A stretch of DNA of 64,000 nucleotides from Gammaproteobacteria bacterium. Its GTDB lineage: Bacteria > Pseudomonadota > Gammaproteobacteria > Pseudomonadales > Ketobacteraceae. The DNA is taken from positions 1 to 64,000 of the forward strand of contig JABLXQ010000038.1 in the NCBI GenBank assembly GCA_013178375.1. Direction: 5' to 3'. Shown here piece after piece: positions 1 through 64,000 of this stretch. The notes beneath the pieces are model-generated. The model ran no database searches, had not been told where the DNA came from, and saw only the letters and a program-made list of their open reading frames with translations. The number at the start of each line of letters is the position of its first letter. Position 1 is the first letter of the stretch. A program made the position numbers and the translations under genes.

Positions 1-1371
1 CCACTCCGGCAGGCCGCCGGTAAGGATCTGGTGGAAGATGACGCCGGCGGCATAGACGTCACCGAGGATGCTGCTGGGGTTGTCGTCCGCCACGTACCAG
101 TTCTGGTCCAGCATGCTTTCATAGTGGGGTTCAAAGCCGAAATCCATGACTTTGACGGTGTTGGTGTCGTCGAACAGGATGTTGTGCGGGCGCAGGTTGC
201 CGTGAATGATGCGGTTGTTGTGGGCGAAGATCATGGCTTCGCAGATCTGGTCGGCGATGGGCAGGAACTCCACCACTTTCATCGGTTGCGCCATGCGATT
301 CTGCAGGCTGCCGCCGGACAGGTAATCCATTACGGTGATGAAGATGCGGTCGTTGCGGCTGACACCGCGCACATTGGCGATGTTGCGGTGCTTCAGGCGC
401 GACAATAACTCGCCTTCGTTGAAACCCTTGGAGCTGTTGAAGCGCTTTTTCAGCACCATCAGCGTGCGGTCTTCGCGGTTTTCATACAGGCTGACGCTGC
501 CCCACTGGGTTTCGCGGATCACGTCCAGCAGGCGGAACTTGTCCTTGGCGTCCTTGAAGGTTTCCTTGGCGGCTTCTTTCTGTTCCTGTTTGAGGTGGGC
601 GCCCTTGAGGGCCACCAGTAGCAGGGATACCAGTTTGTCGGCGCTGGGGCGTTTGGTGGGGTCTTCCGCCAGACAGGCCATGGTGATTTTGTCCAGCGTG
701 GCTGGCACTTTGGGATTGTACTGGGACGGGGGCGGGAAACCCGGCTTGGGTAGTTTGCCGCACAGCATCAGGTACATGATGACGCCGAGGGAATAGATGT
801 CGCTGGCGGAGCTGGTGTGGGCGGCGCCCAGGTGTTGCTCCGGCGCCATGTAGGCGGGGGTGCCCACGGTCATACCTTCTTCGTTGACCTTGGACAGGCC
901 GGTATCCTCGGTAATGCGGGCGATGCCGAAGTCCACCACGCGGGCGTTGCCTTCGCGGTCCAGCAGGATGTTGCCGGGCTTGATGTCGCGGTGGACGATG
1001 TTGTTGCGGTGGGCATAACCGAGTGCTTTGGCTACCTGCATGATGACGCGCAGCTTGCGGCGGTCCGACAGGCTGCCGGTTTTGAGGGCGTCCTTGAGCG
1101 TGATGCCTTCCACGTAGTCCATGACGAAGTAGGGCATGTCATCGCGGGTGAGACCCTTGTCGATGACGCGGATGATATGGGGATGATCCAGGCGTGCGAC
1201 GATCTTCGATTCCCACTCGAACAGTTCGCGGGCTTCCGGCGTGTTCGCCAGCGCGCCTTTCATTACTTTGATGGCAACCGGGCGGCTGAGGGAGGTTTGG
1301 GTGCCCTTGAAGAGCACGGCCATTCCACCCTCGGCGATTTTTTCCAGTTGCGAGAAACCGTCCAATTCCAT
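1..1371 (-). CDS. Serine/threonine kinase fused to a pseudokinase (3' end outside window)
   Basis: Reading leftward from an ATG at 1371, one frame stays open for 457 codons to the window edge. Residues about 8-255 form a complete Hanks-type kinase: VAIK lysine K35, HRD aspartate D129, DFG at 147-149 and an APE motif near 177. After a charged linker (about 256-278) a second kinase fold starts. It keeps a lysine near 308 and DFG at 410-412, but the catalytic loop reads HGN at 390-392, so the catalytic Asp is Asn, and no APE motif is seen. I call the second half a pseudokinase, likely regulatory or scaffolding. An in-frame TAG lies upstream of the chosen start; no strong Shine-Dalgarno is visible. 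Substrates are unknown, and any C-terminal domain lies beyond the window. Confidence 0.88.
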   Translation of the reverse strand, partial: MELDGFSQLEKIAEGGMAVLFKGTQTSLSRPVAIKVMKGALANTPEARELFEWESKIVARLDHPHIIRVIDKGLTRDDMPYFVMDYVEGITLKDALKTGSLSDRRKLRVIMQVAKALGYAHRNNIVHRDIKPGNILLDREGNARVVDFGIARITEDTGLSKVNEEGMTVGTPAYMAPEQHLGAAHTSSASDIYSLGVIMYLMLCGKLPKPGFPPPSQYNPKVPATLDKITMACLAEDPTKRPSADKLVSLLLVALKGAHLKQEQKEAAKETFKDAKDKFRLLDVIRETQWGSVSLYENREDRTLMVLKKRFNSSKGFNEGELLSRLKHRNIANVRGVSRNDRIFITVMDYLSGGSLQNRMAQPMKVVEFLPIADQICEAMIFAHNNRIIHGNLRPHNILFDDTNTVKVMDFGFEPHYESMLDQNWYVADDNPSSILGDVYAAGVIFHQILTGGLPEW

Positions 1372-1495
1372 TGCGGCGTCGATAATCGTTTGAAAAACAT
1401 GGACTAACCCTAAGGGTAGCCGCTATTTCCCGGGTTGGCGGTCTTTTTTCGGTATGGTGAAAGCCGGTTCAGCGCCGGACCTTGGTGCCGGACCG

Positions 1496-2497
1496 TCAGC
1501 GCCAGGGTGCGCTGTGGCGGATCACCAGTTGTGTCAGCAGGTCGATGTGGTCGGGGCGGTCGTTGAGGCAGGGAATGTAGCGGTAGTCCTTGCCACCGGC
1601 CTCCAGGAACAGGGCGCGGTTCTGCACGGCGATTTCCTCCAGGGTTTCCAGGCAGTCGGCTGCGAAGGCGGGGGACACCACGTCGACCCGGTTGATGTCG
1701 TCGCGGGCGCCCCATTCCTTGAGCAGGAAATCGGTGTAGGGTTTGACCCATTCCTCGCGGCCGAAGCGGGACTGGAAGCTTTCCGACCATTGATCGTCGG
1801 CGAGGCCGAGCCGATCGGCCACGGCTTTGGCGGTGGCGCGGCACAGGCTGGGGTAGGGGTCGCCCTGGTCTTCGTAGCGTTGGGGGATGCCGTGGAAGCT
1901 GAGCAGCAGGCGGTCGGGGCGATCGTGATCCTGCCAGTATTCGGCGACGCTGGCGGCGAGGGCATCCAGGTAGGCGGGTTCTTCCCAGTAGTCGCGGATG
2001 AAGTGCAGCTCCGGCAAATCGGGGCAGGGTTGCAGGGCGCGGGCAAGACCGTCGAACACGGCGGCGGTGGAGGCGGCGGAATACTGCGGGAACAGAGGCA
2101 ACACCAGGATGCGGCGGACGCCCTGGGCGGCCAGTGCGCGTCCTGCCTGCTTCAGGCTGGGTTCGCCGTAGGTCATGGCCAGTTCCACCGGAATCGCTTG
2201 CCCCAGTTCCTGTTGCAGGGCAGTGCGCAGGGCTTTCTCCTGCTTGCGGCTGATGGCCAGCAGGGGCGAGCCGTCCTCGGTCCAGATACTTTTATACAGG
2301 TGGGCGACTCTGCGCGGCCGTATCCGCAGGATGACGCCGTGCAGGACCAGCCACCACAGCAGGCGCGGAACCTGGATCACGCGCTTGTCCCAGAGGAACT
2401 CCGCCAGGTATTCCCGCACGCTGGCGGCATCGGGCTTTTTCGGGGTGCCCAGGTTGACCAGCATGACGCCGAAAGGTGGCTTGGGGGTGTCGCTCAC
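1496..2497 (-). CDS. hemH: Ferrochelatase
   Basis: This 333-residue protein inserts ferrous iron into protoporphyrin IX, the last step of protoheme synthesis, in the cytoplasm or at the inner membrane face. The N-terminal VMLVNLGTP motif, the SFHG motif with the catalytic His at 202, and the SPAFAADCLETLEEI segment near 274-288 are family hallmarks. Length matches bacterial HemH, and no C-terminal cysteine cluster for a 2Fe-2S centre is present. The start is GTG at 2497, with GGAG about nine bases upstream. It is transcribed divergently from the lipoprotein hydrolase gene; the 152 bp between them must hold both promoters, but I see no confident boxes. Confidence 0.96.
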   Translation of the reverse strand: MSDTPKPPFGVMLVNLGTPKKPDAASVREYLAEFLWDKRVIQVPRLLWWLVLHGVILRIRPRRVAHLYKSIWTEDGSPLLAISRKQEKALRTALQQELGQAIPVELAMTYGEPSLKQAGRALAAQGVRRILVLPLFPQYSAASTAAVFDGLARALQPCPDLPELHFIRDYWEEPAYLDALAASVAEYWQDHDRPDRLLLSFHGIPQRYEDQGDPYPSLCRATAKAVADRLGLADDQWSESFQSRFGREEWVKPYTDFLLKEWGARDDINRVDVVSPAFAADCLETLEEIAVQNRALFLEAGGKDYRYIPCLNDRPDHIDLLTQLVIRHSAPWR

Positions 2498-2649
2498 GAG
2501 GTTGTCTCCAGAGGCGGGTCTTGGGTGGGAGTGACCATTCTACGAATTTCGGCGCGGCTTGCGAACGGTTGCTGCTTTGATTGCTTGGCGGGATGGGGCT
2601 GGTCGGGCAAGAATGGGGCAATCACAAAAACAAAATTGGGGTGATGGGC

Positions 2650-3633
2650 ATGATCATGTTCGGAAACGGTCGGGCCAGGTGGAGCTGGTGTTTGGGCGTG
2701 CTGCTGGCAGCGTTGCTGTTGCAGGGCTGTGGTGGTGCAAAGGCAGTGCGTTATGGCGAGCATCCGCGCCAGGTGGCGGATCTGTATCTGCCGAAAGGTA
2801 TTTCGGCGCCGGTGCCGGCCGTGGTGTATTTCCACGGCGGCGGTTTCAGGGCGGGCGACAAGGCGCTGGACGATCTGACCCGACAGCTGAAAACCGATTT
2901 CAACAGCCGGGGCATTGCGTTCATATCGGCGAATTACCGTTACGCAACTGACGGCCTGACCTTGCGGGATTCCATGCAGGATGGCCTTGCCCTGATCACG
3001 TATCTGCAACAGCACGCGGATACGTTCACGCTGGATGCCCAGAGGATGGCCCTGATGGGCGGCTCTGCCGGCGGTGGCATCGCGCAGTTTGTGGCGTTGC
3101 AGACCAATGGACTGGACGAATCCTTGCCCCGGGTGAAGGGTGTGGCGTTGCTGAATGCGCAGAGTACCTATAACCCCGTGCACTGGAATCTGATTGGCTA
3201 CCAGCTCTGTTCGGAACCGGACTTCGACGCGTTCACCGGTGCCCTCGGGGATACGCTGGATGATCTGAGCGCCGGCCTGTTGTACAGCGATGCGGAGGCC
3301 GGAGTTGCGTTGCTGGACGCGGTGTCGGGTGTGACGTTGATCGACGCGCAGGATCCGCCGGTGGCATTTTTCTACTGGACTACCGAGCTGCGTCCCTACA
3401 GCCTGACGGAAATCAGCAACGGTTTGCCGGGCTATGATCATGTGATTCATCACCCCATGCTGGGTGAGGCATTCCAGCTGATTGCGCAGGATCGCGGCCA
3501 TGTCACCGAGGTGCATCTGGTAAACGATTATGCCGGCTTGTCCCGCAGCGAGCCGCTGACAGCTGCGCCGGAGGCGTTCGGGCTGATGTATCAGGATCTG
3601 CTGCGCTTCACGCTGGAAACCTTGTTGAACTGA
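2650..3633 (+). CDS. Lipoprotein alpha/beta hydrolase (carboxylesterase/lipase-like)
   Basis: The predicted product has 327 residues. A hydrophobic N-terminal segment ends in the lipobox LLQG-C27, so the protein is probably a lipid-anchored envelope protein. The oxyanion-hole motif HGGGF (62-66) and the nucleophile elbow GGSAGG (Ser139) place it in the alpha/beta-hydrolase 3 / hormone-sensitive lipase group. The catalytic Asp and His cannot be assigned securely. The ATG at 2650 was chosen because it puts a short basic stretch before the signal peptide; upstream in-frame TTG, GTG and ATG starts and ATG 2656 are alternatives. The substrate is unknown, and the neighbours (hemH, bcp) do not suggest a pathway. 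Confidence 0.82.
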   Translation: MIMFGNGRARWSWCLGVLLAALLLQGCGGAKAVRYGEHPRQVADLYLPKGISAPVPAVVYFHGGGFRAGDKALDDLTRQLKTDFNSRGIAFISANYRYATDGLTLRDSMQDGLALITYLQQHADTFTLDAQRMALMGGSAGGGIAQFVALQTNGLDESLPRVKGVALLNAQSTYNPVHWNLIGYQLCSEPDFDAFTGALGDTLDDLSAGLLYSDAEAGVALLDAVSGVTLIDAQDPPVAFFYWTTELRPYSLTEISNGLPGYDHVIHHPMLGEAFQLIAQDRGHVTEVHLVNDYAGLSRSEPLTAAPEAFGLMYQDLLRFTLETLLN

Positions 3634-3685
3634 GCCCGCCGTTGACGGCATGATGGGGCGGAATTTTTCTGTCAGGAGTCTGGTT

Positions 3686-4159
3686 ATGAGTTTTCCCAAG
3701 ATCGGTAGTCTCGCCCCCGCCTGGACGTTGCTGAACCAGCGTGGTGAAAAAGTCAGCCTGAAGGATTTTCGCGGTGAGAAGAATGTCGTGTTCTATTTTT
3801 ACCCGAAAGCGCTGACGCCGGGCTGCACCACGCAGGCGTGCGGTCTGCGTGATGTGAAAAAGCAGCTGGAAAAACTGGATGCGGTGGCGCTGGGTGTGAG
3901 CCCGGACCCGGTGAAAAAGCTGCAGAATTTTATCGAGAAGAAGGATCTGAATTTCGATCTGTTGTCGGACGAGGATCATGCGATTGCGGAAAAATACGGC
4001 GTGTGGGGGCTGAAGAAATTCATGGGGCGGGAATTCATGGGGATTCTGCGCACCACGTTCATTATCGGCAAGGACGGCAAGCTTAAGCATGTGATGGACA
4101 AGGTGAATACCAAGACCCATCACGATGATGTGCTGGGGATTTTGAAAACGCTGGAGTGA
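3686..4159 (+). CDS. bcp: Thiol peroxidase of the Bcp/PrxQ type
   Basis: A 157-residue cytoplasmic peroxiredoxin that reduces hydrogen peroxide and organic peroxides with thioredoxin as reductant. The motif TPGCTTQAC places the peroxidatic Cys at 47 and a candidate resolving Cys at 52, the C-x4-C spacing of E. coli Bcp (atypical 2-Cys class). Phe/Tyr-rich FYFYPK precedes the motif, as expected. The start ATG at 3686 follows CAGGAG at 3672-3677; the upstream ATGs in the same frame (from 3650) lack a ribosome site. It lies 52 bp after the hydrolase gene and 54 bp before glpG, so co-transcription is possible. Confidence 0.94.
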   Translation: MSFPKIGSLAPAWTLLNQRGEKVSLKDFRGEKNVVFYFYPKALTPGCTTQACGLRDVKKQLEKLDAVALGVSPDPVKKLQNFIEKKDLNFDLLSDEDHAIAEKYGVWGLKKFMGREFMGILRTTFIIGKDGKLKHVMDKVNTKTHHDDVLGILKTLE

Positions 4160-4213
4160 GTCCGATCAAATTCACGCCGGTGTCCTCACTCCAATCCACC
4201 CCAAGCGGTATTC

Positions 4214-5071
4214 ATGATTCTGTTGACCCACATCGAGCATCCCCGCTACGCACAAGCGCTAGCGGATTACCTGCAAACCAGGGGCATCCAGGTGCAGTTG
4301 CAGGTTGAGCCCCATTCGGTGGCGGTCTATCTGGCGGACGAAACGCGGATGGATGAAGCTCGCCAGGAGCTGGTGCGGTTTCTGGGGGATAAGGATCACG
4401 GGCGTTATCGGCTGGCGTCGTGGATCGTGGAAGAGTCGATCGCCGACGAGCAACAGCTGGCGCCTTATTACGCAGGCCGGCCGATCCGGCAGGTGTTGAA
4501 GGAAACCGGATCTGTGACGCGCTGGGTGTTCGCCATCTGCTTGCTGGTGTTCATTGTCACGGGCCAGGGCTCCATCCCGAGCGTGCGCGCTCCCCTGATG
4601 TTTTTTCCCGACGTGCTGGCAATGGGTGACTGGCAACAGGCCTGGCGCTGGATCACGCCGGTGTTTGTCCATTTCGGGGTTTGGCATTTTGTCTTCAATA
4701 TGCTGTCTTGGTGGATCTTCGCTGGGCTGCTGGAGCGGATGCAGTCCTCGCTGCGCTTGCTGGCGCTGTTTCTGGTTTGTGCCGTTGTCAGTAACTGGAC
4801 GGAATTCCTCTGGAGCCGTGATAATTTCGGCGGGCTGTCGGGAGTCGTCTACGGGTTGGTGGGATATCTGTGGTTTTACGGGCGTTTCCGGCCCGAATCA
4901 CAATTGCAGCTGCCGCCTGCCATGGTGGGCTTCATGCTGGTGGCGCTGACCGTTGGCTTTACCGATTTTATGCCGATTGCCAACATGGCGCATTTGAGCG
5001 GGTTACTGACAGGTTGTGTAGTGGGGCTGGCGTGCGCGAAGCTGGATATTGCCGATCAGCGCGGCGGCTGA
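4214..5071 (+). CDS. glpG: Rhomboid intramembrane serine protease GlpG
   Basis: The 285-residue inner-membrane protease cleaves transmembrane segments. The N-terminal soluble domain (about 1-95) is the GlpG cytoplasmic domain. The membrane part has several helices from about residue 103. The catalytic dyad is visible: GLSG with Ser209 and AHLSG with His260, equivalent to Ser201 and His254 of E. coli GlpG. The WHFVFNMLSWW region with H158 and N162 matches the conserved HxxxN loop/TM2 motif. A 12-bp perfect hairpin covers the stop codon. It is convergent with nosL, 21 bp away. Confidence 0.95.
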   Translation: MILLTHIEHPRYAQALADYLQTRGIQVQLQVEPHSVAVYLADETRMDEARQELVRFLGDKDHGRYRLASWIVEESIADEQQLAPYYAGRPIRQVLKETGSVTRWVFAICLLVFIVTGQGSIPSVRAPLMFFPDVLAMGDWQQAWRWITPVFVHFGVWHFVFNMLSWWIFAGLLERMQSSLRLLALFLVCAVVSNWTEFLWSRDNFGGLSGVVYGLVGYLWFYGRFRPESQLQLPPAMVGFMLVALTVGFTDFMPIANMAHLSGLLTGCVVGLACAKLDIADQRGG

Positions 5072-5083
5072 CGCGCTGATCGG
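5052..5083. terminator. 12-bp perfect hairpin over the glpG stop, between convergent genes
   Basis: CCGATCAGCGCG at 5052-5063 is exactly complementary to CGCGCTGATCGG at 5072-5083, with an 8-nt loop that contains the glpG TGA. Its place between the 3' ends of glpG and nosL suggests a bidirectional transcript end or RNA-stabilising structure. Neither side has a T-tract, so it is not a classic intrinsic terminator. Confidence 0.55.
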
Positions 5084-5092
5084 GTGAAAGCG

Positions 5093-5608
5093 TTACATTT
5101 TCATGTCGTGCAGGGCACCGCCATCCAGCGCCACCATCTGCGGCGTGATTTCCGCGAAACGGTAAACCTTGCCGCCGTGTTCGGTAACGAATTTTGTTGC
5201 GGCACTTTCCTGGGCGAAACTCGCAAACGTTGGCCCCATGGAACCGTGCAATTTACTACCTACCACATAGAATGCGGTTTTCGCATCGATCCAGGCGCCT
5301 TGCGGTTCGTTCCAGTCCGCCACGCCCATGTCCTGCACGTACAGTGCTTTCACGTTCCTCACCTGTTCCGGGTTCAGGTAAATGCTGAACATTTCCATGG
5401 TGTCGCAGAAGAAATCCGGGCCGCTTTGCCCAGCGAAATGGATTTGTGCTTTGGGGCCAGGGTAATCCGCCAGCAGCATGCCATCCAGCGCGCAGGCAGT
5501 GGCCTGGTCGATTTCGGCGGGGGTGAGGGGTGGGCCAGCTTCATCGCAGGCGGCGAGTGCCATGCTTGCAACAGCGGCGAGCAGAACGTTGTGCCGGTTT
5601 AACTTCAT
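5093..5608 (-). CDS. nosL: Nitrous oxide reductase copper chaperone lipoprotein NosL
   Basis: A 171-residue lipoprotein; the signal segment ends in LAAC, a lipobox. NosL binds Cu(I) and delivers copper to apo-NosZ in the periplasm. The body carries NosL-family features: an MxxFSIY-like segment, the MGVADWNEPQ stretch, the AFYVVGSKLHGSMGP segment, and Met/Cys residues usable for copper. The ATG at 5608 follows GGAGG at correct spacing and overlaps the nosY stop (ATGA), indicating translational coupling as the last gene of the operon. Upstream in-frame starts inside nosY are rejected. Confidence 0.93.
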   Translation of the reverse strand: MKLNRHNVLLAAVASMALAACDEAGPPLTPAEIDQATACALDGMLLADYPGPKAQIHFAGQSGPDFFCDTMEMFSIYLNPEQVRNVKALYVQDMGVADWNEPQGAWIDAKTAFYVVGSKLHGSMGPTFASFAQESAATKFVTEHGGKVYRFAEITPQMVALDGGALHDMKM

Positions 5609-6420
5609 TTGTGGAACCTCCAGGTGGCCAGGCCCAGCGGCGCGATGATCCACACCAGCATCAGACCGCCAAGCAGCCAGGGCTTGGCCAGTGCCGGTGG
5701 AAATACCGTCGCCAGTCCGTACAGGTTGCGGACTTCATCCAGGCTGAAAATGTTGAGAACTCGAAAAACGTCGGCAGGGTTGAGCAGCAGCAGATAAGGA
5801 AAAATCACGCCGACAGCGCTGTCGCCGCTCAGTACCAGCGCGCCCAGCAACAGCAGATCGAACACCAGCACGAACAGGAACCACAGGGCGATGGCCAACC
5901 CCGAAGCACGGGTGCGATCGCTGGCGAATACCGACACCATCACCGCCAGGCTGAGAAACGCCAGCCCGAGCAACACTGAACTGAGCATGAAACCCAGATA
6001 ATGCAGCAGCGCCGACGGTGTGAGATGTGCCAGCAGCATCACCGCCACCAGACCAAATCCCAATACGGTGGACAGCGTGAGCGCAGTGGCCAGCCCCAGG
6101 TATTTGCCCAGCAACAATTCCACCCGCGTGATCGGCATGGACAGCAGCAGATCCAGCGAGCCGCGCTCCCGTTCCCCCACGATGGCGTCAAAACCCAGAA
6201 TCAATGCGATCAGCGGAATCAGATAAATCACCAGACTCACCAGACTGGCAATCACAAACTCGATGGAACGAAAGCCGACATCGCCCTGTTGCGCTCCACC
6301 AAAATAAGTAATGACCAGTGCAAACACCGTGAAGATCAGACTGACGGCCAGCACCCAGCGATTGCGGATGCGGTCGCGGAATTCCTTGGCGGCGATGGTG
6401 AGAATGGGTGCAAATTCCAT
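5605..6420 (-). CDS. nosY: ABC transporter permease NosY
   Basis: The protein has 271 residues and about six hydrophobic helices; it is the membrane subunit of the NosDFY complex needed to assemble the CuZ site of NosZ. The first residues match the ABC-2 permease pattern (AAKEFRDRIRNRW before helix 1), and the FDAIVGERERGSL cytoplasmic loop is typical of NosY. The ATG at 6420 has AAGGA about nine bases upstream. It starts 10 bp after the nosF stop and its own stop overlaps the nosL start. The longer frame back to 6480 would run into nosF and lacks a ribosome site. Confidence 0.95.
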   Translation of the reverse strand: MEFAPILTIAAKEFRDRIRNRWVLAVSLIFTVFALVITYFGGAQQGDVGFRSIEFVIASLVSLVIYLIPLIALILGFDAIVGERERGSLDLLLSMPITRVELLLGKYLGLATALTLSTVLGFGLVAVMLLAHLTPSALLHYLGFMLSSVLLGLAFLSLAVMVSVFASDRTRASGLAIALWFLFVLVFDLLLLGALVLSGDSAVGVIFPYLLLLNPADVFRVLNIFSLDEVRNLYGLATVFPPALAKPWLLGGLMLVWIIAPLGLATWRFHK

Positions 6421-6430
6421 GCAGCAGTCC

Positions 6431-7363
6431 TTAACCGGAGAATCCGAAAAATACATCTTCCAGCGACGCTTCCCGCACATGCAGATCCTGCACCTGTGGC
6501 CCGAGCGCGGTGACGGTGGTCAGCACCTGCATTTTCTGTTCGCGGGGGCAGTGTACGGTGATGCAGTCTGCACTGGTGCTAACGGTCAGGCCGGGAAGTT
6601 GCGCCAGTATTTTTTGCACGGAGTCCATTGCGCCGACAGCCGGTTTCACCGTGATGGTGAGCGGCAGACTCATCTGCTCGCGCAGTTGCTGCACGGTGCC
6701 GCTGGCCTGTAATTTGCCGGAGGCCAGAATGGCGAGACGATCCACCCGCTCCTGGATTTCCGCGAGAATGTGCGAGGTGAGAATGATGGTGACGCCCTGC
6801 TTTTTCAGATCATTGAGAATGGTGTAGAAGCCGCGGATGGCTTCCGGATCGAGCCCGTTGGTGGGTTCATCCAGGAACAGCAATTGCGGATTGCCCAGCA
6901 GTGCCTGCGCGAAACCCAGCCGCTGGCGCATGCCTTTGGAGTAACCGTTCACCCGGCGCTCGGCGGCGTGCTGCAAGCCCACCCGTCCCAGCGTGGCGGC
7001 GCAATGGTCCGGTGGCAATCCTTTCAGGCGGGCAAAAAACTGCAGGGTTTCCAGGCCGGTGAGGTTGTCGTACAGCACGATGTTTTCCGGCAGATAGCCG
7101 ATTTTGCGTCGCACATTGCGGAAGCCCTTGCCGGTGACGTTTTCACCTGCAATCTGAATACTGCCGGCGGTAACGGGAATCAGCCCCAGCATCATCTTGA
7201 ACAATGTGCTTTTGCCGGCGCCGTTGTGGCCGATCAGCCCGAACAGTTCGCCGCGTCGGCAGTCCAGAGTGACGCCATCGACGGCATGCACGCTGCCGTA
7301 ATGTTTGGTGACGCCGTGCACTGCAATCACGGTGTCAGCGGGAACCGGGGTAATGCTTGCCAA
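6431..7363 (-). CDS. nosF: ABC transporter ATPase NosF
   Basis: A 310-residue cytoplasmic ATPase that powers NosDFY. Walker A reads GHNGAGKST, the signature motif is YSKGMRQ, and Walker B with catalytic Glu is LLFLDEP, followed by the D-loop NGLD and a switch His in TSH. The chosen start is TTG at 7363, with GGAGAG eight bases upstream, which makes the gene overlap nosD by 29 bp. A GTG at 7330 would give a protein closer in N-terminus to known NosF but has no ribosome site. The start is therefore uncertain; the function is not. Confidence 0.94.
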   Translation of the reverse strand: MASITPVPADTVIAVHGVTKHYGSVHAVDGVTLDCRRGELFGLIGHNGAGKSTLFKMMLGLIPVTAGSIQIAGENVTGKGFRNVRRKIGYLPENIVLYDNLTGLETLQFFARLKGLPPDHCAATLGRVGLQHAAERRVNGYSKGMRQRLGFAQALLGNPQLLFLDEPTNGLDPEAIRGFYTILNDLKKQGVTIILTSHILAEIQERVDRLAILASGKLQASGTVQQLREQMSLPLTITVKPAVGAMDSVQKILAQLPGLTVSTSADCITVHCPREQKMQVLTTVTALGPQVQDLHVREASLEDVFFGFSG

Positions 7364-8660
7364 GCCAGTCTCTCCAGTCAGGGTGGGAAGGGCGCATGTG
7401 GGGATTCGGGTCGATCACGCTGGGCGCGCGCAGCACCGGAAATTGCTGGCCCACCAGCCGCAACGATTGTACCGCAGGGCTCGCCAGCAGCAGTTTCATC
7501 ATGGGATGTTTCCAGGTCAGGCGGTCGACGATGTCGTTCGCTTCGTATTGAATGTCGCCGAGATTGTCGCCGTTGCGGTCCCAGCCCAGGTAGTTGCTCC
7601 AGTGATTGCCGCGTTCCGTGCCCCAGGGCTCATCTTTGGCGCCGACGTAGCGCACCGGTTCGCGGTTGGAGATGAAATCGTTGCCTTCCACCTTGTTGTT
7701 CTTGGAGCCGGCCCACAGGTGTACGCCGACCACATTGTCCACCACCAGGTTGTCCTGCAGCGTGTTGTATTCGGCATCATAAATGAAAAAGCCGCGCGCG
7801 TTGCCGGCGACGATATTGTTTTCCACCCGTGCGTTCTGGATCGTGCGCAACATGATGCCATGATCGGAGTTGGCCCAGGCGCGGTTGTTGCGCACCACCT
7901 GGTCGCGCACTTCCATCAGCGCGAGTCCGCCGCGATTCATCCAGCTGTCGTTGTTTTCCCACAGGTTGTAGTAGGAATTCATGTAGTGGGAACCGTAGCG
8001 GCTGTGATGCAGGCGATTGCCGCTGAAGACGGCGTGGTGCGACACGTCGACATAAATGGCGTCGCGCACGAAACTGATATCGTTGTTGGTGATGCGGGCC
8101 CGCTGCGAGTTGTACAGCTGGATGCCGTTGCCGCGCTGGGAAGAGCGATAGTCGCGCTTGCCGGTAATGAGGTTGTGGTCGATGACCACATCATCGGCGT
8201 TTTCGATCCAGATGCCGAACAGGTTATAGGTGAGATCGCAATTACGCACGGTGATCCGGTGCGCGCCCGGCTGAACATAAATACCGGCATTCTGATCGCG
8301 CAGGCTGCCGCCGGAATCGCGCACGATAAGCCCTTCAATTGTGACCTGCTGCGCTGTGATGCGCACAGTGTCACCCTGCAGCCCGCCGGACAGGGTGGGG
8401 CGGTTCAGGCCACGCAGGGTGAGCGGCTTTTCGATACGCAGGTTTTCGCGATAAAAGCCGCGTTGCAGTTCAATGACGTCACCATCTGCTGCCTGATTGA
8501 TGATGGGCTGAATGGATTCGCCAGGAGCGATCTGCCAGGTGGCGGCCTGAATGTTGCCGGCACTCCCCAGTACCAGCGCGAACACGATGCTCAGCACGTG
8601 CATGCTCAGCACCTGCGTTTTGCCAACCAGAGTCATGATCCAGTCGCGCCACCGCGTCAT
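7335..8660 (-). CDS. nosD: Periplasmic copper-site assembly protein NosD
   Basis: A 441-residue exported protein. The first about 42 residues form a signal peptide ending near NIQA-A. The rest is a run of parallel beta-helix repeats (NosD/pectin-lyase fold) rich in NN, GI and DN ladder positions. NosD, with NosF and NosY, helps insert copper and sulfide to form CuZ in NosZ. The ATG at 8660 lies 5 bp after the nosR stop, so translation is probably coupled; the open frame extends upstream through nosR, but those starts are not credible. The 3' end overlaps nosF. Confidence 0.93.
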   Translation of the reverse strand: MTRWRDWIMTLVGKTQVLSMHVLSIVFALVLGSAGNIQAATWQIAPGESIQPIINQAADGDVIELQRGFYRENLRIEKPLTLRGLNRPTLSGGLQGDTVRITAQQVTIEGLIVRDSGGSLRDQNAGIYVQPGAHRITVRNCDLTYNLFGIWIENADDVVIDHNLITGKRDYRSSQRGNGIQLYNSQRARITNNDISFVRDAIYVDVSHHAVFSGNRLHHSRYGSHYMNSYYNLWENNDSWMNRGGLALMEVRDQVVRNNRAWANSDHGIMLRTIQNARVENNIVAGNARGFFIYDAEYNTLQDNLVVDNVVGVHLWAGSKNNKVEGNDFISNREPVRYVGAKDEPWGTERGNHWSNYLGWDRNGDNLGDIQYEANDIVDRLTWKHPMMKLLLASPAVQSLRLVGQQFPVLRAPSVIDPNPHMRPSHPDWRDWLGKHYPGSR

Positions 8661-8665
8661 GTCAT

Positions 8666-11296
8666 TCAACCCGCGCTCAGCATCAGCAGACCGGACGACT
8701 GCAACAGCAGAAACATCAGCGCACCGATGACCAGATTCTTGAAGCCCACGTAGCTGACCAGATCCATCGCGCTGGCCTTGCGGTAATTCCGTTGCCACCA
8801 GGGGCCTTCCTTCACATAGGGTTTTGAGCCCAGCCGTTCCAGCACCTCGAACAGACACCAGGCGGTCCACAGACCGATGGCGAGGCCCGTGTGCAAGCGG
8901 CCATTCAGGGAAAACGAGCCGATCAGCAAGGCCGCCAGCGCGCCTGCCAGAACAATTGCCACCAACGTGCGTTGCCAGTTGAATGTGTTGCGCTGCCATG
9001 GCCACAGATGCTCGATGAATTCTACCCACACGGCGTCAATAAAATTGCGTGGCGCGGCGCAGGCCGGTGTCGCTGGATCGCTGGGCATGCGCGGATCGAC
9101 CGACAGATCCTGCACTGCAATTTTGCGTGCCGGCAATGGCTGTGCTGTGGTTGCGACAACTGGCTGGAAATAGCCGTCGGCGGTGATGGCCGTCAGCGGC
9201 AGTGAATTTTTCTCGCGGTATTTTCGCTCCTGCGCCAGCGGCGGGCAGGCGTGATCGTCGGTGTACAGCACCATGCAATCCAGGCACAGCAAACATTCGC
9301 GCTGGTCGATGCGGCCGTGTTTGTCGATGGCGAGCGAGCCGCATCCTTTCGCGCAGGCTTCGCAGTGGTTGCATTCATTTTTGCGCTTCAGGCCGAACCA
9401 GCGGAAGGTGCTGGGTACTGCCAGTGCGGCGCCGAGTGGGCACAGGTATTTGCAGAATGGCCGCTCAATGAAAATCGAGATACCCAGAATACCGCCGGCA
9501 AACAGGGTGTAAGGCCAGCTGCGATTGAACAGGCCTACCAGGAACGTGGTCTTGAACGGTTCCACTTCGGCCAGCTGTTCCGCCAGTGTCATGGAAAACA
9601 GCGACACGCCCAGCAGGCCGAAAAATACCGCGTATTTGATCCATTTCAGTTTGTCGTGCAGTGCCTTGGGCAGCGCGCGCTGAAACCGGCCCAGGCCGAT
9701 CCAGCCGCCGATCTTGTACAGCAATTCCGACAGCGATCCGAACGGACACAGCCAGCCGCAGAACAGCCCGCGTCCCCACAGGAACACGGTGATGGCAATG
9801 AAAACCCAGAACAGAAAAATGAACGGGTCGGACAGGAACAGTTGCCAGGTCCATTTGAACAGCAGCGAGTGAAACCACGTCAGAATCTGTGTCACCGACG
9901 GTTGTGCCAGCAATCCAAAACCGACGAGGGTCACGCTGATCACCCAGGCCACATATTTGAAGCCGTTGACCGGCCATTTGTTGTGCCGGTTCGAGCGCCG
10001 GGTCAGCCGGTCGCGCTGGCTGTACACGACGCCCACCGCGATGAGAAACAGCGTAAACAGGATGATCTCGGGCAGACGGTTTTTCCAGATTTTCAGCCAG
10101 GTTGGATCAGGGCGGACCACTTCCGGTCTGCCGCCTTGCAGATAGCGCGCGGGCAACCAGTATTCCGCGTCGAAATTGGTGAAGGTGCGCATGCCGGTGG
10201 CCTTGTCCACCAGGTTGCCCAGAAACACGAACTTCCATGGATAGGCGCCGGAAAATGCCGGTGAGCGGATAATGTAGATGGCAGATTCGGAGTAGGCGGG
10301 TGCGCCTGCGGCTTCGATGCTGTAAAGATTCAGATAATCGCGATCGCGGAAGGTGAATGAATCCATGTCCTGCCGTACCTGCACGCGATCATAAATACCG
10401 CCGCGCACGAAGCCCGAACCCTTGAACGATTCTTTCCCGTCAGTGCGAACAACAAATAGTGCATGTTCGCCGTCTTTCAGTTGCAGCATCAGGTTGCGAT
10501 AGCCGTTGTCGCCGAGAATGGCGGAGCCAACGTCGGGCTGGTTCAGATAGCCGAACCACAGCTCGATGAACGGTGTGGCGCTGGCGGGCAGACCCACCTG
10601 TTCCGGCTCCACCCGCAGTTGCTGCACACTGCCTTCGGCCACCATGCTGTTCCAGTCCAGCGGTTTGCCTGCTGTGGCAAATGTTGCCTGGTTGCGAATG
10701 GTGGGTTCGATGATGCCGGTCTGGCGCGCGACCGCCGTGGCCGATGTCAGCATCACCTGATTCTGTGCAATGACGGTGACGGTGGCGCCGGAAATGCCGT
10801 CCAGGCCGATGCTGTCCTGATCCGGCCGGGTGTGGCCCACTTCGATGCTGTCGCCGGCAAACAGGCCGACATACTGGTTGAGAAAATCCGTCAGTGCCGT
10901 TTCCGGAATGCCCAGCAGCAGGATGGGTTCGGAATGCTTCAGTACTTTGGCGCCGGTGAACTTGCCGGCGGTGTCCATGCCGATCAGCGTGATCACGGGT
11001 TTGCCGGAATAGGCGGGGGTATCGGTGATATCGGTGGACAGCATCACGTAACCGATCAGTTCGCGCTTGCCTTTCACATCGGCAAAGGCTTCCACGTAGG
11101 GCGGTTGGCCCTTGCGTTGGGAAAATGCGGTGGCACCAGGGATGACGTCGGTGCAGGGCGCGTGGGCACACAGGTCCGGCGCGCTGGAGATTTCTTCACT
11201 CAGTTTGGCTTCGTAGGCGCCGGCCGTGGCCAGTGACGCCACACAAAAGAGTGAGAGTAGCAACAGAAGTTTGGACAGGGCATGCATCGGTTTCAT
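8666..11296 (-). CDS. nosR: NosR, flavin and iron-sulfur membrane protein for N2O reduction
   Basis: An 876-residue polytopic protein that supplies electrons to NosZ and is needed for its expression and maturation. Order: signal peptide (about 1-26), periplasmic FMN-binding domain with the flavinylation motif SGATVT at 169-174, a block of membrane helices, two membrane CxxxCP motifs (FCGWLCPFG and FCKYLCPLG), a cytoplasmic ferredoxin-like region with CNHCEACAKGC and CLLCLDC, and further helices. The ATG at 11296 starts just before the signal peptide; ATG 11287 is an alternative. The gene lies downstream of nosZ with a 111-bp gap, unlike the common nosR-nosZ order. Confidence 0.96.
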   Translation of the reverse strand: MKPMHALSKLLLLLSLFCVASLATAGAYEAKLSEEISSAPDLCAHAPCTDVIPGATAFSQRKGQPPYVEAFADVKGKRELIGYVMLSTDITDTPAYSGKPVITLIGMDTAGKFTGAKVLKHSEPILLLGIPETALTDFLNQYVGLFAGDSIEVGHTRPDQDSIGLDGISGATVTVIAQNQVMLTSATAVARQTGIIEPTIRNQATFATAGKPLDWNSMVAEGSVQQLRVEPEQVGLPASATPFIELWFGYLNQPDVGSAILGDNGYRNLMLQLKDGEHALFVVRTDGKESFKGSGFVRGGIYDRVQVRQDMDSFTFRDRDYLNLYSIEAAGAPAYSESAIYIIRSPAFSGAYPWKFVFLGNLVDKATGMRTFTNFDAEYWLPARYLQGGRPEVVRPDPTWLKIWKNRLPEIILFTLFLIAVGVVYSQRDRLTRRSNRHNKWPVNGFKYVAWVISVTLVGFGLLAQPSVTQILTWFHSLLFKWTWQLFLSDPFIFLFWVFIAITVFLWGRGLFCGWLCPFGSLSELLYKIGGWIGLGRFQRALPKALHDKLKWIKYAVFFGLLGVSLFSMTLAEQLAEVEPFKTTFLVGLFNRSWPYTLFAGGILGISIFIERPFCKYLCPLGAALAVPSTFRWFGLKRKNECNHCEACAKGCGSLAIDKHGRIDQRECLLCLDCMVLYTDDHACPPLAQERKYREKNSLPLTAITADGYFQPVVATTAQPLPARKIAVQDLSVDPRMPSDPATPACAAPRNFIDAVWVEFIEHLWPWQRNTFNWQRTLVAIVLAGALAALLIGSFSLNGRLHTGLAIGLWTAWCLFEVLERLGSKPYVKEGPWWQRNYRKASAMDLVSYVGFKNLVIGALMFLLLQSSGLLMLSAG

Positions 11297-11364
11297 CAGA
11301 CAAATCCGCAAGCTGTTTGAAGGGCCAATGACACTTCCGCTGATGCTGGCCGGGGGATTAGTGT

Positions 11365-11385
11365 GGAGGGGCATGACGCCCCTCC
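11365..11385 (-). other. 8-bp perfect hairpin between nosZ and nosR
   Basis: GGAGGGGC at 11365-11372 and GCCCCTCC at 11378-11385 are exact complements around a 5-nt loop. The structure lies 22 bp past the nosZ stop and 68 bp before nosR. There is no T-tract on the transcribed strand, so a 3' stabiliser or processing site giving more nosZ than nosR message is more likely than a terminator. Confidence 0.5.
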
Positions 11386-11407
11386 GCGGTACAGAAACAG
11401 GACTTTC

Positions 11408-13357
11408 TCAGGCCTCAACCATCATGCGCGAGCGCATTTCCAGGTGCAGGGCGTGGCAGAAGTGCGAGCAGTAACACCAGAACACTCCGGGCTTGTCGGC
11501 CTTGAAAGTGACGGATGCGGTTTCCTGCGGATTGACGATGAAATTGATGTTGTATTTTTCAATCGCAAAGCCGTGGGTCAGATCCTCGATGTTGTCCAGG
11601 TTGGTGAGGATCAGCGTTACTTCATCACCCAGCTTCAGATTGAAATCGCGCAGGCTGAAAATCGGTGCCTGCGATGTCATCTTCACCGTGACCTTGTTGC
11701 CTTCGCGGAACACGCCACTCTCGCTGGAATTTTTGACCGCATTGGGGAAGTCGGCCATGTTGTACACCTGTTTGGTGCGCACCAGATCCCGCTTGAAGAT
11801 GATGAAATCGTGCGGTTCGGGGCGTACCGGGTGATCCGCAACCAGCACCATCTTGTCACCGGAAATGTCGACGATCTGCTCGTTCTCGGGATGCAGCGGG
11901 CCTACCGGCAGGTAGCGGTCCTTGGAGAACTTGCAGCCCACCGCCAGCCATTTGCCATCGGCGAACATGGTTTCTGACTGCGAGGCGTTGATGTGGCCGG
12001 GCTGGTATTGCACGTCGAGGCGGTCCACCACGTACTTGGCGGTGTTGTCACCGCTGTGGAACTTGATGGCGGCTTCCACGTTCCATTTCACTACCTGGCT
12101 GTCGAGGAACAGGGTGGTGTAGGCGTTGCCACGACCATCGAACGCAGTGTGCAGAGGCCCCAGGCCCAGTTCCACTTCCGCCACGATGGACTTGTCCAGT
12201 TCCGGCAGTTTGCCGTCAAACCAGTCCAGCACTTTCGCCAGTTCAATCACAGTGGCGGTGGGGGAAAGCTTTCCGGCGCAGATGAAATATTTTCCATCGG
12301 GGCTGGCATTGACGCCGTGCGGGTTTTTCGGCACCGACACATAGGCGGTCAGCGCAGTGGCGGGGTTCTTGTTGGCTTCGCGGGTACCGTCCACCAGCGG
12401 AATTTTCGAGTCGCCGATGGTGGTGAACTTGCCATCTTTCACCGCCTGCTCGATGCGGGCGATGTTGAAGAAAATGCAGGCGTCCCGTTCTGCCGACATC
12501 ATGTTCTCAAAGCGCTGGCCGTTTTCAGTGTTGTACTGGTTGGACGCCGCAAGCTTGCCGTCGAACGAAGTGGCCACCAGGTCGCAGTTGCCGTCGATCA
12601 GTACCTGCCAGCGCACGTCCATGGTTTCGGCATCGACACAGCTGAACAGCGCGCGGTACTGGCTATCGTCGCCCATGTTTTTGCCGTCGTTGACCAGCGG
12701 GATGTGGAATTCGGAGCCGCAGAACACACGGGTGGTGTAATTGATGGCGGGATCGACTGCATCGCGCTTGTCAGGAAAGATGCCGTGGAAACCCTGCACA
12801 TGAGGGATTTCGGTGATCTTGTCGCAGGTAAAAGTATCGAGCCGGATGCGCGCGATGCGGGCGTTGATCTTGTCGTTGATCCAGGCGTAGCGGCCGTCGT
12901 AGTTGCCGTCCTTGTAGGACGCATGGGTATGGTGGCTGTCGCCGACAGTGTATTTCAGGCTGCCATCCGGCTTGGTGCCCATGATGGCCTTGGATTCATT
13001 GGTAATGCCCCAGCCCACCAGGGGATCGGGGGTAAAGCAGGGAATGCGGTGAATTTCCCGGCCTGATGGAAAGCCCAGTATCCGCATGTCGCCGGTGTGG
13101 CCACCGCTCCACAGGCCGTAATAGGTGTCGAGTTCGCCGGGTTTGATGTGCCCGGCGGGGGCCGCATGGGTTTCGGTTTTGGCAGCCGGTGCACCTGCCG
13201 CTGGTGCGGATTCGTCCTTGCACCCGGCCAGTCCCAGGGTCAGACCGGCGCCGGCAAGTCCTGCCACGGCTGTGGTCTGGGTGAGGAATTTGCGTCGTCC
13301 GGCATCCTGGGGGGCGTCGGTATCGAGGTTATGATTCGGGGATTGATCCTTCTTCAT
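11408..13357 (-). CDS. nosZ: Nitrous oxide reductase, clade I (Tat-exported)
   Basis: This 649-residue periplasmic homodimeric copper enzyme reduces N2O to N2, the last step of denitrification. A twin-arginine signal (RRKFLT at 21-26) makes it clade I. The propeller holds the CuZ histidines, beginning with GDSHHTH. The C-terminal cupredoxin domain shows the CuA ligands C630, C634, H638 and M641 in the order C-x3-C-x3-H-x2-M. The ATG at 13357 has AGGAG upstream; the frame extends further but those codons precede the Tat signal. It is the first gene of the nos operon, so a strong upstream promoter is expected. Confidence 0.97.
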   Translation of the reverse strand: MKKDQSPNHNLDTDAPQDAGRRKFLTQTTAVAGLAGAGLTLGLAGCKDESAPAAGAPAAKTETHAAPAGHIKPGELDTYYGLWSGGHTGDMRILGFPSGREIHRIPCFTPDPLVGWGITNESKAIMGTKPDGSLKYTVGDSHHTHASYKDGNYDGRYAWINDKINARIARIRLDTFTCDKITEIPHVQGFHGIFPDKRDAVDPAINYTTRVFCGSEFHIPLVNDGKNMGDDSQYRALFSCVDAETMDVRWQVLIDGNCDLVATSFDGKLAASNQYNTENGQRFENMMSAERDACIFFNIARIEQAVKDGKFTTIGDSKIPLVDGTREANKNPATALTAYVSVPKNPHGVNASPDGKYFICAGKLSPTATVIELAKVLDWFDGKLPELDKSIVAEVELGLGPLHTAFDGRGNAYTTLFLDSQVVKWNVEAAIKFHSGDNTAKYVVDRLDVQYQPGHINASQSETMFADGKWLAVGCKFSKDRYLPVGPLHPENEQIVDISGDKMVLVADHPVRPEPHDFIIFKRDLVRTKQVYNMADFPNAVKNSSESGVFREGNKVTVKMTSQAPIFSLRDFNLKLGDEVTLILTNLDNIEDLTHGFAIEKYNINFIVNPQETASVTFKADKPGVFWCYCSHFCHALHLEMRSRMMVEA

Positions 13358-13403
13358 TGGCTGTCCGCTCCTGTATCGTTCGCGAGATCGTGATCTGTCT
13401 TGA

Positions 13404-13422
13404 CTGCGACATTTTGTCGCAG
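13404..13422 (-). promoter_or_regulatory. Perfect palindrome upstream of nosZ, probable regulator site
   Basis: CTGCGACA and TGTCGCAG form an exact 8-bp inverted repeat around TTT, 47 bp upstream of the nosZ start. Its two-fold symmetry and position suggest a dimeric regulator operator, perhaps a CRP/FNR-family nitric oxide or oxygen sensor (DNR/NnrR-like). It does not match the classic FNR/DNR box TTGAT-N4-ATCAA, which I did not find in the 250-bp upstream gap, so the regulator cannot be named. Confidence 0.6.
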
Positions 13423-13563
13423 GGTAGTCCACCCATTCTTGATCTGGAGCATTTACAGGCGGACTGGTTCTGGTGTCCGCAGGGGGCTGCACAAAACTAT
13501 TTTTATGCAAGCGAAATGTCTGTTTTTGCAGGCATTATGAAGAGGGAGTGCCGGAGCACCCCT

Positions 13564-13593
13564 TTGGAGGTATGTTGAGTTGGAGGTATGTTG
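13564..13593 (+). repeat. Direct repeat of 14 bp
   Basis: TTGGAGGTATGTTG occurs twice, at 13564-13577 and 13580-13593, with a 2-bp spacer. It lies in the gap between nosZ and the nuclease gene, just beyond the nuclease stop. No gene uses it; it may be a small duplication or a paired binding site. The rest of the gap (13423-13563) shows nothing I can assign. Confidence 0.6.
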
Positions 13594-13607
13594 CAGTTGC
13601 CAGCGGA

Positions 13608-14078
13608 CTAGCGGGGTTGTGTGACGTTGCACCAGCTCTTCTTGGTGCCACCGTTGTAGGGATAGACCAGACCGGCTTGTTGCAGTGTTGCCGCCAGGCT
13701 CTTGCCATCCACATAAACATCGGCCAGCAGGCGGAAATATTTGTCCCGCTGCAGATTGCGCAGTTCGATTTTCTTGCCAGCCCGCAGCATCGCCACCGTG
13801 GTCTGCTTGGCCTTCCTGGCGAGTTCTTTTTCCCGCTCGCACTTGCCCTGCATTTCCGGAGCGTCGATGCCTTTCACCCGCACGGCGATGCGGCTGCCCA
13901 CTACCGCCGGCCACTGCCGGATATCCACACGGAAGGTGTCGGCGTCGTAAATGCTGGTGACCTCGCTTACCGTGACATTGCCATAGGACTGTTTGTCGCT
14001 GGCGTGCGTGGCGGTCGGATGCAGGATGGCAGCGCAGAGCAGGCTGCAGCACAACAGAATGGAGGCGTGTGAAGGCAC
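13608..14078 (-). CDS. Secreted thermonuclease (SNase family)
   Basis: A 156-residue protein with a signal peptide (about 1-26, ending THA-S) and one staphylococcal-nuclease domain. Catalytic-site segments are visible: YDADTFRV (44-51), RVKGIDAPEM (67-76) and RDKYFRLLADVYVDG (111-125). It should hydrolyse DNA or RNA phosphodiester bonds with calcium, in the periplasm or outside the cell. I chose GTG at 14078 because GGGG lies seven bases upstream and a good signal peptide follows. The frame stays open back to 14351, but that would cross the tRNA gene and is rejected. Confidence 0.88.
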   Translation of the reverse strand: MPSHASILLCCSLLCAAILHPTATHASDKQSYGNVTVSEVTSIYDADTFRVDIRQWPAVVGSRIAVRVKGIDAPEMQGKCEREKELARKAKQTTVAMLRAGKKIELRNLQRDKYFRLLADVYVDGKSLAATLQQAGLVYPYNGGTKKSWCNVTQPR

Positions 14079-14204
14079 GGGAATTCCCCTGGGCAGTTTG
14101 GCGGGGGGGCAGGTTAGTGAAAAACGCGAGCCGCTGCAATGGCATGCGCTGTGCGCGGCACATACCAACCGGCGGAACAACCTGTTAGAATCAGCGCCCG
14201 CAGC

Positions 14205-14281
14205 GCCCCGGTAGCTCAGCTGGATAGAGCAGCCCCCTCCTAAGGGGCAGGTCGGACGTTCAAGTCGTCTCCGGGGCGCCA
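14205..14281 (+). tRNA. tRNA-Arg (anticodon CCT)
   Basis: A full 77-nt cloverleaf. The acceptor stem GCCCCGG pairs with CCGGGGC, followed by discriminator G and an encoded CCA at 14279-14281. TAGCTC starts the D-arm; the anticodon loop CTCCTAA sits on a CCCC/GGGG stem and gives anticodon CCT; the T-loop is TTCAAGT. It reads AGG codons. A TTAGAAT box just upstream may be its -10 element. Confidence 0.95.
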
Positions 14282-14516
14282 TTTTCCCTTCATTCACCCG
14301 CTTTACAACCGTATTCCCGTGGATGCCAGCCGCGACCGCATTCTGGCGCATTCCACCTTTCCACTGGCCGGAAATCTGTTTACCTTTAGGCTAAGTTGTA
14401 TTCGGTCAGGTGTTCTGGCATTTCCTGTCAGTGACCCGTCCCCGCGCGGCCCGTAAAATTTGCCCGCGTTTCACTTCGTTCAATCACCACCCGCTGCTTA
14501 CCAGTCGAGGAGAGCA

Positions 14517-15686
14517 ATGGACATCCAATTCAAACCCGAAGATCTGGCCTTTCGCGATCAAGTCCGCGCGTTCCTGAAGTCCAAGCTGACCCCTGCCATC
14601 AAGGATGCAGTGGTTGGTGGACACATCAACAAGGAACTGATCATCCAGTGGCAAAAAATTCTGTACGAACAGGGCTGGGTCGCGCCGAACTGGCCGAAGA
14701 AATACGGCGGCACCGATTGGGACATTACCAAGAAATACATTTTTGAAAACGAATGCGCCGAGGCGGGCGCACCGGCCGTGGTGCCGTTCGGTCTGAAAAT
14801 GGTCGGGCCCGTGATCTACAAGTTCGGCAATGATGCGCAGAAGGCGCGGTTTCTGCCGGACATCCTGCAAAGCAACGTGTGGTGGTGCCAGGGCTATTCC
14901 GAGCCCGGTGCCGGTTCCGATCTGGCGGCGCTGCAGACCAAAGCCGTGCGCGACGGCGATCACTACATCGTGAACGGCCAGAAAATCTGGACCACCTATG
15001 CCCAGCTGTCCGACTGGATTTTCTGCCTGGTGCGCACCGATCCGTCGGCGAAGAAGCAGGAAGGCATTTCGTTCCTGCTGATCGACATGAAGACGCCGGG
15101 CATCACCGTGCGCAAGATCGAATCCATCGACAACCAGCATTCCCTCAACGAAGTGTTTTTCGACAACGTCAAGGTGCCGGTGGAAAACCGTATCGGCGAG
15201 GAAAACCAGGGCTGGACCTACGCCAAATACCTGCTGACCCACGAGCGTACGGCGATTGCCGGCGTGGCGCAGTCGAAGAAGGCGGTACAGCGCCTGCGGG
15301 AGATTGCGGCGCAGGAAATGTCGGGCGGGCGCCCTCTGGCAGAAGACAATGATTTCCGCGCCAAGCTGGCGAAAATCGAAATCGATCTGCTGGCACTGGA
15401 ATACACCGAGCTGCGCGCCATCGCCAGCGTGGCAGCTGGCGGTGCACCGGGGCCGGAATCCTCGATCCTGAAAATCCGGGGCACTGAAATCCAGCAGGCG
15501 CTGTCGGAACTGGCGGTGGAAGTGTGCGGCCATTACGCCCATGCGCTGAATGTGGATGCACCAGTGGGCAACGATTATGCCTGGGCATTGTCGGCCAAGT
15601 ATCTGTATGGCCGTGCCGCCACCATATATGGCGGTTCCAACGAAGTGCAGAAAAATATCATCGCCAAAGCAGTGCTGGGCCTCTAG
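14517..15686 (+). CDS. Acyl-CoA dehydrogenase, subunit 1 of a paired enzyme
   Basis: A 389-residue flavoenzyme of the acyl-CoA dehydrogenase family, which forms a 2,3-double bond in acyl-CoA with FAD. Seen are the FAD/substrate segment WWCQGYSEPGAGSDLA, the WTTYAQ region, and the C-terminal IYGGSNEVQ motif. GAGGAGAG lies just before the ATG at 14517. The next gene, 10 bp downstream, is a second, divergent family member; adjacent unequal pairs of this kind often form alpha2-beta2 enzymes for bulky or branched acyl-CoAs such as steroid side chains. The substrate here is unknown. The 235 bp upstream, after the tRNA, shows no clear promoter. Confidence 0.92.
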   Translation: MDIQFKPEDLAFRDQVRAFLKSKLTPAIKDAVVGGHINKELIIQWQKILYEQGWVAPNWPKKYGGTDWDITKKYIFENECAEAGAPAVVPFGLKMVGPVIYKFGNDAQKARFLPDILQSNVWWCQGYSEPGAGSDLAALQTKAVRDGDHYIVNGQKIWTTYAQLSDWIFCLVRTDPSAKKQEGISFLLIDMKTPGITVRKIESIDNQHSLNEVFFDNVKVPVENRIGEENQGWTYAKYLLTHERTAIAGVAQSKKAVQRLREIAAQEMSGGRPLAEDNDFRAKLAKIEIDLLALEYTELRAIASVAAGGAPGPESSILKIRGTEIQQALSELAVEVCGHYAHALNVDAPVGNDYAWALSAKYLYGRAATIYGGSNEVQKNIIAKAVLGL

Positions 15687-15696
15687 GAGTTGCATC

Positions 15697-16824
15697 ATGA
15701 ATTTCAATCTGAGTGAAGAACAAAACCTGCTGGCAGACAGCGTCACCCGGTTCATTGGCAATGATTACGGCTATGACATCCGCAAGAAGCACGTAGCGCT
15801 GCCGGACGGTTTTGATCGCGCCACCTGGGCCACGTTTGCGGAGCTGGGCTGGCTGTGTGTGCCGTTCTCGGAAGAGGACGGTGGTATCGGCGGTGGCCCC
15901 ATCGAAACCATGATCATGATGGAGGCGTTCGGCAAAGGCCTGGTGGTGGAGCCGTATGTATCCTGCGTGGTGCTGGCGGGTTCCGTGCTGAAACGCGCGG
16001 GCAATCCCGGCCAGAAGGCGGAGCTGATCGGCGGCATCATCGACGGCAGTCGCCTGCTGACACTGGCTTACCTTGAACCCCAATCCCGTTTCGATCTGTT
16101 CGACGTGAAAACCAACGCGAAGAGAGACGGCGACCGTTTCATTCTGAACGGCACCAAAGCCATGGTTCTACACGGCGGCGCGGCAGACACCTTTGTCGTG
16201 TCGGTGCGTACAGCGGGCAACCAGCGCGATGCCAGCGGCATTTCCCTGCTGCTGGTGCCGGCGGACGCAGCGGGCGTTGACGTGCGGGCCTATCCCACCC
16301 TGGATGGCCAGCGCGCGGCGGAAGTCACCTTTACCAACGTGAGTGTTCCTGCATCGGCTTTGTTGGGTGAAGAGGGCAAGGCGCTGGTGGTACTGGAAGC
16401 GGTAGCGGACGAAGCCCGCCTGGCGCTGTGTGCCGAAGCCGTGGGCATGATGGAAAAGCTGTACCAGGAAACGGTGGAATACACCAAGACCCGCAAACAG
16501 TTTGGCGTGGCCATTGCCGTGTTCCAGGCGCTGCAGCACCGCATGGTGGACATGTTCACCCTGCACGCGGAATGCAAGTCCCTGCTGCTGCGCGCCACGC
16601 TCACCAGCGCCACCGGCGACGCCGAGGCGCCACGCAATATCGCCGCGCTGAAATATGCCATTGCCACCAAGGGCCAGAAGGTGGCCCATGAGGCGGTGCA
16701 GATTTTTGGCGGCATGGGCATGACCGACGAAATGAGCGTGGGTATGTACCTGAAACGCATCAATGTAATCAATACCCTGTTTGGCAATGGGGATTATCAT
16801 CTGCAGCGTTTCATGGCGGCCTGA
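15697..16824 (+). CDS. Acyl-CoA dehydrogenase, subunit 2 of a paired enzyme
   Basis: A 375-residue acyl-CoA dehydrogenase homologue. The N-terminal helical domain (MNFNLSEEQ start), the middle beta domain and the C-terminal segment TRKQFGVAIAVFQALQH are typical. It is more divergent than the upstream partner: the central FAD-contact motif (LEPQSRFDLFDV) is degenerate and the C-terminal GGSNEIQ-type motif is replaced by NTLFGNGDYH. It may be the non-catalytic or co-catalytic half of a heteromer. TAGGAG at 15684-15689 is the ribosome site. A strong terminator follows. Confidence 0.9.
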   Translation: MNFNLSEEQNLLADSVTRFIGNDYGYDIRKKHVALPDGFDRATWATFAELGWLCVPFSEEDGGIGGGPIETMIMMEAFGKGLVVEPYVSCVVLAGSVLKRAGNPGQKAELIGGIIDGSRLLTLAYLEPQSRFDLFDVKTNAKRDGDRFILNGTKAMVLHGGAADTFVVSVRTAGNQRDASGISLLLVPADAAGVDVRAYPTLDGQRAAEVTFTNVSVPASALLGEEGKALVVLEAVADEARLALCAEAVGMMEKLYQETVEYTKTRKQFGVAIAVFQALQHRMVDMFTLHAECKSLLLRATLTSATGDAEAPRNIAALKYAIATKGQKVAHEAVQIFGGMGMTDEMSVGMYLKRINVINTLFGNGDYHLQRFMAA

Positions 16825-16846
16825 ACGGCACCCTGCGTTACACCGG

Positions 16847-16877
16847 AAACCCGCGCTGGCAACGGCGCGGGTTTTTT
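16847..16877 (+). terminator. Intrinsic terminator after the acyl-CoA dehydrogenase pair
   Basis: AAACCCGCGC (16847-16856) pairs with GCGCGGGTTT (16865-16874) around an 8-nt loop, and the 3' side runs into six T residues. It ends the two-gene operon and insulates arsS. Confidence 0.9.
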
Positions 16878-16954
16878 AGTGCCCGTATTTCTGGCGCCTG
16901 CCCGGGCTGGTGTATCCTGTGCTTTTGTGAACGGATTTTCATGAGGTCACCGGG

Positions 16955-17923
16955 ATGCTGGACACCAAGCCCCTTCTGTATCGTTCGGGTTCCGATTTTC
17001 CCGCCATCACGCGCGGCAAGCCGGATATTCTTCAGGTCAATCTGGGTTATCGCTGCAATCTGAGTTGCACCCATTGCCATGTCAATGCCGGGCCCAGCCG
17101 CACGGAAATGATGGACCCGCACACCATTGAAACGGTCTTGCGGGTGCTGGAAACCCACGCCATGTCCACCCTGGATTTAACCGGCGGTGCGCCGGAACTG
17201 CATCCGCAATTTCGCGAACTGGTGATTGCTGCCCGTGGACTCGGTGTGGAGGTGATCGACCGTTGCAACCTCACCATTCTGGATGAGCCTGAACAGGAAG
17301 ATCTGGCGCAGTTCCTGGCGCAGCAGAAAGTGAAAGTGGTGGCGTCGCTACCCTGTTACAGCCAGAAAAATGTCGATGCGCAGCGTGGCAAGGGCGTGTT
17401 CGAACGCTCCATTGCCGGCCTGCATCAGCTGAACGCGGTGGGCTTCGGTATGCCGGACAGCGCATTGACGCTGGACCTGGTGTACAACCCTGGCGGCGCT
17501 TTTCTGCCGCCGGCGCAGGAAAAATTGCAATCCGATTACAAGCAGCGCCTGCTGGCGGACTTCGGCATTCATTTTCATCAATTGCTGACGCTGACCAACA
17601 TGCCCATCAGCCGGTTTGGCAGCATGCTGCTGTCGAAAGGGTTGTTCGATGAATACATGCAATTGCTGCGGGAAAATTATTCTGCCGCCAATCTGCAGGG
17701 CCTGATGTGTCGCACTACTGTCAGCGTGGACTGGCGCGGATTTCTCTATGATTGTGATTTCAACCAGATGCTGGATCTGCCCATGCAGTCAGTGGCTGGC
17801 GGGCAGCGTCATGTGCGCGATCTGCTGCAGCAATCGTTGACGGGGGAGGCCATCGTAGTGGCGGACCATTGCTACGGTTGCACCGCGGGGCAGGGCAGCA
17901 GTTGCGGCGGCGCGCTGAGCTGA
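16955..17923 (+). CDS. arsS: Arsenosugar biosynthesis radical SAM protein ArsS
   Basis: A 322-residue radical SAM enzyme. The cluster motif CNLSCTHC (C34, C38, C41) binds 4Fe-4S and SAM. The C-terminal third holds cysteines in CDFN and HCYGCTAG contexts like the DUF3641 region of the ArsS family. ArsS is thought to add the SAM-derived 5'-deoxyadenosyl group to a methylated arsenical on the way to arsenosugars. The ATG at 16955 follows GAGG. The next two genes match the glycosyltransferase families that accompany ArsS (TIGR04283 and TIGR04282 types), which supports the call. No arsM methyltransferase lies in this window. Confidence 0.9.
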   Translation: MLDTKPLLYRSGSDFPAITRGKPDILQVNLGYRCNLSCTHCHVNAGPSRTEMMDPHTIETVLRVLETHAMSTLDLTGGAPELHPQFRELVIAARGLGVEVIDRCNLTILDEPEQEDLAQFLAQQKVKVVASLPCYSQKNVDAQRGKGVFERSIAGLHQLNAVGFGMPDSALTLDLVYNPGGAFLPPAQEKLQSDYKQRLLADFGIHFHQLLTLTNMPISRFGSMLLSKGLFDEYMQLLRENYSAANLQGLMCRTTVSVDWRGFLYDCDFNQMLDLPMQSVAGGQRHVRDLLQQSLTGEAIVVADHCYGCTAGQGSSCGGALS

Positions 17924-17929
17924 GCGGTG

Positions 17930-18622
17930 ATGATCACCGGTACGTTCATCATCCCGGCCCTGAATGAGGCGGCCAACATTGCGCAACAGTTGCGACAGGT
18001 GCGCGAGCTGGTCGGCGATCAGTGGCAACTGGTTTTGGTGGATGGTGGCAGCACTGATGATACCGTCGCCCAGGCGCATCCTTTCTGCGATCACATCATT
18101 TCATCCGCTCCCGGACGCGCGCGGCAGATGAATGCCGGCGCCGCGCAGGCAGACGGCCACATCCTGCTGTTCCTGCACGCTGACACTCGCCTGCCGCGGG
18201 ATTTTATCGCGCAGATACAGCAGTTCGCGCAACAGGGAGGCCAGTGGGGGCGCTTCGATGTGCGACTGGACGGCGGGCATCCCCTGTTCCGCCTGATCGA
18301 ATGGATGATGAACCATCGTTCGCGCTGGACCGGCATCGCCACGGGCGACCAGGCCATCTTCATGACGCGTGACTTTTTTCAGCGCTGCGGCGGTTTCGGT
18401 GACTTGCCGTTAATGGAAGACATCGACTTTTGCAAACGCGCACGCCGGCTGGCCAGGCCATTCTGTATTTCATCTCGCGTCACCACCTCGGCACGCAAGT
18501 GGCAGAAAAATGGCATCCTTCGTACCATCCTGCTGATGTGGTGGCTGCGGCTGGCTTTTTTTGTGGGCGTGCCTCCCACTGTTCTTCATCGCTGGTATTA
18601 CCCGTCACCATGTCCACGCTGA
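17930..18622 (+). CDS. GT2 glycosyltransferase of the arsenosugar/TIGR04283 type
   Basis: A 230-residue GT-A fold enzyme. IIPALNEAANI at the N-terminus, LVDGGSTDDT, the ...GRARQMNAGA nucleotide-binding segment and the FLHADTRLP metal site (DxD-like HAD) are visible, followed by GDQAIFM and a C-terminal hydrophobic segment. It lies 6 bp after arsS. A GTG three bases upstream of the chosen ATG could also be used. Members of this family co-occur with ArsS and are proposed to build the sugar part of arsenosugars; that role is inferred here. Confidence 0.85.
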   Translation: MITGTFIIPALNEAANIAQQLRQVRELVGDQWQLVLVDGGSTDDTVAQAHPFCDHIISSAPGRARQMNAGAAQADGHILLFLHADTRLPRDFIAQIQQFAQQGGQWGRFDVRLDGGHPLFRLIEWMMNHRSRWTGIATGDQAIFMTRDFFQRCGGFGDLPLMEDIDFCKRARRLARPFCISSRVTTSARKWQKNGILRTILLMWWLRLAFFVGVPPTVLHRWYYPSPCPR

Positions 18623-19227
18623 TCCAGATTTTCGCCAAGGCTGCCGTGTTGGGGCACGTCAAAACCCGCCTGGCCCACGAAGTGGGAGCGGTGGCCGCGC
18701 TGGAAATTCACCGGCGGTTGTGCCGCAAAGTGGTGGAGCAGGCCCGTGCCGCCAGGGCTGATGCCGTGGAAATCTGGGCCGCACTGGACGCCGCCGATCC
18801 GTTCCTGCACAGCTTTCAACTGCCGGTACACGAGCAGCAGGGCCGCGAGTTGGGCACCCGCATGGATTTCGCCCTGCGCCACGGGCTGGCGCGACACCAG
18901 CGTGTCATTCTCATCGGTGCCGACGCCTATTCCCTGCACGCAACCTATCTGCAGAATGCGCTGCTGTCATTGCAGAATTGCAATGTGGTGATCGGCCCCG
19001 CGCTGGATGGTGGCTATGTGCTGGTGGGTGCGCGCAAATCCAGTCCCGCGATTTTTCGCGACATTCCCTGGGGCACCTCCGACGTGATGGCGGCCACCCT
19101 GGATGTGATGCTGGAGAAAATGATGAGTTTCGAATTGCTGGCGGAGCGCTGGGATATCGACACACTGGCGGACATTCACCACCATGCGCCGGAATTGTTG
19201 CACGGACTGGATCAACTCAGGGACTGA
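18610..19227 (+). CDS. DUF2064/TIGR04282 glycosyltransferase-like protein
   Basis: A 205-residue GT-A-like nucleotidyl/glycosyltransferase fold protein. IFAKAAVLGHVKTRLA at residues 6-21 is the family's N-terminal signature, and LIGADAYSL plus GPALDGGYVLVG are the later conserved blocks. The start ATG at 18610 overlaps the upstream gene by 13 bp, showing tight coupling in the arsS operon. It is convergent with the PilZ gene and overlaps its 3' end by 11 bp. The biochemical role is unproven; arsenosugar synthesis is inferred from context. Confidence 0.85.
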   Translation: MSTLIQIFAKAAVLGHVKTRLAHEVGAVAALEIHRRLCRKVVEQARAARADAVEIWAALDAADPFLHSFQLPVHEQQGRELGTRMDFALRHGLARHQRVILIGADAYSLHATYLQNALLSLQNCNVVIGPALDGGYVLVGARKSSPAIFRDIPWGTSDVMAATLDVMLEKMMSFELLAERWDIDTLADIHHHAPELLHGLDQLRD

Positions 19228-19990
19228 GCTGGCGCTGCTTGCGTTGCAGATCGGTCAGATAGCGGTTCAACGTGCGCTGGGTGCTGCCATCCACACTTTC
19301 GAAGTGGATGCCAAGATAGGAAACATCGGCATCGGAATCGTATTGCCAGTGCATCAGTCGCCCGACGCAGGCAATTGAACTGCCATCACTCAGCACGAAA
19401 TGACAGGAGGTGTATTGCTCGCCCCGCACGGGCTTGGGTTTCACCAGCCCGACGATGCGCATGCGCATGCCTGTCGCGGACAGGTCCGCCATGGTGCCGG
19501 TGATGGGTGGCTTTTCTGCGTGGGTTAGAGCCACCTTGATGGGGTGCGCCTGGCTCATCTTGACGCGGAATGAATCGCGCAACTGTACCTGTTCGACGCC
19601 GCGTGGAAAATCGAACAGGTGCTTGGGTCCGGTTTCGTCCTCGATCTGCTTTTTCCAGCTGGCCTCGAACTGGTGGCGGATGCCCTGGTGGGTCAGGGAA
19701 AACTGCACGCGGGCGCCGGGATGCAAGCGTTTGTTGGCGGTTTCGGGCAGGAAGCCATCGGTCACGAAAATGCGTTGCTTTTCGTCCACATGAATAATCC
19801 CTGTGGACAGCTTTTCCGGCTTTTTCTGGTTGTCTTCCAGAATAACAGCTGTCAGCAGATGATTGTCGTCCAGATATACCCGCAGCATATTGCCAATGTC
19901 GTTGGCGCTGTGCTTGATGTTGCGCGGCGAACCTAGCTTGATCTTGTCGTTGTCGCTGTTGAAAAACTTGCCCAGGATTCCGGAAAGCAT
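19217..19990 (-). CDS. YcgR-like flagellar brake protein with PilZ domain
   Basis: The 257-residue protein has an N-terminal YcgR-type domain (about 25-130) and a C-terminal PilZ domain. The cyclic-di-GMP contacts are present: R138-x3-R142 (LRDSFRV) and the D169-x-S-x2-G174 segment (DLSATG). Such proteins bind c-di-GMP and slow or bias the flagellar motor at the stator/rotor interface. It sits beside flgN and flgM on the same strand, in line with a motility role. The 174-bp gap upstream contains a tandem repeat. Confidence 0.88.
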   Translation of the reverse strand: MLSGILGKFFNSDNDKIKLGSPRNIKHSANDIGNMLRVYLDDNHLLTAVILEDNQKKPEKLSTGIIHVDEKQRIFVTDGFLPETANKRLHPGARVQFSLTHQGIRHQFEASWKKQIEDETGPKHLFDFPRGVEQVQLRDSFRVKMSQAHPIKVALTHAEKPPITGTMADLSATGMRMRIVGLVKPKPVRGEQYTSCHFVLSDGSSIACVGRLMHWQYDSDADVSYLGIHFESVDGSTQRTLNRYLTDLQRKQRQLSP

Positions 19991-20100
19991 GTGCTGGCGT
20001 GCCCCAATTGCAATGACACCGGTTTTTAACAGTGTAGCAGCTGGAATTCCTGCCTTGTTGCAAAAAACAGCAGCAAAAGCTGCTTAGGAATTTCGCCCGC

Positions 20101-20158
20101 CGGAATGCCGTGTACCGGAATGCCGTGTACCGGAATGCCGTGTACCGGAATGCCGTAT
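20101..20158 (-). repeat. 15-bp tandem repeat, about four copies, downstream of flgN
   Basis: CGGAATGCCGTGTAC is repeated exactly at 20101, 20116 and 20131, and a fourth copy is nearly complete from 20146. It fills the gap between flgN and the PilZ gene, ending 7 bp from the flgN stop. The unit length is a multiple of three, but no credible gene uses it. On the flgN strand it would be transcribed as repeated GTACACGGCATTCCG. Copy-number variation by slippage is possible. Confidence 0.95.
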
Positions 20159-20164
20159 GAAAAG

Positions 20165-20662
20165 TCAGGCCGTGGCCAGCACCCGGTGGTTCGCGCCAAT
20201 GTCACGCCGGCCATTGGCGCGGTAGATGCTGGGCTGGTTGTGAGTGCCCCGGATCACCTGCATCAGGCGCTCCATCGCGGTCTGGGAATGCGCCAGAATT
20301 TTGCCGTTGACCCGGTTCAGGCGGGCGCAGGCACTCAGCGTGTCAGAAAGCTGTTCCCAGCAGTGGCTGTATTTTTCTCTCCAGGCCGACGGCACATGCT
20401 TCAGAAATTCGAAGAAGCCGTCGCGATCAGCGTTCAAACCCATGCTGGCCATCAACTGTTTGCGTTCGTTGTCAGTCTGGTCGAGTTGCACCAGCACCTG
20501 GGTTTTGTCCTTGATGATGCGTTGATAGGCAGGATATTGCCGCTGTTCCAGGCCGGATTTTTCCTCCTGCAGCAGCACCTTCAGCTGTTTGGCCAGCGCC
20601 AGGTCCTGTTCCATAACCTGCAGAAGTTGTTGGGCAATCTTGGGGGATACGTTGACAGACAT
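20165..20662 (-). CDS. flgN: Flagellar export chaperone FlgN
   Basis: A 165-residue, mostly helical cytoplasmic protein. FlgN binds FlgK and FlgL in the cytosol and delivers them to the flagellar export gate. The heptad-rich helices (about 8-75) and the C-terminal segment around NGKILAHSQ...MERLMQVIRG fit the family; the sequence is otherwise weakly conserved, so position after flgM carries weight. The ATG at 20662 has GGAG seven bases upstream. The gap to flgM is 151 bp and shows no promoter I can define. Confidence 0.85.
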   Translation of the reverse strand: MSVNVSPKIAQQLLQVMEQDLALAKQLKVLLQEEKSGLEQRQYPAYQRIIKDKTQVLVQLDQTDNERKQLMASMGLNADRDGFFEFLKHVPSAWREKYSHCWEQLSDTLSACARLNRVNGKILAHSQTAMERLMQVIRGTHNQPSIYRANGRRDIGANHRVLATA

Positions 20663-20813
20663 TCGACACTCCATCATCAACTGGTGATCGTTGCAGTGTC
20701 TTCAGCAATTATTGTGCCTGACTGTTTGTTGGCGGTGGTGCAGATGAAAATCGAAGGGGGAATAAAGGCGTGTTGCGGGGAACGCTAGAAAGGGCGGAAG
20801 AGCGATTGGCGAA

Positions 20814-21125
20814 TCAGAACAGCGAATCGCTCTCCAGCATTTTTTTGGCGATGGCGCGGGCGTCAATCTTGTAGCTGCCGTCGCTGATGGCAGCTTTCAG
20901 GGCTTCCACTTTCTCGCGGTTGACCGGCGCTTCTTTCCCGACCTGGCTCTGAATGCGGTTCAGGCTCTGGGCCTGGGCGCTGATCTGGACGGTATCGCCT
21001 GCGCTTTTGCTGGACTGGGCCGCTTCCGCCGGAGCGTTCGACTTGGTCGCAGCCACACCCTGTCCCGACTTGGCCTTGTTGGCGTTCGCCTGGTTAGTGT
21101 TTAAGCCGTTGATTTCCATAGCCAT
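20814..21125 (-). CDS. flgM: Anti-sigma-28 factor FlgM
   Basis: A 103-residue, low-complexity N-terminal and helical C-terminal protein. The C-terminal half (VNREKVEALKAAISDGSY, then IDARAIAKKMLES) is the FliA-binding region of FlgM. FlgM blocks sigma-28 until it is exported through the completed hook-basal body. The ATG at 21125 has AAGG upstream. Two consensus sigma-28 promoters in tandem precede it, giving the expected autoregulatory loop. Confidence 0.94.
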   Translation of the reverse strand: MAMEINGLNTNQANANKAKSGQGVAATKSNAPAEAAQSSKSAGDTVQISAQAQSLNRIQSQVGKEAPVNREKVEALKAAISDGSYKIDARAIAKKMLESDSLF

Positions 21126-21165
21126 TGCTGTATGCCTTCAAAAAATGACTGCTTGCCTGACTTGT

Positions 21166-21192
21166 TTATCGGCAGCACCAGTTGAAACTTTA
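21166..21192 (-). promoter_or_regulatory. Sigma-28 promoter of flgM (proximal)
   Basis: On the minus strand TAAAGTTT (21185-21192), an 11-nt spacer and GCCGATAA (21166-21173) match the FliA consensus exactly. The -10 box lies about 40 bp from the flgM start. Confidence 0.93.
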
Positions 21193-21230
21193 GCGAATAT
21201 TTACCGTTGCCGGCAAATGTTCGTTGTCTG

Positions 21231-21260
21231 CCTGTAACCGGTTTATCGGCCGGTTACAGG
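21231..21260 (-). repeat. 11-bp inverted repeat overlapping the flgA stop
   Basis: CCTGTAACCGG (21231-21241) and CCGGTTACAGG (21250-21260) are exact complements with an 8-nt loop. The hairpin includes the flgA stop codon and could end or stabilise the flgA message. The same bases hold the -10 box of the distal flgM sigma-28 promoter. There is no T-tract. Confidence 0.85.
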
Positions 21261-21269
21261 CTTACTTTA
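21243..21269 (-). promoter_or_regulatory. Sigma-28 promoter of flgM (distal), inside flgA 3' end
   Basis: On the minus strand TAAAGTAA (21262-21269), 11 nt, then GCCGATAA (21243-21250): a second near-perfect FliA promoter exactly 77 bp upstream of the first. Its -35 and spacer lie in the last codons of flgA, and its -10 lies in the loop and arm of the inverted repeat. Confidence 0.85.
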
Positions 21270-22003
21270 ATCTGCCCGGGCGCTACAATCCGGCCTTCGA
21301 CGATCGTGTTCGACTTGGTGTTGCGCACCTGGATGAGATCACCCAAGGCGCCATCCATCAGCGCCACGCCGGAAGTGCGGATCAGGATGCCGCTGCCTTC
21401 CGCCATGATTGCCACGTTCTCGCCCTTGCTGACCAGCCGCGCGGGATCGACCTGCAGTGGTGTGATGATCTGGCCGGCTGAAATCGTACGCTTGGTCATG
21501 AAGCCAATCAGTTCTTCCCGGGCCTGAAAGTAGCCGCGGTGCTGTACCGACACATCCTGTTCCTGCAGCGCCAGATCCTTGCTGCTGAGGTGGGTGCCGT
21601 TCGGAATGCCGGCGGCGGCCACCACCACCTGTTCAAATGTCCTGATGTTGCCCGCCACGTGGGTGCTCCAGCGGGTGCTGCCTTCACAGCTGGTTTTGAA
21701 GGTGAGCCGGCCGGCCATGCGGTCAGCGGGGCGGTGTTCCACCTTGAGTGGCTGGTCGCACAGCGGTAGCTGCATGCGGCTGTCGATCTGCTGGATATCG
21801 GATTCCACGCGCGCAAAGCGTTTGCCATGCAAATCATTTACATACTGCTGGATGGCTACGTTGACCTGGGCCTGGGTCGATGTGGTTTCCGCAGCCCCCT
21901 GTGCCGGCCATGTCAGCCAGAAAACGGCGAGGGCGACCAGATGCGAAGTGCCGGTTGGCAGCCTCTTGTTTGCGGTTGCTTTTTCCAGAGCCTGTCTGTT
22001 CAT
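21254..22003 (-). CDS. flgA: P-ring assembly chaperone FlgA
   Basis: A 249-residue periplasmic protein with an N-terminal signal segment (about 20-38) and the C-terminal SAF-like domain of FlgA (residues about 120-249, including GTHLSSKDLALQEQDV and the final SNTIVEGRIVAPGQIKVSL region). It escorts FlgI during P-ring formation. The ATG is at 22003. A minus-strand sigma-54 promoter lies about 90 bp upstream. The gene is divergent from cheV and adjacent to flgMN, an arrangement common in gammaproteobacteria. Confidence 0.93.
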   Translation of the reverse strand: MNRQALEKATANKRLPTGTSHLVALAVFWLTWPAQGAAETTSTQAQVNVAIQQYVNDLHGKRFARVESDIQQIDSRMQLPLCDQPLKVEHRPADRMAGRLTFKTSCEGSTRWSTHVAGNIRTFEQVVVAAAGIPNGTHLSSKDLALQEQDVSVQHRGYFQAREELIGFMTKRTISAGQIITPLQVDPARLVSKGENVAIMAEGSGILIRTSGVALMDGALGDLIQVRNTKSNTIVEGRIVAPGQIKVSL

Positions 22004-22093
22004 TTATACAAATTGACCTATGCTGATTGAGCGGTACATGAAAACGCTTTAGGCGTCACCTTTTTGGCATTCGGCCTTGTTGTGATAAGGCAA

Positions 22094-22108
22094 GCAAAGG
22101 ATGTGCCG
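22094..22108 (-). promoter_or_regulatory. Sigma-54 promoter upstream of flgA
   Basis: On the minus strand CGGCAC-N5-TTGC shows GG and GC dinucleotides exactly 12 bp apart, the -24/-12 RpoN pattern. It points to flgA, consistent with FleQ or FleR control. Confidence 0.7.
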
Positions 22109-22152
22109 GCAACTTGCCAACAAGTTCAGGAATGTTTGCACGGAGTGTTGTT

Positions 22153-23094
22153 ATGGCCGGGGTGCTGGATACAGTCGATCAACGCACGAAGCTGGTGGGT
22201 CAGAACCGGCTGGAGTTGCTGTTGTTCCGGCTGGATGGCGACCAGATATATGGCATCAACGTGTTCAAGGTCAGGGAGGTGCTGCAATGCCCCAAGCTGA
22301 CAGAAATTCCCCAGCGTAATCCAATCGTTCGCGGGATTGCGCATATTCGCGGCGGCACCATTTCCGTCATGGACATGAATCTGGCCATGGGCAATGCGCC
22401 GCTGGAAAACATCAATAATTGTTTCGTCATTATTTCCGAATACAACATGGCGGTGCAGGGCTTTCTGGTGAAAGCCGTGGAAAAGATCGTCAACCTTAAC
22501 TGGGAAAACATCCATCCACCACCGAAGGGTACCGGCAGGGGCAGCTACCTGACAGCGGTGACTGAAGTCGACAACAAGATTGTTGAAATCATTGATGTCG
22601 AGAAGATCCTGTCGGAAGTCTCGCCCATGCAGGAAGAGATTCCGGAAGCAGTGATCCACAAGGAAACGGTGCAATCGGCATCGGCACGGGAATTGGCGGT
22701 ATTGATTGCCGACGATTCCAGCGTGGCCCGCAAGCAGATCAAGCGCTGCGTGGAAAAGCTGGGGGTGAAAACCCATCTGGTGGCCGACGGCCGGCAGGCG
22801 CTGGACCATCTGCGCGAGCTGGTCGATAAGGGCGAATCCGTCAGTGATCACTATGTACTGCTGATTTCCGATATTGAAATGCCGGAAATGGATGGGTATA
22901 CGCTGACGGCCTCGATCAAGGAAGATCCGCGCATGAAGGATCTGCATGTGCTGCTGCACACCTCGCTGAGCGGTATTTTCAACGAGGCCATGGTGAAGCG
23001 GGTGGGGGCCGACAACTTCCTGGCGAAGTTCAAGCCGGACCGACTGGCCGAGCTGGTGCAGGAACAGATTGCGCGGGCATTGTCGAAAGACTGA
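22153..23094 (+). CDS. cheV: Chemotaxis coupling protein CheV
   Basis: The 313-residue protein fuses a CheW-like domain (about 10-160), which couples receptors to CheA, to a receiver domain (about 181-305). The receiver has the acidic pair DD at 187-188, the phosphoacceptor Asp240 in LLISDIEMPEMDG, and HTSLSG with the switch Thr. Phosphorylation is thought to tune adaptation. The start ATG at 22153 follows GGAG at 22142-22145; the upstream ATG at 22114 lacks a ribosome site. cheR follows 42 bp later, so the two probably form an operon. Confidence 0.95.
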   Translation: MAGVLDTVDQRTKLVGQNRLELLLFRLDGDQIYGINVFKVREVLQCPKLTEIPQRNPIVRGIAHIRGGTISVMDMNLAMGNAPLENINNCFVIISEYNMAVQGFLVKAVEKIVNLNWENIHPPPKGTGRGSYLTAVTEVDNKIVEIIDVEKILSEVSPMQEEIPEAVIHKETVQSASARELAVLIADDSSVARKQIKRCVEKLGVKTHLVADGRQALDHLRELVDKGESVSDHYVLLISDIEMPEMDGYTLTASIKEDPRMKDLHVLLHTSLSGIFNEAMVKRVGADNFLAKFKPDRLAELVQEQIARALSKD

Positions 23095-23136
23095 GGACGC
23101 GCGGCCAGTCCGCGCGTTCAGTTCCGGGAAGCCATA

Positions 23137-23982
23137 ATGGTGTTTTCGCCACCGAATCAATCCCAGTTCAGTGATGCTGAATACGGACTCTTCCGCCAGT
23201 TTCTGGAGAAGTCCTGCGGTATCCTGCTGGGCGACAACAAGAACTATCTGATCGACAGTCGCCTGCGAAAGTTGTTGAAAGACAATGAAATGCAATCGCT
23301 GGGTCATCTGCTGAAGGAAATCGAGCGACCGGGTTCGCCGCGGCTGCGCCAGCAGGTGATCGATGCCATGACCACCAATGAAACACTGTGGTTTCGTGAT
23401 CGCCATCCGTTTGAATATCTGCAAAGCAACCTGCTACCCGAACTGGCCAAAGCTCCCGGTGAAATCAATATCTGGTGTGCTGCCTGTTCCACCGGGCAGG
23501 AACCCTATTCCATTTCGATCTGCGTGGAAGAGTTGCGCCGCAAGAACTTCAGCCTGAGTAACAAGAACGTCAAGATTCTGGCCACTGATATTTCCGGCCG
23601 GGTGCTGGACGTGGCTCGGCGCGGGCTGTATGAGCCGCTGCAACTGAAGCGTGGCATGTCGGATGACCGGCTGGATCTTTACTTCAAGCACGACAACGAA
23701 GGCGCCTGGGAAGTGAAACAGGAAATCAAGCGCCGCATCGAATTCCGCCAGATCAACCTGAAAGACAGCTTCATCAACGTCGGCAAATTCGACATCGTTT
23801 TCTGCCGTAACGTGTTGATTTACTTTTCCGGCGACCTGCAAAAGCAGATCATCACCAACATCCACCGGGTGCTCAATCCGGGTGGCCATCTTTTTCTGGG
23901 CGGATCGGAAACCCCGAAGGGTCTGAACGAACTGTTCGACATCCGCTACTACACGCCTGGCGTGGTCTACGTCAAAAAATAA
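23137..23982 (+). CDS. cheR: Chemotaxis receptor methyltransferase CheR
   Basis: A 281-residue SAM-dependent glutamate O-methyltransferase for chemoreceptors. The N-terminal helical domain (about 15-80) with TTNETLWFRD, the SAM motif IWCAACSTGQEPYS, ILATDIS and the IVFCRNVLIYF block are all present. It lacks the PDZ-like additions of larger homologues. It sits between cheV and flgB, the usual site in Pseudomonas-type flagellar clusters. Confidence 0.96.
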   Translation: MVFSPPNQSQFSDAEYGLFRQFLEKSCGILLGDNKNYLIDSRLRKLLKDNEMQSLGHLLKEIERPGSPRLRQQVIDAMTTNETLWFRDRHPFEYLQSNLLPELAKAPGEINIWCAACSTGQEPYSISICVEELRRKNFSLSNKNVKILATDISGRVLDVARRGLYEPLQLKRGMSDDRLDLYFKHDNEGAWEVKQEIKRRIEFRQINLKDSFINVGKFDIVFCRNVLIYFSGDLQKQIITNIHRVLNPGGHLFLGGSETPKGLNELFDIRYYTPGVVYVKK

Positions 23983-24091
23983 TTCCCGTCTTTTCCTCTT
24001 TTGCCGCCGGCGGAATGCGATTGCCGCCCGGCGCTGGACATTTGACGCCGTCCAGATACCAAGTGCTTGAAAAATATGAATACGCGATGAG

Positions 24092-24106
24092 TGGCACAGG
24101 CATTGC
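24092..24106 (+). promoter_or_regulatory. Sigma-54 promoter of the flgB operon
   Basis: TGGCAC-N5-TTGC matches the RpoN -24/-12 consensus exactly, 73 bp upstream of flgB. It should drive flgBCDE under FleQ/FleR control. Confidence 0.92.
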
Positions 24107-24178
24107 TTATTTGCATGCGTGGACGCGGCCAGAAATATCCGGCCACGTGCGGCAACCTCATTCGACGGCGTGAACGAT

Positions 24179-24586
24179 ATGGCAATCAGCATCGACAAGC
24201 ATCTGGGCATTCATCAATACGCACTGCAACTGCGTTCGGAGCGGGCAGGCGTTCTGGCCAACAATCTGGCCAACGCGGATACCCCAGGCTACCAGGCACG
24301 CGATATCGATTTCGGCGCGGTGCTGAAGAGCCAGATGGGCGACAACACCGGTGGCATGGTGCCAATGCAGGCGACCAGCGCTGGCCACCAGCAGGGTCTG
24401 ATGCAGTCGGATGCGGTGAATGGCCTGAAATACCGCCAGCCCAGCCAGCCGTCGATAGATGGCAACACGGTGGATGCCGACAAGGAAAAAACCGAGTTTG
24501 CCCGCAACACCATGGAATTCCAGGCCACCTTTGAATTTCTCAACGGCAAGATCAAATCCTTGCTGTCTGCCATCAGGGGAGAATGA
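24179..24586 (+). CDS. flgB: Flagellar proximal rod protein FlgB
   Basis: The 135-residue rod subunit has the N-terminal flagellar rod/hook motif (RAGVLANNLANADTPGYQARD at about 23-43) and a C-terminal helix (NTMEFQATFEFLN) that forms the axial coiled-coil core. It begins the rod above FliE. ATG 24179 was preferred over 24119, which lies too near the promoter to be translated. The stop overlaps an ATG, but flgC most likely starts six bases later. Confidence 0.96.
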   Translation: MAISIDKHLGIHQYALQLRSERAGVLANNLANADTPGYQARDIDFGAVLKSQMGDNTGGMVPMQATSAGHQQGLMQSDAVNGLKYRQPSQPSIDGNTVDADKEKTEFARNTMEFQATFEFLNGKIKSLLSAIRGE

Positions 24587-24588
24587 TC

Positions 24589-25035
24589 ATGTCACTGATG
24601 AATATTTTTGATATTGCCGGCAGCGGGATGAGTGCACAGAGCGTGCGCCTGAATGCCACCAGCTCGAACATCGCCAATGCCGAGAGCGTCAGCAGCAACG
24701 TCAATGAAACCTACCGTGCCCGGCATCCGGTTTTTGCTGCCCAGTTGCAGACTGAAATGCAGAAAAGTCCGTTTGATTTTTCTGTCAGCGAAGTGAATTC
24801 AGGTTCGGGTGTTGACGTGCTGGGCATCGTGGAAAGTGATGCGCCGCTGCAGATGCGTTATGAACCGGGCCATCCGAGTGCGGATGAAAAAGGTTACGTG
24901 GCCTATCCCAACGTGAATATCGTGGAAGAGATGGCCAACATGATCAGCGCGTCCCGTGCGTTCCAGACCAACGTTGATGCGATGAATTCCGCCAAGCAGA
25001 TGATGCAGCAAGTGCTGACGCTGGGCCGTTCATAA
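24589..25035 (+). CDS. flgC: Flagellar proximal rod protein FlgC
   Basis: A 148-residue rod protein with N-terminal IAGSGMSAQSVRLNATSSNIANAES motif split across the first helix and C-terminal VNIVEEMANMISASRAFQTNVD, both axial-protein hallmarks. ATG 24589 is preferred because GGGGA lies seven bases upstream; ATG 24583 would be too close to that site. It belongs to the flgBCDE transcript. Confidence 0.96.
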   Translation: MSLMNIFDIAGSGMSAQSVRLNATSSNIANAESVSSNVNETYRARHPVFAAQLQTEMQKSPFDFSVSEVNSGSGVDVLGIVESDAPLQMRYEPGHPSADEKGYVAYPNVNIVEEMANMISASRAFQTNVDAMNSAKQMMQQVLTLGRS

Positions 25036-25057
25036 GATTGTGCATGGAGTCAATGAA

Positions 25058-25753
25058 ATGACCGTTTCCAGTGTTGATACCAACAGCGTCCTGAAAGACC
25101 TGGCGATCAAATCGAAGCAGGAAGATACCGGCTCTGGCACCAGCAAGAGCACAGCTGCTTCCGACAAGAACATGTTCATGACGCTGCTGCTGGCGCAGAT
25201 CAAGAATCAGGATCCGCTCAAGCCCCAGGAGCAGACTGATTTCGTCGCCCAGCTGGCGCAGTTCAGTACGCTGGAAGGCGTGCAGAACCTGAATACCTCG
25301 GTGCAGGACATCGGTTCCATGTATCGCTCGTCGCAGGCATTGCAGGCGACTGCGCTGGTGGGGCGCGAAGTGCTGGCCATCGGCAACAAGGCTTATCTGG
25401 AAGCCGGTGGCAAAATCAGCGGCATGATTGATGAAGGCCAGGCATCCGGCGACATTGTGATGACCGTCAAGGCTGCCAATGGTGCGGTAGTCGCGACCCG
25501 CGAGCTTGGCAGTGTGGGTGACGCCGCCACGCCATTCGAGTGGGATGGCAAGGACAACAACGGCAATAGTTTGCCGGCCGGCAGTTACAGCATTGCCATC
25601 GAGGGCAATTCCGGCGGCAACAACAAGGCCATGATCACCAGTGTATTCAATCGGGTGAACAGTGTAAGTATCGTGGATAACCAGGGCAGCATGGTCCTGA
25701 ATCTGAACGGTATCGGCCAGATTGCCTCGACCGATATCCAAGAAGTACGTTAA
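25058..25753 (+). CDS. flgD: Hook cap/assembly protein FlgD
   Basis: A 231-residue hook-capping scaffold that guides FlgE polymerisation and is removed on hook completion. The conserved N-terminal core MFMTLLLAQIKNQDPLKPQEQTDFVAQLAQFS (about 40-71) and the tudor/Ig-like C-terminal half with FEWDGKDNNGN are diagnostic. Start ATG 25058 follows GGAG; the GTG at 25040 is less likely. Confidence 0.96.
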   Translation: MTVSSVDTNSVLKDLAIKSKQEDTGSGTSKSTAASDKNMFMTLLLAQIKNQDPLKPQEQTDFVAQLAQFSTLEGVQNLNTSVQDIGSMYRSSQALQATALVGREVLAIGNKAYLEAGGKISGMIDEGQASGDIVMTVKAANGAVVATRELGSVGDAATPFEWDGKDNNGNSLPAGSYSIAIEGNSGGNNKAMITSVFNRVNSVSIVDNQGSMVLNLNGIGQIASTDIQEVR

Positions 25754-25770
25754 TTCTGCAGGAGTAGAGT

Positions 25771-27075
25771 ATGAGTTTTAACATTGCGCTGAGCGGACTG
25801 AATGCGGCCCAGGCCCAACTGGACGTGACCAGCAATAATATTGCGAACGTGGAAACCACAGGCTTCAAGCAGTCGCGTACCATGTTCGGCGATATTTATG
25901 CGAATTCCACCTTCGGCAACAGCGATACCGCGATCGGCAATGGCGTGTTGCTGCAGGATGTGACCCAGTTGTTTGAACAGGGCAACCTGGACTTTACGTC
26001 CCAGGCGCTGGATCTGGCGATTAGCGGCGAAGGTTTTTTTGTCATGTCGCCGGACCAGATCAGCCAGGAGCGCATTTACAGCCGCGCCGGCGCGTTCGGT
26101 GTGGACAGCAATGGTTTCGTGGTGAATGCTGCAGGCCAGTTTTTGCAGGTGTTTCCGGTGAATGACAACGGTACAGTCACTGCGACTGCGCTGTCGTCCA
26201 CCACGCCGCTGCAGTTGCCGGATACCGCCGGTGCGCCGCAGTCCACCAATGAAGTTGAAATCGGTGTCAACCTGCCGGCTACTGCTACCGATCTGGCGGG
26301 TGTTGCATTCGATAATAGCCAGCCCAACAGCTACACCGCGTCGACTTCCATCACGCTGTATGACAGCTTGGGCGCTTCGCACATTGCCACGGCCTATTTC
26401 GCCAAGGACACCTCGGTTGGCGCGGGCACTAACAGCTGGCGCGTGCATCTGGGCATTACCGATGACACTGGCACCATTCAGCCGATTGCGCTGGATGATG
26501 GTGCTGGTGGCACCACGCCGTATGGCGTTCTGGAATTCAACCAGCAAGGTATTTTTACCGGCACTACCCCAACCGTCATCCGTACCGACCAGTTCGGTGG
26601 CTTGCTGACCAACGGCGCCGATCCCACCCAGCAGGTTACTTTCGATTTCAGTGGCAATACGCCAACCCAGTTTGCGTCGCCCTTTACCGTCAACACCTTG
26701 TCGCAGAATGGTTTCACCATCGGACGCCTGACCGGCCTGAACGTGAATGAACAGGGTGTGGTGCAGGCCACGTATTCCAACGGTCAAACCGAATCCGTGG
26801 GCAAGGTTGCACTGGCACGCTTTTCCAACCCGCAGGGTTTGCTGCAGATCGGCAACACCAGCTGGCGCGCATCGACTTCGTCTGGTGAACCGATTCCGGG
26901 TGAAGCCGGTACGTCCAGTTTTGGCCTGATTCAATCCGGCGCGCTGGAAACTTCGAATGTCGATCTGACCAAGGAGCTGGTAACGCTGATAACCGCGCAG
27001 CGGAATTTCCAGGCCAACGCCAAATCGATCGAGACATCCAACGCCATTACCCAGACCATCATTCAGATTCGCTGA
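25771..27075 (+). CDS. flgE: Flagellar hook protein FlgE
   Basis: The 434-residue hook subunit has the N-terminal D0 segment (LSGLNAAQAQLDVTSNNIAN), the GEGFFV block, a Ser/Thr-rich central region (D1/D2) and the C-terminal SNVDLTKELVTLITAQRNFQANAKSI helix. Length fits a short hook-type FlgE. AGGAG precedes ATG 25771. An intrinsic terminator follows, so flgBCDE forms one unit. Confidence 0.96.
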   Translation: MSFNIALSGLNAAQAQLDVTSNNIANVETTGFKQSRTMFGDIYANSTFGNSDTAIGNGVLLQDVTQLFEQGNLDFTSQALDLAISGEGFFVMSPDQISQERIYSRAGAFGVDSNGFVVNAAGQFLQVFPVNDNGTVTATALSSTTPLQLPDTAGAPQSTNEVEIGVNLPATATDLAGVAFDNSQPNSYTASTSITLYDSLGASHIATAYFAKDTSVGAGTNSWRVHLGITDDTGTIQPIALDDGAGGTTPYGVLEFNQQGIFTGTTPTVIRTDQFGGLLTNGADPTQQVTFDFSGNTPTQFASPFTVNTLSQNGFTIGRLTGLNVNEQGVVQATYSNGQTESVGKVALARFSNPQGLLQIGNTSWRASTSSGEPIPGEAGTSSFGLIQSGALETSNVDLTKELVTLITAQRNFQANAKSIETSNAITQTIIQIR

Positions 27076-27097
27076 GCCTTACTCCTCGTATTTTTTG

Positions 27098-27124
27098 AGC
27101 CCCGCTGTTGCGGGGCTTTTTTTT
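27098..27124 (+). terminator. Intrinsic terminator after flgE
   Basis: AGCCCCGC (27098-27105) pairs with GCGGGGCT (27110-27117) around TGTT, and eight T residues end the structure. The last T is also the first base of the flgF sigma-54 promoter. Confidence 0.95.
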
Positions 27125-27138
27125 GGCAAGTGATTTGC
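27124..27138 (+). promoter_or_regulatory. Sigma-54 promoter of the flgF operon
   Basis: TGGCAA-N5-TTGC has the GG/GC pair 12 bp apart and one mismatch from the RpoN consensus. It abuts the flgE terminator and lies 58 bp before flgF; it should drive flgFGHIJ and perhaps flgKL. Confidence 0.85.
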
Positions 27139-27195
27139 ACTTCATTGTACATAGGCGTTGAACGCTGAATTTTTGACAGGCAATACAGGTGCTCC

Positions 27196-27933
27196 ATGGA
27201 CAAACTTCTTTATATTTCGATGACGGGCGCAAAAGAAGCGCTGGATGCGCAGCGTCTGCGTGCCAACAATCTGGCGAATGCGTCCACCGATGGATTCAAG
27301 GCCGATCTGCATCAGTACCGTTCCATGTCGGTGTTTGGCGAGCACTATCCCACCCGCGCCTATGCCATGGGTGAACGGCCGGGCACCGACATGAGTGCAG
27401 GCCCGCTGATCGAAACCGGGCGTGAACTGGATGTTGCGGTGAAAGGCAATGGCTGGCTGGCGGTGCAGATGCCTGACGGAACAGAAGCGTACACCCGCGC
27501 CGGCGATCTGCAGCGTACGGTCAGTGGACTAGTGACAACAGGAACCGGTCTTCCCGTGATGGGCGACGGTGGCCCGGTGGTGCTGCCGGAATATGAAACC
27601 CTGGTGGTGGGTGTTGATGGCACGCTGTCGATCCGCGGATTGGGCGAGCAGCCATTGGCGATGACGCAGGTTGCGCGCCTGAAGCTGGTCAATGCAGAAC
27701 CGCGCCAGCTGGTGAAAGGGGAGGACGGTCTGTTTCGTACCCGGGATGGCGCGCCGCTGGAACCTGCTGCCGATGTGCAGGTGGAAAGCGGAATGCTGGA
27801 AGGTTCCAACGTCAATCCGGTCAGCGAATTGACGGCGGTAATCTCGCACGCGCGTCTGTTTGACATGAATGTTCGCATGATGAAAACAGCACAGGAAAAT
27901 GACGAAGCAGCGGCACGGATACTGCAAGGTTGA
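27196..27933 (+). CDS. flgF: Flagellar rod protein FlgF
   Basis: A 245-residue proximal rod subunit. The N-terminus (LDAQRLRANNLANASTDGFK), the GNGWLAV block, and the C-terminal SNVNPVSELTAVISHARLFDMNV helix are typical of the FlgF/FlgG group, and the shorter middle domain separates it from FlgG. It is the first gene after the sigma-54 promoter. The 94-bp gap to flgG shows no promoter. Confidence 0.96.
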   Translation: MDKLLYISMTGAKEALDAQRLRANNLANASTDGFKADLHQYRSMSVFGEHYPTRAYAMGERPGTDMSAGPLIETGRELDVAVKGNGWLAVQMPDGTEAYTRAGDLQRTVSGLVTTGTGLPVMGDGGPVVLPEYETLVVGVDGTLSIRGLGEQPLAMTQVARLKLVNAEPRQLVKGEDGLFRTRDGAPLEPAADVQVESGMLEGSNVNPVSELTAVISHARLFDMNVRMMKTAQENDEAAARILQG

Positions 27934-28027
27934 CAGCAGTGTCGAAAAAACGCCGCGCCTGATGCCATAGCGGCAAAATTTTTCCCGATCCGGACACGAA
28001 TTGCCGGACGAAGAACTGGAGTACTGT

Positions 28028-28813
28028 ATGCACTCATCTCTCTGGGTAAGCAAAACCGGATTAAGCGCGCAGGACACGCGCATGAAAACCATCTCGAACA
28101 ACCTGGCCAACGTGAGTACCACAGGTTTCAAGCGCGACCGCGCCGTGTTCGAAGATCTGCTGTATCAAATCAATCGTCAGCCGGGTGGTCAGTCGTCAGA
28201 GGACACCGAAGTGCCGTCCGGCCTGCAACTGGGTACCGGTGTGCGCATGGTGGCCACGCAGAAGCAGTTCACCATGGGCAATATCGAAGTCACAGACCAG
28301 GGCCTTGATGTCGCCATCAACGGCCGCGGCTTCTTCCAGATCCTGATGCCCGATGGCTCCGTCAACTATACCCGCGATGGCCAGTTCCAGATCGACTCTG
28401 AAGGCAACATCGTCAATTCGAATGGTTTCCCCCTGGAGCCATCGATCACTGTGCCGGAAGGCGTGCAGAGCGTGACCATTGGCACCGATGGCGTGGTCAG
28501 CGTGGTGGACGCAGCGACCGGTGACGCCACCGAGATCGGCAATATCCAGCTGGCGGATTTCATCAATCCAGCCGGCCTTGAAGCGCTTGGTGGCAACCTG
28601 TTCCGCGAAACAGTTGCATCCGGTACGCCCACCGAGGGCAACCCGTCAGAAAACGGATTGGGCCCGGTCATTCAGGGCGCGCTGGAAAGTTCCAACGTCA
28701 ATGTGGTGGAGGAGCTGGTGAACATGATCGAAACCCAGCGGGCCTATGAAATGAATTCCAAGGTCATTTCCACGGTAGACCAGATGCTGCAATTCGTAAC
28801 GCAGCAGTTGTAA
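28028..28813 (+). CDS. flgG: Flagellar distal rod protein FlgG
   Basis: A 261-residue protein that forms the distal drive-shaft rod. LSAQDTRMKTISNNLANVSTTGFKRDR, the NGRGFFQILMPDG block and the ending SNVNVVEELVNMIETQRAYEMNSKVIS identify it. ATG 28028 has GGAG eight bases upstream; the earlier TTG (28001) is rejected. flgH follows 13 bp later. Confidence 0.97.
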   Translation: MHSSLWVSKTGLSAQDTRMKTISNNLANVSTTGFKRDRAVFEDLLYQINRQPGGQSSEDTEVPSGLQLGTGVRMVATQKQFTMGNIEVTDQGLDVAINGRGFFQILMPDGSVNYTRDGQFQIDSEGNIVNSNGFPLEPSITVPEGVQSVTIGTDGVVSVVDAATGDATEIGNIQLADFINPAGLEALGGNLFRETVASGTPTEGNPSENGLGPVIQGALESSNVNVVEELVNMIETQRAYEMNSKVISTVDQMLQFVTQQL

Positions 28814-28826
28814 GAGGTATGCAGCA

Positions 28827-29525
28827 ATGAAATGTTCCCTGTTCTTTCTGTTGTCAGTTGTGCTGGTGCTGAGTGGGTGCTCCACCCCGGGCAAGCCAAC
28901 GCCTGGAGACCCGCGCTATTCGCCGGTAATGCCGGTGTCACCCGCGCCGTCGTCAAAGGCGGTGGGTTCGATTTATGCCAGCGGTGCCGGCATCAGTCTG
29001 TGGGAAGACAAGCGCGCCCGTCGTATTGGCGACATCATCACTGTTTATCTGGATGAAAAAACCATTTCTTCCAAGAGCAACAAGACCGATATCAAGAAGG
29101 AAGACAAGCTGGATATGAGTGTGAACAGCTTGATGGGGGTTGAGCCAAGTTTTCACCTGCCTGGAATTTCCGACAAGCGCTTCACGTTGAGCAGTGATAC
29201 TGAAAACAATCGTGATTTTACCGGTGATGCCGGTTCTGACCAGAGCAATCGTCTGCTGGGTCAGATCTCGGTGACGGTGGCGGACGTGCTGGCGAATGGT
29301 GTGATGGTGGTGCGTGGTGAAAAATGGATGACCTTGTCGCAGGGTGACGAATTCATCCGTCTGGAAGGCTTGCTGCGCCCATCGGATATTTCACCGGATA
29401 ACACAGTAGAGTCCAGCCGCATGGCTGATGCACGGATTACCTACAGTGCCACCGGAGCACTGGCGGACGCCCAGGAACAGGGTTGGGTGTCGCGCGTTTT
29501 CACCAGCCCCTGGTGGCCGTTCTGA
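28827..29525 (+). CDS. flgH: Flagellar L-ring lipoprotein FlgH
   Basis: A 232-residue outer-membrane lipoprotein (lipobox LSGC, Cys18) that forms the L-ring bushing. Conserved blocks: the RRIGDIITVYLDEKT segment, the SNRLLGQISVTVADVLANGVMVVRGEKW region and the RPSDISPDNTV motif. It is in the flgF-flgJ unit, 15 bp before flgI. Confidence 0.97.
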   Translation: MKCSLFFLLSVVLVLSGCSTPGKPTPGDPRYSPVMPVSPAPSSKAVGSIYASGAGISLWEDKRARRIGDIITVYLDEKTISSKSNKTDIKKEDKLDMSVNSLMGVEPSFHLPGISDKRFTLSSDTENNRDFTGDAGSDQSNRLLGQISVTVADVLANGVMVVRGEKWMTLSQGDEFIRLEGLLRPSDISPDNTVESSRMADARITYSATGALADAQEQGWVSRVFTSPWWPF

Positions 29526-29540
29526 TTTGAGGTTGTGCAT

Positions 29541-30647
29541 ATGAAACATTTGGCAAGTACTGCGTTAATGCTGGTGGCAATGCTGGTGGCCCCGGTCGTG
29601 CTGGCAGACCGCCTGAAGGATATTTCGGATGTGCAGGGTGTGCGCACTAACCAGCTGATTGGCTACGGACTGGTCGTGGGCCTGGATGGCACGGGCGACA
29701 AGACCAGCCAGACTCCGTTCACTGCCCAGACTTTCCGTAACATGATGGAACAGTTCGGCATCAGCGTACCGGAAAACCTGACACCCAAATTGAAGAACGT
29801 GGCGGCTGTGTCGATTCACTCGGAATTGCCGCCGTTCGCCAAGCCGGGCCAGCGTATTGATATTACGGTTTCGTCGATCGGCAATGCTTCCAGCCTGCGT
29901 GGCGGCACGCTGCTGATGACGCCGCTGCGTGGCGCGGATGGTCGCGTCTATGCGGTGGCACAGGGTGATCTGGTGGTAGGCGGTTTTGGCGCGCAGGGCA
30001 GTGATGGTTCCAAGATTACGGTGAACGTCCCCAGCGTGGGCCGGATTCCCAATGGTGCCAGCGTTGAAGTGGCCGCGCCCAATCCGTTCATGGAAGGCGA
30101 TATCATGACGTTCAATCTGCACAACCCGGATTTCACCACCGCCAAGCGCGTGCGCGATGAAATCAATCGCCTGCTGGGCCCGGGTGTTGCGCGTTCCATG
30201 GATGCCACATCGATTACGGTCACCGCCCCGCGCGATCCATCCCAGCGCGTCACCTACCTGTCGGTGCTGGAAAACCTGCAGATAGAACCGGCTGAAGCGG
30301 CGGCCAAGGTGATCATCAATTCCCGTACCGGCACCATCGTGGTTGGCAACAATGTGAGGGTGTCGCCGGCTGCGGTTACGCACGGCAATCTGACCGTCAC
30401 CATTTCCGAGAGCGTTGAAGTTTCGCAACCGAATGCATTTGCCGGTGGCAGAACAGCGGTGACACCCGACAGCAACGTGGATATCACCCAGGAAAAAAGC
30501 CACATGTTCAAGGTGGGCAACAGCGTCACCCTGGATGATATCGTGAGCGCAGTCAATCGTGTCGGCATGGCGCCGGGCGATCTGATGGCAATTCTGGAAG
30601 CGCTCAAGCAAGCCGGCGCATTGCGTGCCGAACTGATCGTGATCTGA
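29541..30647 (+). CDS. flgI: Flagellar P-ring protein FlgI
   Basis: A 368-residue periplasmic protein with a cleavable signal peptide (about 1-22, VLA-D) that forms the P-ring in the peptidoglycan layer. The N-terminal [25 protein letters not shown] and the C-terminal [17 protein letters not shown], then [11 protein letters not shown] segments are diagnostic. The ATG at 29541 follows GAGG; the GTG six bases earlier is possible but less likely. Confidence 0.97.
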
Positions 30648-30651
30648 CGCC

Positions 30652-31758
30652 ATGAATTCCACCAAACTGCCGGATCAGGCCCCTGCGTATCTGGATTTTT
30701 CCGGATTCGAAAAGCTGAAACGGCAGTCCCGCGACGACAAGCAGGCGGCCCTCCAGTCCACCGCCAAACAGCTGGAGAGCGTGTTTCTCAACATGATGTT
30801 GAAGAGCATGCGCGATGCCAATTCGATTTTCTCCGAAGGCAACGAGCTGACTGGCCGTGACGGCGAGTTCTACCAGAACATGTATGACCAGCAGCTGGGC
30901 ATGAACCTGGCCAATGGTCGTGGCATCGGCCTGGCGGAAATGATCGTCAAACAGATGACGCGACTGGAATCGGGTAAGGATGTCGGCAAGGGTGAGACTG
31001 TTGCGGATGCCAGCCGTCCCGATGGTTTTGCGCTGCCTGACTATCGGCAGCCGGCGCTGTCTCAGCGACAACCGGCAGATAACAGCCGTGCGCTGCGGGA
31101 AGCAGACTTGCTGCGCGAAATCGGCCAGATGCAGTTGGATTCTGCCACTGCCTCTCCTGAAGCCGTACTGTTCGCACCGCAGAACCAGCTGACGGAAATT
31201 CTGCCGGTGGCAGAAGCCATGCCGGAGGCGGATCTGTATCTGAATACACCCGCACAGCAGGAAACCTGGACAACACCGGAAGAATTCGTCGCCCGTATCC
31301 TGCCCCACGCCGAGCGTGCAGCGCGGGAACTGAACGTGGATCCACAGGCCATTGTTGCGCAGGCTGTGCTGGAAACCGGCTGGGGTCAGCGTCAAATAAA
31401 GGACGCTCAGGGCAACAACAGTTTCAATCTGTTTGGTATCAAGGCCGGCGGCTCCTGGGATGGCGACGTGGCACGCAAGCGCACACTGGAATACCGGAAC
31501 GGAATTGCCGCCCCCGAGTACGCTTCTTTCCGCTCTTACAGCTCGTTGCGTGAAGCATTTGAAGATTACGTGAAATTTTTGAAGGACGGCAGCCGCTACG
31601 ACGGCGTGATTGAACAGAAAAAAGAGGCAAAACAGTGGGGATTCGCGTTGCAGAAGGCAGGATATGCAACCGACCCGAAGTATGGCAACAAAATTGCAAG
31701 CATCCTGGAAAGCGACATTTTGCAGTCGACTTTCAACCCTGGTTACAAGTCACTTTAA
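30652..31758 (+). CDS. flgJ: Rod-capping and peptidoglycan hydrolase FlgJ
   Basis: A 368-residue two-domain protein. The N-terminal rod-binding domain (about 30-105, AKQLESVFLNMMLKSMRD) caps the growing rod. After a long Gln/Pro-rich linker (about 110-205), the C-terminal glucosaminidase domain has the catalytic Glu241 in AQAVLETGWGQ, and later FNLFGIKAG and FRSYSSLREAFEDYVKFL. The hydrolase opens the peptidoglycan for the rod. Gap to flgI is 4 bp. Confidence 0.96.
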   Translation: MNSTKLPDQAPAYLDFSGFEKLKRQSRDDKQAALQSTAKQLESVFLNMMLKSMRDANSIFSEGNELTGRDGEFYQNMYDQQLGMNLANGRGIGLAEMIVKQMTRLESGKDVGKGETVADASRPDGFALPDYRQPALSQRQPADNSRALREADLLREIGQMQLDSATASPEAVLFAPQNQLTEILPVAEAMPEADLYLNTPAQQETWTTPEEFVARILPHAERAARELNVDPQAIVAQAVLETGWGQRQIKDAQGNNSFNLFGIKAGGSWDGDVARKRTLEYRNGIAAPEYASFRSYSSLREAFEDYVKFLKDGSRYDGVIEQKKEAKQWGFALQKAGYATDPKYGNKIASILESDILQSTFNPGYKSL

Positions 31759-31774
31759 CGTTCGGTAATTAACA

Positions 31775-33754
31775 ATGGCAGATTTGGCAGGCATAGCATT
31801 ATCGGGATTGAGGGCGAGTCAGACCTCTCTTTCCACTGTCAGTCATAACATCGTCAATGTTGATACTGCAGGCTACAGCCGGCAGCGTACCGAGCTGGCC
31901 ACACGCATTCCATTGCAATACGGAAGCGGCTTTATCGGGCAGGGTGTTGATGTCGACGGTATTACCCGCATCAGCAACCAGTTCGTCACCGATCAGCTGC
32001 GTCGCGATACCCAGAATTTCAATTCCTATAATTCCTATTATGAATATGCAGTGCGCATGGACTCGTTGCTGGGTGATGAATCCACCGCCATTACACCAAC
32101 ACTGCAATCCTTTTTTGACGGTCTGGAGGAATTGGCAAATGATCCATCTTCCATTGCCGCACGTCAGGTTTTGCTGAGCGAAGGGCAGGCACTGGTCAAC
32201 CGCTTCAATACGGTGTACGACCAGGTGTACCAGCAGAATGAAACGCTGAATACCGAAATGGCGACCATTGCGTCGCAGGTCACCCAGCTGGCAAAAAGCA
32301 TCGCCAATCTTAACGACTCCATTCGGACCGTTGCATCCAACAATGTCGGCCAGTTGCCCAATGATTTGCTGGACCAGCGCGATGAAGCCATTCGCCAGCT
32401 GTCGGAACTGGTGGGCGTTCAGGTGGTTCAGGATGGCAATCTGACCGTCAACGTTTTCATCGGCAGCGGTCAACCACTGGTGCTGGGTGGCGATTCCTAC
32501 ACTCTTTCCACCGATACCGGCAATTCCGGCATCAGCCGCAACAATGTGATCCTGACGGCAGGCAACAATAGCCAGGATATCACCGCGCAATTGTCCGGTG
32601 GTCGCATGGGTGGTCTGCTGCAGGTGCGGGAAGAACTGATTGATCCCATCTTCAATGAACTGGGACGCATGGCGACCGTGCTGGCTGATACCTTCAATGA
32701 CCAGCATCAGTTGGGCATGGATCTGAACAACCAGATCGGCGGCCTGTTCTTTGGTGATATCAATTCCCCCGTTGCGGAAGCGCAGCGTGTTTCAGCCAGC
32801 CTGGACAATGCCGGTGCTGCTTCGCTGTCGGTGACCATCAGTGATGTAAGCGCACTCACCGCAGACAATTACGAGCTGCGCTTCGATGGTGCCAACTATT
32901 CGCTGATCAATGCGTCCAGCGACACCACCATCGCCACTTTCGCCGATCCTGGCGCGGGCGGTACCGTGGTGTTGGCATCGGAAGGTTTTACCCTGAATTT
33001 CGCCGGGGGCGCTTCCGTCGCCGGCGATTCGTTCATGATTACCCCCACCCGCATGGGCGCGGCGGAAATCAGTCTCGAAATCGACAACGTGAAGCAGGTG
33101 GCGGCGGCAATGCCGGTGCGCACCCAGTTGCCGCAATCTAACACCGGTGCCGGTTTTGTGGAAAATGTAGTGGTCAGCGACACCACTGCGGCTGACTTTG
33201 CTACGCCTTATACACTGACACCGCCTTACACCGTGGTATTTACCAGCGCGACCACTTACGACGTCATCAACAGCACTACCAGTGCGGTTGTCGTCGGTGG
33301 CGTAGCGTTCACGCCGAATCAGTCGAATGGTTTGCTGCAGCAGGCCGGGTTGTATCCCGCGTCAGGTTACGACGTGGTTTACAACGGTGTGCCGGCACTG
33401 GGCGATCAGATCGTCATGCAATACAACAACGGTGGCGTGGGCGATAACCGCAACGCGCTGCTGCTGGGCAAGCTGAGTTCAACCAAAACCATCGACAATG
33501 GTGCAACCACCTATCAAAGCGCCTACGGGCAACTGGTCAGTGGCGTGGGCACCCGCACCCGCGACGCGGAGGTTGGACAGGAAGCATCTGAAAGCATCAT
33601 GCGCCAGAGCGAAGCGCAACGTGAATCCATCTCTGGTGTCAATCTTGACGAAGAGGCCGCAGATTTGATGCGCTTCCAGCAAGCCTATCAGGCATCAGCC
33701 CGTGTCATACAGGTTTCGTCCGAACTGTTTGACTCCATTCTGAATTCGTTGTGA
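31775..33754 (+). CDS. flgK: Hook-filament junction protein FlgK (HAP1)
   Basis: A 659-residue junction protein. The N-terminal axial motif (LSGLRASQTSLSTVSHNIVNVDTAGYSRQR) and C-terminal ISGVNLDEEAADLMRFQQAYQASARVI are textbook FlgK. The middle (about 340-560) is an expanded, Ser/Thr/Ala-rich surface domain, so the protein is longer than enterobacterial FlgK (about 547). It lies 16 bp after flgJ and 12 bp before flgL; FlgN is the chaperone. Confidence 0.97.
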   Translation: MADLAGIALSGLRASQTSLSTVSHNIVNVDTAGYSRQRTELATRIPLQYGSGFIGQGVDVDGITRISNQFVTDQLRRDTQNFNSYNSYYEYAVRMDSLLGDESTAITPTLQSFFDGLEELANDPSSIAARQVLLSEGQALVNRFNTVYDQVYQQNETLNTEMATIASQVTQLAKSIANLNDSIRTVASNNVGQLPNDLLDQRDEAIRQLSELVGVQVVQDGNLTVNVFIGSGQPLVLGGDSYTLSTDTGNSGISRNNVILTAGNNSQDITAQLSGGRMGGLLQVREELIDPIFNELGRMATVLADTFNDQHQLGMDLNNQIGGLFFGDINSPVAEAQRVSASLDNAGAASLSVTISDVSALTADNYELRFDGANYSLINASSDTTIATFADPGAGGTVVLASEGFTLNFAGGASVAGDSFMITPTRMGAAEISLEIDNVKQVAAAMPVRTQLPQSNTGAGFVENVVVSDTTAADFATPYTLTPPYTVVFTSATTYDVINSTTSAVVVGGVAFTPNQSNGLLQQAGLYPASGYDVVYNGVPALGDQIVMQYNNGGVGDNRNALLLGKLSSTKTIDNGATTYQSAYGQLVSGVGTRTRDAEVGQEASESIMRQSEAQRESISGVNLDEEAADLMRFQQAYQASARVIQVSSELFDSILNSL

Positions 33755-33766
33755 GGTTGATGTGCG

Positions 33767-34990
33767 ATGAGTTTTAGAGTCTCCACTTCACAAACATTTA
33801 CCCAGGGCACCAATGCAATCCTGGATAACCAATCCAAGGTCAGCCTGACCCAGTTGCAGCTGTCAAAAGGCACCCGCATCCTGAAGCCGTCCGATGATCC
33901 GATTGGATCGTCGGTGGCTCTGAATCTGCAGCGGCAGATCGACAATACCACCCAGTACATTGCCAATGGCCAGGCTGCACAAGCCCGTCTGGCGGTGGAA
34001 GATTCGGTGATGGATAACGTATCCAGCATTCTGGGCCGGGTTCGCGAGCTGGCCTTGCTGGGCGCGAATGGCACGCTGAATCACTCCGATCGCGAAGCCA
34101 TCAACATCGAGATCGAACAGCGCTACGACGAATTGCTGGGGCTGGCCAATACACAGCTTGCCTCGGGCGAGTACATGTTCTCCGGCTTTCAATCCAACGT
34201 GCAGCCGTTCAGCAAGAATGGTACTGGCAGCGTGGTTTATAACGGCGACCAGGGCGTGCAGATGATCAATGTCAACAGCACGGTTCAGGTGGAGAGCGGC
34301 AACAGTGGTGATGCGGTATTCATGAACATCCCCACTGGCAATGGTTCATTTGTCACCGGCGCTGATGACAACAACATGGGCACTGGCGTGATTGGTTCCG
34401 CCGTAATGGATGATCCAACTGCCTATGTCGGCGATATCTATAGCGTCGATTTTTCCCTGGATGGTGGCGGTAATCTTGTATACCAGATCACTGGCGCCAA
34501 TACCGGCCCGGTTTACGCAGCACCACTGCCAAGCTTCGATGAAGACGGCGTCGTCACGTTCAACGGCATCAGCTATACCATTTCCGGTCTGCCGGAACCG
34601 GGCGACAGTTTCAGCGTGGAGCCAAGCTACGCGCAGGACGTGTTTACATCGGTAAAACAGATTGTCGATGCCTTGAAAAAGTCCACGGATTCCGATGCGC
34701 TGCAGGCAACGTTTCGCAATGCGCTCAGCGTAGGTATGAAAAATCTGGACCAGGCAATCACCCATATGGACGAAGTGCGCGCCGGTGTCGGCAGCCGCCT
34801 GAATGTGATTGAAAGCGAAACCAATATCAACGAAAGCCTGCAGGTGGAAGCCAAATCTGCGCTGTCCCTGATTGTGGATCTTGACTATGCATCGGCAGTA
34901 ACGGAGCTGAACAAACAGACGCTTGCTTTACAGGCTGCCCAGCAAAGTTTTGTCAAGATCCAGGGCCTCTCACTGTTTGAGTTCATTTGA
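33767..34990 (+). CDS. flgL: Hook-filament junction protein FlgL (HAP3)
   Basis: A 407-residue flagellin-like junction protein. The N-terminal helix pattern (QLQLSKGTRILKPSDDPIGSS) and C-terminal coiled coil (VGSRLNVIESETNINESL through YASAVTELNKQTLALQAAQQSF) fit FlgL. The central domain carries acidic, Gly-rich turns. It closes the flgF-L run; the 145 bp before the first flagellin hold a weak sigma-28-like site. Confidence 0.96.
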   Translation: MSFRVSTSQTFTQGTNAILDNQSKVSLTQLQLSKGTRILKPSDDPIGSSVALNLQRQIDNTTQYIANGQAAQARLAVEDSVMDNVSSILGRVRELALLGANGTLNHSDREAINIEIEQRYDELLGLANTQLASGEYMFSGFQSNVQPFSKNGTGSVVYNGDQGVQMINVNSTVQVESGNSGDAVFMNIPTGNGSFVTGADDNNMGTGVIGSAVMDDPTAYVGDIYSVDFSLDGGGNLVYQITGANTGPVYAAPLPSFDEDGVVTFNGISYTISGLPEPGDSFSVEPSYAQDVFTSVKQIVDALKKSTDSDALQATFRNALSVGMKNLDQAITHMDEVRAGVGSRLNVIESETNINESLQVEAKSALSLIVDLDYASAVTELNKQTLALQAAQQSFVKIQGLSLFEFI

Positions 34991-35056
34991 TATGTGCAGA
35001 CTTAAGCGACGAAAACGTGACCAGTGGCGAGGAGGGTAGCTTGACACAAAACCCCA

Positions 35057-35083
35057 CAAAGCCCGTAAACGAATAACCGAATT
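35057..35083 (+). promoter_or_regulatory. Weak sigma-28-like promoter before flagellin 1
   Basis: CAAAGCCC, 11 nt, then ACCGAATT. Only AAAG of the -35 and CCGA of the -10 fit the FliA consensus, but spacing is exact and the position (53 bp upstream of the ATG) is right. Compare the perfect promoter of flagellin 2. Confidence 0.5.
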
Positions 35084-35135
35084 TATTTATTGAGTTCCCG
35101 TATAAAAAACGCGGGACGACGCTGGAGAAAACAAC

Positions 35136-36686
35136 ATGCCTCAGATCATCAATACCAACATTTCGTCCATCAATGCACAGCGCAACCTGAACAAGTCACA
35201 AGGCGCCCTGCAAACATCCCTGCAACGCCTGTCATCCGGCCTGCGTATCAACAGCGCGAAAGATGACGCAGCAGGTCTGGCGATTTCCAACCGGTTCACC
35301 ACCCAGGTGCGTGGCCTGAATGTGGCCGTGCGCAACGCCAATGATGGTATTTCCCTGGCGCAGACCACTGAAAGCGCTCTGGATGAAATCACCACCGCTT
35401 TGCAGCGTATTCGTGATCTGGCGGTACAGTCCGCCAACGATTCCAACAGCGCATCTGACCGTCTGTCGCTGCAGGCAGAAGTGGATCAGCTGCTGGATGA
35501 AGTGGACCGGATTTCCACCACCACCACATTCAACGGTCGCAATGTGCTGGATGGTTCGCTGAAATCCTACTATTTCCAGATCGGTGCCAATGCCAATGAA
35601 GGTGTGGAAGTCGGCGGCGTTGATGCGCGGGTCAGCTCATTGGGTTCCCAGCCGGGTGCGGTGCAGACCACATTCGATGGCGGCAACGCTGCCGCTGCCA
35701 GCCAGACCAGTCTGGCGATCCAGATCGGAACCTCTGCCAACGCAACGTCTGTGGATGTCATGTCGGCTCCCAATGGTGGCACCATTACTTCTGCCACTGC
35801 GGCGGAATTGATTGACACAGAAAGCGACAACTACGGCACAGGCTTTGCGAAATCGCTGGCAGAACGCATCAACAATCTGCGCGAAGACGGTGTGGAAGGG
35901 CTCGAAGGCGTTTATGCCAGCGCCACAACCACATTTGATTACAGTGATGTTGCCGGAACAGCGGCGGCCGATGCCTATGTTGGCGCCGGTAGCCTGGCCC
36001 ACACGGATCTTGTGATCAACGGCGTGAATATTGGTCCGGTTGAAGTGCAGGAACGGGATGCCAATGGTGCCTTGCGCCAGGCGATCAACTCCAAGTCTGA
36101 TATTACCGGTGTGCGCGCCAACCTGGACGAGAATGGTCGCCTGGTGCTGTCCGCTGACGATGGTCGCGACATGGTTGTCACCGCAACCACCACGGCGTCC
36201 GACATTCTTTATGACGGTGGTGATGCCGCCAACGCAACCGATATCGCGGCGATGACCAACCAGGTCAAGACCGGTGAGCTGGCCATCTCGGCACAGGACA
36301 CTATTAACGTAGTGACCGCTGGAAGCCTGACCAACGCCGATACCACCGACGACAACGTGCAGGCGGTTGGTACGGTTGCCAACGCTGACATTTCCACCAT
36401 CGAAGGCTGTAACCAGACCATGAAATCGATCGACAGCGCGCTGGCACAGATCGATGGCTTCCGGGGAGAGCTGGGTGCGGTGCAGAACCGCTTTGAATCC
36501 ACCATCCGCAACCTGTCGGCGGTATCGGAAAGTCTGGCGGCTGCCAACTCGCGGATTCGCGACGCGGACTTTGCGACTGAAACTGCCGAACTGTCGAAGA
36601 ACCAGGTTCTGCAGCAGGCCGGCATCTCGGTACTGGCACAGGCCAATGCCTTGCCACAGCAGGTGCTCAGTCTCTTGCAGGGCTAA
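35136..36686 (+). CDS. fliC: Flagellin 1
   Basis: A 516-residue filament subunit. The conserved N-terminal D0/D1 ([44 protein letters not shown], split here over residues 11-54) and C-terminal D1/D0 ([47 protein letters not shown]) flank a variable middle. It shares most of its length with flagellin 2 downstream. Unusually for a flagellin it contains one cysteine, at about residue 428 in [12 protein letters not shown], directly before an N-x-T sequon; flagellin 2 has alanines there. Several N-x-S/T sites (for example NAT and NDS) exist in both. GGAG precedes the ATG; a terminator follows. Confidence 0.96.
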
Positions 36687-36710
36687 TGAAACGCGGCCCA
36701 CAGCCGATAG

Positions 36711-36740
36711 AAAAAGAGGAACCTCGGTTCCTCTTTTTTT
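36711..36740 (+). terminator. Intrinsic terminator after flagellin 1
   Basis: AAAAAGAGGAAC (36711-36722) pairs with GTTCCTCTTTTT (36727-36738) around CTCG and runs into further T residues. It separates the two flagellin genes into independent transcripts. Confidence 0.93.
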
Positions 36741-36831
36741 TGCCCTTCTTTTTTTGCTCTTTTGAAACCTGGTCGGCTGTCGTCGTATTACTGTCGCTTC
36801 CCTTCGTTCTGGGCTGATGGCAGGTGGCAGT

Positions 36832-36845
36832 GCCGGAATTCCGGC
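36832..36845. repeat. 14-bp perfect palindrome in the flagellin intergenic gap
   Basis: GCCGGAATTCCGGC reads the same on both strands. It lies in the 463-bp gap between the flagellins (36687-37149). That gap otherwise holds the terminator at its left end and the sigma-28 promoter and leader hairpin at its right end; no gene is visible in 36741-37010. Confidence 0.7.
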
Positions 36846-37010
36846 GCTCCCAATGGGTTGTTATTTCTATCCGGGTTTTAAGTCCAAAACGATTTAATCG
36901 GAATGTCGCTGGAAGCGGACACGAATGTGAAAAAAATCACAGCAATTACATAGGGTTGAATTTGCAGCGGACGAAACTTGAGAAGCCTGAAGAAAATTCG
37001 GAATTCGCCT

Positions 37011-37037
37011 TAAAGTTCAAAAAAACGGCGCCGATAA
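37011..37037 (+). promoter_or_regulatory. Sigma-28 promoter of flagellin 2
   Basis: TAAAGTTC, 11 nt, GCCGATAA: a near-perfect FliA promoter 112 bp upstream of the ATG. The transcript would have a leader of roughly 105 nt that contains an inverted repeat. Confidence 0.95.
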
Positions 37038-37105
37038 ACTGGGTGTAGGCAGATGAAGTAGTTCACACGGCCTCAAACGTAACAGAGGCACAGCCAAACA
37101 GATTA

Positions 37106-37124
37106 ACCTCAACTCATTTGAGGT
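37106..37124 (+). repeat. 7-bp hairpin in the flagellin 2 mRNA leader
   Basis: ACCTCAA (37106-37112) and TTGAGGT (37118-37124) pair around CTCAT, ending 16 nt before the AGGAG ribosome site. It may stabilise the message or gate translation; the flagellin 1 leader has no equivalent that I see. Confidence 0.65.
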
Positions 37125-37149
37125 CGTGTTTAAATAGCAGGAGAACACC

Positions 37150-38694
37150 ATGCCCCAGATCATCAATACCAACATATCTTCAATGAATGCGCAGCGTAAC
37201 CTGAACAAATCCCAGGGTGCACTGCAAACATCCCTGCAACGTCTGTCTTCCGGTTTGCGCATCAACAGCGCGAAAGACGACGCTGCCGGCCTGGCAATTT
37301 CCAACCGTTTCACCACCCAGGTTCGCGGCCTGAACGTTGCCACCCGCAACGCCAACGACGGTATCTCCTTCGCGCAGACCACTGAAAGCGCACTGGACGA
37401 AATCACCACTTCGCTGCAGCGTATCCGCGACCTGGCAGTACAGTCAGCCAACGATACCAACAGCGCATCTGACCGCCAGTCGCTGCAGTCGGAAGTTGAC
37501 CAGCTGGTGTCTGAAATCAACCGTATCGCCGAAACTACCACGTTCAACGGTTCCAAGGTTGCCAACGGTTCGCTGAAATCCCTGAATTTCCAGATCGGTG
37601 CCAACGCGGGTGAAACCGTAGCAGTCAAAGGCGTGGACGCTCGCGCTTCTTCCCTGGGTTCACAGCCGGGTGCAGTGCAGACTACCTTTGATGGCGGCAA
37701 CGCTGCTGCAGCCAGCCAGACTGCCCTGACTATCCAGGTCGGTTCTTCTGCCAACGCCACATCGGTTGATGTGATGTCGACAGCCAACGGCGGCACCATT
37801 ACCTCGGCAACCGCCGCCCAGCTGACTGATACTGAAGACGCCAACTACGGCTCCGGCTTCGCAAAATCCCTGGCCGAACGCATCAATAACCTGCGTGAAG
37901 ATGGTGTGGAAGGTCTGGAAGGTGTTTACGCCAGCGCCACAACTTCTTTCGACTACAGCGATGTTACAGGTACCGTTGCAGCCGAAGCATATGTTGGCGC
38001 AGGCACGCTGGCCAATGGCGACCTGGTTATCAACGGTGTGGATATCGGTCCGGTTGAAGTGCAGGAAAAAGACGCCAACGGCGCTCTGACCACTGCAATC
38101 AACGCAAAATCGGATATCACCGGTGTCAAGGCCAGCATGGATGACAACGGCCGCCTGGTTCTGACTGCAGCTGATGGCCGCGACGTGGTAGTAACTACCG
38201 CAAACGGTTCGGAAGAAATTCTGTTCGATGGTGGCGATACCAACGCTGGAGATATCACAGCACTGACCAGCCAGGTGAAGACTGGTGAACTGACCATTTC
38301 GGCTCAGGATACCATCAACATCACTGAAACCGGTTCGCTGGCTAACACTGATACCACCGATGACAATGTTCAGGCTGTAGGCACCATCGCCAACGCCGAC
38401 ATTACCACTGCAGCAGCAGCTGGCATCACCATGAAGGCGGTAGATAGCGCGCTGGGCCAGATCGACTCCTTCCGCGCTGATCTGGGTGCGATTCAGAACC
38501 GCTTTGAATCGACAATCCGTAACTTGTCGGCTGTATCGGAAAGTCTGTCGGCTGCCAACTCCCGGATCAAGGACGCAGATTTCGCTGCAGAAACAGCTGA
38601 ACTGTCCAAGAACCAGGTGTTGCAACAAGCAGGTATCTCGGTGCTGGCTCAGGCCAACGCACTGCCGCAGCAGGCACTCTCGCTGCTCGGCTAA
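37150..38694 (+). CDS. fliC: Flagellin 2
   Basis: A 514-residue flagellin, paralogue of the upstream gene with the same domain plan. Synonymous differences are spread through the conserved ends, so the duplication is not recent. Codon use looks more biased to preferred codons than in flagellin 1, and the promoter is a consensus FliA site, so this is probably the major filament subunit. It has no cysteine. AGGAG at 37139-37143 gives a good start. FliS and FlaG genes follow. Confidence 0.96.
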   Translation: MPQIINTNISSMNAQRNLNKSQGALQTSLQRLSSGLRINSAKDDAAGLAISNRFTTQVRGLNVATRNANDGISFAQTTESALDEITTSLQRIRDLAVQSANDTNSASDRQSLQSEVDQLVSEINRIAETTTFNGSKVANGSLKSLNFQIGANAGETVAVKGVDARASSLGSQPGAVQTTFDGGNAAAASQTALTIQVGSSANATSVDVMSTANGGTITSATAAQLTDTEDANYGSGFAKSLAERINNLREDGVEGLEGVYASATTSFDYSDVTGTVAAEAYVGAGTLANGDLVINGVDIGPVEVQEKDANGALTTAINAKSDITGVKASMDDNGRLVLTAADGRDVVVTTANGSEEILFDGGDTNAGDITALTSQVKTGELTISAQDTINITETGSLANTDTTDDNVQAVGTIANADITTAAAAGITMKAVDSALGQIDSFRADLGAIQNRFESTIRNLSAVSESLSAANSRIKDADFAAETAELSKNQVLQQAGISVLAQANALPQQALSLLG

Positions 38695-38735
38695 GGTGTT
38701 GTCCCTTAACTGAAAAGTTAGGCAAGAAAGAAAGA

Positions 38736-38770
38736 GCGAGCCCCGGGATCGAAAGGTTCCGGGTGCTCGC
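38736..38770 (+). terminator. Hairpin after flagellin 2
   Basis: GCGAGC (38736-38741) pairs with GCTCGC (38765-38770), with inner CCGG/CCGG pairing. Only a short GTTT follows, so termination may be partial and let some transcript reach flaG. Confidence 0.65.
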
Positions 38771-38796
38771 GTTTCCATTGTTATAAGGTGGCAGTC

Positions 38797-39246
38797 ATGA
38801 TCAATAACAGTACGACCGGCCTGGAGGCGAAGAGCAGCTATACTTCTGTTGAAAAGCAGAAGCCGGCCGCTGCAGCCCCTTCCGCCAAGTCTGACGCTGT
38901 TGCTGAAGTGCTCCCGGTGGACAAGCAGAAGCCAGTGGAGGCACAGGTTCCCGTACCGGAGCAGCAGACAGAACCGGCGGACATGTCCAGGGAACAGCGG
39001 GAAGAAGTCACCCGCAAAGTGGCAGACGCCATTCCCAAGGTTCGCGAGCTGATGCAGAGAAACCAGCGCAGCCTGGATTTCGAGGTGTCCGAGCAGGAAA
39101 ACCGCGTCATCATTACCGTAATCGACAAGGAAAACGACAAGGTCATCCGGCAGATCCCGCCAGAGGACGTTTTGCAGATCGCCGAGGCGATCGACCAGGG
39201 ACTGGAGCAGAATCTCGGCGGCATGATTTTCAATTCGCGGGTGTGA
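38797..39246 (+). CDS. flaG: FlaG family protein
   Basis: A 149-residue protein. Residues about 1-70 are disordered, Lys/Pro/Ala-rich; the C-terminal 80 residues are the FlaG domain, with SLDFEVSEQENRVIITVIDKENDKVIRQIPPED. FlaG affects filament length in Pseudomonas and Campylobacter by an unclear mechanism. Position between flagellin and fliD is the family norm. AAGGTGG precedes ATG 38797; the GTG at 38788 is less likely. No separate sigma-28 promoter is visible, so read-through from flagellin 2 is plausible. Confidence 0.93.
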   Translation: MINNSTTGLEAKSSYTSVEKQKPAAAAPSAKSDAVAEVLPVDKQKPVEAQVPVPEQQTEPADMSREQREEVTRKVADAIPKVRELMQRNQRSLDFEVSEQENRVIITVIDKENDKVIRQIPPEDVLQIAEAIDQGLEQNLGGMIFNSRV

Positions 39247-39275
39247 ACTATTTGTGCGCCAGGAATGGCTGGCCC

Positions 39276-39302
39276 TAAAGATTGCTAGCCGGGTGCCGAT
39301 AA
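39276..39302 (+). promoter_or_regulatory. Sigma-28 promoter of fliD
   Basis: TAAAGATT, 11 nt, GCCGATAA, only one or two bases off consensus, 111 bp before fliD. It should drive fliD, fliS and the fliT-like gene. Confidence 0.93.
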
Positions 39303-39413
39303 CCAAAACAGTATGGAGTGATGTTACGACGAATAGATTGGTCTGTTAATTGCTAGATTACCTGGTGCTGTCAGTAATCTGTCAGGCACAGAGGAATCTG
39401 CAGAGAGGTTAAA

Positions 39414-40826
39414 ATGGCTACCATTACCGCAGCCGGCACTGGATCAGGTATTGATGTCGAAAATATCATTACCAAACTGACTGAGGCCGAGCGGACTCCG
39501 ACCGAGCAACGTCTGTTGCTGCGCGAAACCAATATTCAGGCCGAAATTTCGGCGTTTGGTTCGTTGAAAAGCGCGCTGTCTGATTTCAGAAAATCCCTGA
39601 CCAACCTTTCCTCCCTGCAAGCTCTTGCCGCCCGGTCGGCAACTTCCAGCAACCCTGAATCCTTTACCGTGTCTGCCGACAACACTGCATCGGTAGGCAG
39701 CAGTCAGATTGAAATAGTCAATCTGGCATCCGCACACAAGATGGTGTCCACCGCCAACTTCGCAGGCCCGACTACCGCTGTCGGCGCCGGCTCCATGACC
39801 ATCTCCCTGGGCAGCACATCTTTCGATGTCGAGATTGTGGGTGGCCAGAACAATACGCTGGCCGGCATTCGCGATGCCATCAATAACGCAACCGGCAATA
39901 CCGGCATCACTGCCAGTATCCTGACGGTATCCAATGGTGTGGGTGGCACTCAATCCAAGCTGGTACTGTCGGCAGACGACACCGGCGCTGCCAATACCAT
40001 TTCTGTCGCTGTCACCGGTGATTCCGATGGCAATGATACGGATAACGTTGGTCTGTCTGCTTTCCTCAATGCCAACATGGAGCAGAAAAGCACCGCAGCC
40101 GACGCGCTGGTACGGATAGATGGTTTCGACGTGACATCGTCAACCAATGTGTTCAAGAACGCGATTCAGGGCGTGACCCTGACAGCGGTAAAAGCCAATC
40201 CCACTGTTAACGAGACCCTGACGGTTGGTATCAACAAGACCGCCATCAAGGAAAACCTTGCATTGTTCGTCGAGAACTTCAATGCACTGAGTGAAACGCT
40301 CAAATTTCTCACCAAGTATGATCCGGAAACCCAGGAAGCAGGCTTGCTGACCGGCGATTCTACCGTTCGCTCCATCGAGACCCAGTTGCGTCGGACCATC
40401 TCCAATGTGGTCGAGGGTCTGGATTCCAACTTCAGTTCGCTGGCGTCGCTGGGTATTACCACGCAGCGCGATGGCACGCTGAAGCTGGATTCCACCAAGC
40501 TCGATAGCGCACTGACCACCAACTTTGATGACGTGGCAAATCTGCTGGGTGGCGAAGACGGTATCGCCAAGAAGCTGGATTCCACCCTGAACAATTTCCT
40601 CAAGACCGGTGGCCTGATTTCGACCCGTAACGAAACATTTCTGAAGCAGCTCAAGGATATTGATTCCCAGCGGGAAAGACTTGAGATGCGGATGACATCG
40701 TATGAAGAACGTTTGCGTGCCCAGTATGCTGCTATGGATGCGATCGTAGCCAACCTGAATTCGACAGGTGATTACGTCGCGCAGCAGATGGAATCGATTT
40801 CGCAAATTACAAACAGAAAAAAGTAG
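39414..40826 (+). CDS. fliD: Filament cap protein FliD (HAP2)
   Basis: A 470-residue cap that guides flagellin folding at the filament tip. The N-terminal GTGSGIDVENIITKL motif, the FliD_N block (residues about 10-105), the FliD_C region (about 220-450) including the FNALSETLKFLTKYDPETQEAGLLTGDSTVRSI stretch in parts, and the C-terminal coiled coil (SQRERLEMRMTSYEERLRAQY) are present. It has its own sigma-28 promoter. FliS follows 24 bp later. Confidence 0.96.
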   Translation: MATITAAGTGSGIDVENIITKLTEAERTPTEQRLLLRETNIQAEISAFGSLKSALSDFRKSLTNLSSLQALAARSATSSNPESFTVSADNTASVGSSQIEIVNLASAHKMVSTANFAGPTTAVGAGSMTISLGSTSFDVEIVGGQNNTLAGIRDAINNATGNTGITASILTVSNGVGGTQSKLVLSADDTGAANTISVAVTGDSDGNDTDNVGLSAFLNANMEQKSTAADALVRIDGFDVTSSTNVFKNAIQGVTLTAVKANPTVNETLTVGINKTAIKENLALFVENFNALSETLKFLTKYDPETQEAGLLTGDSTVRSIETQLRRTISNVVEGLDSNFSSLASLGITTQRDGTLKLDSTKLDSALTTNFDDVANLLGGEDGIAKKLDSTLNNFLKTGGLISTRNETFLKQLKDIDSQRERLEMRMTSYEERLRAQYAAMDAIVANLNSTGDYVAQQMESISQITNRKK

Positions 40827-40850
40827 CCTCATTTCAGCAGGTAAACGTAC

Positions 40851-41276
40851 ATGAATATGTCAAAAGGCGCGCAGCAGTACGCAAAGGTGAACAGAAGCAC
40901 AGCTGTGGAAGATGCCAACCCGCATCAGCTGATACAGATGCTGTATCAGGGAATACTGGACAGCCTGCAACAGGCGCTTGGCCTCATCGAGCGCAAGGAT
41001 TTTGAAGCCAAGGGCAAAGCCATCGGCCGCGCTATCACCATCGTCGGCGGTCTGCAGGGTTTTCTGGATCACGAGAAGGGCGGCGAGATCGCGAAAAATC
41101 TCGACGGCCTGTACGACTACATGACGGTACGTCTGTATGAAGCGTCCCGCGAGAACAGCCAGGATAAAGTGCGCGAAGTCATTGAGCTGGTGCGTGAAAT
41201 CAAGGCCGGCTGGGACGGAATATCCGATGAAGCCAAGCGCATTTTCGTGGAAGCTTCCCAGCCTTCGGCAGAGTGA
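40851..41276 (+). CDS. fliS: Flagellin export chaperone FliS
   Basis: A 141-residue four-helix chaperone that binds the C-terminus of flagellin in the cytoplasm. NPHQLIQMLYQGILDSLQQA, then GKAIGRAITIVGGLQGFLDHEKGGEIAKNLDGLYDYM are the family signature. ATG 40851 is used; ATG 40857 is an alternative. Confidence 0.96.
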   Translation: MNMSKGAQQYAKVNRSTAVEDANPHQLIQMLYQGILDSLQQALGLIERKDFEAKGKAIGRAITIVGGLQGFLDHEKGGEIAKNLDGLYDYMTVRLYEASRENSQDKVREVIELVREIKAGWDGISDEAKRIFVEASQPSAE

Positions 41277-41279
41277 CTT

Positions 41280-41594
41280 ATGTTGGCGCAGCTGATCGAC
41301 GGATTCAATGAACGCATGCTGCGGGCGGTCGAAGCCCGCGATTATGAAGAGCTGCGCACGCTGGATATAGCCTGCCTCCGGTTTATGTCAGAAAACCTGC
41401 CCCCGAAACAATTGGATGAAGCAGGGCTGCTGGCAGTGAAAGACAGCCTTGAACGTCTGCAGAAAACCTATCGCACCGCGGTGACCACTTGCACTGCAGC
41501 CCGCGATTTGGTGCAGGAGGAACTGCAGGCTGCTGGCCGCGGGCGGCGCAATACCATCCAATATCTTGACGTGGCGAGGAACCTGGGTTCTTGA
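41280..41594 (+). CDS. Small FliT-like flagellar protein
   Basis: A 104-residue, all-helical acidic/basic protein 3 bp downstream of fliS. Position and size match FliT, the FliD export chaperone and regulator, but sequence similarity of FliT proteins is low and I see no decisive motif. The central LRFMSENLPPKQLDEAGLLAVKDSLERLQKTY region could form two helices. Its stop overlaps an in-frame start (TGATG) of the next open frame, so the flagellar transcript may continue into the modification island. Confidence 0.6.
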   Translation: MLAQLIDGFNERMLRAVEARDYEELRTLDIACLRFMSENLPPKQLDEAGLLAVKDSLERLQKTYRTAVTTCTAARDLVQEELQAAGRGRRNTIQYLDVARNLGS

Positions 41595-41626
41595 TGACCC
41601 GGTTCGCGCGAAGCGGAGAAAACGCA

Positions 41627-42823
41627 ATGTCCGTTCAGTCCATCAGCATGCCCTACCTGATTCCCGATATGCCCAGCGCTGAAGAGGTGCTGCCGTTCCT
41701 GCGCGAGATTGACGAAAACCGCTGGTACTCGAATTTTGGCCCGCTGGTGCTGCGGCTGAACGACCAGATCAAAGCCAATCATTTTGCCGGTGAAGACGTG
41801 CATACCCTGTTGTGCAGCACCGGTACAGCCGCGCTTGAGCTGGGTTTGGCCTGCCTTGGGCTGAAACCGGGTGCTCGCGTGCTCGTGCCTGCGTTTACCT
41901 TCCCTGCTTCGGCCAATGCCATCCAGAACTGCGGTTTTGAACCCGTATTCTGTGATGTGGATGAACAGAGCTGGGTGCTGACGCCCGAAATTGCATTTGA
42001 AGCTCTGCTGCGCACGCGCATTGATGCGGTGATGCCGGTGGCCGCGCTGGGTCGCCCTTTGCCGGCAAGCCAGTGGGACCGCTTTTGCGAGGAAACCGGC
42101 TTGCCGGTGCTGATCGACGCCGCTCCTGCGCTGGGTAACCAGCGGGTCGGCAAACATCTGGTGGTTGCCTACAGCATGCATGCAACCAAAGCATTTGGAA
42201 TCGGCGAGGGCGGTGTGCTGGCAACTGCCGATGCAGACCTGATTGCCCGCGCCCGTCGCATCTGCAACTTCGGCATGGATGGCGTGGGGCGGGTGATTAT
42301 GCAGGGTACCAACTGCAAGCTCAGCGAATATCATGCCGCCGTCGGTTTGGCGCAGATGCAGCGCTGGCCTGCCCGTCAACTGAAGCGCGCCCGCATCGAA
42401 ACCGCTTACCACGCACACATGCAGTTGCACAAAGATCTGTGGGCAACCCAGTCTTTTGTCGACAGACCGCCGGAACATGATGTGCTGGTAACATTGCCGG
42501 TGCGCAACAGCCGTTCCACCATGCCGGTTCGCCTGAGCGATCATGTCGCCATCGACATCCATGATGTGCAGGAACGGCTGGCGGAAAAAGGAATTGGAAC
42601 CCGGCTGTGGTACAACCCGGCGCTGCATCGCCATCCTAACTGGATGGGCCACCGGCAGATCCATCGCGCAGGTCTGCACAGCCTGGCCACCGTGGATTCC
42701 CTCAACAACCGGTTGATCGGCCTGCCGTTCCACAACTTCCTGTCTCCCGAAGACATTGCCCATGTAGTAACAAGCCTTTGGCAAATAGTTGAAAGCAGGG
42801 AATTTTCTGCTTCAATTAGCTAA
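41627..42823 (+). CDS. DegT/DnrJ/EryC1 family sugar aminotransferase-like protein
   Basis: A 398-residue PLP protein of fold type I. CSTGTAALELGL (PLP phosphate cup), PAFTFPASANAI, the Asp in LIDAAPALG (about 164) and the Schiff-base Lys188 in SMHATKAFGIGEGG are in place. Family members transaminate nucleotide-linked keto-sugars, and some act as dehydratases. GGAG lies nine bases before ATG 41627; ATG 41594, which overlaps the fliT-like stop, is possible. It opens the modification island, 33 bp before the HMW1C-like gene. An amino sugar is therefore a likely component, but the substrate is not known. Confidence 0.9.
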   Translation: MSVQSISMPYLIPDMPSAEEVLPFLREIDENRWYSNFGPLVLRLNDQIKANHFAGEDVHTLLCSTGTAALELGLACLGLKPGARVLVPAFTFPASANAIQNCGFEPVFCDVDEQSWVLTPEIAFEALLRTRIDAVMPVAALGRPLPASQWDRFCEETGLPVLIDAAPALGNQRVGKHLVVAYSMHATKAFGIGEGGVLATADADLIARARRICNFGMDGVGRVIMQGTNCKLSEYHAAVGLAQMQRWPARQLKRARIETAYHAHMQLHKDLWATQSFVDRPPEHDVLVTLPVRNSRSTMPVRLSDHVAIDIHDVQERLAEKGIGTRLWYNPALHRHPNWMGHRQIHRAGLHSLATVDSLNNRLIGLPFHNFLSPEDIAHVVTSLWQIVESREFSASIS

Positions 42824-42855
42824 GAGAGTTTGGCTGCTAATAACAATGGGGAATT

Positions 42856-44736
42856 ATGGATGCCTTGATCGCGCTGCGGCAGCTGGAATCTGCCGTGGCC
42901 GAGCGTCGTCACGGGGACGCGCAACAATATCTGCTCTGGTTGCTGGCCAATGCGTCGGTGCATCGCGCGCGGCAGGATAATGTCTTCCTTTCCAATTATT
43001 CCGATTCTGAAATCACCTATGTAGCCACCCGCATTGCCAGTGCCGCCTGCCAGCTGTTCGCTGACCCGCAGTTTGGCATCGATGACGACACCTTCTTCCT
43101 GTTTGCAAAATGCCACAGCCATCTGGCGACCATCCTTGGCATTTCCGGTTTCAACAACGGGGATCATGTGATCCAGAATCTGCTGGAGCCGGTGCAGGGC
43201 AACAAGGTGGAGACCATTACCCGACAAGCGTTCAACAAGATCCTGATCCTGCACGGCATTCATTCCGGTGTGAAGCTGCCGTACGAGCAGTATCTGCAGT
43301 CGCATCCAAAGCATTTGCTATGGCTGGTACTGGCGGCGGTAAGTGCGCAATTTTGCGTAGTAGAAAAGGAAAATGTTGCGCGCAACCAGCTGCTGGCGAA
43401 TCTTGCGCAGCGGCTGGACATCACCGCGTTCGATGAATCAATGCTGGGCTGGCTGTGTGTTGCCTGGATGCATTGCAGCTATGCCACCGTGCAGGGCCGC
43501 AACAATATCAAGCAGACCCTGAATCGCATGCTGGTGCACTGGATGGCGCAACTGGGATTTCCGCAGCAGCAACGGGTTGAGCCGGAAATGCGGCAGGGCA
43601 GGCCGGTGCTGCTGATCATCAATGAGCAGTTTCATTCCGGGCATGCCATGTACCGTTGTCTGGTGCCCATGATCGATGCCCTGCGCGAGCGATTCTATCT
43701 GGTGGGCATGACGGAGAAGGATAAATCGGACAGCACCGCCCGCAAGCATTTCGACAGCCACTATTATCTGGACTGGCAAGGCGGCAATCAGGCTGCGCTG
43801 AAAACCGTGCTGGCGCAGATGGCAAAAATAAAGCCCCATGCGATTTACTATCCCAGTGTTGGTATGTCGCTGCCGGTGATCCTGCTGGCCAATCTGCGTA
43901 TTGCGCCCTGTCAATTCATGAGCCTGGGGCATCCTGCCAGCACGCATTCCGCAGTCATGGACTACTGTCTGGTGGAACAGCAATATCTGGTGGATGCCAG
44001 CCTGTATTCTGAAACGGTGTTATGTGCTGACAACGGGGCGTTGGGATTTGTACCCCACACCGAACAACCGGCTCGGGCTGAGCTGCTACAGATGCGCACG
44101 ACGATGGCCTCGGGCGATCCGGTGCGGATTGCTATTCCCGCCTCGGCGATGAAAGTGAATGCGGAATTCATCGGCGCGCTGTGTGAAGTCCGGCGTCGGG
44201 TAAGTAAACCAGTGGAATTCCATTTCTTTCCCTACTTGAACCCGCTGGCGAGCGCGCTGTTCCGGAAGCAGGTCACCGCTTATCTGCCGGGTAGCATCGT
44301 GCATGCACCGATGCCATATCAGGCCTATCTGCGCACTATAGCCCGCTGCCAGCTGCATCTGAGCCCGTTTCCCTTCAGCAGCACCAACAGCCTGCTCGAT
44401 TCCCTGCTGCTGGGCATTCCGCTGGTGGTGAAGCGGGAAACCTCCACCGAGGCTGGCGTGGATGCGGCGATTGTCGACCAGGTCGGTATTGCCGCCATGC
44501 AACCGCAGGCCAGTATCCAGGACTACGTGAATTACACCTGCCGGCTGATCGAAGATGACGCGGCGCGGGAACAGCTTGGAGAGGCCGTTCGCAATACTGA
44601 TATTGAGCGCATTTTCTACGCCAGCCATCAGGTTCCGGCGGCTCGGACAGCCGCATTCGTACACGAAACGGTGCTGCGACACGTGGCGGGGGAAAAGCCA
44701 GCGGCAAGAATCCTGCAGGCGATGGGAAGCATCTGA
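42856..44736 (+). CDS. HMW1C-like cytoplasmic glycosyltransferase (GT41)
   Basis: A 626-residue protein. Residues about 1-245 are an all-helical domain without clear repeats; the rest is a GT-B fold. Three segments resemble HMW1C/ApNGT, the cytoplasmic N-glucosyltransferase: FHSGHAMYR with His263, QFMSLGHPASTHSAVMDY at about 353-370, and HLSPFPFSSTNSLLDSLLLG near 499-518 (nucleotide-sugar site). HMW1C enzymes add hexose to Asn in N-x-S/T of secreted adhesins. Here the gene lies beside fliD/fliS, so flagellin is the obvious candidate acceptor (inference). It could also act on a glycan. The stop overlaps the next ATG. Confidence 0.82.
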   Translation: MDALIALRQLESAVAERRHGDAQQYLLWLLANASVHRARQDNVFLSNYSDSEITYVATRIASAACQLFADPQFGIDDDTFFLFAKCHSHLATILGISGFNNGDHVIQNLLEPVQGNKVETITRQAFNKILILHGIHSGVKLPYEQYLQSHPKHLLWLVLAAVSAQFCVVEKENVARNQLLANLAQRLDITAFDESMLGWLCVAWMHCSYATVQGRNNIKQTLNRMLVHWMAQLGFPQQQRVEPEMRQGRPVLLIINEQFHSGHAMYRCLVPMIDALRERFYLVGMTEKDKSDSTARKHFDSHYYLDWQGGNQAALKTVLAQMAKIKPHAIYYPSVGMSLPVILLANLRIAPCQFMSLGHPASTHSAVMDYCLVEQQYLVDASLYSETVLCADNGALGFVPHTEQPARAELLQMRTTMASGDPVRIAIPASAMKVNAEFIGALCEVRRRVSKPVEFHFFPYLNPLASALFRKQVTAYLPGSIVHAPMPYQAYLRTIARCQLHLSPFPFSSTNSLLDSLLLGIPLVVKRETSTEAGVDAAIVDQVGIAAMQPQASIQDYVNYTCRLIEDDAAREQLGEAVRNTDIERIFYASHQVPAARTAAFVHETVLRHVAGEKPAARILQAMGSI

Positions 44737-45395
44737 TGGGAAAGTCCGTCGCCATCATGCAACCCTATTTTGTGCCATATCTAGGCTATTTCCGTCTATT
44801 CAGCAAAACGGATCTGTTTGTGATCTACGACTGCGTGCAGTTTCCGCGTCGGGGCTATGTGCATCGTAACCAGGTGCCCGATCGTAACGGCGCACCGCTG
44901 TGGCTGACGTTGCCACTGGAGAAATGCGACCAGAAAACCGCAATAATGGATCTGCAGTGGCGGCAGAGTGATTGCGCGGCGTTTGGTGACAGAATCCGGC
45001 AGCTGGCCGGTGACTGGCCGTTGCAGGTGCCTGCAGATTTGCGCGAACAATGGCTGGCGCAGCTAACCAATTTCAATGGCGGCGTGGTGGATTATCTTGA
45101 GCGCACGCTGGGCTTTGTCTGCCGTCAGCTGGATCTGCATTGTAATTTCATCCGGTCCAGCAGCCTGCATATCGATCCCGCGTTGAAAGGGCCGGATCGC
45201 ATTCTGGAAATCTGCCGGCAGGTGGGCACTACGCGTTATGTGAATTCACCGGGCGGTCGCGAGTTGTATCAAGCGGACACCTTTGCGCAAGCCGGGATTG
45301 AACTGGATTTTCTGGAACCGTTTCAGGGTAGTCACTGGAGCGTGGCATATCGATTGTTGACCGAAGAAAAGTCCCGGCTGATTGCCGAGTTGTAG
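44736..45395 (+). CDS. WbqC family protein
   Basis: A 219-residue protein. The N-terminal VAIMQPYFVPYLGYFRL block, DLFVIYDCVQFPRRGYVHRNQV and the C-terminal GIELDFLEPF region are the WbqC-like signature. Members sit in O-antigen and glycan clusters; their reaction is not established. Translational overlap (TGATG) with the upstream glycosyltransferase says the two are made together. Confidence 0.88.
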   Translation: MGKSVAIMQPYFVPYLGYFRLFSKTDLFVIYDCVQFPRRGYVHRNQVPDRNGAPLWLTLPLEKCDQKTAIMDLQWRQSDCAAFGDRIRQLAGDWPLQVPADLREQWLAQLTNFNGGVVDYLERTLGFVCRQLDLHCNFIRSSSLHIDPALKGPDRILEICRQVGTTRYVNSPGGRELYQADTFAQAGIELDFLEPFQGSHWSVAYRLLTEEKSRLIAEL

Positions 45396-45474
45396 TCGGG
45401 ATAGCGCAGCGTTCTGGCAATGAATTTGCACTGGTTGTCAGATCAGTGACGCAAGCCAGCGTTTCGTCAAATTT

Positions 45475-46449
45475 ATGGCGTGTGGAATCATGCAGACCAG
45501 CAACCGGCAGTGGCAGAAGCAGGGACAGATCTATGTACCGGCAGGTGACAAACCCTGGTCGCGCAGCCATGCCCAACTTCCGCTGGTGCAACAGCGGGAA
45601 AACCGCTGGCGCATCTATTTTGCCACGCGCAATGATGCGGGCCAGAGCAATATCAGTTTTCTGGAAACCCCTGCCGGCAATCCGTTCGACATTCTGACTA
45701 TTCATGACGGGGTGCTGCTGCCGTTCGGTGAACTGGGTACCTTTGATGAAAGCGGAATTATGCCGCTGTCTCTGGTGCGTGCGGAAAATGGCCGCTGGCA
45801 TTTGTACTATGCCGGCTGGACCCAGCGCAAAACCATTCCCTACCACAACAGCATCGGCCTGGCCGTGAGTGATGATGACTGCCGCAGCTTTCGCAAGCTG
45901 TACCAGGGGCCACTGCTGGATGCCCGCCGCGACGAACCTTTTTTTACCGGCACAGCCCATGTGCGAATTGAAAACGGCCTTTGGCGCATGTGGTACCAGA
46001 GTTGTACCGGCTGGGTGAAGCAGGGGCAGGCCATCGAACCTCTTTATCACATCAAATACGCGGAATCGAACGACGGCATCGAATGGAAGCGGGAAGGTAT
46101 TGTTGCGATTGACTACCGCGACCAGGAAGAAGGTGGCATCTGCAGCGCTACCATCAATGCCCGCAGTGACGGCTATGAAATGTGGTACTGCCACCGCAAT
46201 GCCTTCGATTACCGCACCAATCCCCGCAACAGTTATCGCATCGGCTATGCCACTTCACGGGATGGAATTGCGTGGCAGCGCCAGGATTCACAGGCGGGCA
46301 TCGATGTGTCGCCTGAAGGCTGGGATAGCACCATGATTGCCTATCCCCATTTTGTTCGCGACCGGGACACCGACTATCTGTTCTATAACGGCAACGGTTT
46401 TGGCGCCAGCGGCTTTGGCGTGGCGACCCGCGCAGGAGAGCGAAAATGA
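45475..46449 (+). CDS. Beta-propeller glycosidase-like protein (GH43/GH32-like fold)
   Basis: A 324-residue protein without signal peptide. Repeated blade-like motifs with aromatic pairs occur: WRIYFATR, WHLYYAGW, WRMWYQSC, YEMWYCHR and DYLFYNGN, each followed by a start-of-blade GIAxS/AESNDGIEW type turn. This is the pattern of five-bladed glycoside hydrolase propellers. Catalytic acids cannot be assigned, and the protein may be a sugar-modifying or non-hydrolytic member as found in other glycan clusters. ATG 45475 is taken; ATG 45490 is possible. Its stop overlaps the next start (ATGA). Confidence 0.75.
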   Translation: MACGIMQTSNRQWQKQGQIYVPAGDKPWSRSHAQLPLVQQRENRWRIYFATRNDAGQSNISFLETPAGNPFDILTIHDGVLLPFGELGTFDESGIMPLSLVRAENGRWHLYYAGWTQRKTIPYHNSIGLAVSDDDCRSFRKLYQGPLLDARRDEPFFTGTAHVRIENGLWRMWYQSCTGWVKQGQAIEPLYHIKYAESNDGIEWKREGIVAIDYRDQEEGGICSATINARSDGYEMWYCHRNAFDYRTNPRNSYRIGYATSRDGIAWQRQDSQAGIDVSPEGWDSTMIAYPHFVRDRDTDYLFYNGNGFGASGFGVATRAGERK

Positions 46450-47194
46450 TTCAATATCCTGTCAGTGGACTGGCGTTGCTCCAGTCCTCCCTGCAACAGG
46501 CATTGCAGTCCGAAATGCTGGACACCATTGCAGCCCATATCCGCAAAGGAACCGTGGTAATCCTGAAGAATGCGATTCCGGCAGAGCAGGCCCTGCATCT
46601 GCGCGACAGCATTGTGGCGTGGCGCAGCCAGCGGGAGGTTGTCAGCTTCTCCGTCAACACCAATGCGCCCGGCATCAACTTTCACCGCATCGATGCCCAT
46701 CCGGAGAAATCCCAGCTGCCGCACATTTTTCACCAGCATGGATTCGGGCAAACCAATTCACTGACCACAGAATTTTCCAGTGAACTGCTGGCGGTTGCCA
46801 CCCCGATGCTGAACCTGCAGAACGCGGTGGCGAACACCCGCTACAGTTTCAGCATGCCGGAAATGCGGATCAAGGCGCTGCAGTATCCGTGTGGCGGTGG
46901 CTTCCTGATGAAACACACCCACCCGATCGAACCGCAAGTGTCGGCCTGATCCTGGCACTATCGAAAAGCGGCAGTGATTTCGGGCAGGGCGGCACTACAT
47001 TTGTCACGCCGGCAGGATTTGTCGATACCAGCGCATGGCACGACGCGGGTGACCTGATCCTGTTCCGTTATGATCTGGAACATGCGGTGGGCCCCGTTGA
47101 CAGCGACACCTTGCTGGACTGGAACAGCGCAAAAGGGCGCTGGACGCTGGTGCTGGAACTGTTGAGCACTCACAACCGGTCGGAGGCTGCGTGA
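46446..47194 (+). pseudogene. 2-oxoglutarate/Fe(II) oxygenase-like gene broken by a frameshift
   Basis: Two overlapping frames make one protein. 46446-46949 encodes 167 residues ending in ...FLMKHTHPIEPQ, then runs into a stop. The frame shifted by -1 from about 46937 continues VGLILALSKSG...GGTTFVTPAG...GDLILFRYDLEHAVGPV to 47194. Together they resemble a double-stranded beta-helix oxygenase: the HTH pair, a distal His (EHAVGP) and an Arg (GRWTLVLEL). Removing one GT from the GTGT at about 46938-46941 restores the frame. The gene is either a recent pseudogene, a sequencing error, or read by frameshifting; no strong slippery heptamer is present. Start and end overlap the neighbours. Confidence 0.75.
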
Positions 47195-48219
47195 CAGAAC
47201 ACCATTTCAGTACCGAGCAGGTGATTTGCCCGCAGTGCGGCTCGCAACGCTGGCGCAAACTGACATCGCAATGGCTGTGCAAAAACGGCCATGTCATTCC
47301 AACCAGCGCCGGATTGCCGGATTTTTCTGCTGGCGGCACGCTGGCGGCGCAAGACAGAAAATTACGTGACCGACTCTATAACGGACTGCTGGGCCGCTAT
47401 TACGGCTTCATGATGCCGCTGCTGTCGATGCCGGCGCGCCCGATTTTGCAGTCACTGTCGCAGTGGGCAGTATTTTTTATTACCTGGATTGTACTGTTCG
47501 ATCTGCTGTGGGGAATGACAGTCGCATTCAGTGGGGGCCACACCGTCATCGGCTGTCTGCTGCTGGCGCTGCTGCTTGCCAGTGGCGCGGTACTCTATCG
47601 TCATTCCTATCTGTTCTGGCTGCTACTGGTAGCGATTCCGGTCAAGCTGATACTGCTGTTGCGGCCATACAAACCTGCGGAAACCTTTCCCGATGTACAC
47701 CGGCGCTGGGTGAATGCGCTGAAGGATGCCGGCTGCGAGCAGGTTCTGGACGTTTCCACTGGCACCTGCAATTCGTTGCTGCGTCATGGCTGGACCAGCC
47801 TGGGCGCACAACTGCATGGCGTTGATCTTTCCACCACCATGCTATTGCAAGGCGCCGACAATGCGGCTGCGGCCGGCGTTCCAATCCAGTTGTATGTGGC
47901 AGATGCGCAGGCAATGCCGTTTCCTGATGCCTGCATGGATCTGGTGTTGAATTATGGGGCTTTGAATGGGTATCAGGATCAGGCCAGGGCACTGGCGGAA
48001 ATGGCGCGGGTGCTGAAACCGGGCGGCGTGCTGGTATGTCTGGACGAACAGCTATATGACAGGGCTGGCAAGCTGGAAAAACTGTATTTTGAAAAGGTGC
48101 TGGCGTCGCACGACACGATCATGCGATTTCCACGGGAGGCAGTGCCCGTCGTGTTGGATCTGGTGGAGTTGCATCAGATTTACCAGTTTTACTATCTGGC
48201 GATTTTCAGGAAAGCGTAG
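47191..48219 (+). CDS. Membrane-inserted SAM methyltransferase with zinc ribbon
   Basis: A 342-residue protein of unusual build. A zinc-ribbon-like knuckle comes first (C13, C16, C30, H34), then two or three hydrophobic helices (about 90-165), then a class I methyltransferase with motif I LDVSTGTC near 186 and the ADAQAMPFPDACMDLVLNYGALN segment typical of UbiE-type enzymes. The N-terminal ribbon plus methyltransferase plan is like RlmA/UbiE-type proteins, but the membrane segments in between are not. It may methylate a lipid-linked or membrane-proximal glycan. GTG start at 47191 with GGAGG upstream overlaps the previous gene (GTGA). Confidence 0.78.
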   Translation: MTEHHFSTEQVICPQCGSQRWRKLTSQWLCKNGHVIPTSAGLPDFSAGGTLAAQDRKLRDRLYNGLLGRYYGFMMPLLSMPARPILQSLSQWAVFFITWIVLFDLLWGMTVAFSGGHTVIGCLLLALLLASGAVLYRHSYLFWLLLVAIPVKLILLLRPYKPAETFPDVHRRWVNALKDAGCEQVLDVSTGTCNSLLRHGWTSLGAQLHGVDLSTTMLLQGADNAAAAGVPIQLYVADAQAMPFPDACMDLVLNYGALNGYQDQARALAEMARVLKPGGVLVCLDEQLYDRAGKLEKLYFEKVLASHDTIMRFPREAVPVVLDLVELHQIYQFYYLAIFRKA

Positions 48220-48221
48220 CC

Positions 48222-49709
48222 ATGTCGGAGAGCCGAAATTTTTACATCTATGTCGGATCTGGAGTACGGGACTGGCTGATTGATGAATTCGATCAGGGCA
48301 AGGATCTTGGCTATCTGAAAAAGCAGCTGAAACAGCGGGCAGACCTGAAGGTTGGGATTGATCAGGTGGCTGAGGCAGTTGTGCTCAGCTATGTGGACGC
48401 AGGCGAGAGTGAGCGTGCTTATCAGATAGCTTCTGCATTCAGGGACCAGATGCCATCAGCCAATATGCATAATCTGGTGATCAAGTGTCTGCTGTCGTCC
48501 TGGGAATACACCCAGACGGGGTTTCTGGAGGAGAGCCGCCGCTGGGCGGCACTGTATGCCAACGAATTCGAGCGCCCGGAGCTGTCTTGTCGGAACGAGA
48601 AACCGCGAATCGGTTTCGTCTGCGACTACGGCTCCACGGTGTTTGGCGAGAATGCCATTTTTCCGATGTGTCATGTACTGGGAATGTCGGGTCTTGATGT
48701 CTATTACTACAACTTTGAGCGGGTGGCGTTCAATATCAGCGGCGACTCGATTCGCATCAGAAATGTTCACACGCTCAGTGTCAACGATCTTTCCAGAGCG
48801 ATTCGGGATGACCGGATCGACATTCTGATCGATCTCAATGGCCGTCTGCGTGAACATCATCGTCTGGGCGTGTTTGCGCTCAGGTCGGCTCCCGTGCAGA
48901 TCAATTATTTCAATCTGGTGGGCACGATGGGCATGAAAAATTATGACTACATCATTGCCGACGAGACGCAGGTGCCAGATCGGGATTTTTCTTTCTATAC
49001 GGAAAAGGTGCTGCGACTGCCTTGTGGCGCCAATGGCGCATTCGCGTTCAAACGCGACGTCGATATTCCGTTACCGGAAGCGCGTACTCCGGGCAGACCT
49101 TTCACATTCGCGTCGTTCAATGCGTTCTTCAAAATCAATACCGTTCTGTTGGAAACATGGGCAGAAATACTCCGGCGCGTACCGGATTCCATCATCGTCA
49201 TCAAGTGCCAGGAAACCGCGCGCGACCGGGTTATTCGCAAAATCGCGCGGGTTTTCGGCCGTGCCGGGGTTGATCTGAACAGGGTCATGATCGAGGGCTG
49301 GTCTTCGCTTCATCACCTGCGCCGGCAATACGGTGAAGTGGATCTTTGCCTGGATACGTTTCCCTACAGTGGCGGTTCCACCACGCTAAATGCGCTGTGG
49401 CAAGGCGTGCCCGTATTGAGCTGGTGTGGCGAGGGATGGCGAGCCAGAACCTCGGCATCCATGTTGCACGCAGCAGGAATGGAGGCGCTGGTGATGGGTT
49501 CACGGCAGGAATACGTGGAGAAGGCAGTGAGTCTGGCGATGGGATCTGATGGGACACGGCTGTTGCGGCGGGATCTGGCGGATTCCATAAACCGCAATCC
49601 CTACTTTTCTCCCGACCGGGTTTATCAGGAACTGGCGGATGCGCTACGGAGTGTGTGGCAGTCCAGTCTCAACCGGCAGGCCGCCCCGGATCTGTCCGGC
49701 CAAGCATGA
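48222..49709 (+). CDS. SPINDLY-like O-glycosyltransferase (GT41), copy 1
   Basis: A 495-residue protein. A short helical N-terminus (about 1-115, TPR-like) precedes a GT41 catalytic region: RIGFVCDYGS at about 127, DILIDLNGRLREHHRLGVFALRSAPVQINYFN near 203-234, and CLDTFPYSGGSTTLNALWQG near 383. The usual motif His after RIGFV..D is replaced (STVFGENA), a feature shared with copy 2. GT41 enzymes put GlcNAc or fucose on Ser/Thr of cytoplasmic proteins. It begins 2 bp after the methyltransferase gene. Acceptor unknown; flagellin or another flagellar axial protein is likely from context. Confidence 0.82.
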   Translation: MSESRNFYIYVGSGVRDWLIDEFDQGKDLGYLKKQLKQRADLKVGIDQVAEAVVLSYVDAGESERAYQIASAFRDQMPSANMHNLVIKCLLSSWEYTQTGFLEESRRWAALYANEFERPELSCRNEKPRIGFVCDYGSTVFGENAIFPMCHVLGMSGLDVYYYNFERVAFNISGDSIRIRNVHTLSVNDLSRAIRDDRIDILIDLNGRLREHHRLGVFALRSAPVQINYFNLVGTMGMKNYDYIIADETQVPDRDFSFYTEKVLRLPCGANGAFAFKRDVDIPLPEARTPGRPFTFASFNAFFKINTVLLETWAEILRRVPDSIIVIKCQETARDRVIRKIARVFGRAGVDLNRVMIEGWSSLHHLRRQYGEVDLCLDTFPYSGGSTTLNALWQGVPVLSWCGEGWRARTSASMLHAAGMEALVMGSRQEYVEKAVSLAMGSDGTRLLRRDLADSINRNPYFSPDRVYQELADALRSVWQSSLNRQAAPDLSGQA

Positions 49710-49719
49710 GAGTATGCTA

Positions 49720-51648
49720 ATGAAATCAGATCAATGTGTGCCGGATACGATCCAGCGTTATCAGGAACAATTGCAGAGTGCGGTAGATACATTTCTGGCG
49801 GCGGATTATGCAGGTACTTTCCGGCAGTGCGAACAGCTTCGGGTTGAGTTTGGTGATGAGCCGGAAGCGCTGAATGTGCAAGCCCTTGCGCTGGTGAATA
49901 TGCAATACCCGCGCGTGGCGAAAACGCGGTTGCTCACGGCACTAGCACTGAATCCGGATGTTGCCGATTACTGGCTGAATCTGGCAGAAGTGCATCTCTT
50001 GCTGGACGAGTCCGGTGATGCAATCCGGGCATTCCAGTCCGCCCACGACCGGGCGGAGGAGCCTGAACAGAAGCTGGAAATACTGATCCGGCTGGCTGAA
50101 ACACAGACCGTGCAACTGATGACGTCAGCAGCCTTGCCGGATGCGATTTCGGCTGATCCCGAGTCGGGTGAAAGCATGCACAAGCATTTCACACCGCGGC
50201 AACGCGATGAGTTGTCCATGCTGTACGATGCAAAGGCGCCGCTGGATGCGTGCAGCAGATTGATCGAACTCTGGATCGGGTATCGGCCGAGTCGCGTGCA
50301 GACCGCGCAGGCCATGGCGAGGGCGTTGCTGGACGAGGGCAGGGGTGATGAGGCTTATCGGCTGGCGCAAACATTTCACAACCAGGAACCTGGCGCACAG
50401 AGCCACAATCTGGTGGTGCAGACATTGTTGATGGTGAGTTTCGACTCGCGACAGGCTTTCTACGATGAGAGTGTCGAGTGGGCCAGACGTTATCAGCCGC
50501 ATCAGGACAGCATCGTCGAAAAGTTCCGGCTCTGGAATCCGGTGTGGGAATCCCGCGATCTGCGCATTGGCATCCTGTGCGATTACGCGGACACCGTATT
50601 TGGCAAAACAGCCATTTTTCCGTTGGTGGAAAGCTTCACCCGATACGGATTTCAGGTGTTCTTCTACAACTTTGGCACCACGGTGCTGAAGTACGGTCAA
50701 CCGGGTTGCACCCTGCACAATATCCGTCATCTGTCGCCGCAATCCCTGCATGACCAGATTGTGGCCGATCAGGTCACGGTATTGTTGGATCTGAACGGTC
50801 GGCTGCGTGATGACCAGCGCCTGGCGGTTGCCGTGCATCGCTCCGCTCCCGTGCAGATGGTGTACATGAATCTGCGGGGCACGACCGGCATTGCGGATTT
50901 CGATTTCACGGTGTCTGACGATGTCAGCATTCCAGTGGAAGAAGAAAAATTCTACGTGGAAAAAATAATTCGCCTGCCCTGCAAAGCCAAAACCGCATTG
51001 CAGTTCGAGCGGCTGGTTCCCGTCACCAGTACGCCGGCACTGACCCGGGGCTATGTGACCTATTGTTCCTTCAACGCGTTTTTCAAATTTAATGAACAGG
51101 TAGCAGATGCCTGGTCGACCATTCTAACGCAGGTACCGGGCTCCCATCTCTATCTGAAATGCGAGGAGTTCGTGCGGCCCCGCGTGCGTGCGCGGGCGAA
51201 GGCATTGTTGCGTGAGCGCGGAATTTCCGCTGATCGCCTGCGTCTGGAGGGACCAGCGGATTTGCGCACCATGCAGGCTTGCTATGCGGATGGGGATATC
51301 GCGCTGGACCCGTTTCCCTATTGCGGTGGTTCCACCACCATGCATGCGCTCTGGCAGGGTGTGCCGGTGCTGACCTATGAAACGCCGGGTTGGCGCGGTA
51401 CGGCCACGGCCGCCTTTTTGCATAGTATTGGGCGGAGTGACTGGATTTCGACGGCGCTGGACGACTATGTGAATAAGGCAGTGGCCATGGCCAGTGATGT
51501 GACTAAACTGGACGCTGAGCGGCAATGGCTGGCTCGCGAAATCCACAACTGCGCCTATTTCAATCCGGATCTGGTTTACACCCAACTGGCTGAAAAGCTG
51601 TTTGAAATCTGCCATTTACTTTCACAGCAACAATTTGGTGAAGCCTGA
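49720..51648 (+). CDS. SPINDLY-like O-glycosyltransferase (GT41), copy 2, with TPR repeats
   Basis: A 642-residue paralogue of the upstream gene with a longer, TPR-like N-terminal half (about 1-270; the repeat LNVQALALVNMQYPRVAKTRL, and later YWLNLAEVHLLLDESGDAIRAF, is clear). The catalytic half repeats the pattern: LRIGILCDYADTVFGKTAIFP, LLDLNGRLRDDQRLAVAV, RGTTGI and LDPFPYCGGSTTMHALWQG. The motif His is again missing (DTVFGKTA). GAGAG lies seven bases before ATG 49720; ATG 49714 is possible. The two copies likely arose by duplication and diverged in acceptor choice. Confidence 0.82.
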   Translation: MKSDQCVPDTIQRYQEQLQSAVDTFLAADYAGTFRQCEQLRVEFGDEPEALNVQALALVNMQYPRVAKTRLLTALALNPDVADYWLNLAEVHLLLDESGDAIRAFQSAHDRAEEPEQKLEILIRLAETQTVQLMTSAALPDAISADPESGESMHKHFTPRQRDELSMLYDAKAPLDACSRLIELWIGYRPSRVQTAQAMARALLDEGRGDEAYRLAQTFHNQEPGAQSHNLVVQTLLMVSFDSRQAFYDESVEWARRYQPHQDSIVEKFRLWNPVWESRDLRIGILCDYADTVFGKTAIFPLVESFTRYGFQVFFYNFGTTVLKYGQPGCTLHNIRHLSPQSLHDQIVADQVTVLLDLNGRLRDDQRLAVAVHRSAPVQMVYMNLRGTTGIADFDFTVSDDVSIPVEEEKFYVEKIIRLPCKAKTALQFERLVPVTSTPALTRGYVTYCSFNAFFKFNEQVADAWSTILTQVPGSHLYLKCEEFVRPRVRARAKALLRERGISADRLRLEGPADLRTMQACYADGDIALDPFPYCGGSTTMHALWQGVPVLTYETPGWRGTATAAFLHSIGRSDWISTALDDYVNKAVAMASDVTKLDAERQWLAREIHNCAYFNPDLVYTQLAEKLFEICHLLSQQQFGEA

Positions 51649-51700
51649 TGAAAATACTGGCAACTGTGATCACATTCATACTGGCAGATACCCACACATC

Positions 51701-52921
51701 ATGAAGCGTTTACTTTTTCTGGGTGGTGCCGATATACAAGTGGATGCGATCTGCAGCGCCAAGGATCTGGGTTATGAAGTCATAACCTGTGACTACCTGC
51801 CGGATAATCCGGGGCACCGCTATTCGCACCGCTATTTCAATGTCAGTACGACGGAGAAGGATAACGTGCTGGAGCTGGCGCGAAAACTTGAAATCGATGG
51901 CATTTCCGCCTACGCGTCAGACCCTTCTGCGCCAACTGCGGCCTATGTGTCTGATGCGATGGGGTTACCCGGCAACTCGTATCAATCCATCAATACCCTG
52001 TCGAACAAACTGTTGTTCAGGGCACAGCAATGGCGCTTGAACATGCCTTGTCCGCGCTTTGCGGATGGCAGTGACATGGCCGCCGTGCGGCCACTGCTGT
52101 ACGACGTCGGCAAAGTGGTAGTGAAGCCGGTGGATTCTTCCGGCAGCAAGGGTGTGCATATCGTGGAGCGCGGGGGTTCGCCACTGGCGCTGGAATCTGC
52201 CATCAAGGATGCGCACGGCTTCTCCCGTTCCGGGTCTGTGATCGTGGAGGAATTCATTCCGCGCATTGGCTCGCTGATGTCTGGCGATTTCCTGATTCAC
52301 GAAGGCAGTATCGTATTTCAGTGTTACGGTGACGTCCATTTCAATGACTGGATCAATGGCCTGGTGCCAAGATCCATCTCGTTGCCTGCAAGCAAGGATT
52401 CAGCATTCTTCGACAAGGTCCGGCTGCAGGCGCAGGCCCTGATAACATCGTTGAACATCCGGCAGGGAGTGTTCAACGCCGATGTTATCGAGGATGCACG
52501 CGGGAATCCCGTAATCATCGATATTGGCGCGCGCAATGGCGGCAATCTGCTGAACAATATCATTCACTATCATACGGGTGTGGATCTGGTCGAGCTGTCG
52601 TTGCGACAAAGTGTTGGCGATCCCATCCGCGTACCGGACGAGTACGTGCCTTCCGGCTGTTACGCGCACAATGTCATTCACAGTGAAGAGGAAGGCACGT
52701 TCGATTCCATCACTTTGTCACCCGAGATACAACCGCTGGTGATCCGCTCGCTGATCAGCAAGAAGCCAGGCGACCGGGTCAGGCGATTCATCAGCTCGGC
52801 CTACCGGGTCGGTCTGATTTTGCTGAAATTTGATTCTGTTGAGCAGATGCACCGGATTCTGGGTGACATCCGCAGCCATGTAAAAGTGAACGTGAGGAAA
52901 CGCAATGAAACAGGCGGCTGA
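51701..52921 (+). CDS. ATP-grasp ligase-like protein
   Basis: A 406-residue cytoplasmic protein. An N-terminal Rossmann-like preATP domain (MKRLLFLGGADIQVDAI) precedes the ATP-grasp fold: VVVKPVDSSGSKGVHIV (ATP-binding Lys and glycine loop, about 141-157), EEFIPR, and the metal site VIIDIGARNGGN. ATP-grasp enzymes activate a carboxylate as acyl-phosphate and join it to an amine or thiol. Overlap by 17 bp with the next gene, a cysteine-synthase-like enzyme, suggests they act together, for example by making and attaching an unusual amino acid. ATG 51701 is chosen as the start of the Rossmann strand; its ribosome site is weak. Confidence 0.85.
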   Translation: MKRLLFLGGADIQVDAICSAKDLGYEVITCDYLPDNPGHRYSHRYFNVSTTEKDNVLELARKLEIDGISAYASDPSAPTAAYVSDAMGLPGNSYQSINTLSNKLLFRAQQWRLNMPCPRFADGSDMAAVRPLLYDVGKVVVKPVDSSGSKGVHIVERGGSPLALESAIKDAHGFSRSGSVIVEEFIPRIGSLMSGDFLIHEGSIVFQCYGDVHFNDWINGLVPRSISLPASKDSAFFDKVRLQAQALITSLNIRQGVFNADVIEDARGNPVIIDIGARNGGNLLNNIIHYHTGVDLVELSLRQSVGDPIRVPDEYVPSGCYAHNVIHSEEEGTFDSITLSPEIQPLVIRSLISKKPGDRVRRFISSAYRVGLILLKFDSVEQMHRILGDIRSHVKVNVRKRNETGG

Positions 52922-53885
52922 TACGAAAATTCATCATTTCCACAAGGTCGCGCGCAGCCAGGGCAATCTGCGAAATGATGCCAGGGTATTTTCCTCTGTG
53001 GTGGACATGGTGGGTAACACACCGCTGGTGGAATATCACACCCGTGAATCCGGTGACGCCCGGATTTTCGTCAAGCTGGAAAGCTACAATCCCACCGGCA
53101 GCATCAAGGATCGCGCGTGTGTCTATATCATCAAGGATGCGATCAACCGTGGTCTGGCGACCTCGGACAAGGTTCTGCTTGATGCCAGCAGCGGCAACAT
53201 GGCTTGCGCGCTGGCCTATTTCGGCAGGGTCATGGGTTTTTCGGTCAAGGTGGTCTGCAATTCCAAGCTGACAGCGGACAAGCGGCAATTCATCGAATAC
53301 TTTGGTGCCGAACTGGAAATGTTCGGCGATCTGACCATCGAAGGTAACCGTCGTTGCCGGGCGATGGCCGAACAGGAGCCAGAGCGTTATTGCTTTCTGG
53401 ATCAGCTGCACAATCCAGCCAACGTGGATGCTTCATTTTTCATGCTGGGCCCCGAAATCCTGCGGGACATTCCAGATGTTACCGCTGTGGTGGGCTCCAT
53501 GGGATCTGGTGGCAGCATGTGCGGTGTGGCGAAGTACATTACCCGCAACGCCCCGGCCACACAGATTTTTACCTGTCAGGCGGCGCCGGGCACCAAAATT
53601 CCCGGCACCGGTGGATTTGCAGATGGTGACTACATTACGCCGTTCATCCGCGAACTGATAAATGCGCCGCTGCAAAACGATACCTTCATGGTGAATCAGG
53701 CAGCAGCCGAGCAGAGAACTCGTGAACTGGCAATGCAGGGAATTTTCGTGGGCTTCCAGGGCGGTGCGGTGCTGGATGCCACGCTCGCGGCGATTGCGAA
53801 GCACGGTATCAAGGGCAACGTAGTGATGGTCATTGGTGATTCCGGCTGGAAAAACATGGAAAAGCTGATGGGAAAACATCAGTGA
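52905..53885 (+). CDS. Cysteine synthase-like PLP enzyme (fold type II)
   Basis: A 326-residue member of the cysteine synthase/cystathionine beta-synthase family. The Schiff-base Lys68 in PTGSIKDR, the substrate loop SSGNMA (TSGNT in CysK) and the PLP phosphate loop GSMGSGGSMCG are visible. The loops differ from true CysK/CysM, so another beta-replacement product is likely, such as a modified serine, 2,3-diaminopropionate precursor or O-ureidoserine-type compound. GAGGA precedes the ATG. It overlaps both the ATP-grasp and the methyltransferase genes, forming a tight three-gene module. Confidence 0.85.
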   Translation: MKQAADTKIHHFHKVARSQGNLRNDARVFSSVVDMVGNTPLVEYHTRESGDARIFVKLESYNPTGSIKDRACVYIIKDAINRGLATSDKVLLDASSGNMACALAYFGRVMGFSVKVVCNSKLTADKRQFIEYFGAELEMFGDLTIEGNRRCRAMAEQEPERYCFLDQLHNPANVDASFFMLGPEILRDIPDVTAVVGSMGSGGSMCGVAKYITRNAPATQIFTCQAAPGTKIPGTGGFADGDYITPFIRELINAPLQNDTFMVNQAAAEQRTRELAMQGIFVGFQGGAVLDATLAAIAKHGIKGNVVMVIGDSGWKNMEKLMGKHQ

Positions 53886-54865
53886 TGCAGCCAGTCAGGC
53901 AAGATCATATGGATAACGTCTGGTGCGAGCGATTGGGAGTGGAGCTGGGGAAGCCGGATGCGCTGGGAATTTGCCATATCGGATTTTCCAGCAGCGAAGC
54001 CTATGATTTTCACCAGCGTTACACCAAAGGCGCCCATCTGCGGCGGCTGGAGACGGTGCCTTTCCATCAGTCGCAATGGGAGTCGCCCTATTACCGCAAG
54101 ACACTGGACCGCTTTCTGGAAAATGCCGATCTGGCACAGGCCATGATTCTGGATTTCGGTTGTGGTGACGGACGCTTTGCCGACTACCTGCTACAGCGCG
54201 GCGCGCACCAAATCGTGTGCGTGGATTTTGACTATGCCACCCTGGCTGCTTTCGGTGAACACCTGACTGAAACCGGTGATCGCGACAAGGTTCTGCTCCT
54301 GCACACAGACTTCGATCACTTGCCGTTTGCGGCCGATACGTTTGACGTCATTTTGGCTATTGGCTCTTTGTATTACCTCGACCGCCAATATGAAACCGGC
54401 ATTGCCCGGTTGCGCGATATGCTGGGACAGGATGGAGTCCTTATTACCAGCGATCCGTCAATTGAAGGATTCATGTTGCGTGCGCTCGTTTTCAACGGCT
54501 TGAACGAGTCGCTGGATATTTTCCGTTCCCGTCGCTTTCGGGAAGTGACCGATGCATCGGCGCCCGGCTTCAGGGCGTTTGATGACGGTGAGTGGCGGGA
54601 TATATTCCGGGCTGCGGGCCTCACTGTGCTGGACCGGCAGGGAATCAGTCTGTTTCATAATTTGTTGCGAGTGCTATTTTTGAAAGGGATAGTACCGGAA
54701 GAACAGTTACGGGAACGGCAGGACGACATAGAAAGCATGTTTGATTATCTTCATGATCATGGCAGTCTGTTCAAGCATGTTGTTTGGAAGTTGGGGAAAA
54801 AACGAAATAGCGATGGGGCAGCGCCGTCTCAGCATGTTGTTGACGACGCATTTTTTATTTTATGA
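53882..54865 (+). CDS. Class I SAM-dependent methyltransferase
   Basis: A 327-residue protein with motif I ILDFGCGDGRFADY (about 89-102), the acidic loop CVDFDYAT, HTDFDHLPFAADTFDVILAIGSLYYL and a C-terminal extension of about 120 residues that may bind the acceptor. It overlaps the PLP enzyme gene by 4 bp. It is one of four methyltransferases in this island; the acceptor (sugar, amino acid or conjugate) is not known. A second ATG at 53909 is possible. Confidence 0.85.
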   Translation: MMQPVRQDHMDNVWCERLGVELGKPDALGICHIGFSSSEAYDFHQRYTKGAHLRRLETVPFHQSQWESPYYRKTLDRFLENADLAQAMILDFGCGDGRFADYLLQRGAHQIVCVDFDYATLAAFGEHLTETGDRDKVLLLHTDFDHLPFAADTFDVILAIGSLYYLDRQYETGIARLRDMLGQDGVLITSDPSIEGFMLRALVFNGLNESLDIFRSRRFREVTDASAPGFRAFDDGEWRDIFRAAGLTVLDRQGISLFHNLLRVLFLKGIVPEEQLRERQDDIESMFDYLHDHGSLFKHVVWKLGKKRNSDGAAPSQHVVDDAFFIL

Positions 54866-54892
54866 AGACCGGATGCTAAAGGAAATTTTGAC

Positions 54893-56455
54893 ATGGATGT
54901 GATGATAGGTCTGTTCTCGAAGTATATTAACAATCACGGTGATTCTGATCTTGCAGCTCGCTTGGCGCAGTTCTCAGGTCAGGTGATTAGTGTTCAGTTT
55001 GCGGAAGCCAGACAGACAGCTTACGAAATATGCGAGATTCCGAAATATAACCCTATTGGTATCTATGCTGTAGGCCTGGTGGCGTATCTGCGTGGAGACT
55101 TCAAGTCAGCCAAAAATAGCTGGAATATCCTTCAGCAGTCGGGGCATCGCTCGCCGTTGGTCCTGCTTTCGAATGGGATGGTGGATCTCAAGCTTGGGAA
55201 GGCCGGTGAAATTCCAGAACTGGTGTCTCATGTGAAAAGCCGATTTCCGGAATTTTTCGAAATAGCAATCCTGGAAGCGCTTCATGCGCGAGCTATTGGT
55301 AATTACAGTCAAGCCAAGGAAGTTATTGAGCGGTTGTTAAATGAGGCTGTGCTCAGTGATGATGACGCGCGGGAGTTAGGCGCTCTGTATTCAGATGTCA
55401 TTTCCAGGCTCGGGTTTCACGAGGATGCTATTGCGCTATGCAATGAAATCGTAGCCAGCTCTGACGCCATTCGATCTGATGTGGTAAGGGTTCTTCTGGA
55501 ATCCTATGCCGCGACCGAGCAGCGTGACGCTGCAATTGACTTGTTGGCCAATATATCTCTTGATGTCTTGTCGCTTGATGATGCTCCTCGGGCTGCCTCT
55601 GCTTTGGTAACTCTTGGTCTCCACAAGGTAGTTATTTCTTTTCTGGAACTTTGTTTGGAGAGAGATCCTGCCAATACAGACTTGCTTTCTGTGCAGGTGG
55701 TTGCGCTGTCCGAATCCGGAGGCGATGCAAGACCTTCCCGCAAGCGACTTGATCTAATTCTTTTCAAGAAAAAAAAGGGTATTCCATTCTTTATCAGTGA
55801 CGATTTTGTTGAATGTTACAGACCATTTCATGCTTTGACTCTGGTCAACTGGGACGGTTGCCATACCCTGTACCACGCCTTGCATCATATTGTCCGTAAT
55901 CAGGTCGAGGGCGATATTGTTGAGTGTGGAGTATTTCGGGGAGGCGTTAGCGCGTTCATGGCCCATGTTCTGGTTCGCAATAAATCTGTCTTCAGGAAGC
56001 TCTATCTGTGCGATACCTATGAGGGAATGACGGTGCCGGACGATAATGATTTGTTAGGCGCTGACACCACCAAAACCAGTTCTGCTGTTAACCTGTATTT
56101 TCCAGGATTGGCAAAAATTGACGAAAACAGCGTTTTAAAGCTGGTACGTGAAACAGGCTATCCGGACAACAATGTCGTGATTGTGAAGGGGCCGGTCGAG
56201 GAGACCCTGCCGCAAAATGCACCCCAAAAAATATGTATCCTGCGGCTGGATACTGACTGGTATAAGTCGACTTTGCATGAACTGGAAACAATGATGCCGA
56301 GAGTGGCTAAACATGGCATTGTGATTGTCGACGATTACGCCAGTTGGGATGGCTCTCGCAAAGCGTTTCATGAATACGCGGAACGGCATTCGTTACGCTA
56401 TTTTCCGACCGTTGATATCGTTCAGGGATCGCTAACTTTCGTCAAGATGGAATGA
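54893..56455 (+). CDS. Repeat domain fused to a TylF-type O-methyltransferase
   Basis: A 520-residue fusion. Residues about 1-270 are TPR-like helical repeats (for example the AKNSWNILQQSGHRSPLVLLS stretch). Residues about 290-520 are a TylF/MycF macrocin O-methyltransferase domain: GDIVECGVFRGGVSAFMAHV (SAM site), LYLCDTYEGM, RLDTDWYKST and VIVDDYASW with metal-binding Asp residues. TylF enzymes methylate sugar hydroxyls. The repeats may hold a glycoprotein substrate. The first part of the gene looks richer in A and T than its neighbours, which could mark later acquisition. AAGGA precedes the ATG. Confidence 0.86.
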   Translation: MDVMIGLFSKYINNHGDSDLAARLAQFSGQVISVQFAEARQTAYEICEIPKYNPIGIYAVGLVAYLRGDFKSAKNSWNILQQSGHRSPLVLLSNGMVDLKLGKAGEIPELVSHVKSRFPEFFEIAILEALHARAIGNYSQAKEVIERLLNEAVLSDDDARELGALYSDVISRLGFHEDAIALCNEIVASSDAIRSDVVRVLLESYAATEQRDAAIDLLANISLDVLSLDDAPRAASALVTLGLHKVVISFLELCLERDPANTDLLSVQVVALSESGGDARPSRKRLDLILFKKKKGIPFFISDDFVECYRPFHALTLVNWDGCHTLYHALHHIVRNQVEGDIVECGVFRGGVSAFMAHVLVRNKSVFRKLYLCDTYEGMTVPDDNDLLGADTTKTSSAVNLYFPGLAKIDENSVLKLVRETGYPDNNVVIVKGPVEETLPQNAPQKICILRLDTDWYKSTLHELETMMPRVAKHGIVIVDDYASWDGSRKAFHEYAERHSLRYFPTVDIVQGSLTFVKME

Positions 56456-56471
56456 CTCTGTTCGGGATTTA

Positions 56472-57191
56472 TTATTTGACAATATATGCCGTCGGCATCC
56501 ACCCATTCGGAAAAGTCCTTACCTGCACATTACCAAAAAACTCCCGCACCGCTCGCGTCTCTCCCGGCGCAACGTCAAAGTTGTACTGGTCCAGTATCAG
56601 CATGCCGCCCTTGTTCAGGCGCTCCCAGAAGTAGGGCAGTACTGCGCTGACAATTTCATGCTGACCCGCATCCAGAAAAACGATCTTGAATTGCAGGTGT
56701 GAGTAACGCTCGAAGAATCCCTTCAACTCCGTCATCACATCCATTTTGTGCACTTTCAGAATATTATCCAGCCCCTGGCATTCCACCAGTTTTTTCACCC
56801 TCTCATAGGATTCGGTGTAGCCGCCGGGCGTAATGTTCTTGTCGGCCTCGGTGGGCTGGTTGCCCTGGAACCAGTCGAAGCCGTGCACCTGGGTCATGGC
56901 GTACTGTTCAAAGTGCTTGATCAGCTTGGCGAAGAAGAATGACACCGCGCCGCGAAACATGCCGATCTCGGCGATATGGCCAGCCAGTCCCAGGGTCTGG
57001 CGGTAGCTTTCATAGAAGGAAATGAAGCGGGCCAGGGTGAGATGGCCGGTGAAGCACGGAAAATGGTGAATGAAATCTTCGGTCTCATAGCCCAGTGTCT
57101 TGATGGTGTTCATGCCTTCATAGAACTGGGGGCGCAGGTTGTCGTGCTTGGTACTTTCGAAATCGCCGGGTGTATATTCCTTGCCGCGCAT
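56472..57191 (-). CDS. TylF/class I methyltransferase-like protein
   Basis: A 239-residue protein. HIAEIGMFRGAVSFFFAKLI is the SAM-binding motif, and KIVFLDAGQHE, MLILDQYNFDVAPGETRAV supply the later acidic positions. It resembles the TylF and other glycan O-methyltransferases. ATG 57191 has GAGGA eight bases upstream; the frame extends upstream into the next gene but is not credible. It is last in a three-gene minus-strand operon with the acetyltransferase and rmlA, and converges on the TPR-TylF gene with a 16-bp gap. Confidence 0.83.
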   Translation of the reverse strand: MRGKEYTPGDFESTKHDNLRPQFYEGMNTIKTLGYETEDFIHHFPCFTGHLTLARFISFYESYRQTLGLAGHIAEIGMFRGAVSFFFAKLIKHFEQYAMTQVHGFDWFQGNQPTEADKNITPGGYTESYERVKKLVECQGLDNILKVHKMDVMTELKGFFERYSHLQFKIVFLDAGQHEIVSAVLPYFWERLNKGGMLILDQYNFDVAPGETRAVREFFGNVQVRTFPNGWMPTAYIVK

Positions 57192-57201
57192 GATTTTTTC
57201 C

Positions 57202-57864
57202 TCAGATGTTTTTAAGGTCGTCGGTGCTGATGTCGGCGGCCTCTGATTTCGGTCCGATGAACACCTGTTTTTCTTTGGTGGGCTTGAGGATGACTGCGCC
57301 GGCGCCAATCAGGCAGTAGGGCGCAATTTTTATGTTGTCGCGAATCGTGCAGTTCACGCCCAGAAAACAGTTGTTGCCGATTTCCACTGCGCCGGACACC
57401 ACTGCATGTGATGCGATGAATACGTTGTCGCGGATTTTGGTGTGATGGCCGATGTGATTGCCCGACCACAGGATGCAGTTGTTGCCAATTTCCACATAAG
57501 GCTGAATGACGTTGTCATCCAGGATCATGCAGTTCTCACCGATCTTGGTGTGGCTGTGAATGCGGGCATGGGGCGATATATAGGTAATGAAACGGTAGCC
57601 ACGCGCCTTGGCGTTGAGGTAGTGCTCTTCGCGGTAGCGGTTCATCTTCTTGTAGCTGAGCGGCAGGAACAGTTCGACGCGATCCGGCGGGTAGTGTTCT
57701 TCCAGCGTTTCGAATGGCACCACTGGCTTGCCCTGGAACGTGGGTTCTTCGATGTATTCCTGGTCGAGGGTGAACGCCACGATGTTGTGCTTCGTGTCGC
57801 GCTCAAGATAGGCGACGGCCACTTCCGCGAACTGGCCACTGCCGAACATTACGATGTCTGCCAT
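57202..57864 (-). CDS. NeuD/PglD-type sugar O/N-acetyltransferase
   Basis: A 220-residue protein with an N-terminal nucleotide-sugar-binding Rossmann segment (ADIVMFGSGQFAEVAVAYLE) and a C-terminal left-handed beta-helix of hexapeptide repeats (VIQPYVEIGNNCILWSGNHIGHH onward), which binds acetyl-CoA. The GHHTKIRDNVFIASHAVVSG run carries the catalytic His of this family. It would acetylate an amino or hydroxyl group of a nucleotide sugar. It lies 39 bp after rmlA and 10 bp before the methyltransferase gene, so a dTDP-sugar is the likely substrate. Confidence 0.9.
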   Translation of the reverse strand: MADIVMFGSGQFAEVAVAYLERDTKHNIVAFTLDQEYIEEPTFQGKPVVPFETLEEHYPPDRVELFLPLSYKKMNRYREEHYLNAKARGYRFITYISPHARIHSHTKIGENCMILDDNVIQPYVEIGNNCILWSGNHIGHHTKIRDNVFIASHAVVSGAVEIGNNCFLGVNCTIRDNIKIAPYCLIGAGAVILKPTKEKQVFIGPKSEAADISTDDLKNI

Positions 57865-57903
57865 TTGATTCCCCTTCTGCCCGTTGGCATCCCGGTTGTT
57901 TCC

Positions 57904-58797
57904 CTAATTCGCTGAAAAACGCCGGTTTTCGTCCAGTATCCGTTGCAGGTATTTTCCGTACCCGCTCTTTTGCAGCGGCGCGATCAGGCGCTCAAGTTGA
58001 TCGTCATCGATGTACCCCATCAGATAGCTGATTTCCTCCGGGCAGCAGATTTTCAACGACTGCCGGTCCTCGATCAGCTTGATGAAATTGCTGGCGTCCA
58101 GCAGCGCGTCGTGAGTGCCGGTATCGAGCCAGGCGGTGCCGCGCCCCAACAATTCCACATTCAGATCGCCACGCTGCAGATAGGCATTGATGACATCGGT
58201 GATATCCAGTTCGCCCCGGGGTGATGGTTTGACGGTGCGGGCTATGTCCACCACATCCTGGTCGAAAAAATAGATTCCGGTGATCGCATAGGAGGATTTG
58301 GGTTGCGCGGGTTTTTCCTCGATGCTGGTGACGTTGCCCTGGCGGTCGAAGGCCACCACACCGTAACGCTGCGGATCTCGCACATAGTAGCCAAACACGG
58401 TGGCGCCGTGGGTGCGTCGGGTGGCATTTTGCAACACCATCTGTAGCCCCGCGCCATAGAAAACATTGTCACCCAACACCAGGCAAACGTTGCTGCCTGC
58501 CAGAAAGGATTCGCCGATCAGGAATGCCTGCGCCAGTCCGTCCGGTGATGGCTGTTCGGCATACTGGAATGACATGCCCCACTGCGAGCCGTCCCCGAGC
58601 AGATGTTCGAAGGCTTCCCGGTCGCGCGGCGTGGTGATAATCAGCACCTCGCGAATTCTGGCCATCATCAGGGTGGAAACCGGATAGTAAATCATGGGCT
58701 TGTCATACACGGGCATTAGCTGCTTGCTGACGCTGCAGGTGAGGGGGTGCAGGCGGGTTCCAGTGCCTCCTGCCAGGATGATGCCCTTGTAACTCAT
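57904..58797 (-). CDS. rmlA: Glucose-1-phosphate thymidylyltransferase
   Basis: A 297-residue nucleotidyltransferase that makes dTDP-glucose from dTTP and glucose-1-phosphate. [30 protein letters not shown], the LGDNVFYG metal site and VEEKP-like [22 protein letters not shown] are hallmark motifs. Full length. It opens the minus-strand operon with the NeuD-type and TylF-type genes. The usual partners rmlB, rmlC and rmlD are not in the window, so the 4,6-dehydratase must lie elsewhere. It is divergent from fleQ. Confidence 0.96.
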
Positions 58798-58926
58798 GAT
58801 GGCTGCATTTCCGTATATAACGAACGGTTCAGAAGTTGCGCTTCACATATAAAAGTAGATGAGCTTTGTCCGCTGTCCAGACGGAAAAACTGCCCTGGCT
58901 TGACGGATATGCCAAAGCTGACTCGA

Positions 58927-58962
58927 ATTGGTCAAAATATTCACGCCATTAATTTGACCAAT
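58927..58962 (+). promoter_or_regulatory. 10-bp inverted repeat upstream of fleQ
   Basis: ATTGGTCAAA (58927-58936) and TTTGACCAAT (58953-58962) are exact inverted copies with a 16-bp spacer, centred about 118 bp before fleQ. Each arm carries a GTCAAA/TTTGAC core that recalls half of the reported FleQ recognition sequence. It may be an autoregulatory or other operator. The rest of the 265-bp fleQ-rmlA gap shows no confident -10/-35 boxes. Confidence 0.6.
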
Positions 58963-59062
58963 CAGGGTGTTGTTGCCTTTACTGAGTAATACGCATAACA
59001 ACCGGCGTCAAAATTCGAACATGAACGGAGAGTGGCGGGAGCCCGCCAATACTGAGAACAGC

Positions 59063-60496
59063 ATGTGGCGAGAAGTACAAGTCCTGTTGATCGATGACAA
59101 CGCCAGCCGTCGCCATGACATGAAAGTGGTTCTGGATTTCGTGGGCGAGGCAACGTTCGCTGCCGCTTCCACCGACTGGAAATCGGTGGTGGGCGAGGAG
59201 CCGGGCGCACATTTTTCCTGTGCGTTCCTGGGTGATGTGCCGGGCGTGGTGAAACTGGCGAAATCCCTGCTGGAATGGGAGCCCACGCTGCCCATCGTGC
59301 TGATGCATGGCACCGATCTGCCAACCGATGCAGATGACGATGTTGCGCGTGCCGTGATTGCCCAGATTGAAACGCCTCCGCTTTATACAAAGATGATGGA
59401 TACGTTGCACCGCGCCCAAGTGTACCGTGATCAGGTTTCGTCTGATCCGGTCAGGGCCCATCGCCGCGAGGCGCAGTTGTTTCGTAGTCTGGTGGGTACC
59501 AGCCGTTCCGTGGCGAAGGTGCGCGAGCTGATGGCGCAAGTGGCGGACAAAGACGTAAGCGTGCTGATTACCGGCGAATCCGGTACTGGCAAGGAAGTGG
59601 TGTCACGCAACCTGCACTACCATTCCCATCGCCGTCACAAGCCGTTCGTGCCGGTGAATTGCGGCGCGATTCCGCAGGAATTGCTGGAAAGCGAGCTGTT
59701 TGGCCATGAGAAGGGTGCCTTTACCGGCGCCATCACCAGCCGGCCCGGTCGTTTTGAACTGGCCCAGGGCGGCACCATTTTCCTGGATGAAATCGGCGAC
59801 ATGCCACTGCACATGCAGGTGAAACTGCTGCGTGTTTTGCAGGAACGCACGTTCGAGCGGGTGGGCGGCACCAAGACCATCGAGGCCGATGTTCGCGTCA
59901 TTGCCGCCACGCACCAGCATCTGGAAAAGCTGATCGAGGAAGGCAAGTTTCGCGAGGATCTTTACTATCGTATCAACGTTTTTCCCATCGAGATGCCGCC
60001 GCTGCGCGAGCGCACTGAAGATATTCCTTTGCTGCTGAACGAGTTGGTGGCGCGCATCGAAAACGAAAAACGCGGTTCCATCCGTTTCAATTCCGCTGCC
60101 ATCATGGCGCTGTGCCGGCACGAGTGGCCGGGCAATGTACGAGAGCTGGCAAATCTGGTGGAGCGTCTGGTGATCACCCATCCGTACGGCGTGATCGGTG
60201 TGTCGGATCTGCCAAAGCGGTTTCGGCATGTGGACGAACTGGACGAGGACAGGGAATTGCCGGAAGAAGTGGCGCCGGTCAACGGTGTTCCTGGCTATGT
60301 CAGCATGGATGCGCCGGCCCTGCTGCCGGTGAACGGCATCGATCTGAAGGAATACCTGAATAATCTGGAATTCAACCTGATCAAACAGGCGCTGGACGAT
60401 TGCAACGGTGTGGTGGCGCGAGCAGCGGAGAAGCTGAAAATACGCCGCACCACGCTGGTGGAGAAAATGCGCAAGTACGAACTGGGCCGGGCATAA
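59063..60496 (+). CDS. fleQ: Flagellar master regulator FleQ
   Basis: A 477-residue bacterial enhancer-binding protein. The N-terminal receiver-like domain is degenerate: the expected phosphoacceptor strand reads CAFLGDV. The AAA+ domain has GESGTGKE (Walker A), [10 protein letters not shown] (sigma-54 contact) and [12 protein letters not shown] (Walker B). The C-terminus has a Fis-type helix-turn-helix ending ...[16 protein letters not shown]-like. In Pseudomonas FleQ senses c-di-GMP and turns on early flagellar genes. The start [12 protein letters not shown] at 59063 matches known FleQ proteins. Confidence 0.97.
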
Positions 60497-60503
60497 CGCC
60501 CGG
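60487..60503 (+). terminator. Possible terminator overlapping the fleQ stop
   Basis: CCGGGC (60487-60492) and GCCCGG (60498-60503) pair around ATAAC, including the TAA stop. A short TTTT run follows 6 bp later. The structure is modest, so confidence is limited. Confidence 0.4.
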
Positions 60504-60595
60504 TTCGGCTTTTCCCTGACAAACTATTGACGATCCCCTCCAGCCCATCTTTTCCTCCCTCGCTAACGCTTTGAATTTCGGCTGCTTTGCCAATG

Positions 60596-60610
60596 TGGCA
60601 CAACGCTTGC
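60596..60610 (+). promoter_or_regulatory. Sigma-54 promoter of fleSR
   Basis: TGGCAC-N5-TTGC is an exact RpoN -24/-12 match, 37 bp before fleS. FleQ is the expected activator. Confidence 0.92.
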
Positions 60611-60646
60611 CTCGGTTGCTGCAACTGTCAAAAGTTGGAGCATTCC

Positions 60647-61807
60647 ATGAGTGCCATTGCAGCGGAAAAGAATTTTGCCACCGCCAGTTCCTTCGAACGA
60701 ATCGCGAACCAGCTCAACCGTTCCTACCATGAACTGGAAAGCCGGATTGGCGAACTGCAGCATGAACTGGCCCAGTCCGATCAGGAACGTCAGCGCGAAC
60801 ACCACGCCAAAGAGAAGCTGGCGGAAAAGCTCGATGTGATCCTGGGCGTGATGCCGGTGGCGGTGATTGTGCTGGATGGTCGGGGAGTGGTGGCGCAGGC
60901 CAATGCCATTGCCGAAAACCTGCTGGGTCACGATTTGCCGGGGCAGCGCTGGATCAACGTGATCCGCCAGTATTTCGCGCCTACTTTCACCGACGGCCAT
61001 GAAGTGGCGCTGAAAAATGGCCGGTTGCTGAGCCTGGCCACCCAGTCCCTCACCGAGGAACCGGGCCAGATCATCGTGCTCACCGACCAGACCGAAACCC
61101 GCCGTCTGCAGGAAACCCTCAATCATCATCGCAAACTGTCGGAGATGGGCCGCATGACGGCGTCACTGGCTCACCAGATTCGTACGCCGCTGTCGGCTGC
61201 CACCCTGTACGCCGATCATCTGGCGTCGCCACAGCTGAGCGAGGAGCGCCGTGTCAAATATGCCGGCAAGATCAAGGCGCGGCTGGCACAGCTGGGCCAG
61301 CAAGTGCAGGACATGCTGATTTTTTCCCGCGGTGGCGTGGTACTGGACGAATGTATCGACAGCGCGGATCTGGTTACCCGCCTGCAACACCAGCTGGAGG
61401 AAATCTGCGAACAACAGCATGCCAGTTGCGTGGTGGAATCGGATGCCCTGAGCGGCCGGGTACGGTGCAATCAGGAGCTGCTCACCAGCGCGTTCAGCAA
61501 TCTGGTGGAAAACGCGATTCAGGCCTGTTTGGCCCAGAATGTGAAGCCGGTGCTGCAGCTGTCGTGCCGTCTGGATGCGCATGGTCTGCTGGAAATCACG
61601 CTGACCGATAACGGTCCGGGCATTGCGCCGGACCTGCAGCAAAAAGTCCTGGAACCGTTTTTTACCACCAAGTCCACCGGCACCGGCCTGGGCCTGGCGG
61701 TGGTGAATGCCATCGTTACCAGCCACGGTGGTCGCTTCAGCATCGACAATGCGGCGGGCGCCGGCGCGTGCGCGCGCATCAACCTGCCGCTGGCACAACA
61801 GAATTGA
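60647..61807 (+). CDS. fleS: Flagellar sensor histidine kinase FleS
   Basis: A 386-residue cytosolic kinase with no membrane segments. Coiled coil (about 20-62), PAS domain (about 63-150), HisKA with H176 in ASLAHQIRTPLSAA, and HATPase with N-box NLVENAIQA, G1 DNGPGI and TGLGLAVV. It phosphorylates FleR. GGAG precedes ATG 60647; earlier in-frame starts lie inside the promoter. 17 bp to fleR. Confidence 0.96.
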   Translation: MSAIAAEKNFATASSFERIANQLNRSYHELESRIGELQHELAQSDQERQREHHAKEKLAEKLDVILGVMPVAVIVLDGRGVVAQANAIAENLLGHDLPGQRWINVIRQYFAPTFTDGHEVALKNGRLLSLATQSLTEEPGQIIVLTDQTETRRLQETLNHHRKLSEMGRMTASLAHQIRTPLSAATLYADHLASPQLSEERRVKYAGKIKARLAQLGQQVQDMLIFSRGGVVLDECIDSADLVTRLQHQLEEICEQQHASCVVESDALSGRVRCNQELLTSAFSNLVENAIQACLAQNVKPVLQLSCRLDAHGLLEITLTDNGPGIAPDLQQKVLEPFFTTKSTGTGLGLAVVNAIVTSHGGRFSIDNAAGAGACARINLPLAQQN

Positions 61808-61824
61808 ATCAACGGAGATTTGCC

Positions 61825-63174
61825 ATGCAAGAACAGAAAGCCAACATACTGGTGGTGGAAGACGATGCCGACCTGCGGGATGTCATTGCCGATACCCTGG
61901 CGCTGGCCGGCTACCGGGTGGCGCAGGTGGACAGTGGCGAGGCGGCGCTGGATTTTCTGGGTGCGAATCCCTGTGATCTGGTGATGTCCGACGTCAACAT
62001 GCCCGGCATTGACGGCTACCAGTTGCTGCGGCGGATTGCGAGTGAATGGCCGCAGTTGCCGGTGCTGATCATGACGGCCTACGGCAGCATTTCCAACGCG
62101 GTGGAAGCGATTCGCAACGGAGCGGTGGATTTTCTCGAAAAGCCGTTCTCCACCGAGCGACTGATTGCCGCGGTCGAAAAATACGTGCAGCCGGTGCTGG
62201 TGGACGATCAGGAGCCGGTGGCGGAAGACATGGATACCCGGCGGGTATTCCAGCTTGCCAAGAAAGTGGCGCAGACCGATTCCAGCGTCATGATCATGGG
62301 CGAAAGTGGCACTGGCAAGGAAGTGCTGGCACGTTTTATTCACCGCAATTCTCCCCGCGCCAATCAGCCATTTGTCGCCATCAACTGCGCGGCGATTCCG
62401 GAAAACATGTTGGAAGCCACGCTGTTCGGCCATGAGAAAGGTTCGTTCACCGGTGCCCACCAGAGCAGCCCGGGCAAGTTCGAGCAGGCCAACGGCGGTA
62501 CGCTGCTGCTGGACGAAATTTCCGAGATGGACAGCAACCTGCAGGCCAAGCTGCTGCGGGTGTTGCAGGAGAAAGAGGTGGAGCGCATCGGTGGCAAAAA
62601 GGCGATTGCGCTGGATGTGCGTGTGCTGGCCACTACCAACCGCAATTTGCGAGCCGAAGTGGAGAAGGGCAATTTCCGCGAGGATCTGTATTACCGCCTG
62701 TGTGTGTTCCCCATCACCTGGCGCCCGTTGCGTGAGCGTCGCGACGACATCATTCCGCTGGCCCTGCGGTTGATTGCCCAGCGCCAGAAAAACGCCGCTG
62801 TGCGTCTGGATGCCAGCGCCGAACACCGTCTGCTGCAGCACGACTGGCCCGGTAACATCCGCGAGCTGGATAACGTGATACAGCGGGCGCTGATCCTGTG
62901 CAACGGCAATCTGATCACGGCAGAGGATATTTTCATTCCGGAAGACGATATGCCAGGCGCGCTGGACGACATGGACCTGGATCTGGAAGGCCACAGCGTG
63001 CTGGGTGAGGATCTGCGCAAGCGCGAATTCGAACTGATTCTGGAAACCCTGCGGTCCGTCAACGGCAGCAAGAAGCATACCGCAGAAAAACTCGGCATCA
63101 GCCCGCGCACGCTGCGCTACAAACTTGCGCGCATGCGTGAGTCTGGCATAGATGTTGAAAGACTCTGTGCATGA
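61825..63174 (+). CDS. fleR: Flagellar response regulator FleR
   Basis: A 449-residue NtrC-family activator for class III flagellar genes. Receiver domain with acidic DD at 13-14 and D56 in LVMSDVNMPG; AAA+ domain with GESGTGKE (about 159), GHEKGSFTGA, and GGTLLLDEISEM; C-terminal Fis helix-turn-helix with KKHTAEKLGISPRTLRYKL. The sigma-54 loop is GSFTGA rather than the common GAFTGA. GGAG lies eight bases before ATG 61825. Works with sigma-54 promoters such as that of flgB or flgF. Confidence 0.96.
   Translation: MQEQKANILVVEDDADLRDVIADTLALAGYRVAQVDSGEAALDFLGANPCDLVMSDVNMPGIDGYQLLRRIASEWPQLPVLIMTAYGSISNAVEAIRNGAVDFLEKPFSTERLIAAVEKYVQPVLVDDQEPVAEDMDTRRVFQLAKKVAQTDSSVMIMGESGTGKEVLARFIHRNSPRANQPFVAINCAAIPENMLEATLFGHEKGSFTGAHQSSPGKFEQANGGTLLLDEISEMDSNLQAKLLRVLQEKEVERIGGKKAIALDVRVLATTNRNLRAEVEKGNFREDLYYRLCVFPITWRPLRERRDDIIPLALRLIAQRQKNAAVRLDASAEHRLLQHDWPGNIRELDNVIQRALILCNGNLITAEDIFIPEDDMPGALDDMDLDLEGHSVLGEDLRKREFELILETLRSVNGSKKHTAEKLGISPRTLRYKLARMRESGIDVERLCA
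63144..63158 (+). promoter_or_regulatory. Candidate sigma-54 promoter for fliE, inside fleR 3' end
   Basis: TGGCAT-N5-TTGA has correct spacing but the -12 element is GA rather than GC. Position (60 bp before fliE) suits the sigma-54-driven fliE operons of relatives. Low confidence. Confidence 0.35.
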
Positions 63175-63188
63175 CACATCAAGTGTCA
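63172..63188 (+). repeat. 6-bp inverted repeat between fleR and fliE
   Basis: TGACAC and GTGTCA flank ATCAA, beginning at the fleR TGA stop. Six A residues follow rather than T, so it is not a forward terminator; it may be a protein site or weak hairpin. Confidence 0.45.
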
Positions 63189-63217
63189 AAAAAGCAACAG
63201 TTTGAGGAGTTGTAAAC

Positions 63218-63553
63218 ATGACCACCCCGGTGCAGATGAATTCGTTACTGGCGCAGATGCGGGAATTGCAGCGCGTCGCTACCCAGGATGTAAAGCCACG
63301 AGAATCGCTGGCGCCGACGGGTGAAACTGCGCAACCGTTTTCCAGTCTCATGTCGCAGGCACTGAACAAGGTGAATGACATGCAGGCGTATTCTGGCCAG
63401 TTGCAGGAAGCTTATGTGCGCGGTGATGGCAACGTGGATATCACCCGCGTGATGGTTGCGTCGCAAAAATCCAGCTTGGCCTTTCAGGCCGTGGTGCAGG
63501 TGCGCAACAAGCTGGTGGATTCATACAAAGAAATCATGAACATGCCGGTGTAA
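63218..63553 (+). CDS. fliE: MS-ring/rod junction protein FliE
   Basis: A 111-residue basal-body protein that links the MS-ring to the proximal rod. FSSLMSQALNKVNDMQAYSGQL and the C-terminal GNVDITRVMVASQKSSLAFQAVVQVRNKLVDSYKEIMNM segments are diagnostic. GAGGAG-type ribosome site lies upstream of ATG 63218. fliF follows 12 bp later. Confidence 0.96.
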   Translation: MTTPVQMNSLLAQMRELQRVATQDVKPRESLAPTGETAQPFSSLMSQALNKVNDMQAYSGQLQEAYVRGDGNVDITRVMVASQKSSLAFQAVVQVRNKLVDSYKEIMNMPV

Positions 63554-63565
63554 CGGAGCTAATCT

Positions 63566-64000
63566 ATGGCAGAAGTCGCTGAAAAAAAGCCGGTTGCCGG
63601 ATTTGCGGCGCTGGAAGGCCTGGGCGGTCTGGGCGTGCTCAAACAGATTGGTTTGATGGTGGGTGTGGCCGCGAGCATCGCTCTGGGATTCTGGGTGGTG
63701 CTGTGGACCCAGGAGCCGGACTTCCGCCCGCTGTACACCGATATTTCCCACCTGGAGGCCAGCCAGGTGGCGGATCTGCTGCAACAGGAAGAAATCCGCT
63801 TCAAGGTCGATACCAACAGCGGCATGCTGCTGGTGGAAAGTGATCGCATCAATGATGCCCGCATGAAGCTGGCGCAGGAAGGTTTTCCCGCCGGCAATGC
63901 CATGGGCTACGAGCTGCTCGACAAGGAGCAGGCATTTGGCACCAGCCAGTTCATGGAAAAAACCCGCTATCAGCGCAGCATCGAAGGCGAGCTGGCGAAA
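63566..64000 (+). CDS. fliF: Flagellar MS-ring protein FliF (3' end outside window)
   Basis: The first 145 codons of fliF. An N-terminal transmembrane helix (about 30-50, IGLMVGVAASIALGFWVVL) leads to the periplasmic ring-building motif: PLYTDISHLEASQVADLLQQ, then FKVDTNSGMLLVESDRINDARMKLAQEGFP and the GYELLDKEQAFGTSQFMEKTRYQRSIEGELAK stretch typical of FliF. ATG 63566 follows ACGGAGC. The window cuts the gene. Confidence 0.96.
   Translation, partial: MAEVAEKKPVAGFAALEGLGGLGVLKQIGLMVGVAASIALGFWVVLWTQEPDFRPLYTDISHLEASQVADLLQQEEIRFKVDTNSGMLLVESDRINDARMKLAQEGFPAGNAMGYELLDKEQAFGTSQFMEKTRYQRSIEGELAK

Follow-up and report, generated by a model that had tools for sequence, protein, structure and literature searches.

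The question raised by this locus is what an ATP-grasp ligase, a relative of the cysteine synthases and a methyltransferase might make together when their genes lie among those of the flagellum. In the window, that is, the whole 64,000-nucleotide stretch of DNA that was analysed, the three genes run in the order ATP-grasp, PLP enzyme and methyltransferase (MT), all on the + strand and in one operon, with overlaps of 17 nt between the ATP-grasp and PLP genes and 4 nt between the PLP and MT genes. The open reading frames and the Pfam domains bear out the first-pass annotation, which had described three overlapping genes for an ATP-grasp protein, a cysteine-synthase-like PLP enzyme and a methyltransferase, identified here from their sequences as follows:

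51701..52921, + strand: ATP-grasp carboxylate-amine ligase with an LAL-like C-terminal domain (406 aa; ATG start at 51701, stop at 52921)
52905..53885, + strand: fold-type II PLP enzyme, a divergent CysM/CysK relative (326 aa; ATG at 52905, stop at 53885)
53882..54865, + strand: class I SAM methyltransferase, the MT (327 aa; GTG at 53882, stop at 54865)

The GC content of the trio (0.53-0.55) is close to that of the window (0.567), so that the base composition gives no sign of a recent arrival.

The surroundings, originally described as a glycan island, are more exactly a flagellin-glycosylation island, flanked upstream by the genes of three flagellins, FliD and FliS (33767-41276) and downstream by that of FleQ (58967-60496). 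The island, of approximately 17 kb, lies between fliS and fleQ and contains the trio together with a DegT aminotransferase, an HMW1C/NGT-like glycosyltransferase, WbqC, a GH130-like protein, methyltransferases, two GT41-like proteins, two TylF-type methyltransferases, a NeuD/VioB-family acetyltransferase and RmlA. Among its members are:

41591..42823, + strand: DegT sugar aminotransferase, the presumed source of the amino sugar (PF01041, 217 bits; best NCBIfam match DesI, TIGR04427, 147 bits vs. a cut-off of 650)
42856..44736, + strand: HMW1C/NGT-like glycosyltransferase (PF18071; NF049992, 285 bits, below cut-off), which adjoins DegT at the same site in five relatives
44736..45395, + strand: WbqC-like protein (PF08889, 124 bits); G280 has a homologue in the corresponding position
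48222..49709, + strand: GT41-like glycosyltransferase (PF13844, 114.6 bits)
49639..51648, + strand: TPR and GT41-like glycosyltransferase (PF13844, 86.4 bits)
54893..56455, + strand: TPR-like N-terminus fused to a TylF/CmcI-type methyltransferase, downstream of the trio in the operon (PF05711, 131.6 bits)
57202..57864, - strand: NeuD/PglB/VioB-family sugar acetyltransferase (TIGR03570, 172.8 bits, above cut-off)
57904..58797, - strand: RmlA glucose-1-phosphate thymidylyltransferase (TIGR01207, 474 bits, above the cut-off of 360.65)

Genes of an amino-sugar pathway (DegT, RmlA and NeuD, together with the glycosyltransferases) are co-located with the ATP-grasp gene in this flagellar locus, between fliS and fleQ, and RmlB is encoded outside the island, by two genes elsewhere in the genome that score above the cut-off.

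The proposed function of the cassette is to decorate an amino sugar in the glycan of flagellin with an amino acid that is modified and probably non-proteinogenic, a reading to which a probability of about 0.55 is given, and in which all of the substrates and products, the order of the steps, and flagellin as the acceptor are putative. RmlA and RmlB would provide dTDP-4-keto-6-deoxyglucose, to be aminated by DegT to a dTDP-4-amino-4,6-dideoxyhexose, while the PLP enzyme would convert serine, or an activated serine, to an aminoacrylate that reacts with a nucleophile, not simply sulfide, to give the amino acid. Either this amino acid or the sugar would be methylated by the MT. The ATP-grasp ligase would convert the carboxylate of the amino acid to an acyl phosphate and link it as an amide to the 4-amino group of the sugar, the role played by the acyl enzymes VioB/S/R in the viosamine island of Pseudomonas, and the glycosyltransferases of the island would transfer the sugar to flagellin.

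The PLP enzyme has a PALP domain (PF00291, 165 bits), and its AlphaFold model (pLDDT 88.4) matches the CysM of E. coli (2bht) with a Z of 40.3 over 287 residues, at 1.8 Å. Several cysteine-synthase-like structures tie with this model, so the fold carries no information on the reaction. When aligned to CysM and CysK, the O-acetylserine sulfhydrylases (OASS), the enzyme retains the Schiff-base lysine (K68 in NPTGSIKDR) and an intact glycine-rich phosphate loop (GSGGS), but its substrate loop reads SSGNMACA, in contrast with the TSGNTG or near variants (one TSGNMG) of its relatives, and Q285, within GIFVG[FW]Q, replaces the serine of G(I/M)S, which contacts the N1 of the PLP in OASS (Ser272; PMC12626222). 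In OASS-A numbering, these changes are Thr72 to Met and Ser272 to Gln. Both are common to the three PLP proteins found in such trios, one in the window and two in phages, and glutamine at the N1 position was seen in no other relative with a readable motif, all of which keep the serine. The Arg210-Arg211 pair of CysM, of which Arg210 is a residue of the pocket (PMC3805590), is also replaced, by Gly-Gly. With the active site changed at two positions, a beta-replacement chemistry is not assured.

The scores of the NCBIfam cysteine synthase profiles are under their cut-offs (cysKM, 187.1 vs. 344.15 bits; cysM, 173.3 vs. 394.2), and the enzyme falls under every cut-off, whether for cysteine synthase, SbnA, cysteate synthase or CBS. 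Judged by its motifs and these cut-offs, it is not the ordinary cysteine synthase that the first-pass annotation had set out as the contrary case, and probably represents a separate subfamily with a different second substrate. The D-cycloserine pathway combines a CysK-fold O-ureido-L-serine synthase with the ATP-grasp DcsG, and this route, together with those of the siderophores, had been offered as a parallel. The comparison is not supported by the PLP enzyme, which has 24% identity to the O-ureidoserine synthase 3x43 (Z 39.0, one of many equal matches) and is no closer to it, or to SbnA, than to CysM; no further gene of the D-cycloserine route was noticed. The SbnA profile gives 137.6 bits against a cut-off of 349.95, and the scanned genes of the island include no SbnB-like partner (an ornithine-cyclodeaminase-like gene). 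An SbnA- or DcsD-like identity was dropped on these scores.

In a scan of a genome contig collection, the best match to the PLP enzyme was of 31%, and no relative was recovered from plasmids at E<=1e-40 or, using a phage homologue as the query, from a phage record collection at E<=1e-20. The subfamily was found in this genome alone in sets of 57 relatives and of 398 phylum, 390 order and 369 class genomes, which are overlapping samples that do not in themselves prove rarity, with CysM-type matches of 35-36% elsewhere; in the congener, no PLP enzyme is as close as those of the phages. The MT matches Methyltransf_25 (58.6 bits), as well as Methyltransf_11 and Methyltransf_23, and none of the profiles scanned gave a family match that would indicate its substrate. 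No relative of the MT was found at E<=1e-20 in the 398 phylum genomes, and it is nonetheless kept in both phages.

The ATP-grasp protein matches LAL_C2 (34.4 bits vs. a cut-off of 29.4) and falls just under the cut-off for ATP-grasp_3 (21.1 vs. 23.2), and its residues K103, K142, E183 and R278 do not vary across 17 aligned sequences. The nearest solved structures are 4dim and the L-amino acid ligase 3vot, with RizA also among the nearest characterised proteins, although the model is weak (pLDDT 68.7) and these matches carry little weight. The L-amino acid ligases (BL00235 and RizA) have the same ATP-grasp fold and an LAL_C2-type C-terminal domain, but identity to them is approximately 20% or less, and the neighbourhood in the window is one of a sugar aminotransferase and glycan genes. 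The closest bacterial relatives, with 34-41% identity (G022, G170, G186, G121 and G236), are found beside or near DegT aminotransferases, and a relative on a Bacteroides plasmid is part of the gene order DegT, ATP-grasp, ATP-grasp. These DegT neighbours favour a sugar amine as the acceptor, and the suggestion made initially of an amino acid attached to a sugar, with the alternatives of an amide group or a small metabolite, appears to be the best reading of the genes.

DesI is a dTDP-4-keto-6-deoxyglucose aminotransferase, and is the best match of two of the DegTs near the ATP-grasp relatives; the DegT of L031, for example, scores 476 bits, under the cut-off of 650. The DegT of the window is well under this cut-off, which counts against the proposed pathway, as does the possibility that the NeuD and WbqC of the island acylate the same amine.

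A scan of viral contigs with the PLP alignment, followed by a second scan with the closer pair, recovered two phage contigs with the trio from IMG/VR, L149 (IMGVR_UViG_3300017730_003106) and L068/L150 (IMGVR_UViG_3300002514_007974). Single-protein viral scans with the ATP-grasp and PLP proteins of the window as queries gave no match, probably because the patterns are query-specific. In both contigs, the ATP-grasp, MT and PLP genes are contiguous, in this order, and are followed by a gene for a HAD-type phosphatase, with a mini-DegT that precedes the ATP-grasp in one and follows the HAD in the other. This order differs from that of the window, which indicates that the linkage has outlasted rearrangement. 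The window and phage proteins share 54-56% identity in the PLP enzyme, 40% in the ATP-grasp and, by alignment, 33-38% in the MT, and the two phages share 63% in the PLP enzyme, 52% in the MT, 47% in the ATP-grasp, 72% in the mini-DegT and 64% in the HAD. The two phage stretches have in common this five-gene block and, weakly, a late-sigma-like region, and little else. Given that three families recur contiguously in two otherwise dissimilar phage contigs, the linkage of the trio is beyond chance, and the co-occurrence in other genomes that the first-pass annotation had proposed as a check is found here. In maximum-likelihood trees, the three PLP enzymes group together with a support of 100/100, their stem being long (2.38), and the ATP-grasps do so with 99/99, with the identical topology of ((phage, phage), window). 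No relative of the mini-DegT or the HAD was found in the window, where the full-length DegT may stand in for the former.

The 70 kb contig of L150 encodes baseplate wedge proteins and a late sigma factor, and L149 has a PhoH gene. A search for terminase was negative for the 70 kb contig, while the 12.7 kb contig gave a single weak match, perhaps to its PhoH gene, as that gene also matches the family. The phages would be marine, going by their gene content and the collection. Glycosyltransferase-like genes lie beside the trio in both, and NeuB and cytidylyltransferase genes are also present in one. A role in DNA hypermodification was set aside, the module lying among the glycosyltransferase, NeuB and cytidylyltransferase genes in that phage.

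A further source of doubt is the acceptor, which could be another amino acid, since, among characterised structures, those of the L-amino acid ligases come closest. In this case, the PLP enzyme and the MT would produce a methylated amino acid, to which the ATP-grasp ligase would add a second to form a free dipeptide-like metabolite, and the location in the island would be incidental. The likeness to 3vot and RizA and the LAL_C2 score above the cut-off are consistent with this, but the homologues of the ligase are found in glycan clusters beside sugar aminotransferases, the operon is part of a flagellar glycan island in which no export or resistance gene was seen among the operon genes scanned, and both phage copies adjoin a mini-DegT and glycosyltransferase-like genes, which together make a free metabolite improbable.

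It is also conceivable, if unlikely, that the sugar is capped by an ordinary amino acid, with the PLP enzyme acting on serine or threonine as a dehydratase, lyase or racemase, and the MT acting on the sugar. The altered N1 ligand and substrate loop could suit a different fold-type II reaction, and no family assignment of the MT points to its substrate, but the best profiles and folds are of the cysteine-synthase types, with 187 bits for cysKM and only 71 for the best dehydratase profile. A far more remote prospect is that of an ordinary cysteine synthase beside unrelated neighbours, with which the fold and the PALP domain would agree. However, with 187 bits against 344, the enzyme falls far short of every cysteine synthase cut-off, the altered motifs are kept in the phages at 54-56% identity, and the trio is linked there. 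Other PALP proteins with higher scores are also encoded elsewhere in the genome, CysM- and CysK-like ones among them, so that this enzyme is probably dispensable for cysteine.

The transfer of a modified amino acid to a flagellar amino sugar, the preferred reading, has precedents. In Clostridium difficile, type B flagellin bears Fuc3N with taurine-Ala-Gly, and an ATP-grasp gene is required (PMC5207246, PMC5207245); as in the scheme proposed here, amino acids are amide-linked to a flagellar amino sugar and the ATP-grasp belongs to the operon (CDR20291_0244-0247). The partners of that ATP-grasp are a FemAB-like acyltransferase and the product of an ornithine-cyclodeaminase-like gene, unlike the CysM-fold PLP enzyme and MT of the window. 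The flagella of C. botulinum carry N-methyl-glutamyl legionaminic acid, as stated in PMC5207245. The sfmABCDE cluster of Shewanella oneidensis also combines an ATP-grasp with a methyltransferase in flagellin modification, but has a nonulosonic acid core and no PLP enzyme in the part of its description available (PMC3765264), and those parts of the sources describe no CysM-fold enzyme for the C. difficile, C. botulinum or Shewanella systems. The viosamine island of Pseudomonas syringae (vioA, M, T, S, B, R and acp), which yields an N-acylated 4-amino sugar on flagellin, has a DegT, a methyltransferase, an acylating enzyme and a glycosyltransferase, as here, but the acyl group is 3-hydroxybutyryl, supplied by ACP-dependent enzymes, rather than an amino acid that would be supplied by the ATP-grasp and PLP enzymes (PMC3927599).

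Amino-acylated flagellar sugars are already known, but the literature searched gave no description of this enzyme set, which is shared with phages; nor did the open literature yield a paper that combines a cysteine synthase, an ATP-grasp and a methyltransferase with O-antigen. A broader proposal, advanced tentatively and at somewhat less than even odds, is that the trio defines a new subfamily of PLP enzymes (SSGNMACA / G[FW]Q), whose product would be a new amino acid used to aminoacylate sugars, and that the cassette has passed between T4-like marine phages and the flagellin glycosylation island of a bacterium. If so, phages would build an aminoacyl-sugar chemistry identical to that of bacterial flagella. 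The decoration of flagellin is a fast-changing surface that can be read by hosts, phages and immune receptors, and a self-contained cassette for an unusual amino acid, present in a bacterium as well as in phages, would reveal how chemistry of this kind is spread. It would also provide a pathway to a new sugar modification that can be tested by genetics. A PLP subfamily with glutamine in place of the N1-contacting serine would, in turn, test ideas on the role of that contact.

The same site in related genomes shows how the island varies. In the congener (G274), the site retains FliD (80%), FliS (70%), DegT (71%), the HMW1C-like protein (51%), RmlA (88%) and FleQ (88%), with a different cargo of another ATP-grasp, an FkbM-type methyltransferase and a Gfo/Idh oxidoreductase. 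The island is absent from the site in G277 and G281, and G275 has just DegT and the HMW1C-like protein there. This pair is also kept in G278, G280 and G286, with other cargo, which in G286 includes acyl-group genes (AMP-ligase, LuxE, FabA-like and transketolase-like, by a family scan) and, to judge from its similar gene order, does so in G278 as well. The site is a hotspot, and its variable part seems to be mainly the group placed on the amino sugar, as in the viosamine island of Pseudomonas (PMC3927599).

The interval between fliS and fleQ (41277-58966) is a hotspot across the family, with a cargo that differs between relatives. Among the relatives examined, DegT and the HMW1C-like GT are kept at this interval in most, and the hotspot island is missing from G277 and G281. 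In the congener G274, the same site (L059:6476-10826) holds a different ATP-grasp gene, together with an FkbM methyltransferase and a Gfo/Idh oxidoreductase, a set which may represent another amino-acyl cassette.

In the window, the product of 54893-56455 is a TylF-type methyltransferase with a fused TPR-like N-terminus, encoded at a GC content (0.477) below that of the neighboring genes. The gene at 46446-47194 lies across two frames, and is therefore interrupted near 46930 by a frameshift or sequencing error; neither of its pieces (46446-46949 and 46889-47194) has a Pfam match.

Two IMG/VR phage contigs encode a mini-DegT of 211-220 aa (L149:1074-1709 and L150:11353-12015; 72% identity), which is much shorter than the normal sugar aminotransferases, and resembles DegT mainly within its first 80-90 residues. 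The T4-like contig L150 also encodes (5370-15156) a NeuB-TIM-barrel domain fusion, a cytidylyltransferase, epimerases, and a DapA-like protein, possibly a phage-encoded nonulosonic-acid-like pathway.

A relative of the window ATP-grasp (51701-52921) is found in a plasmid cluster of Brachyspira hyodysenteriae (L152), alongside three further ATP-grasp amidoligase genes and one rfb gene.
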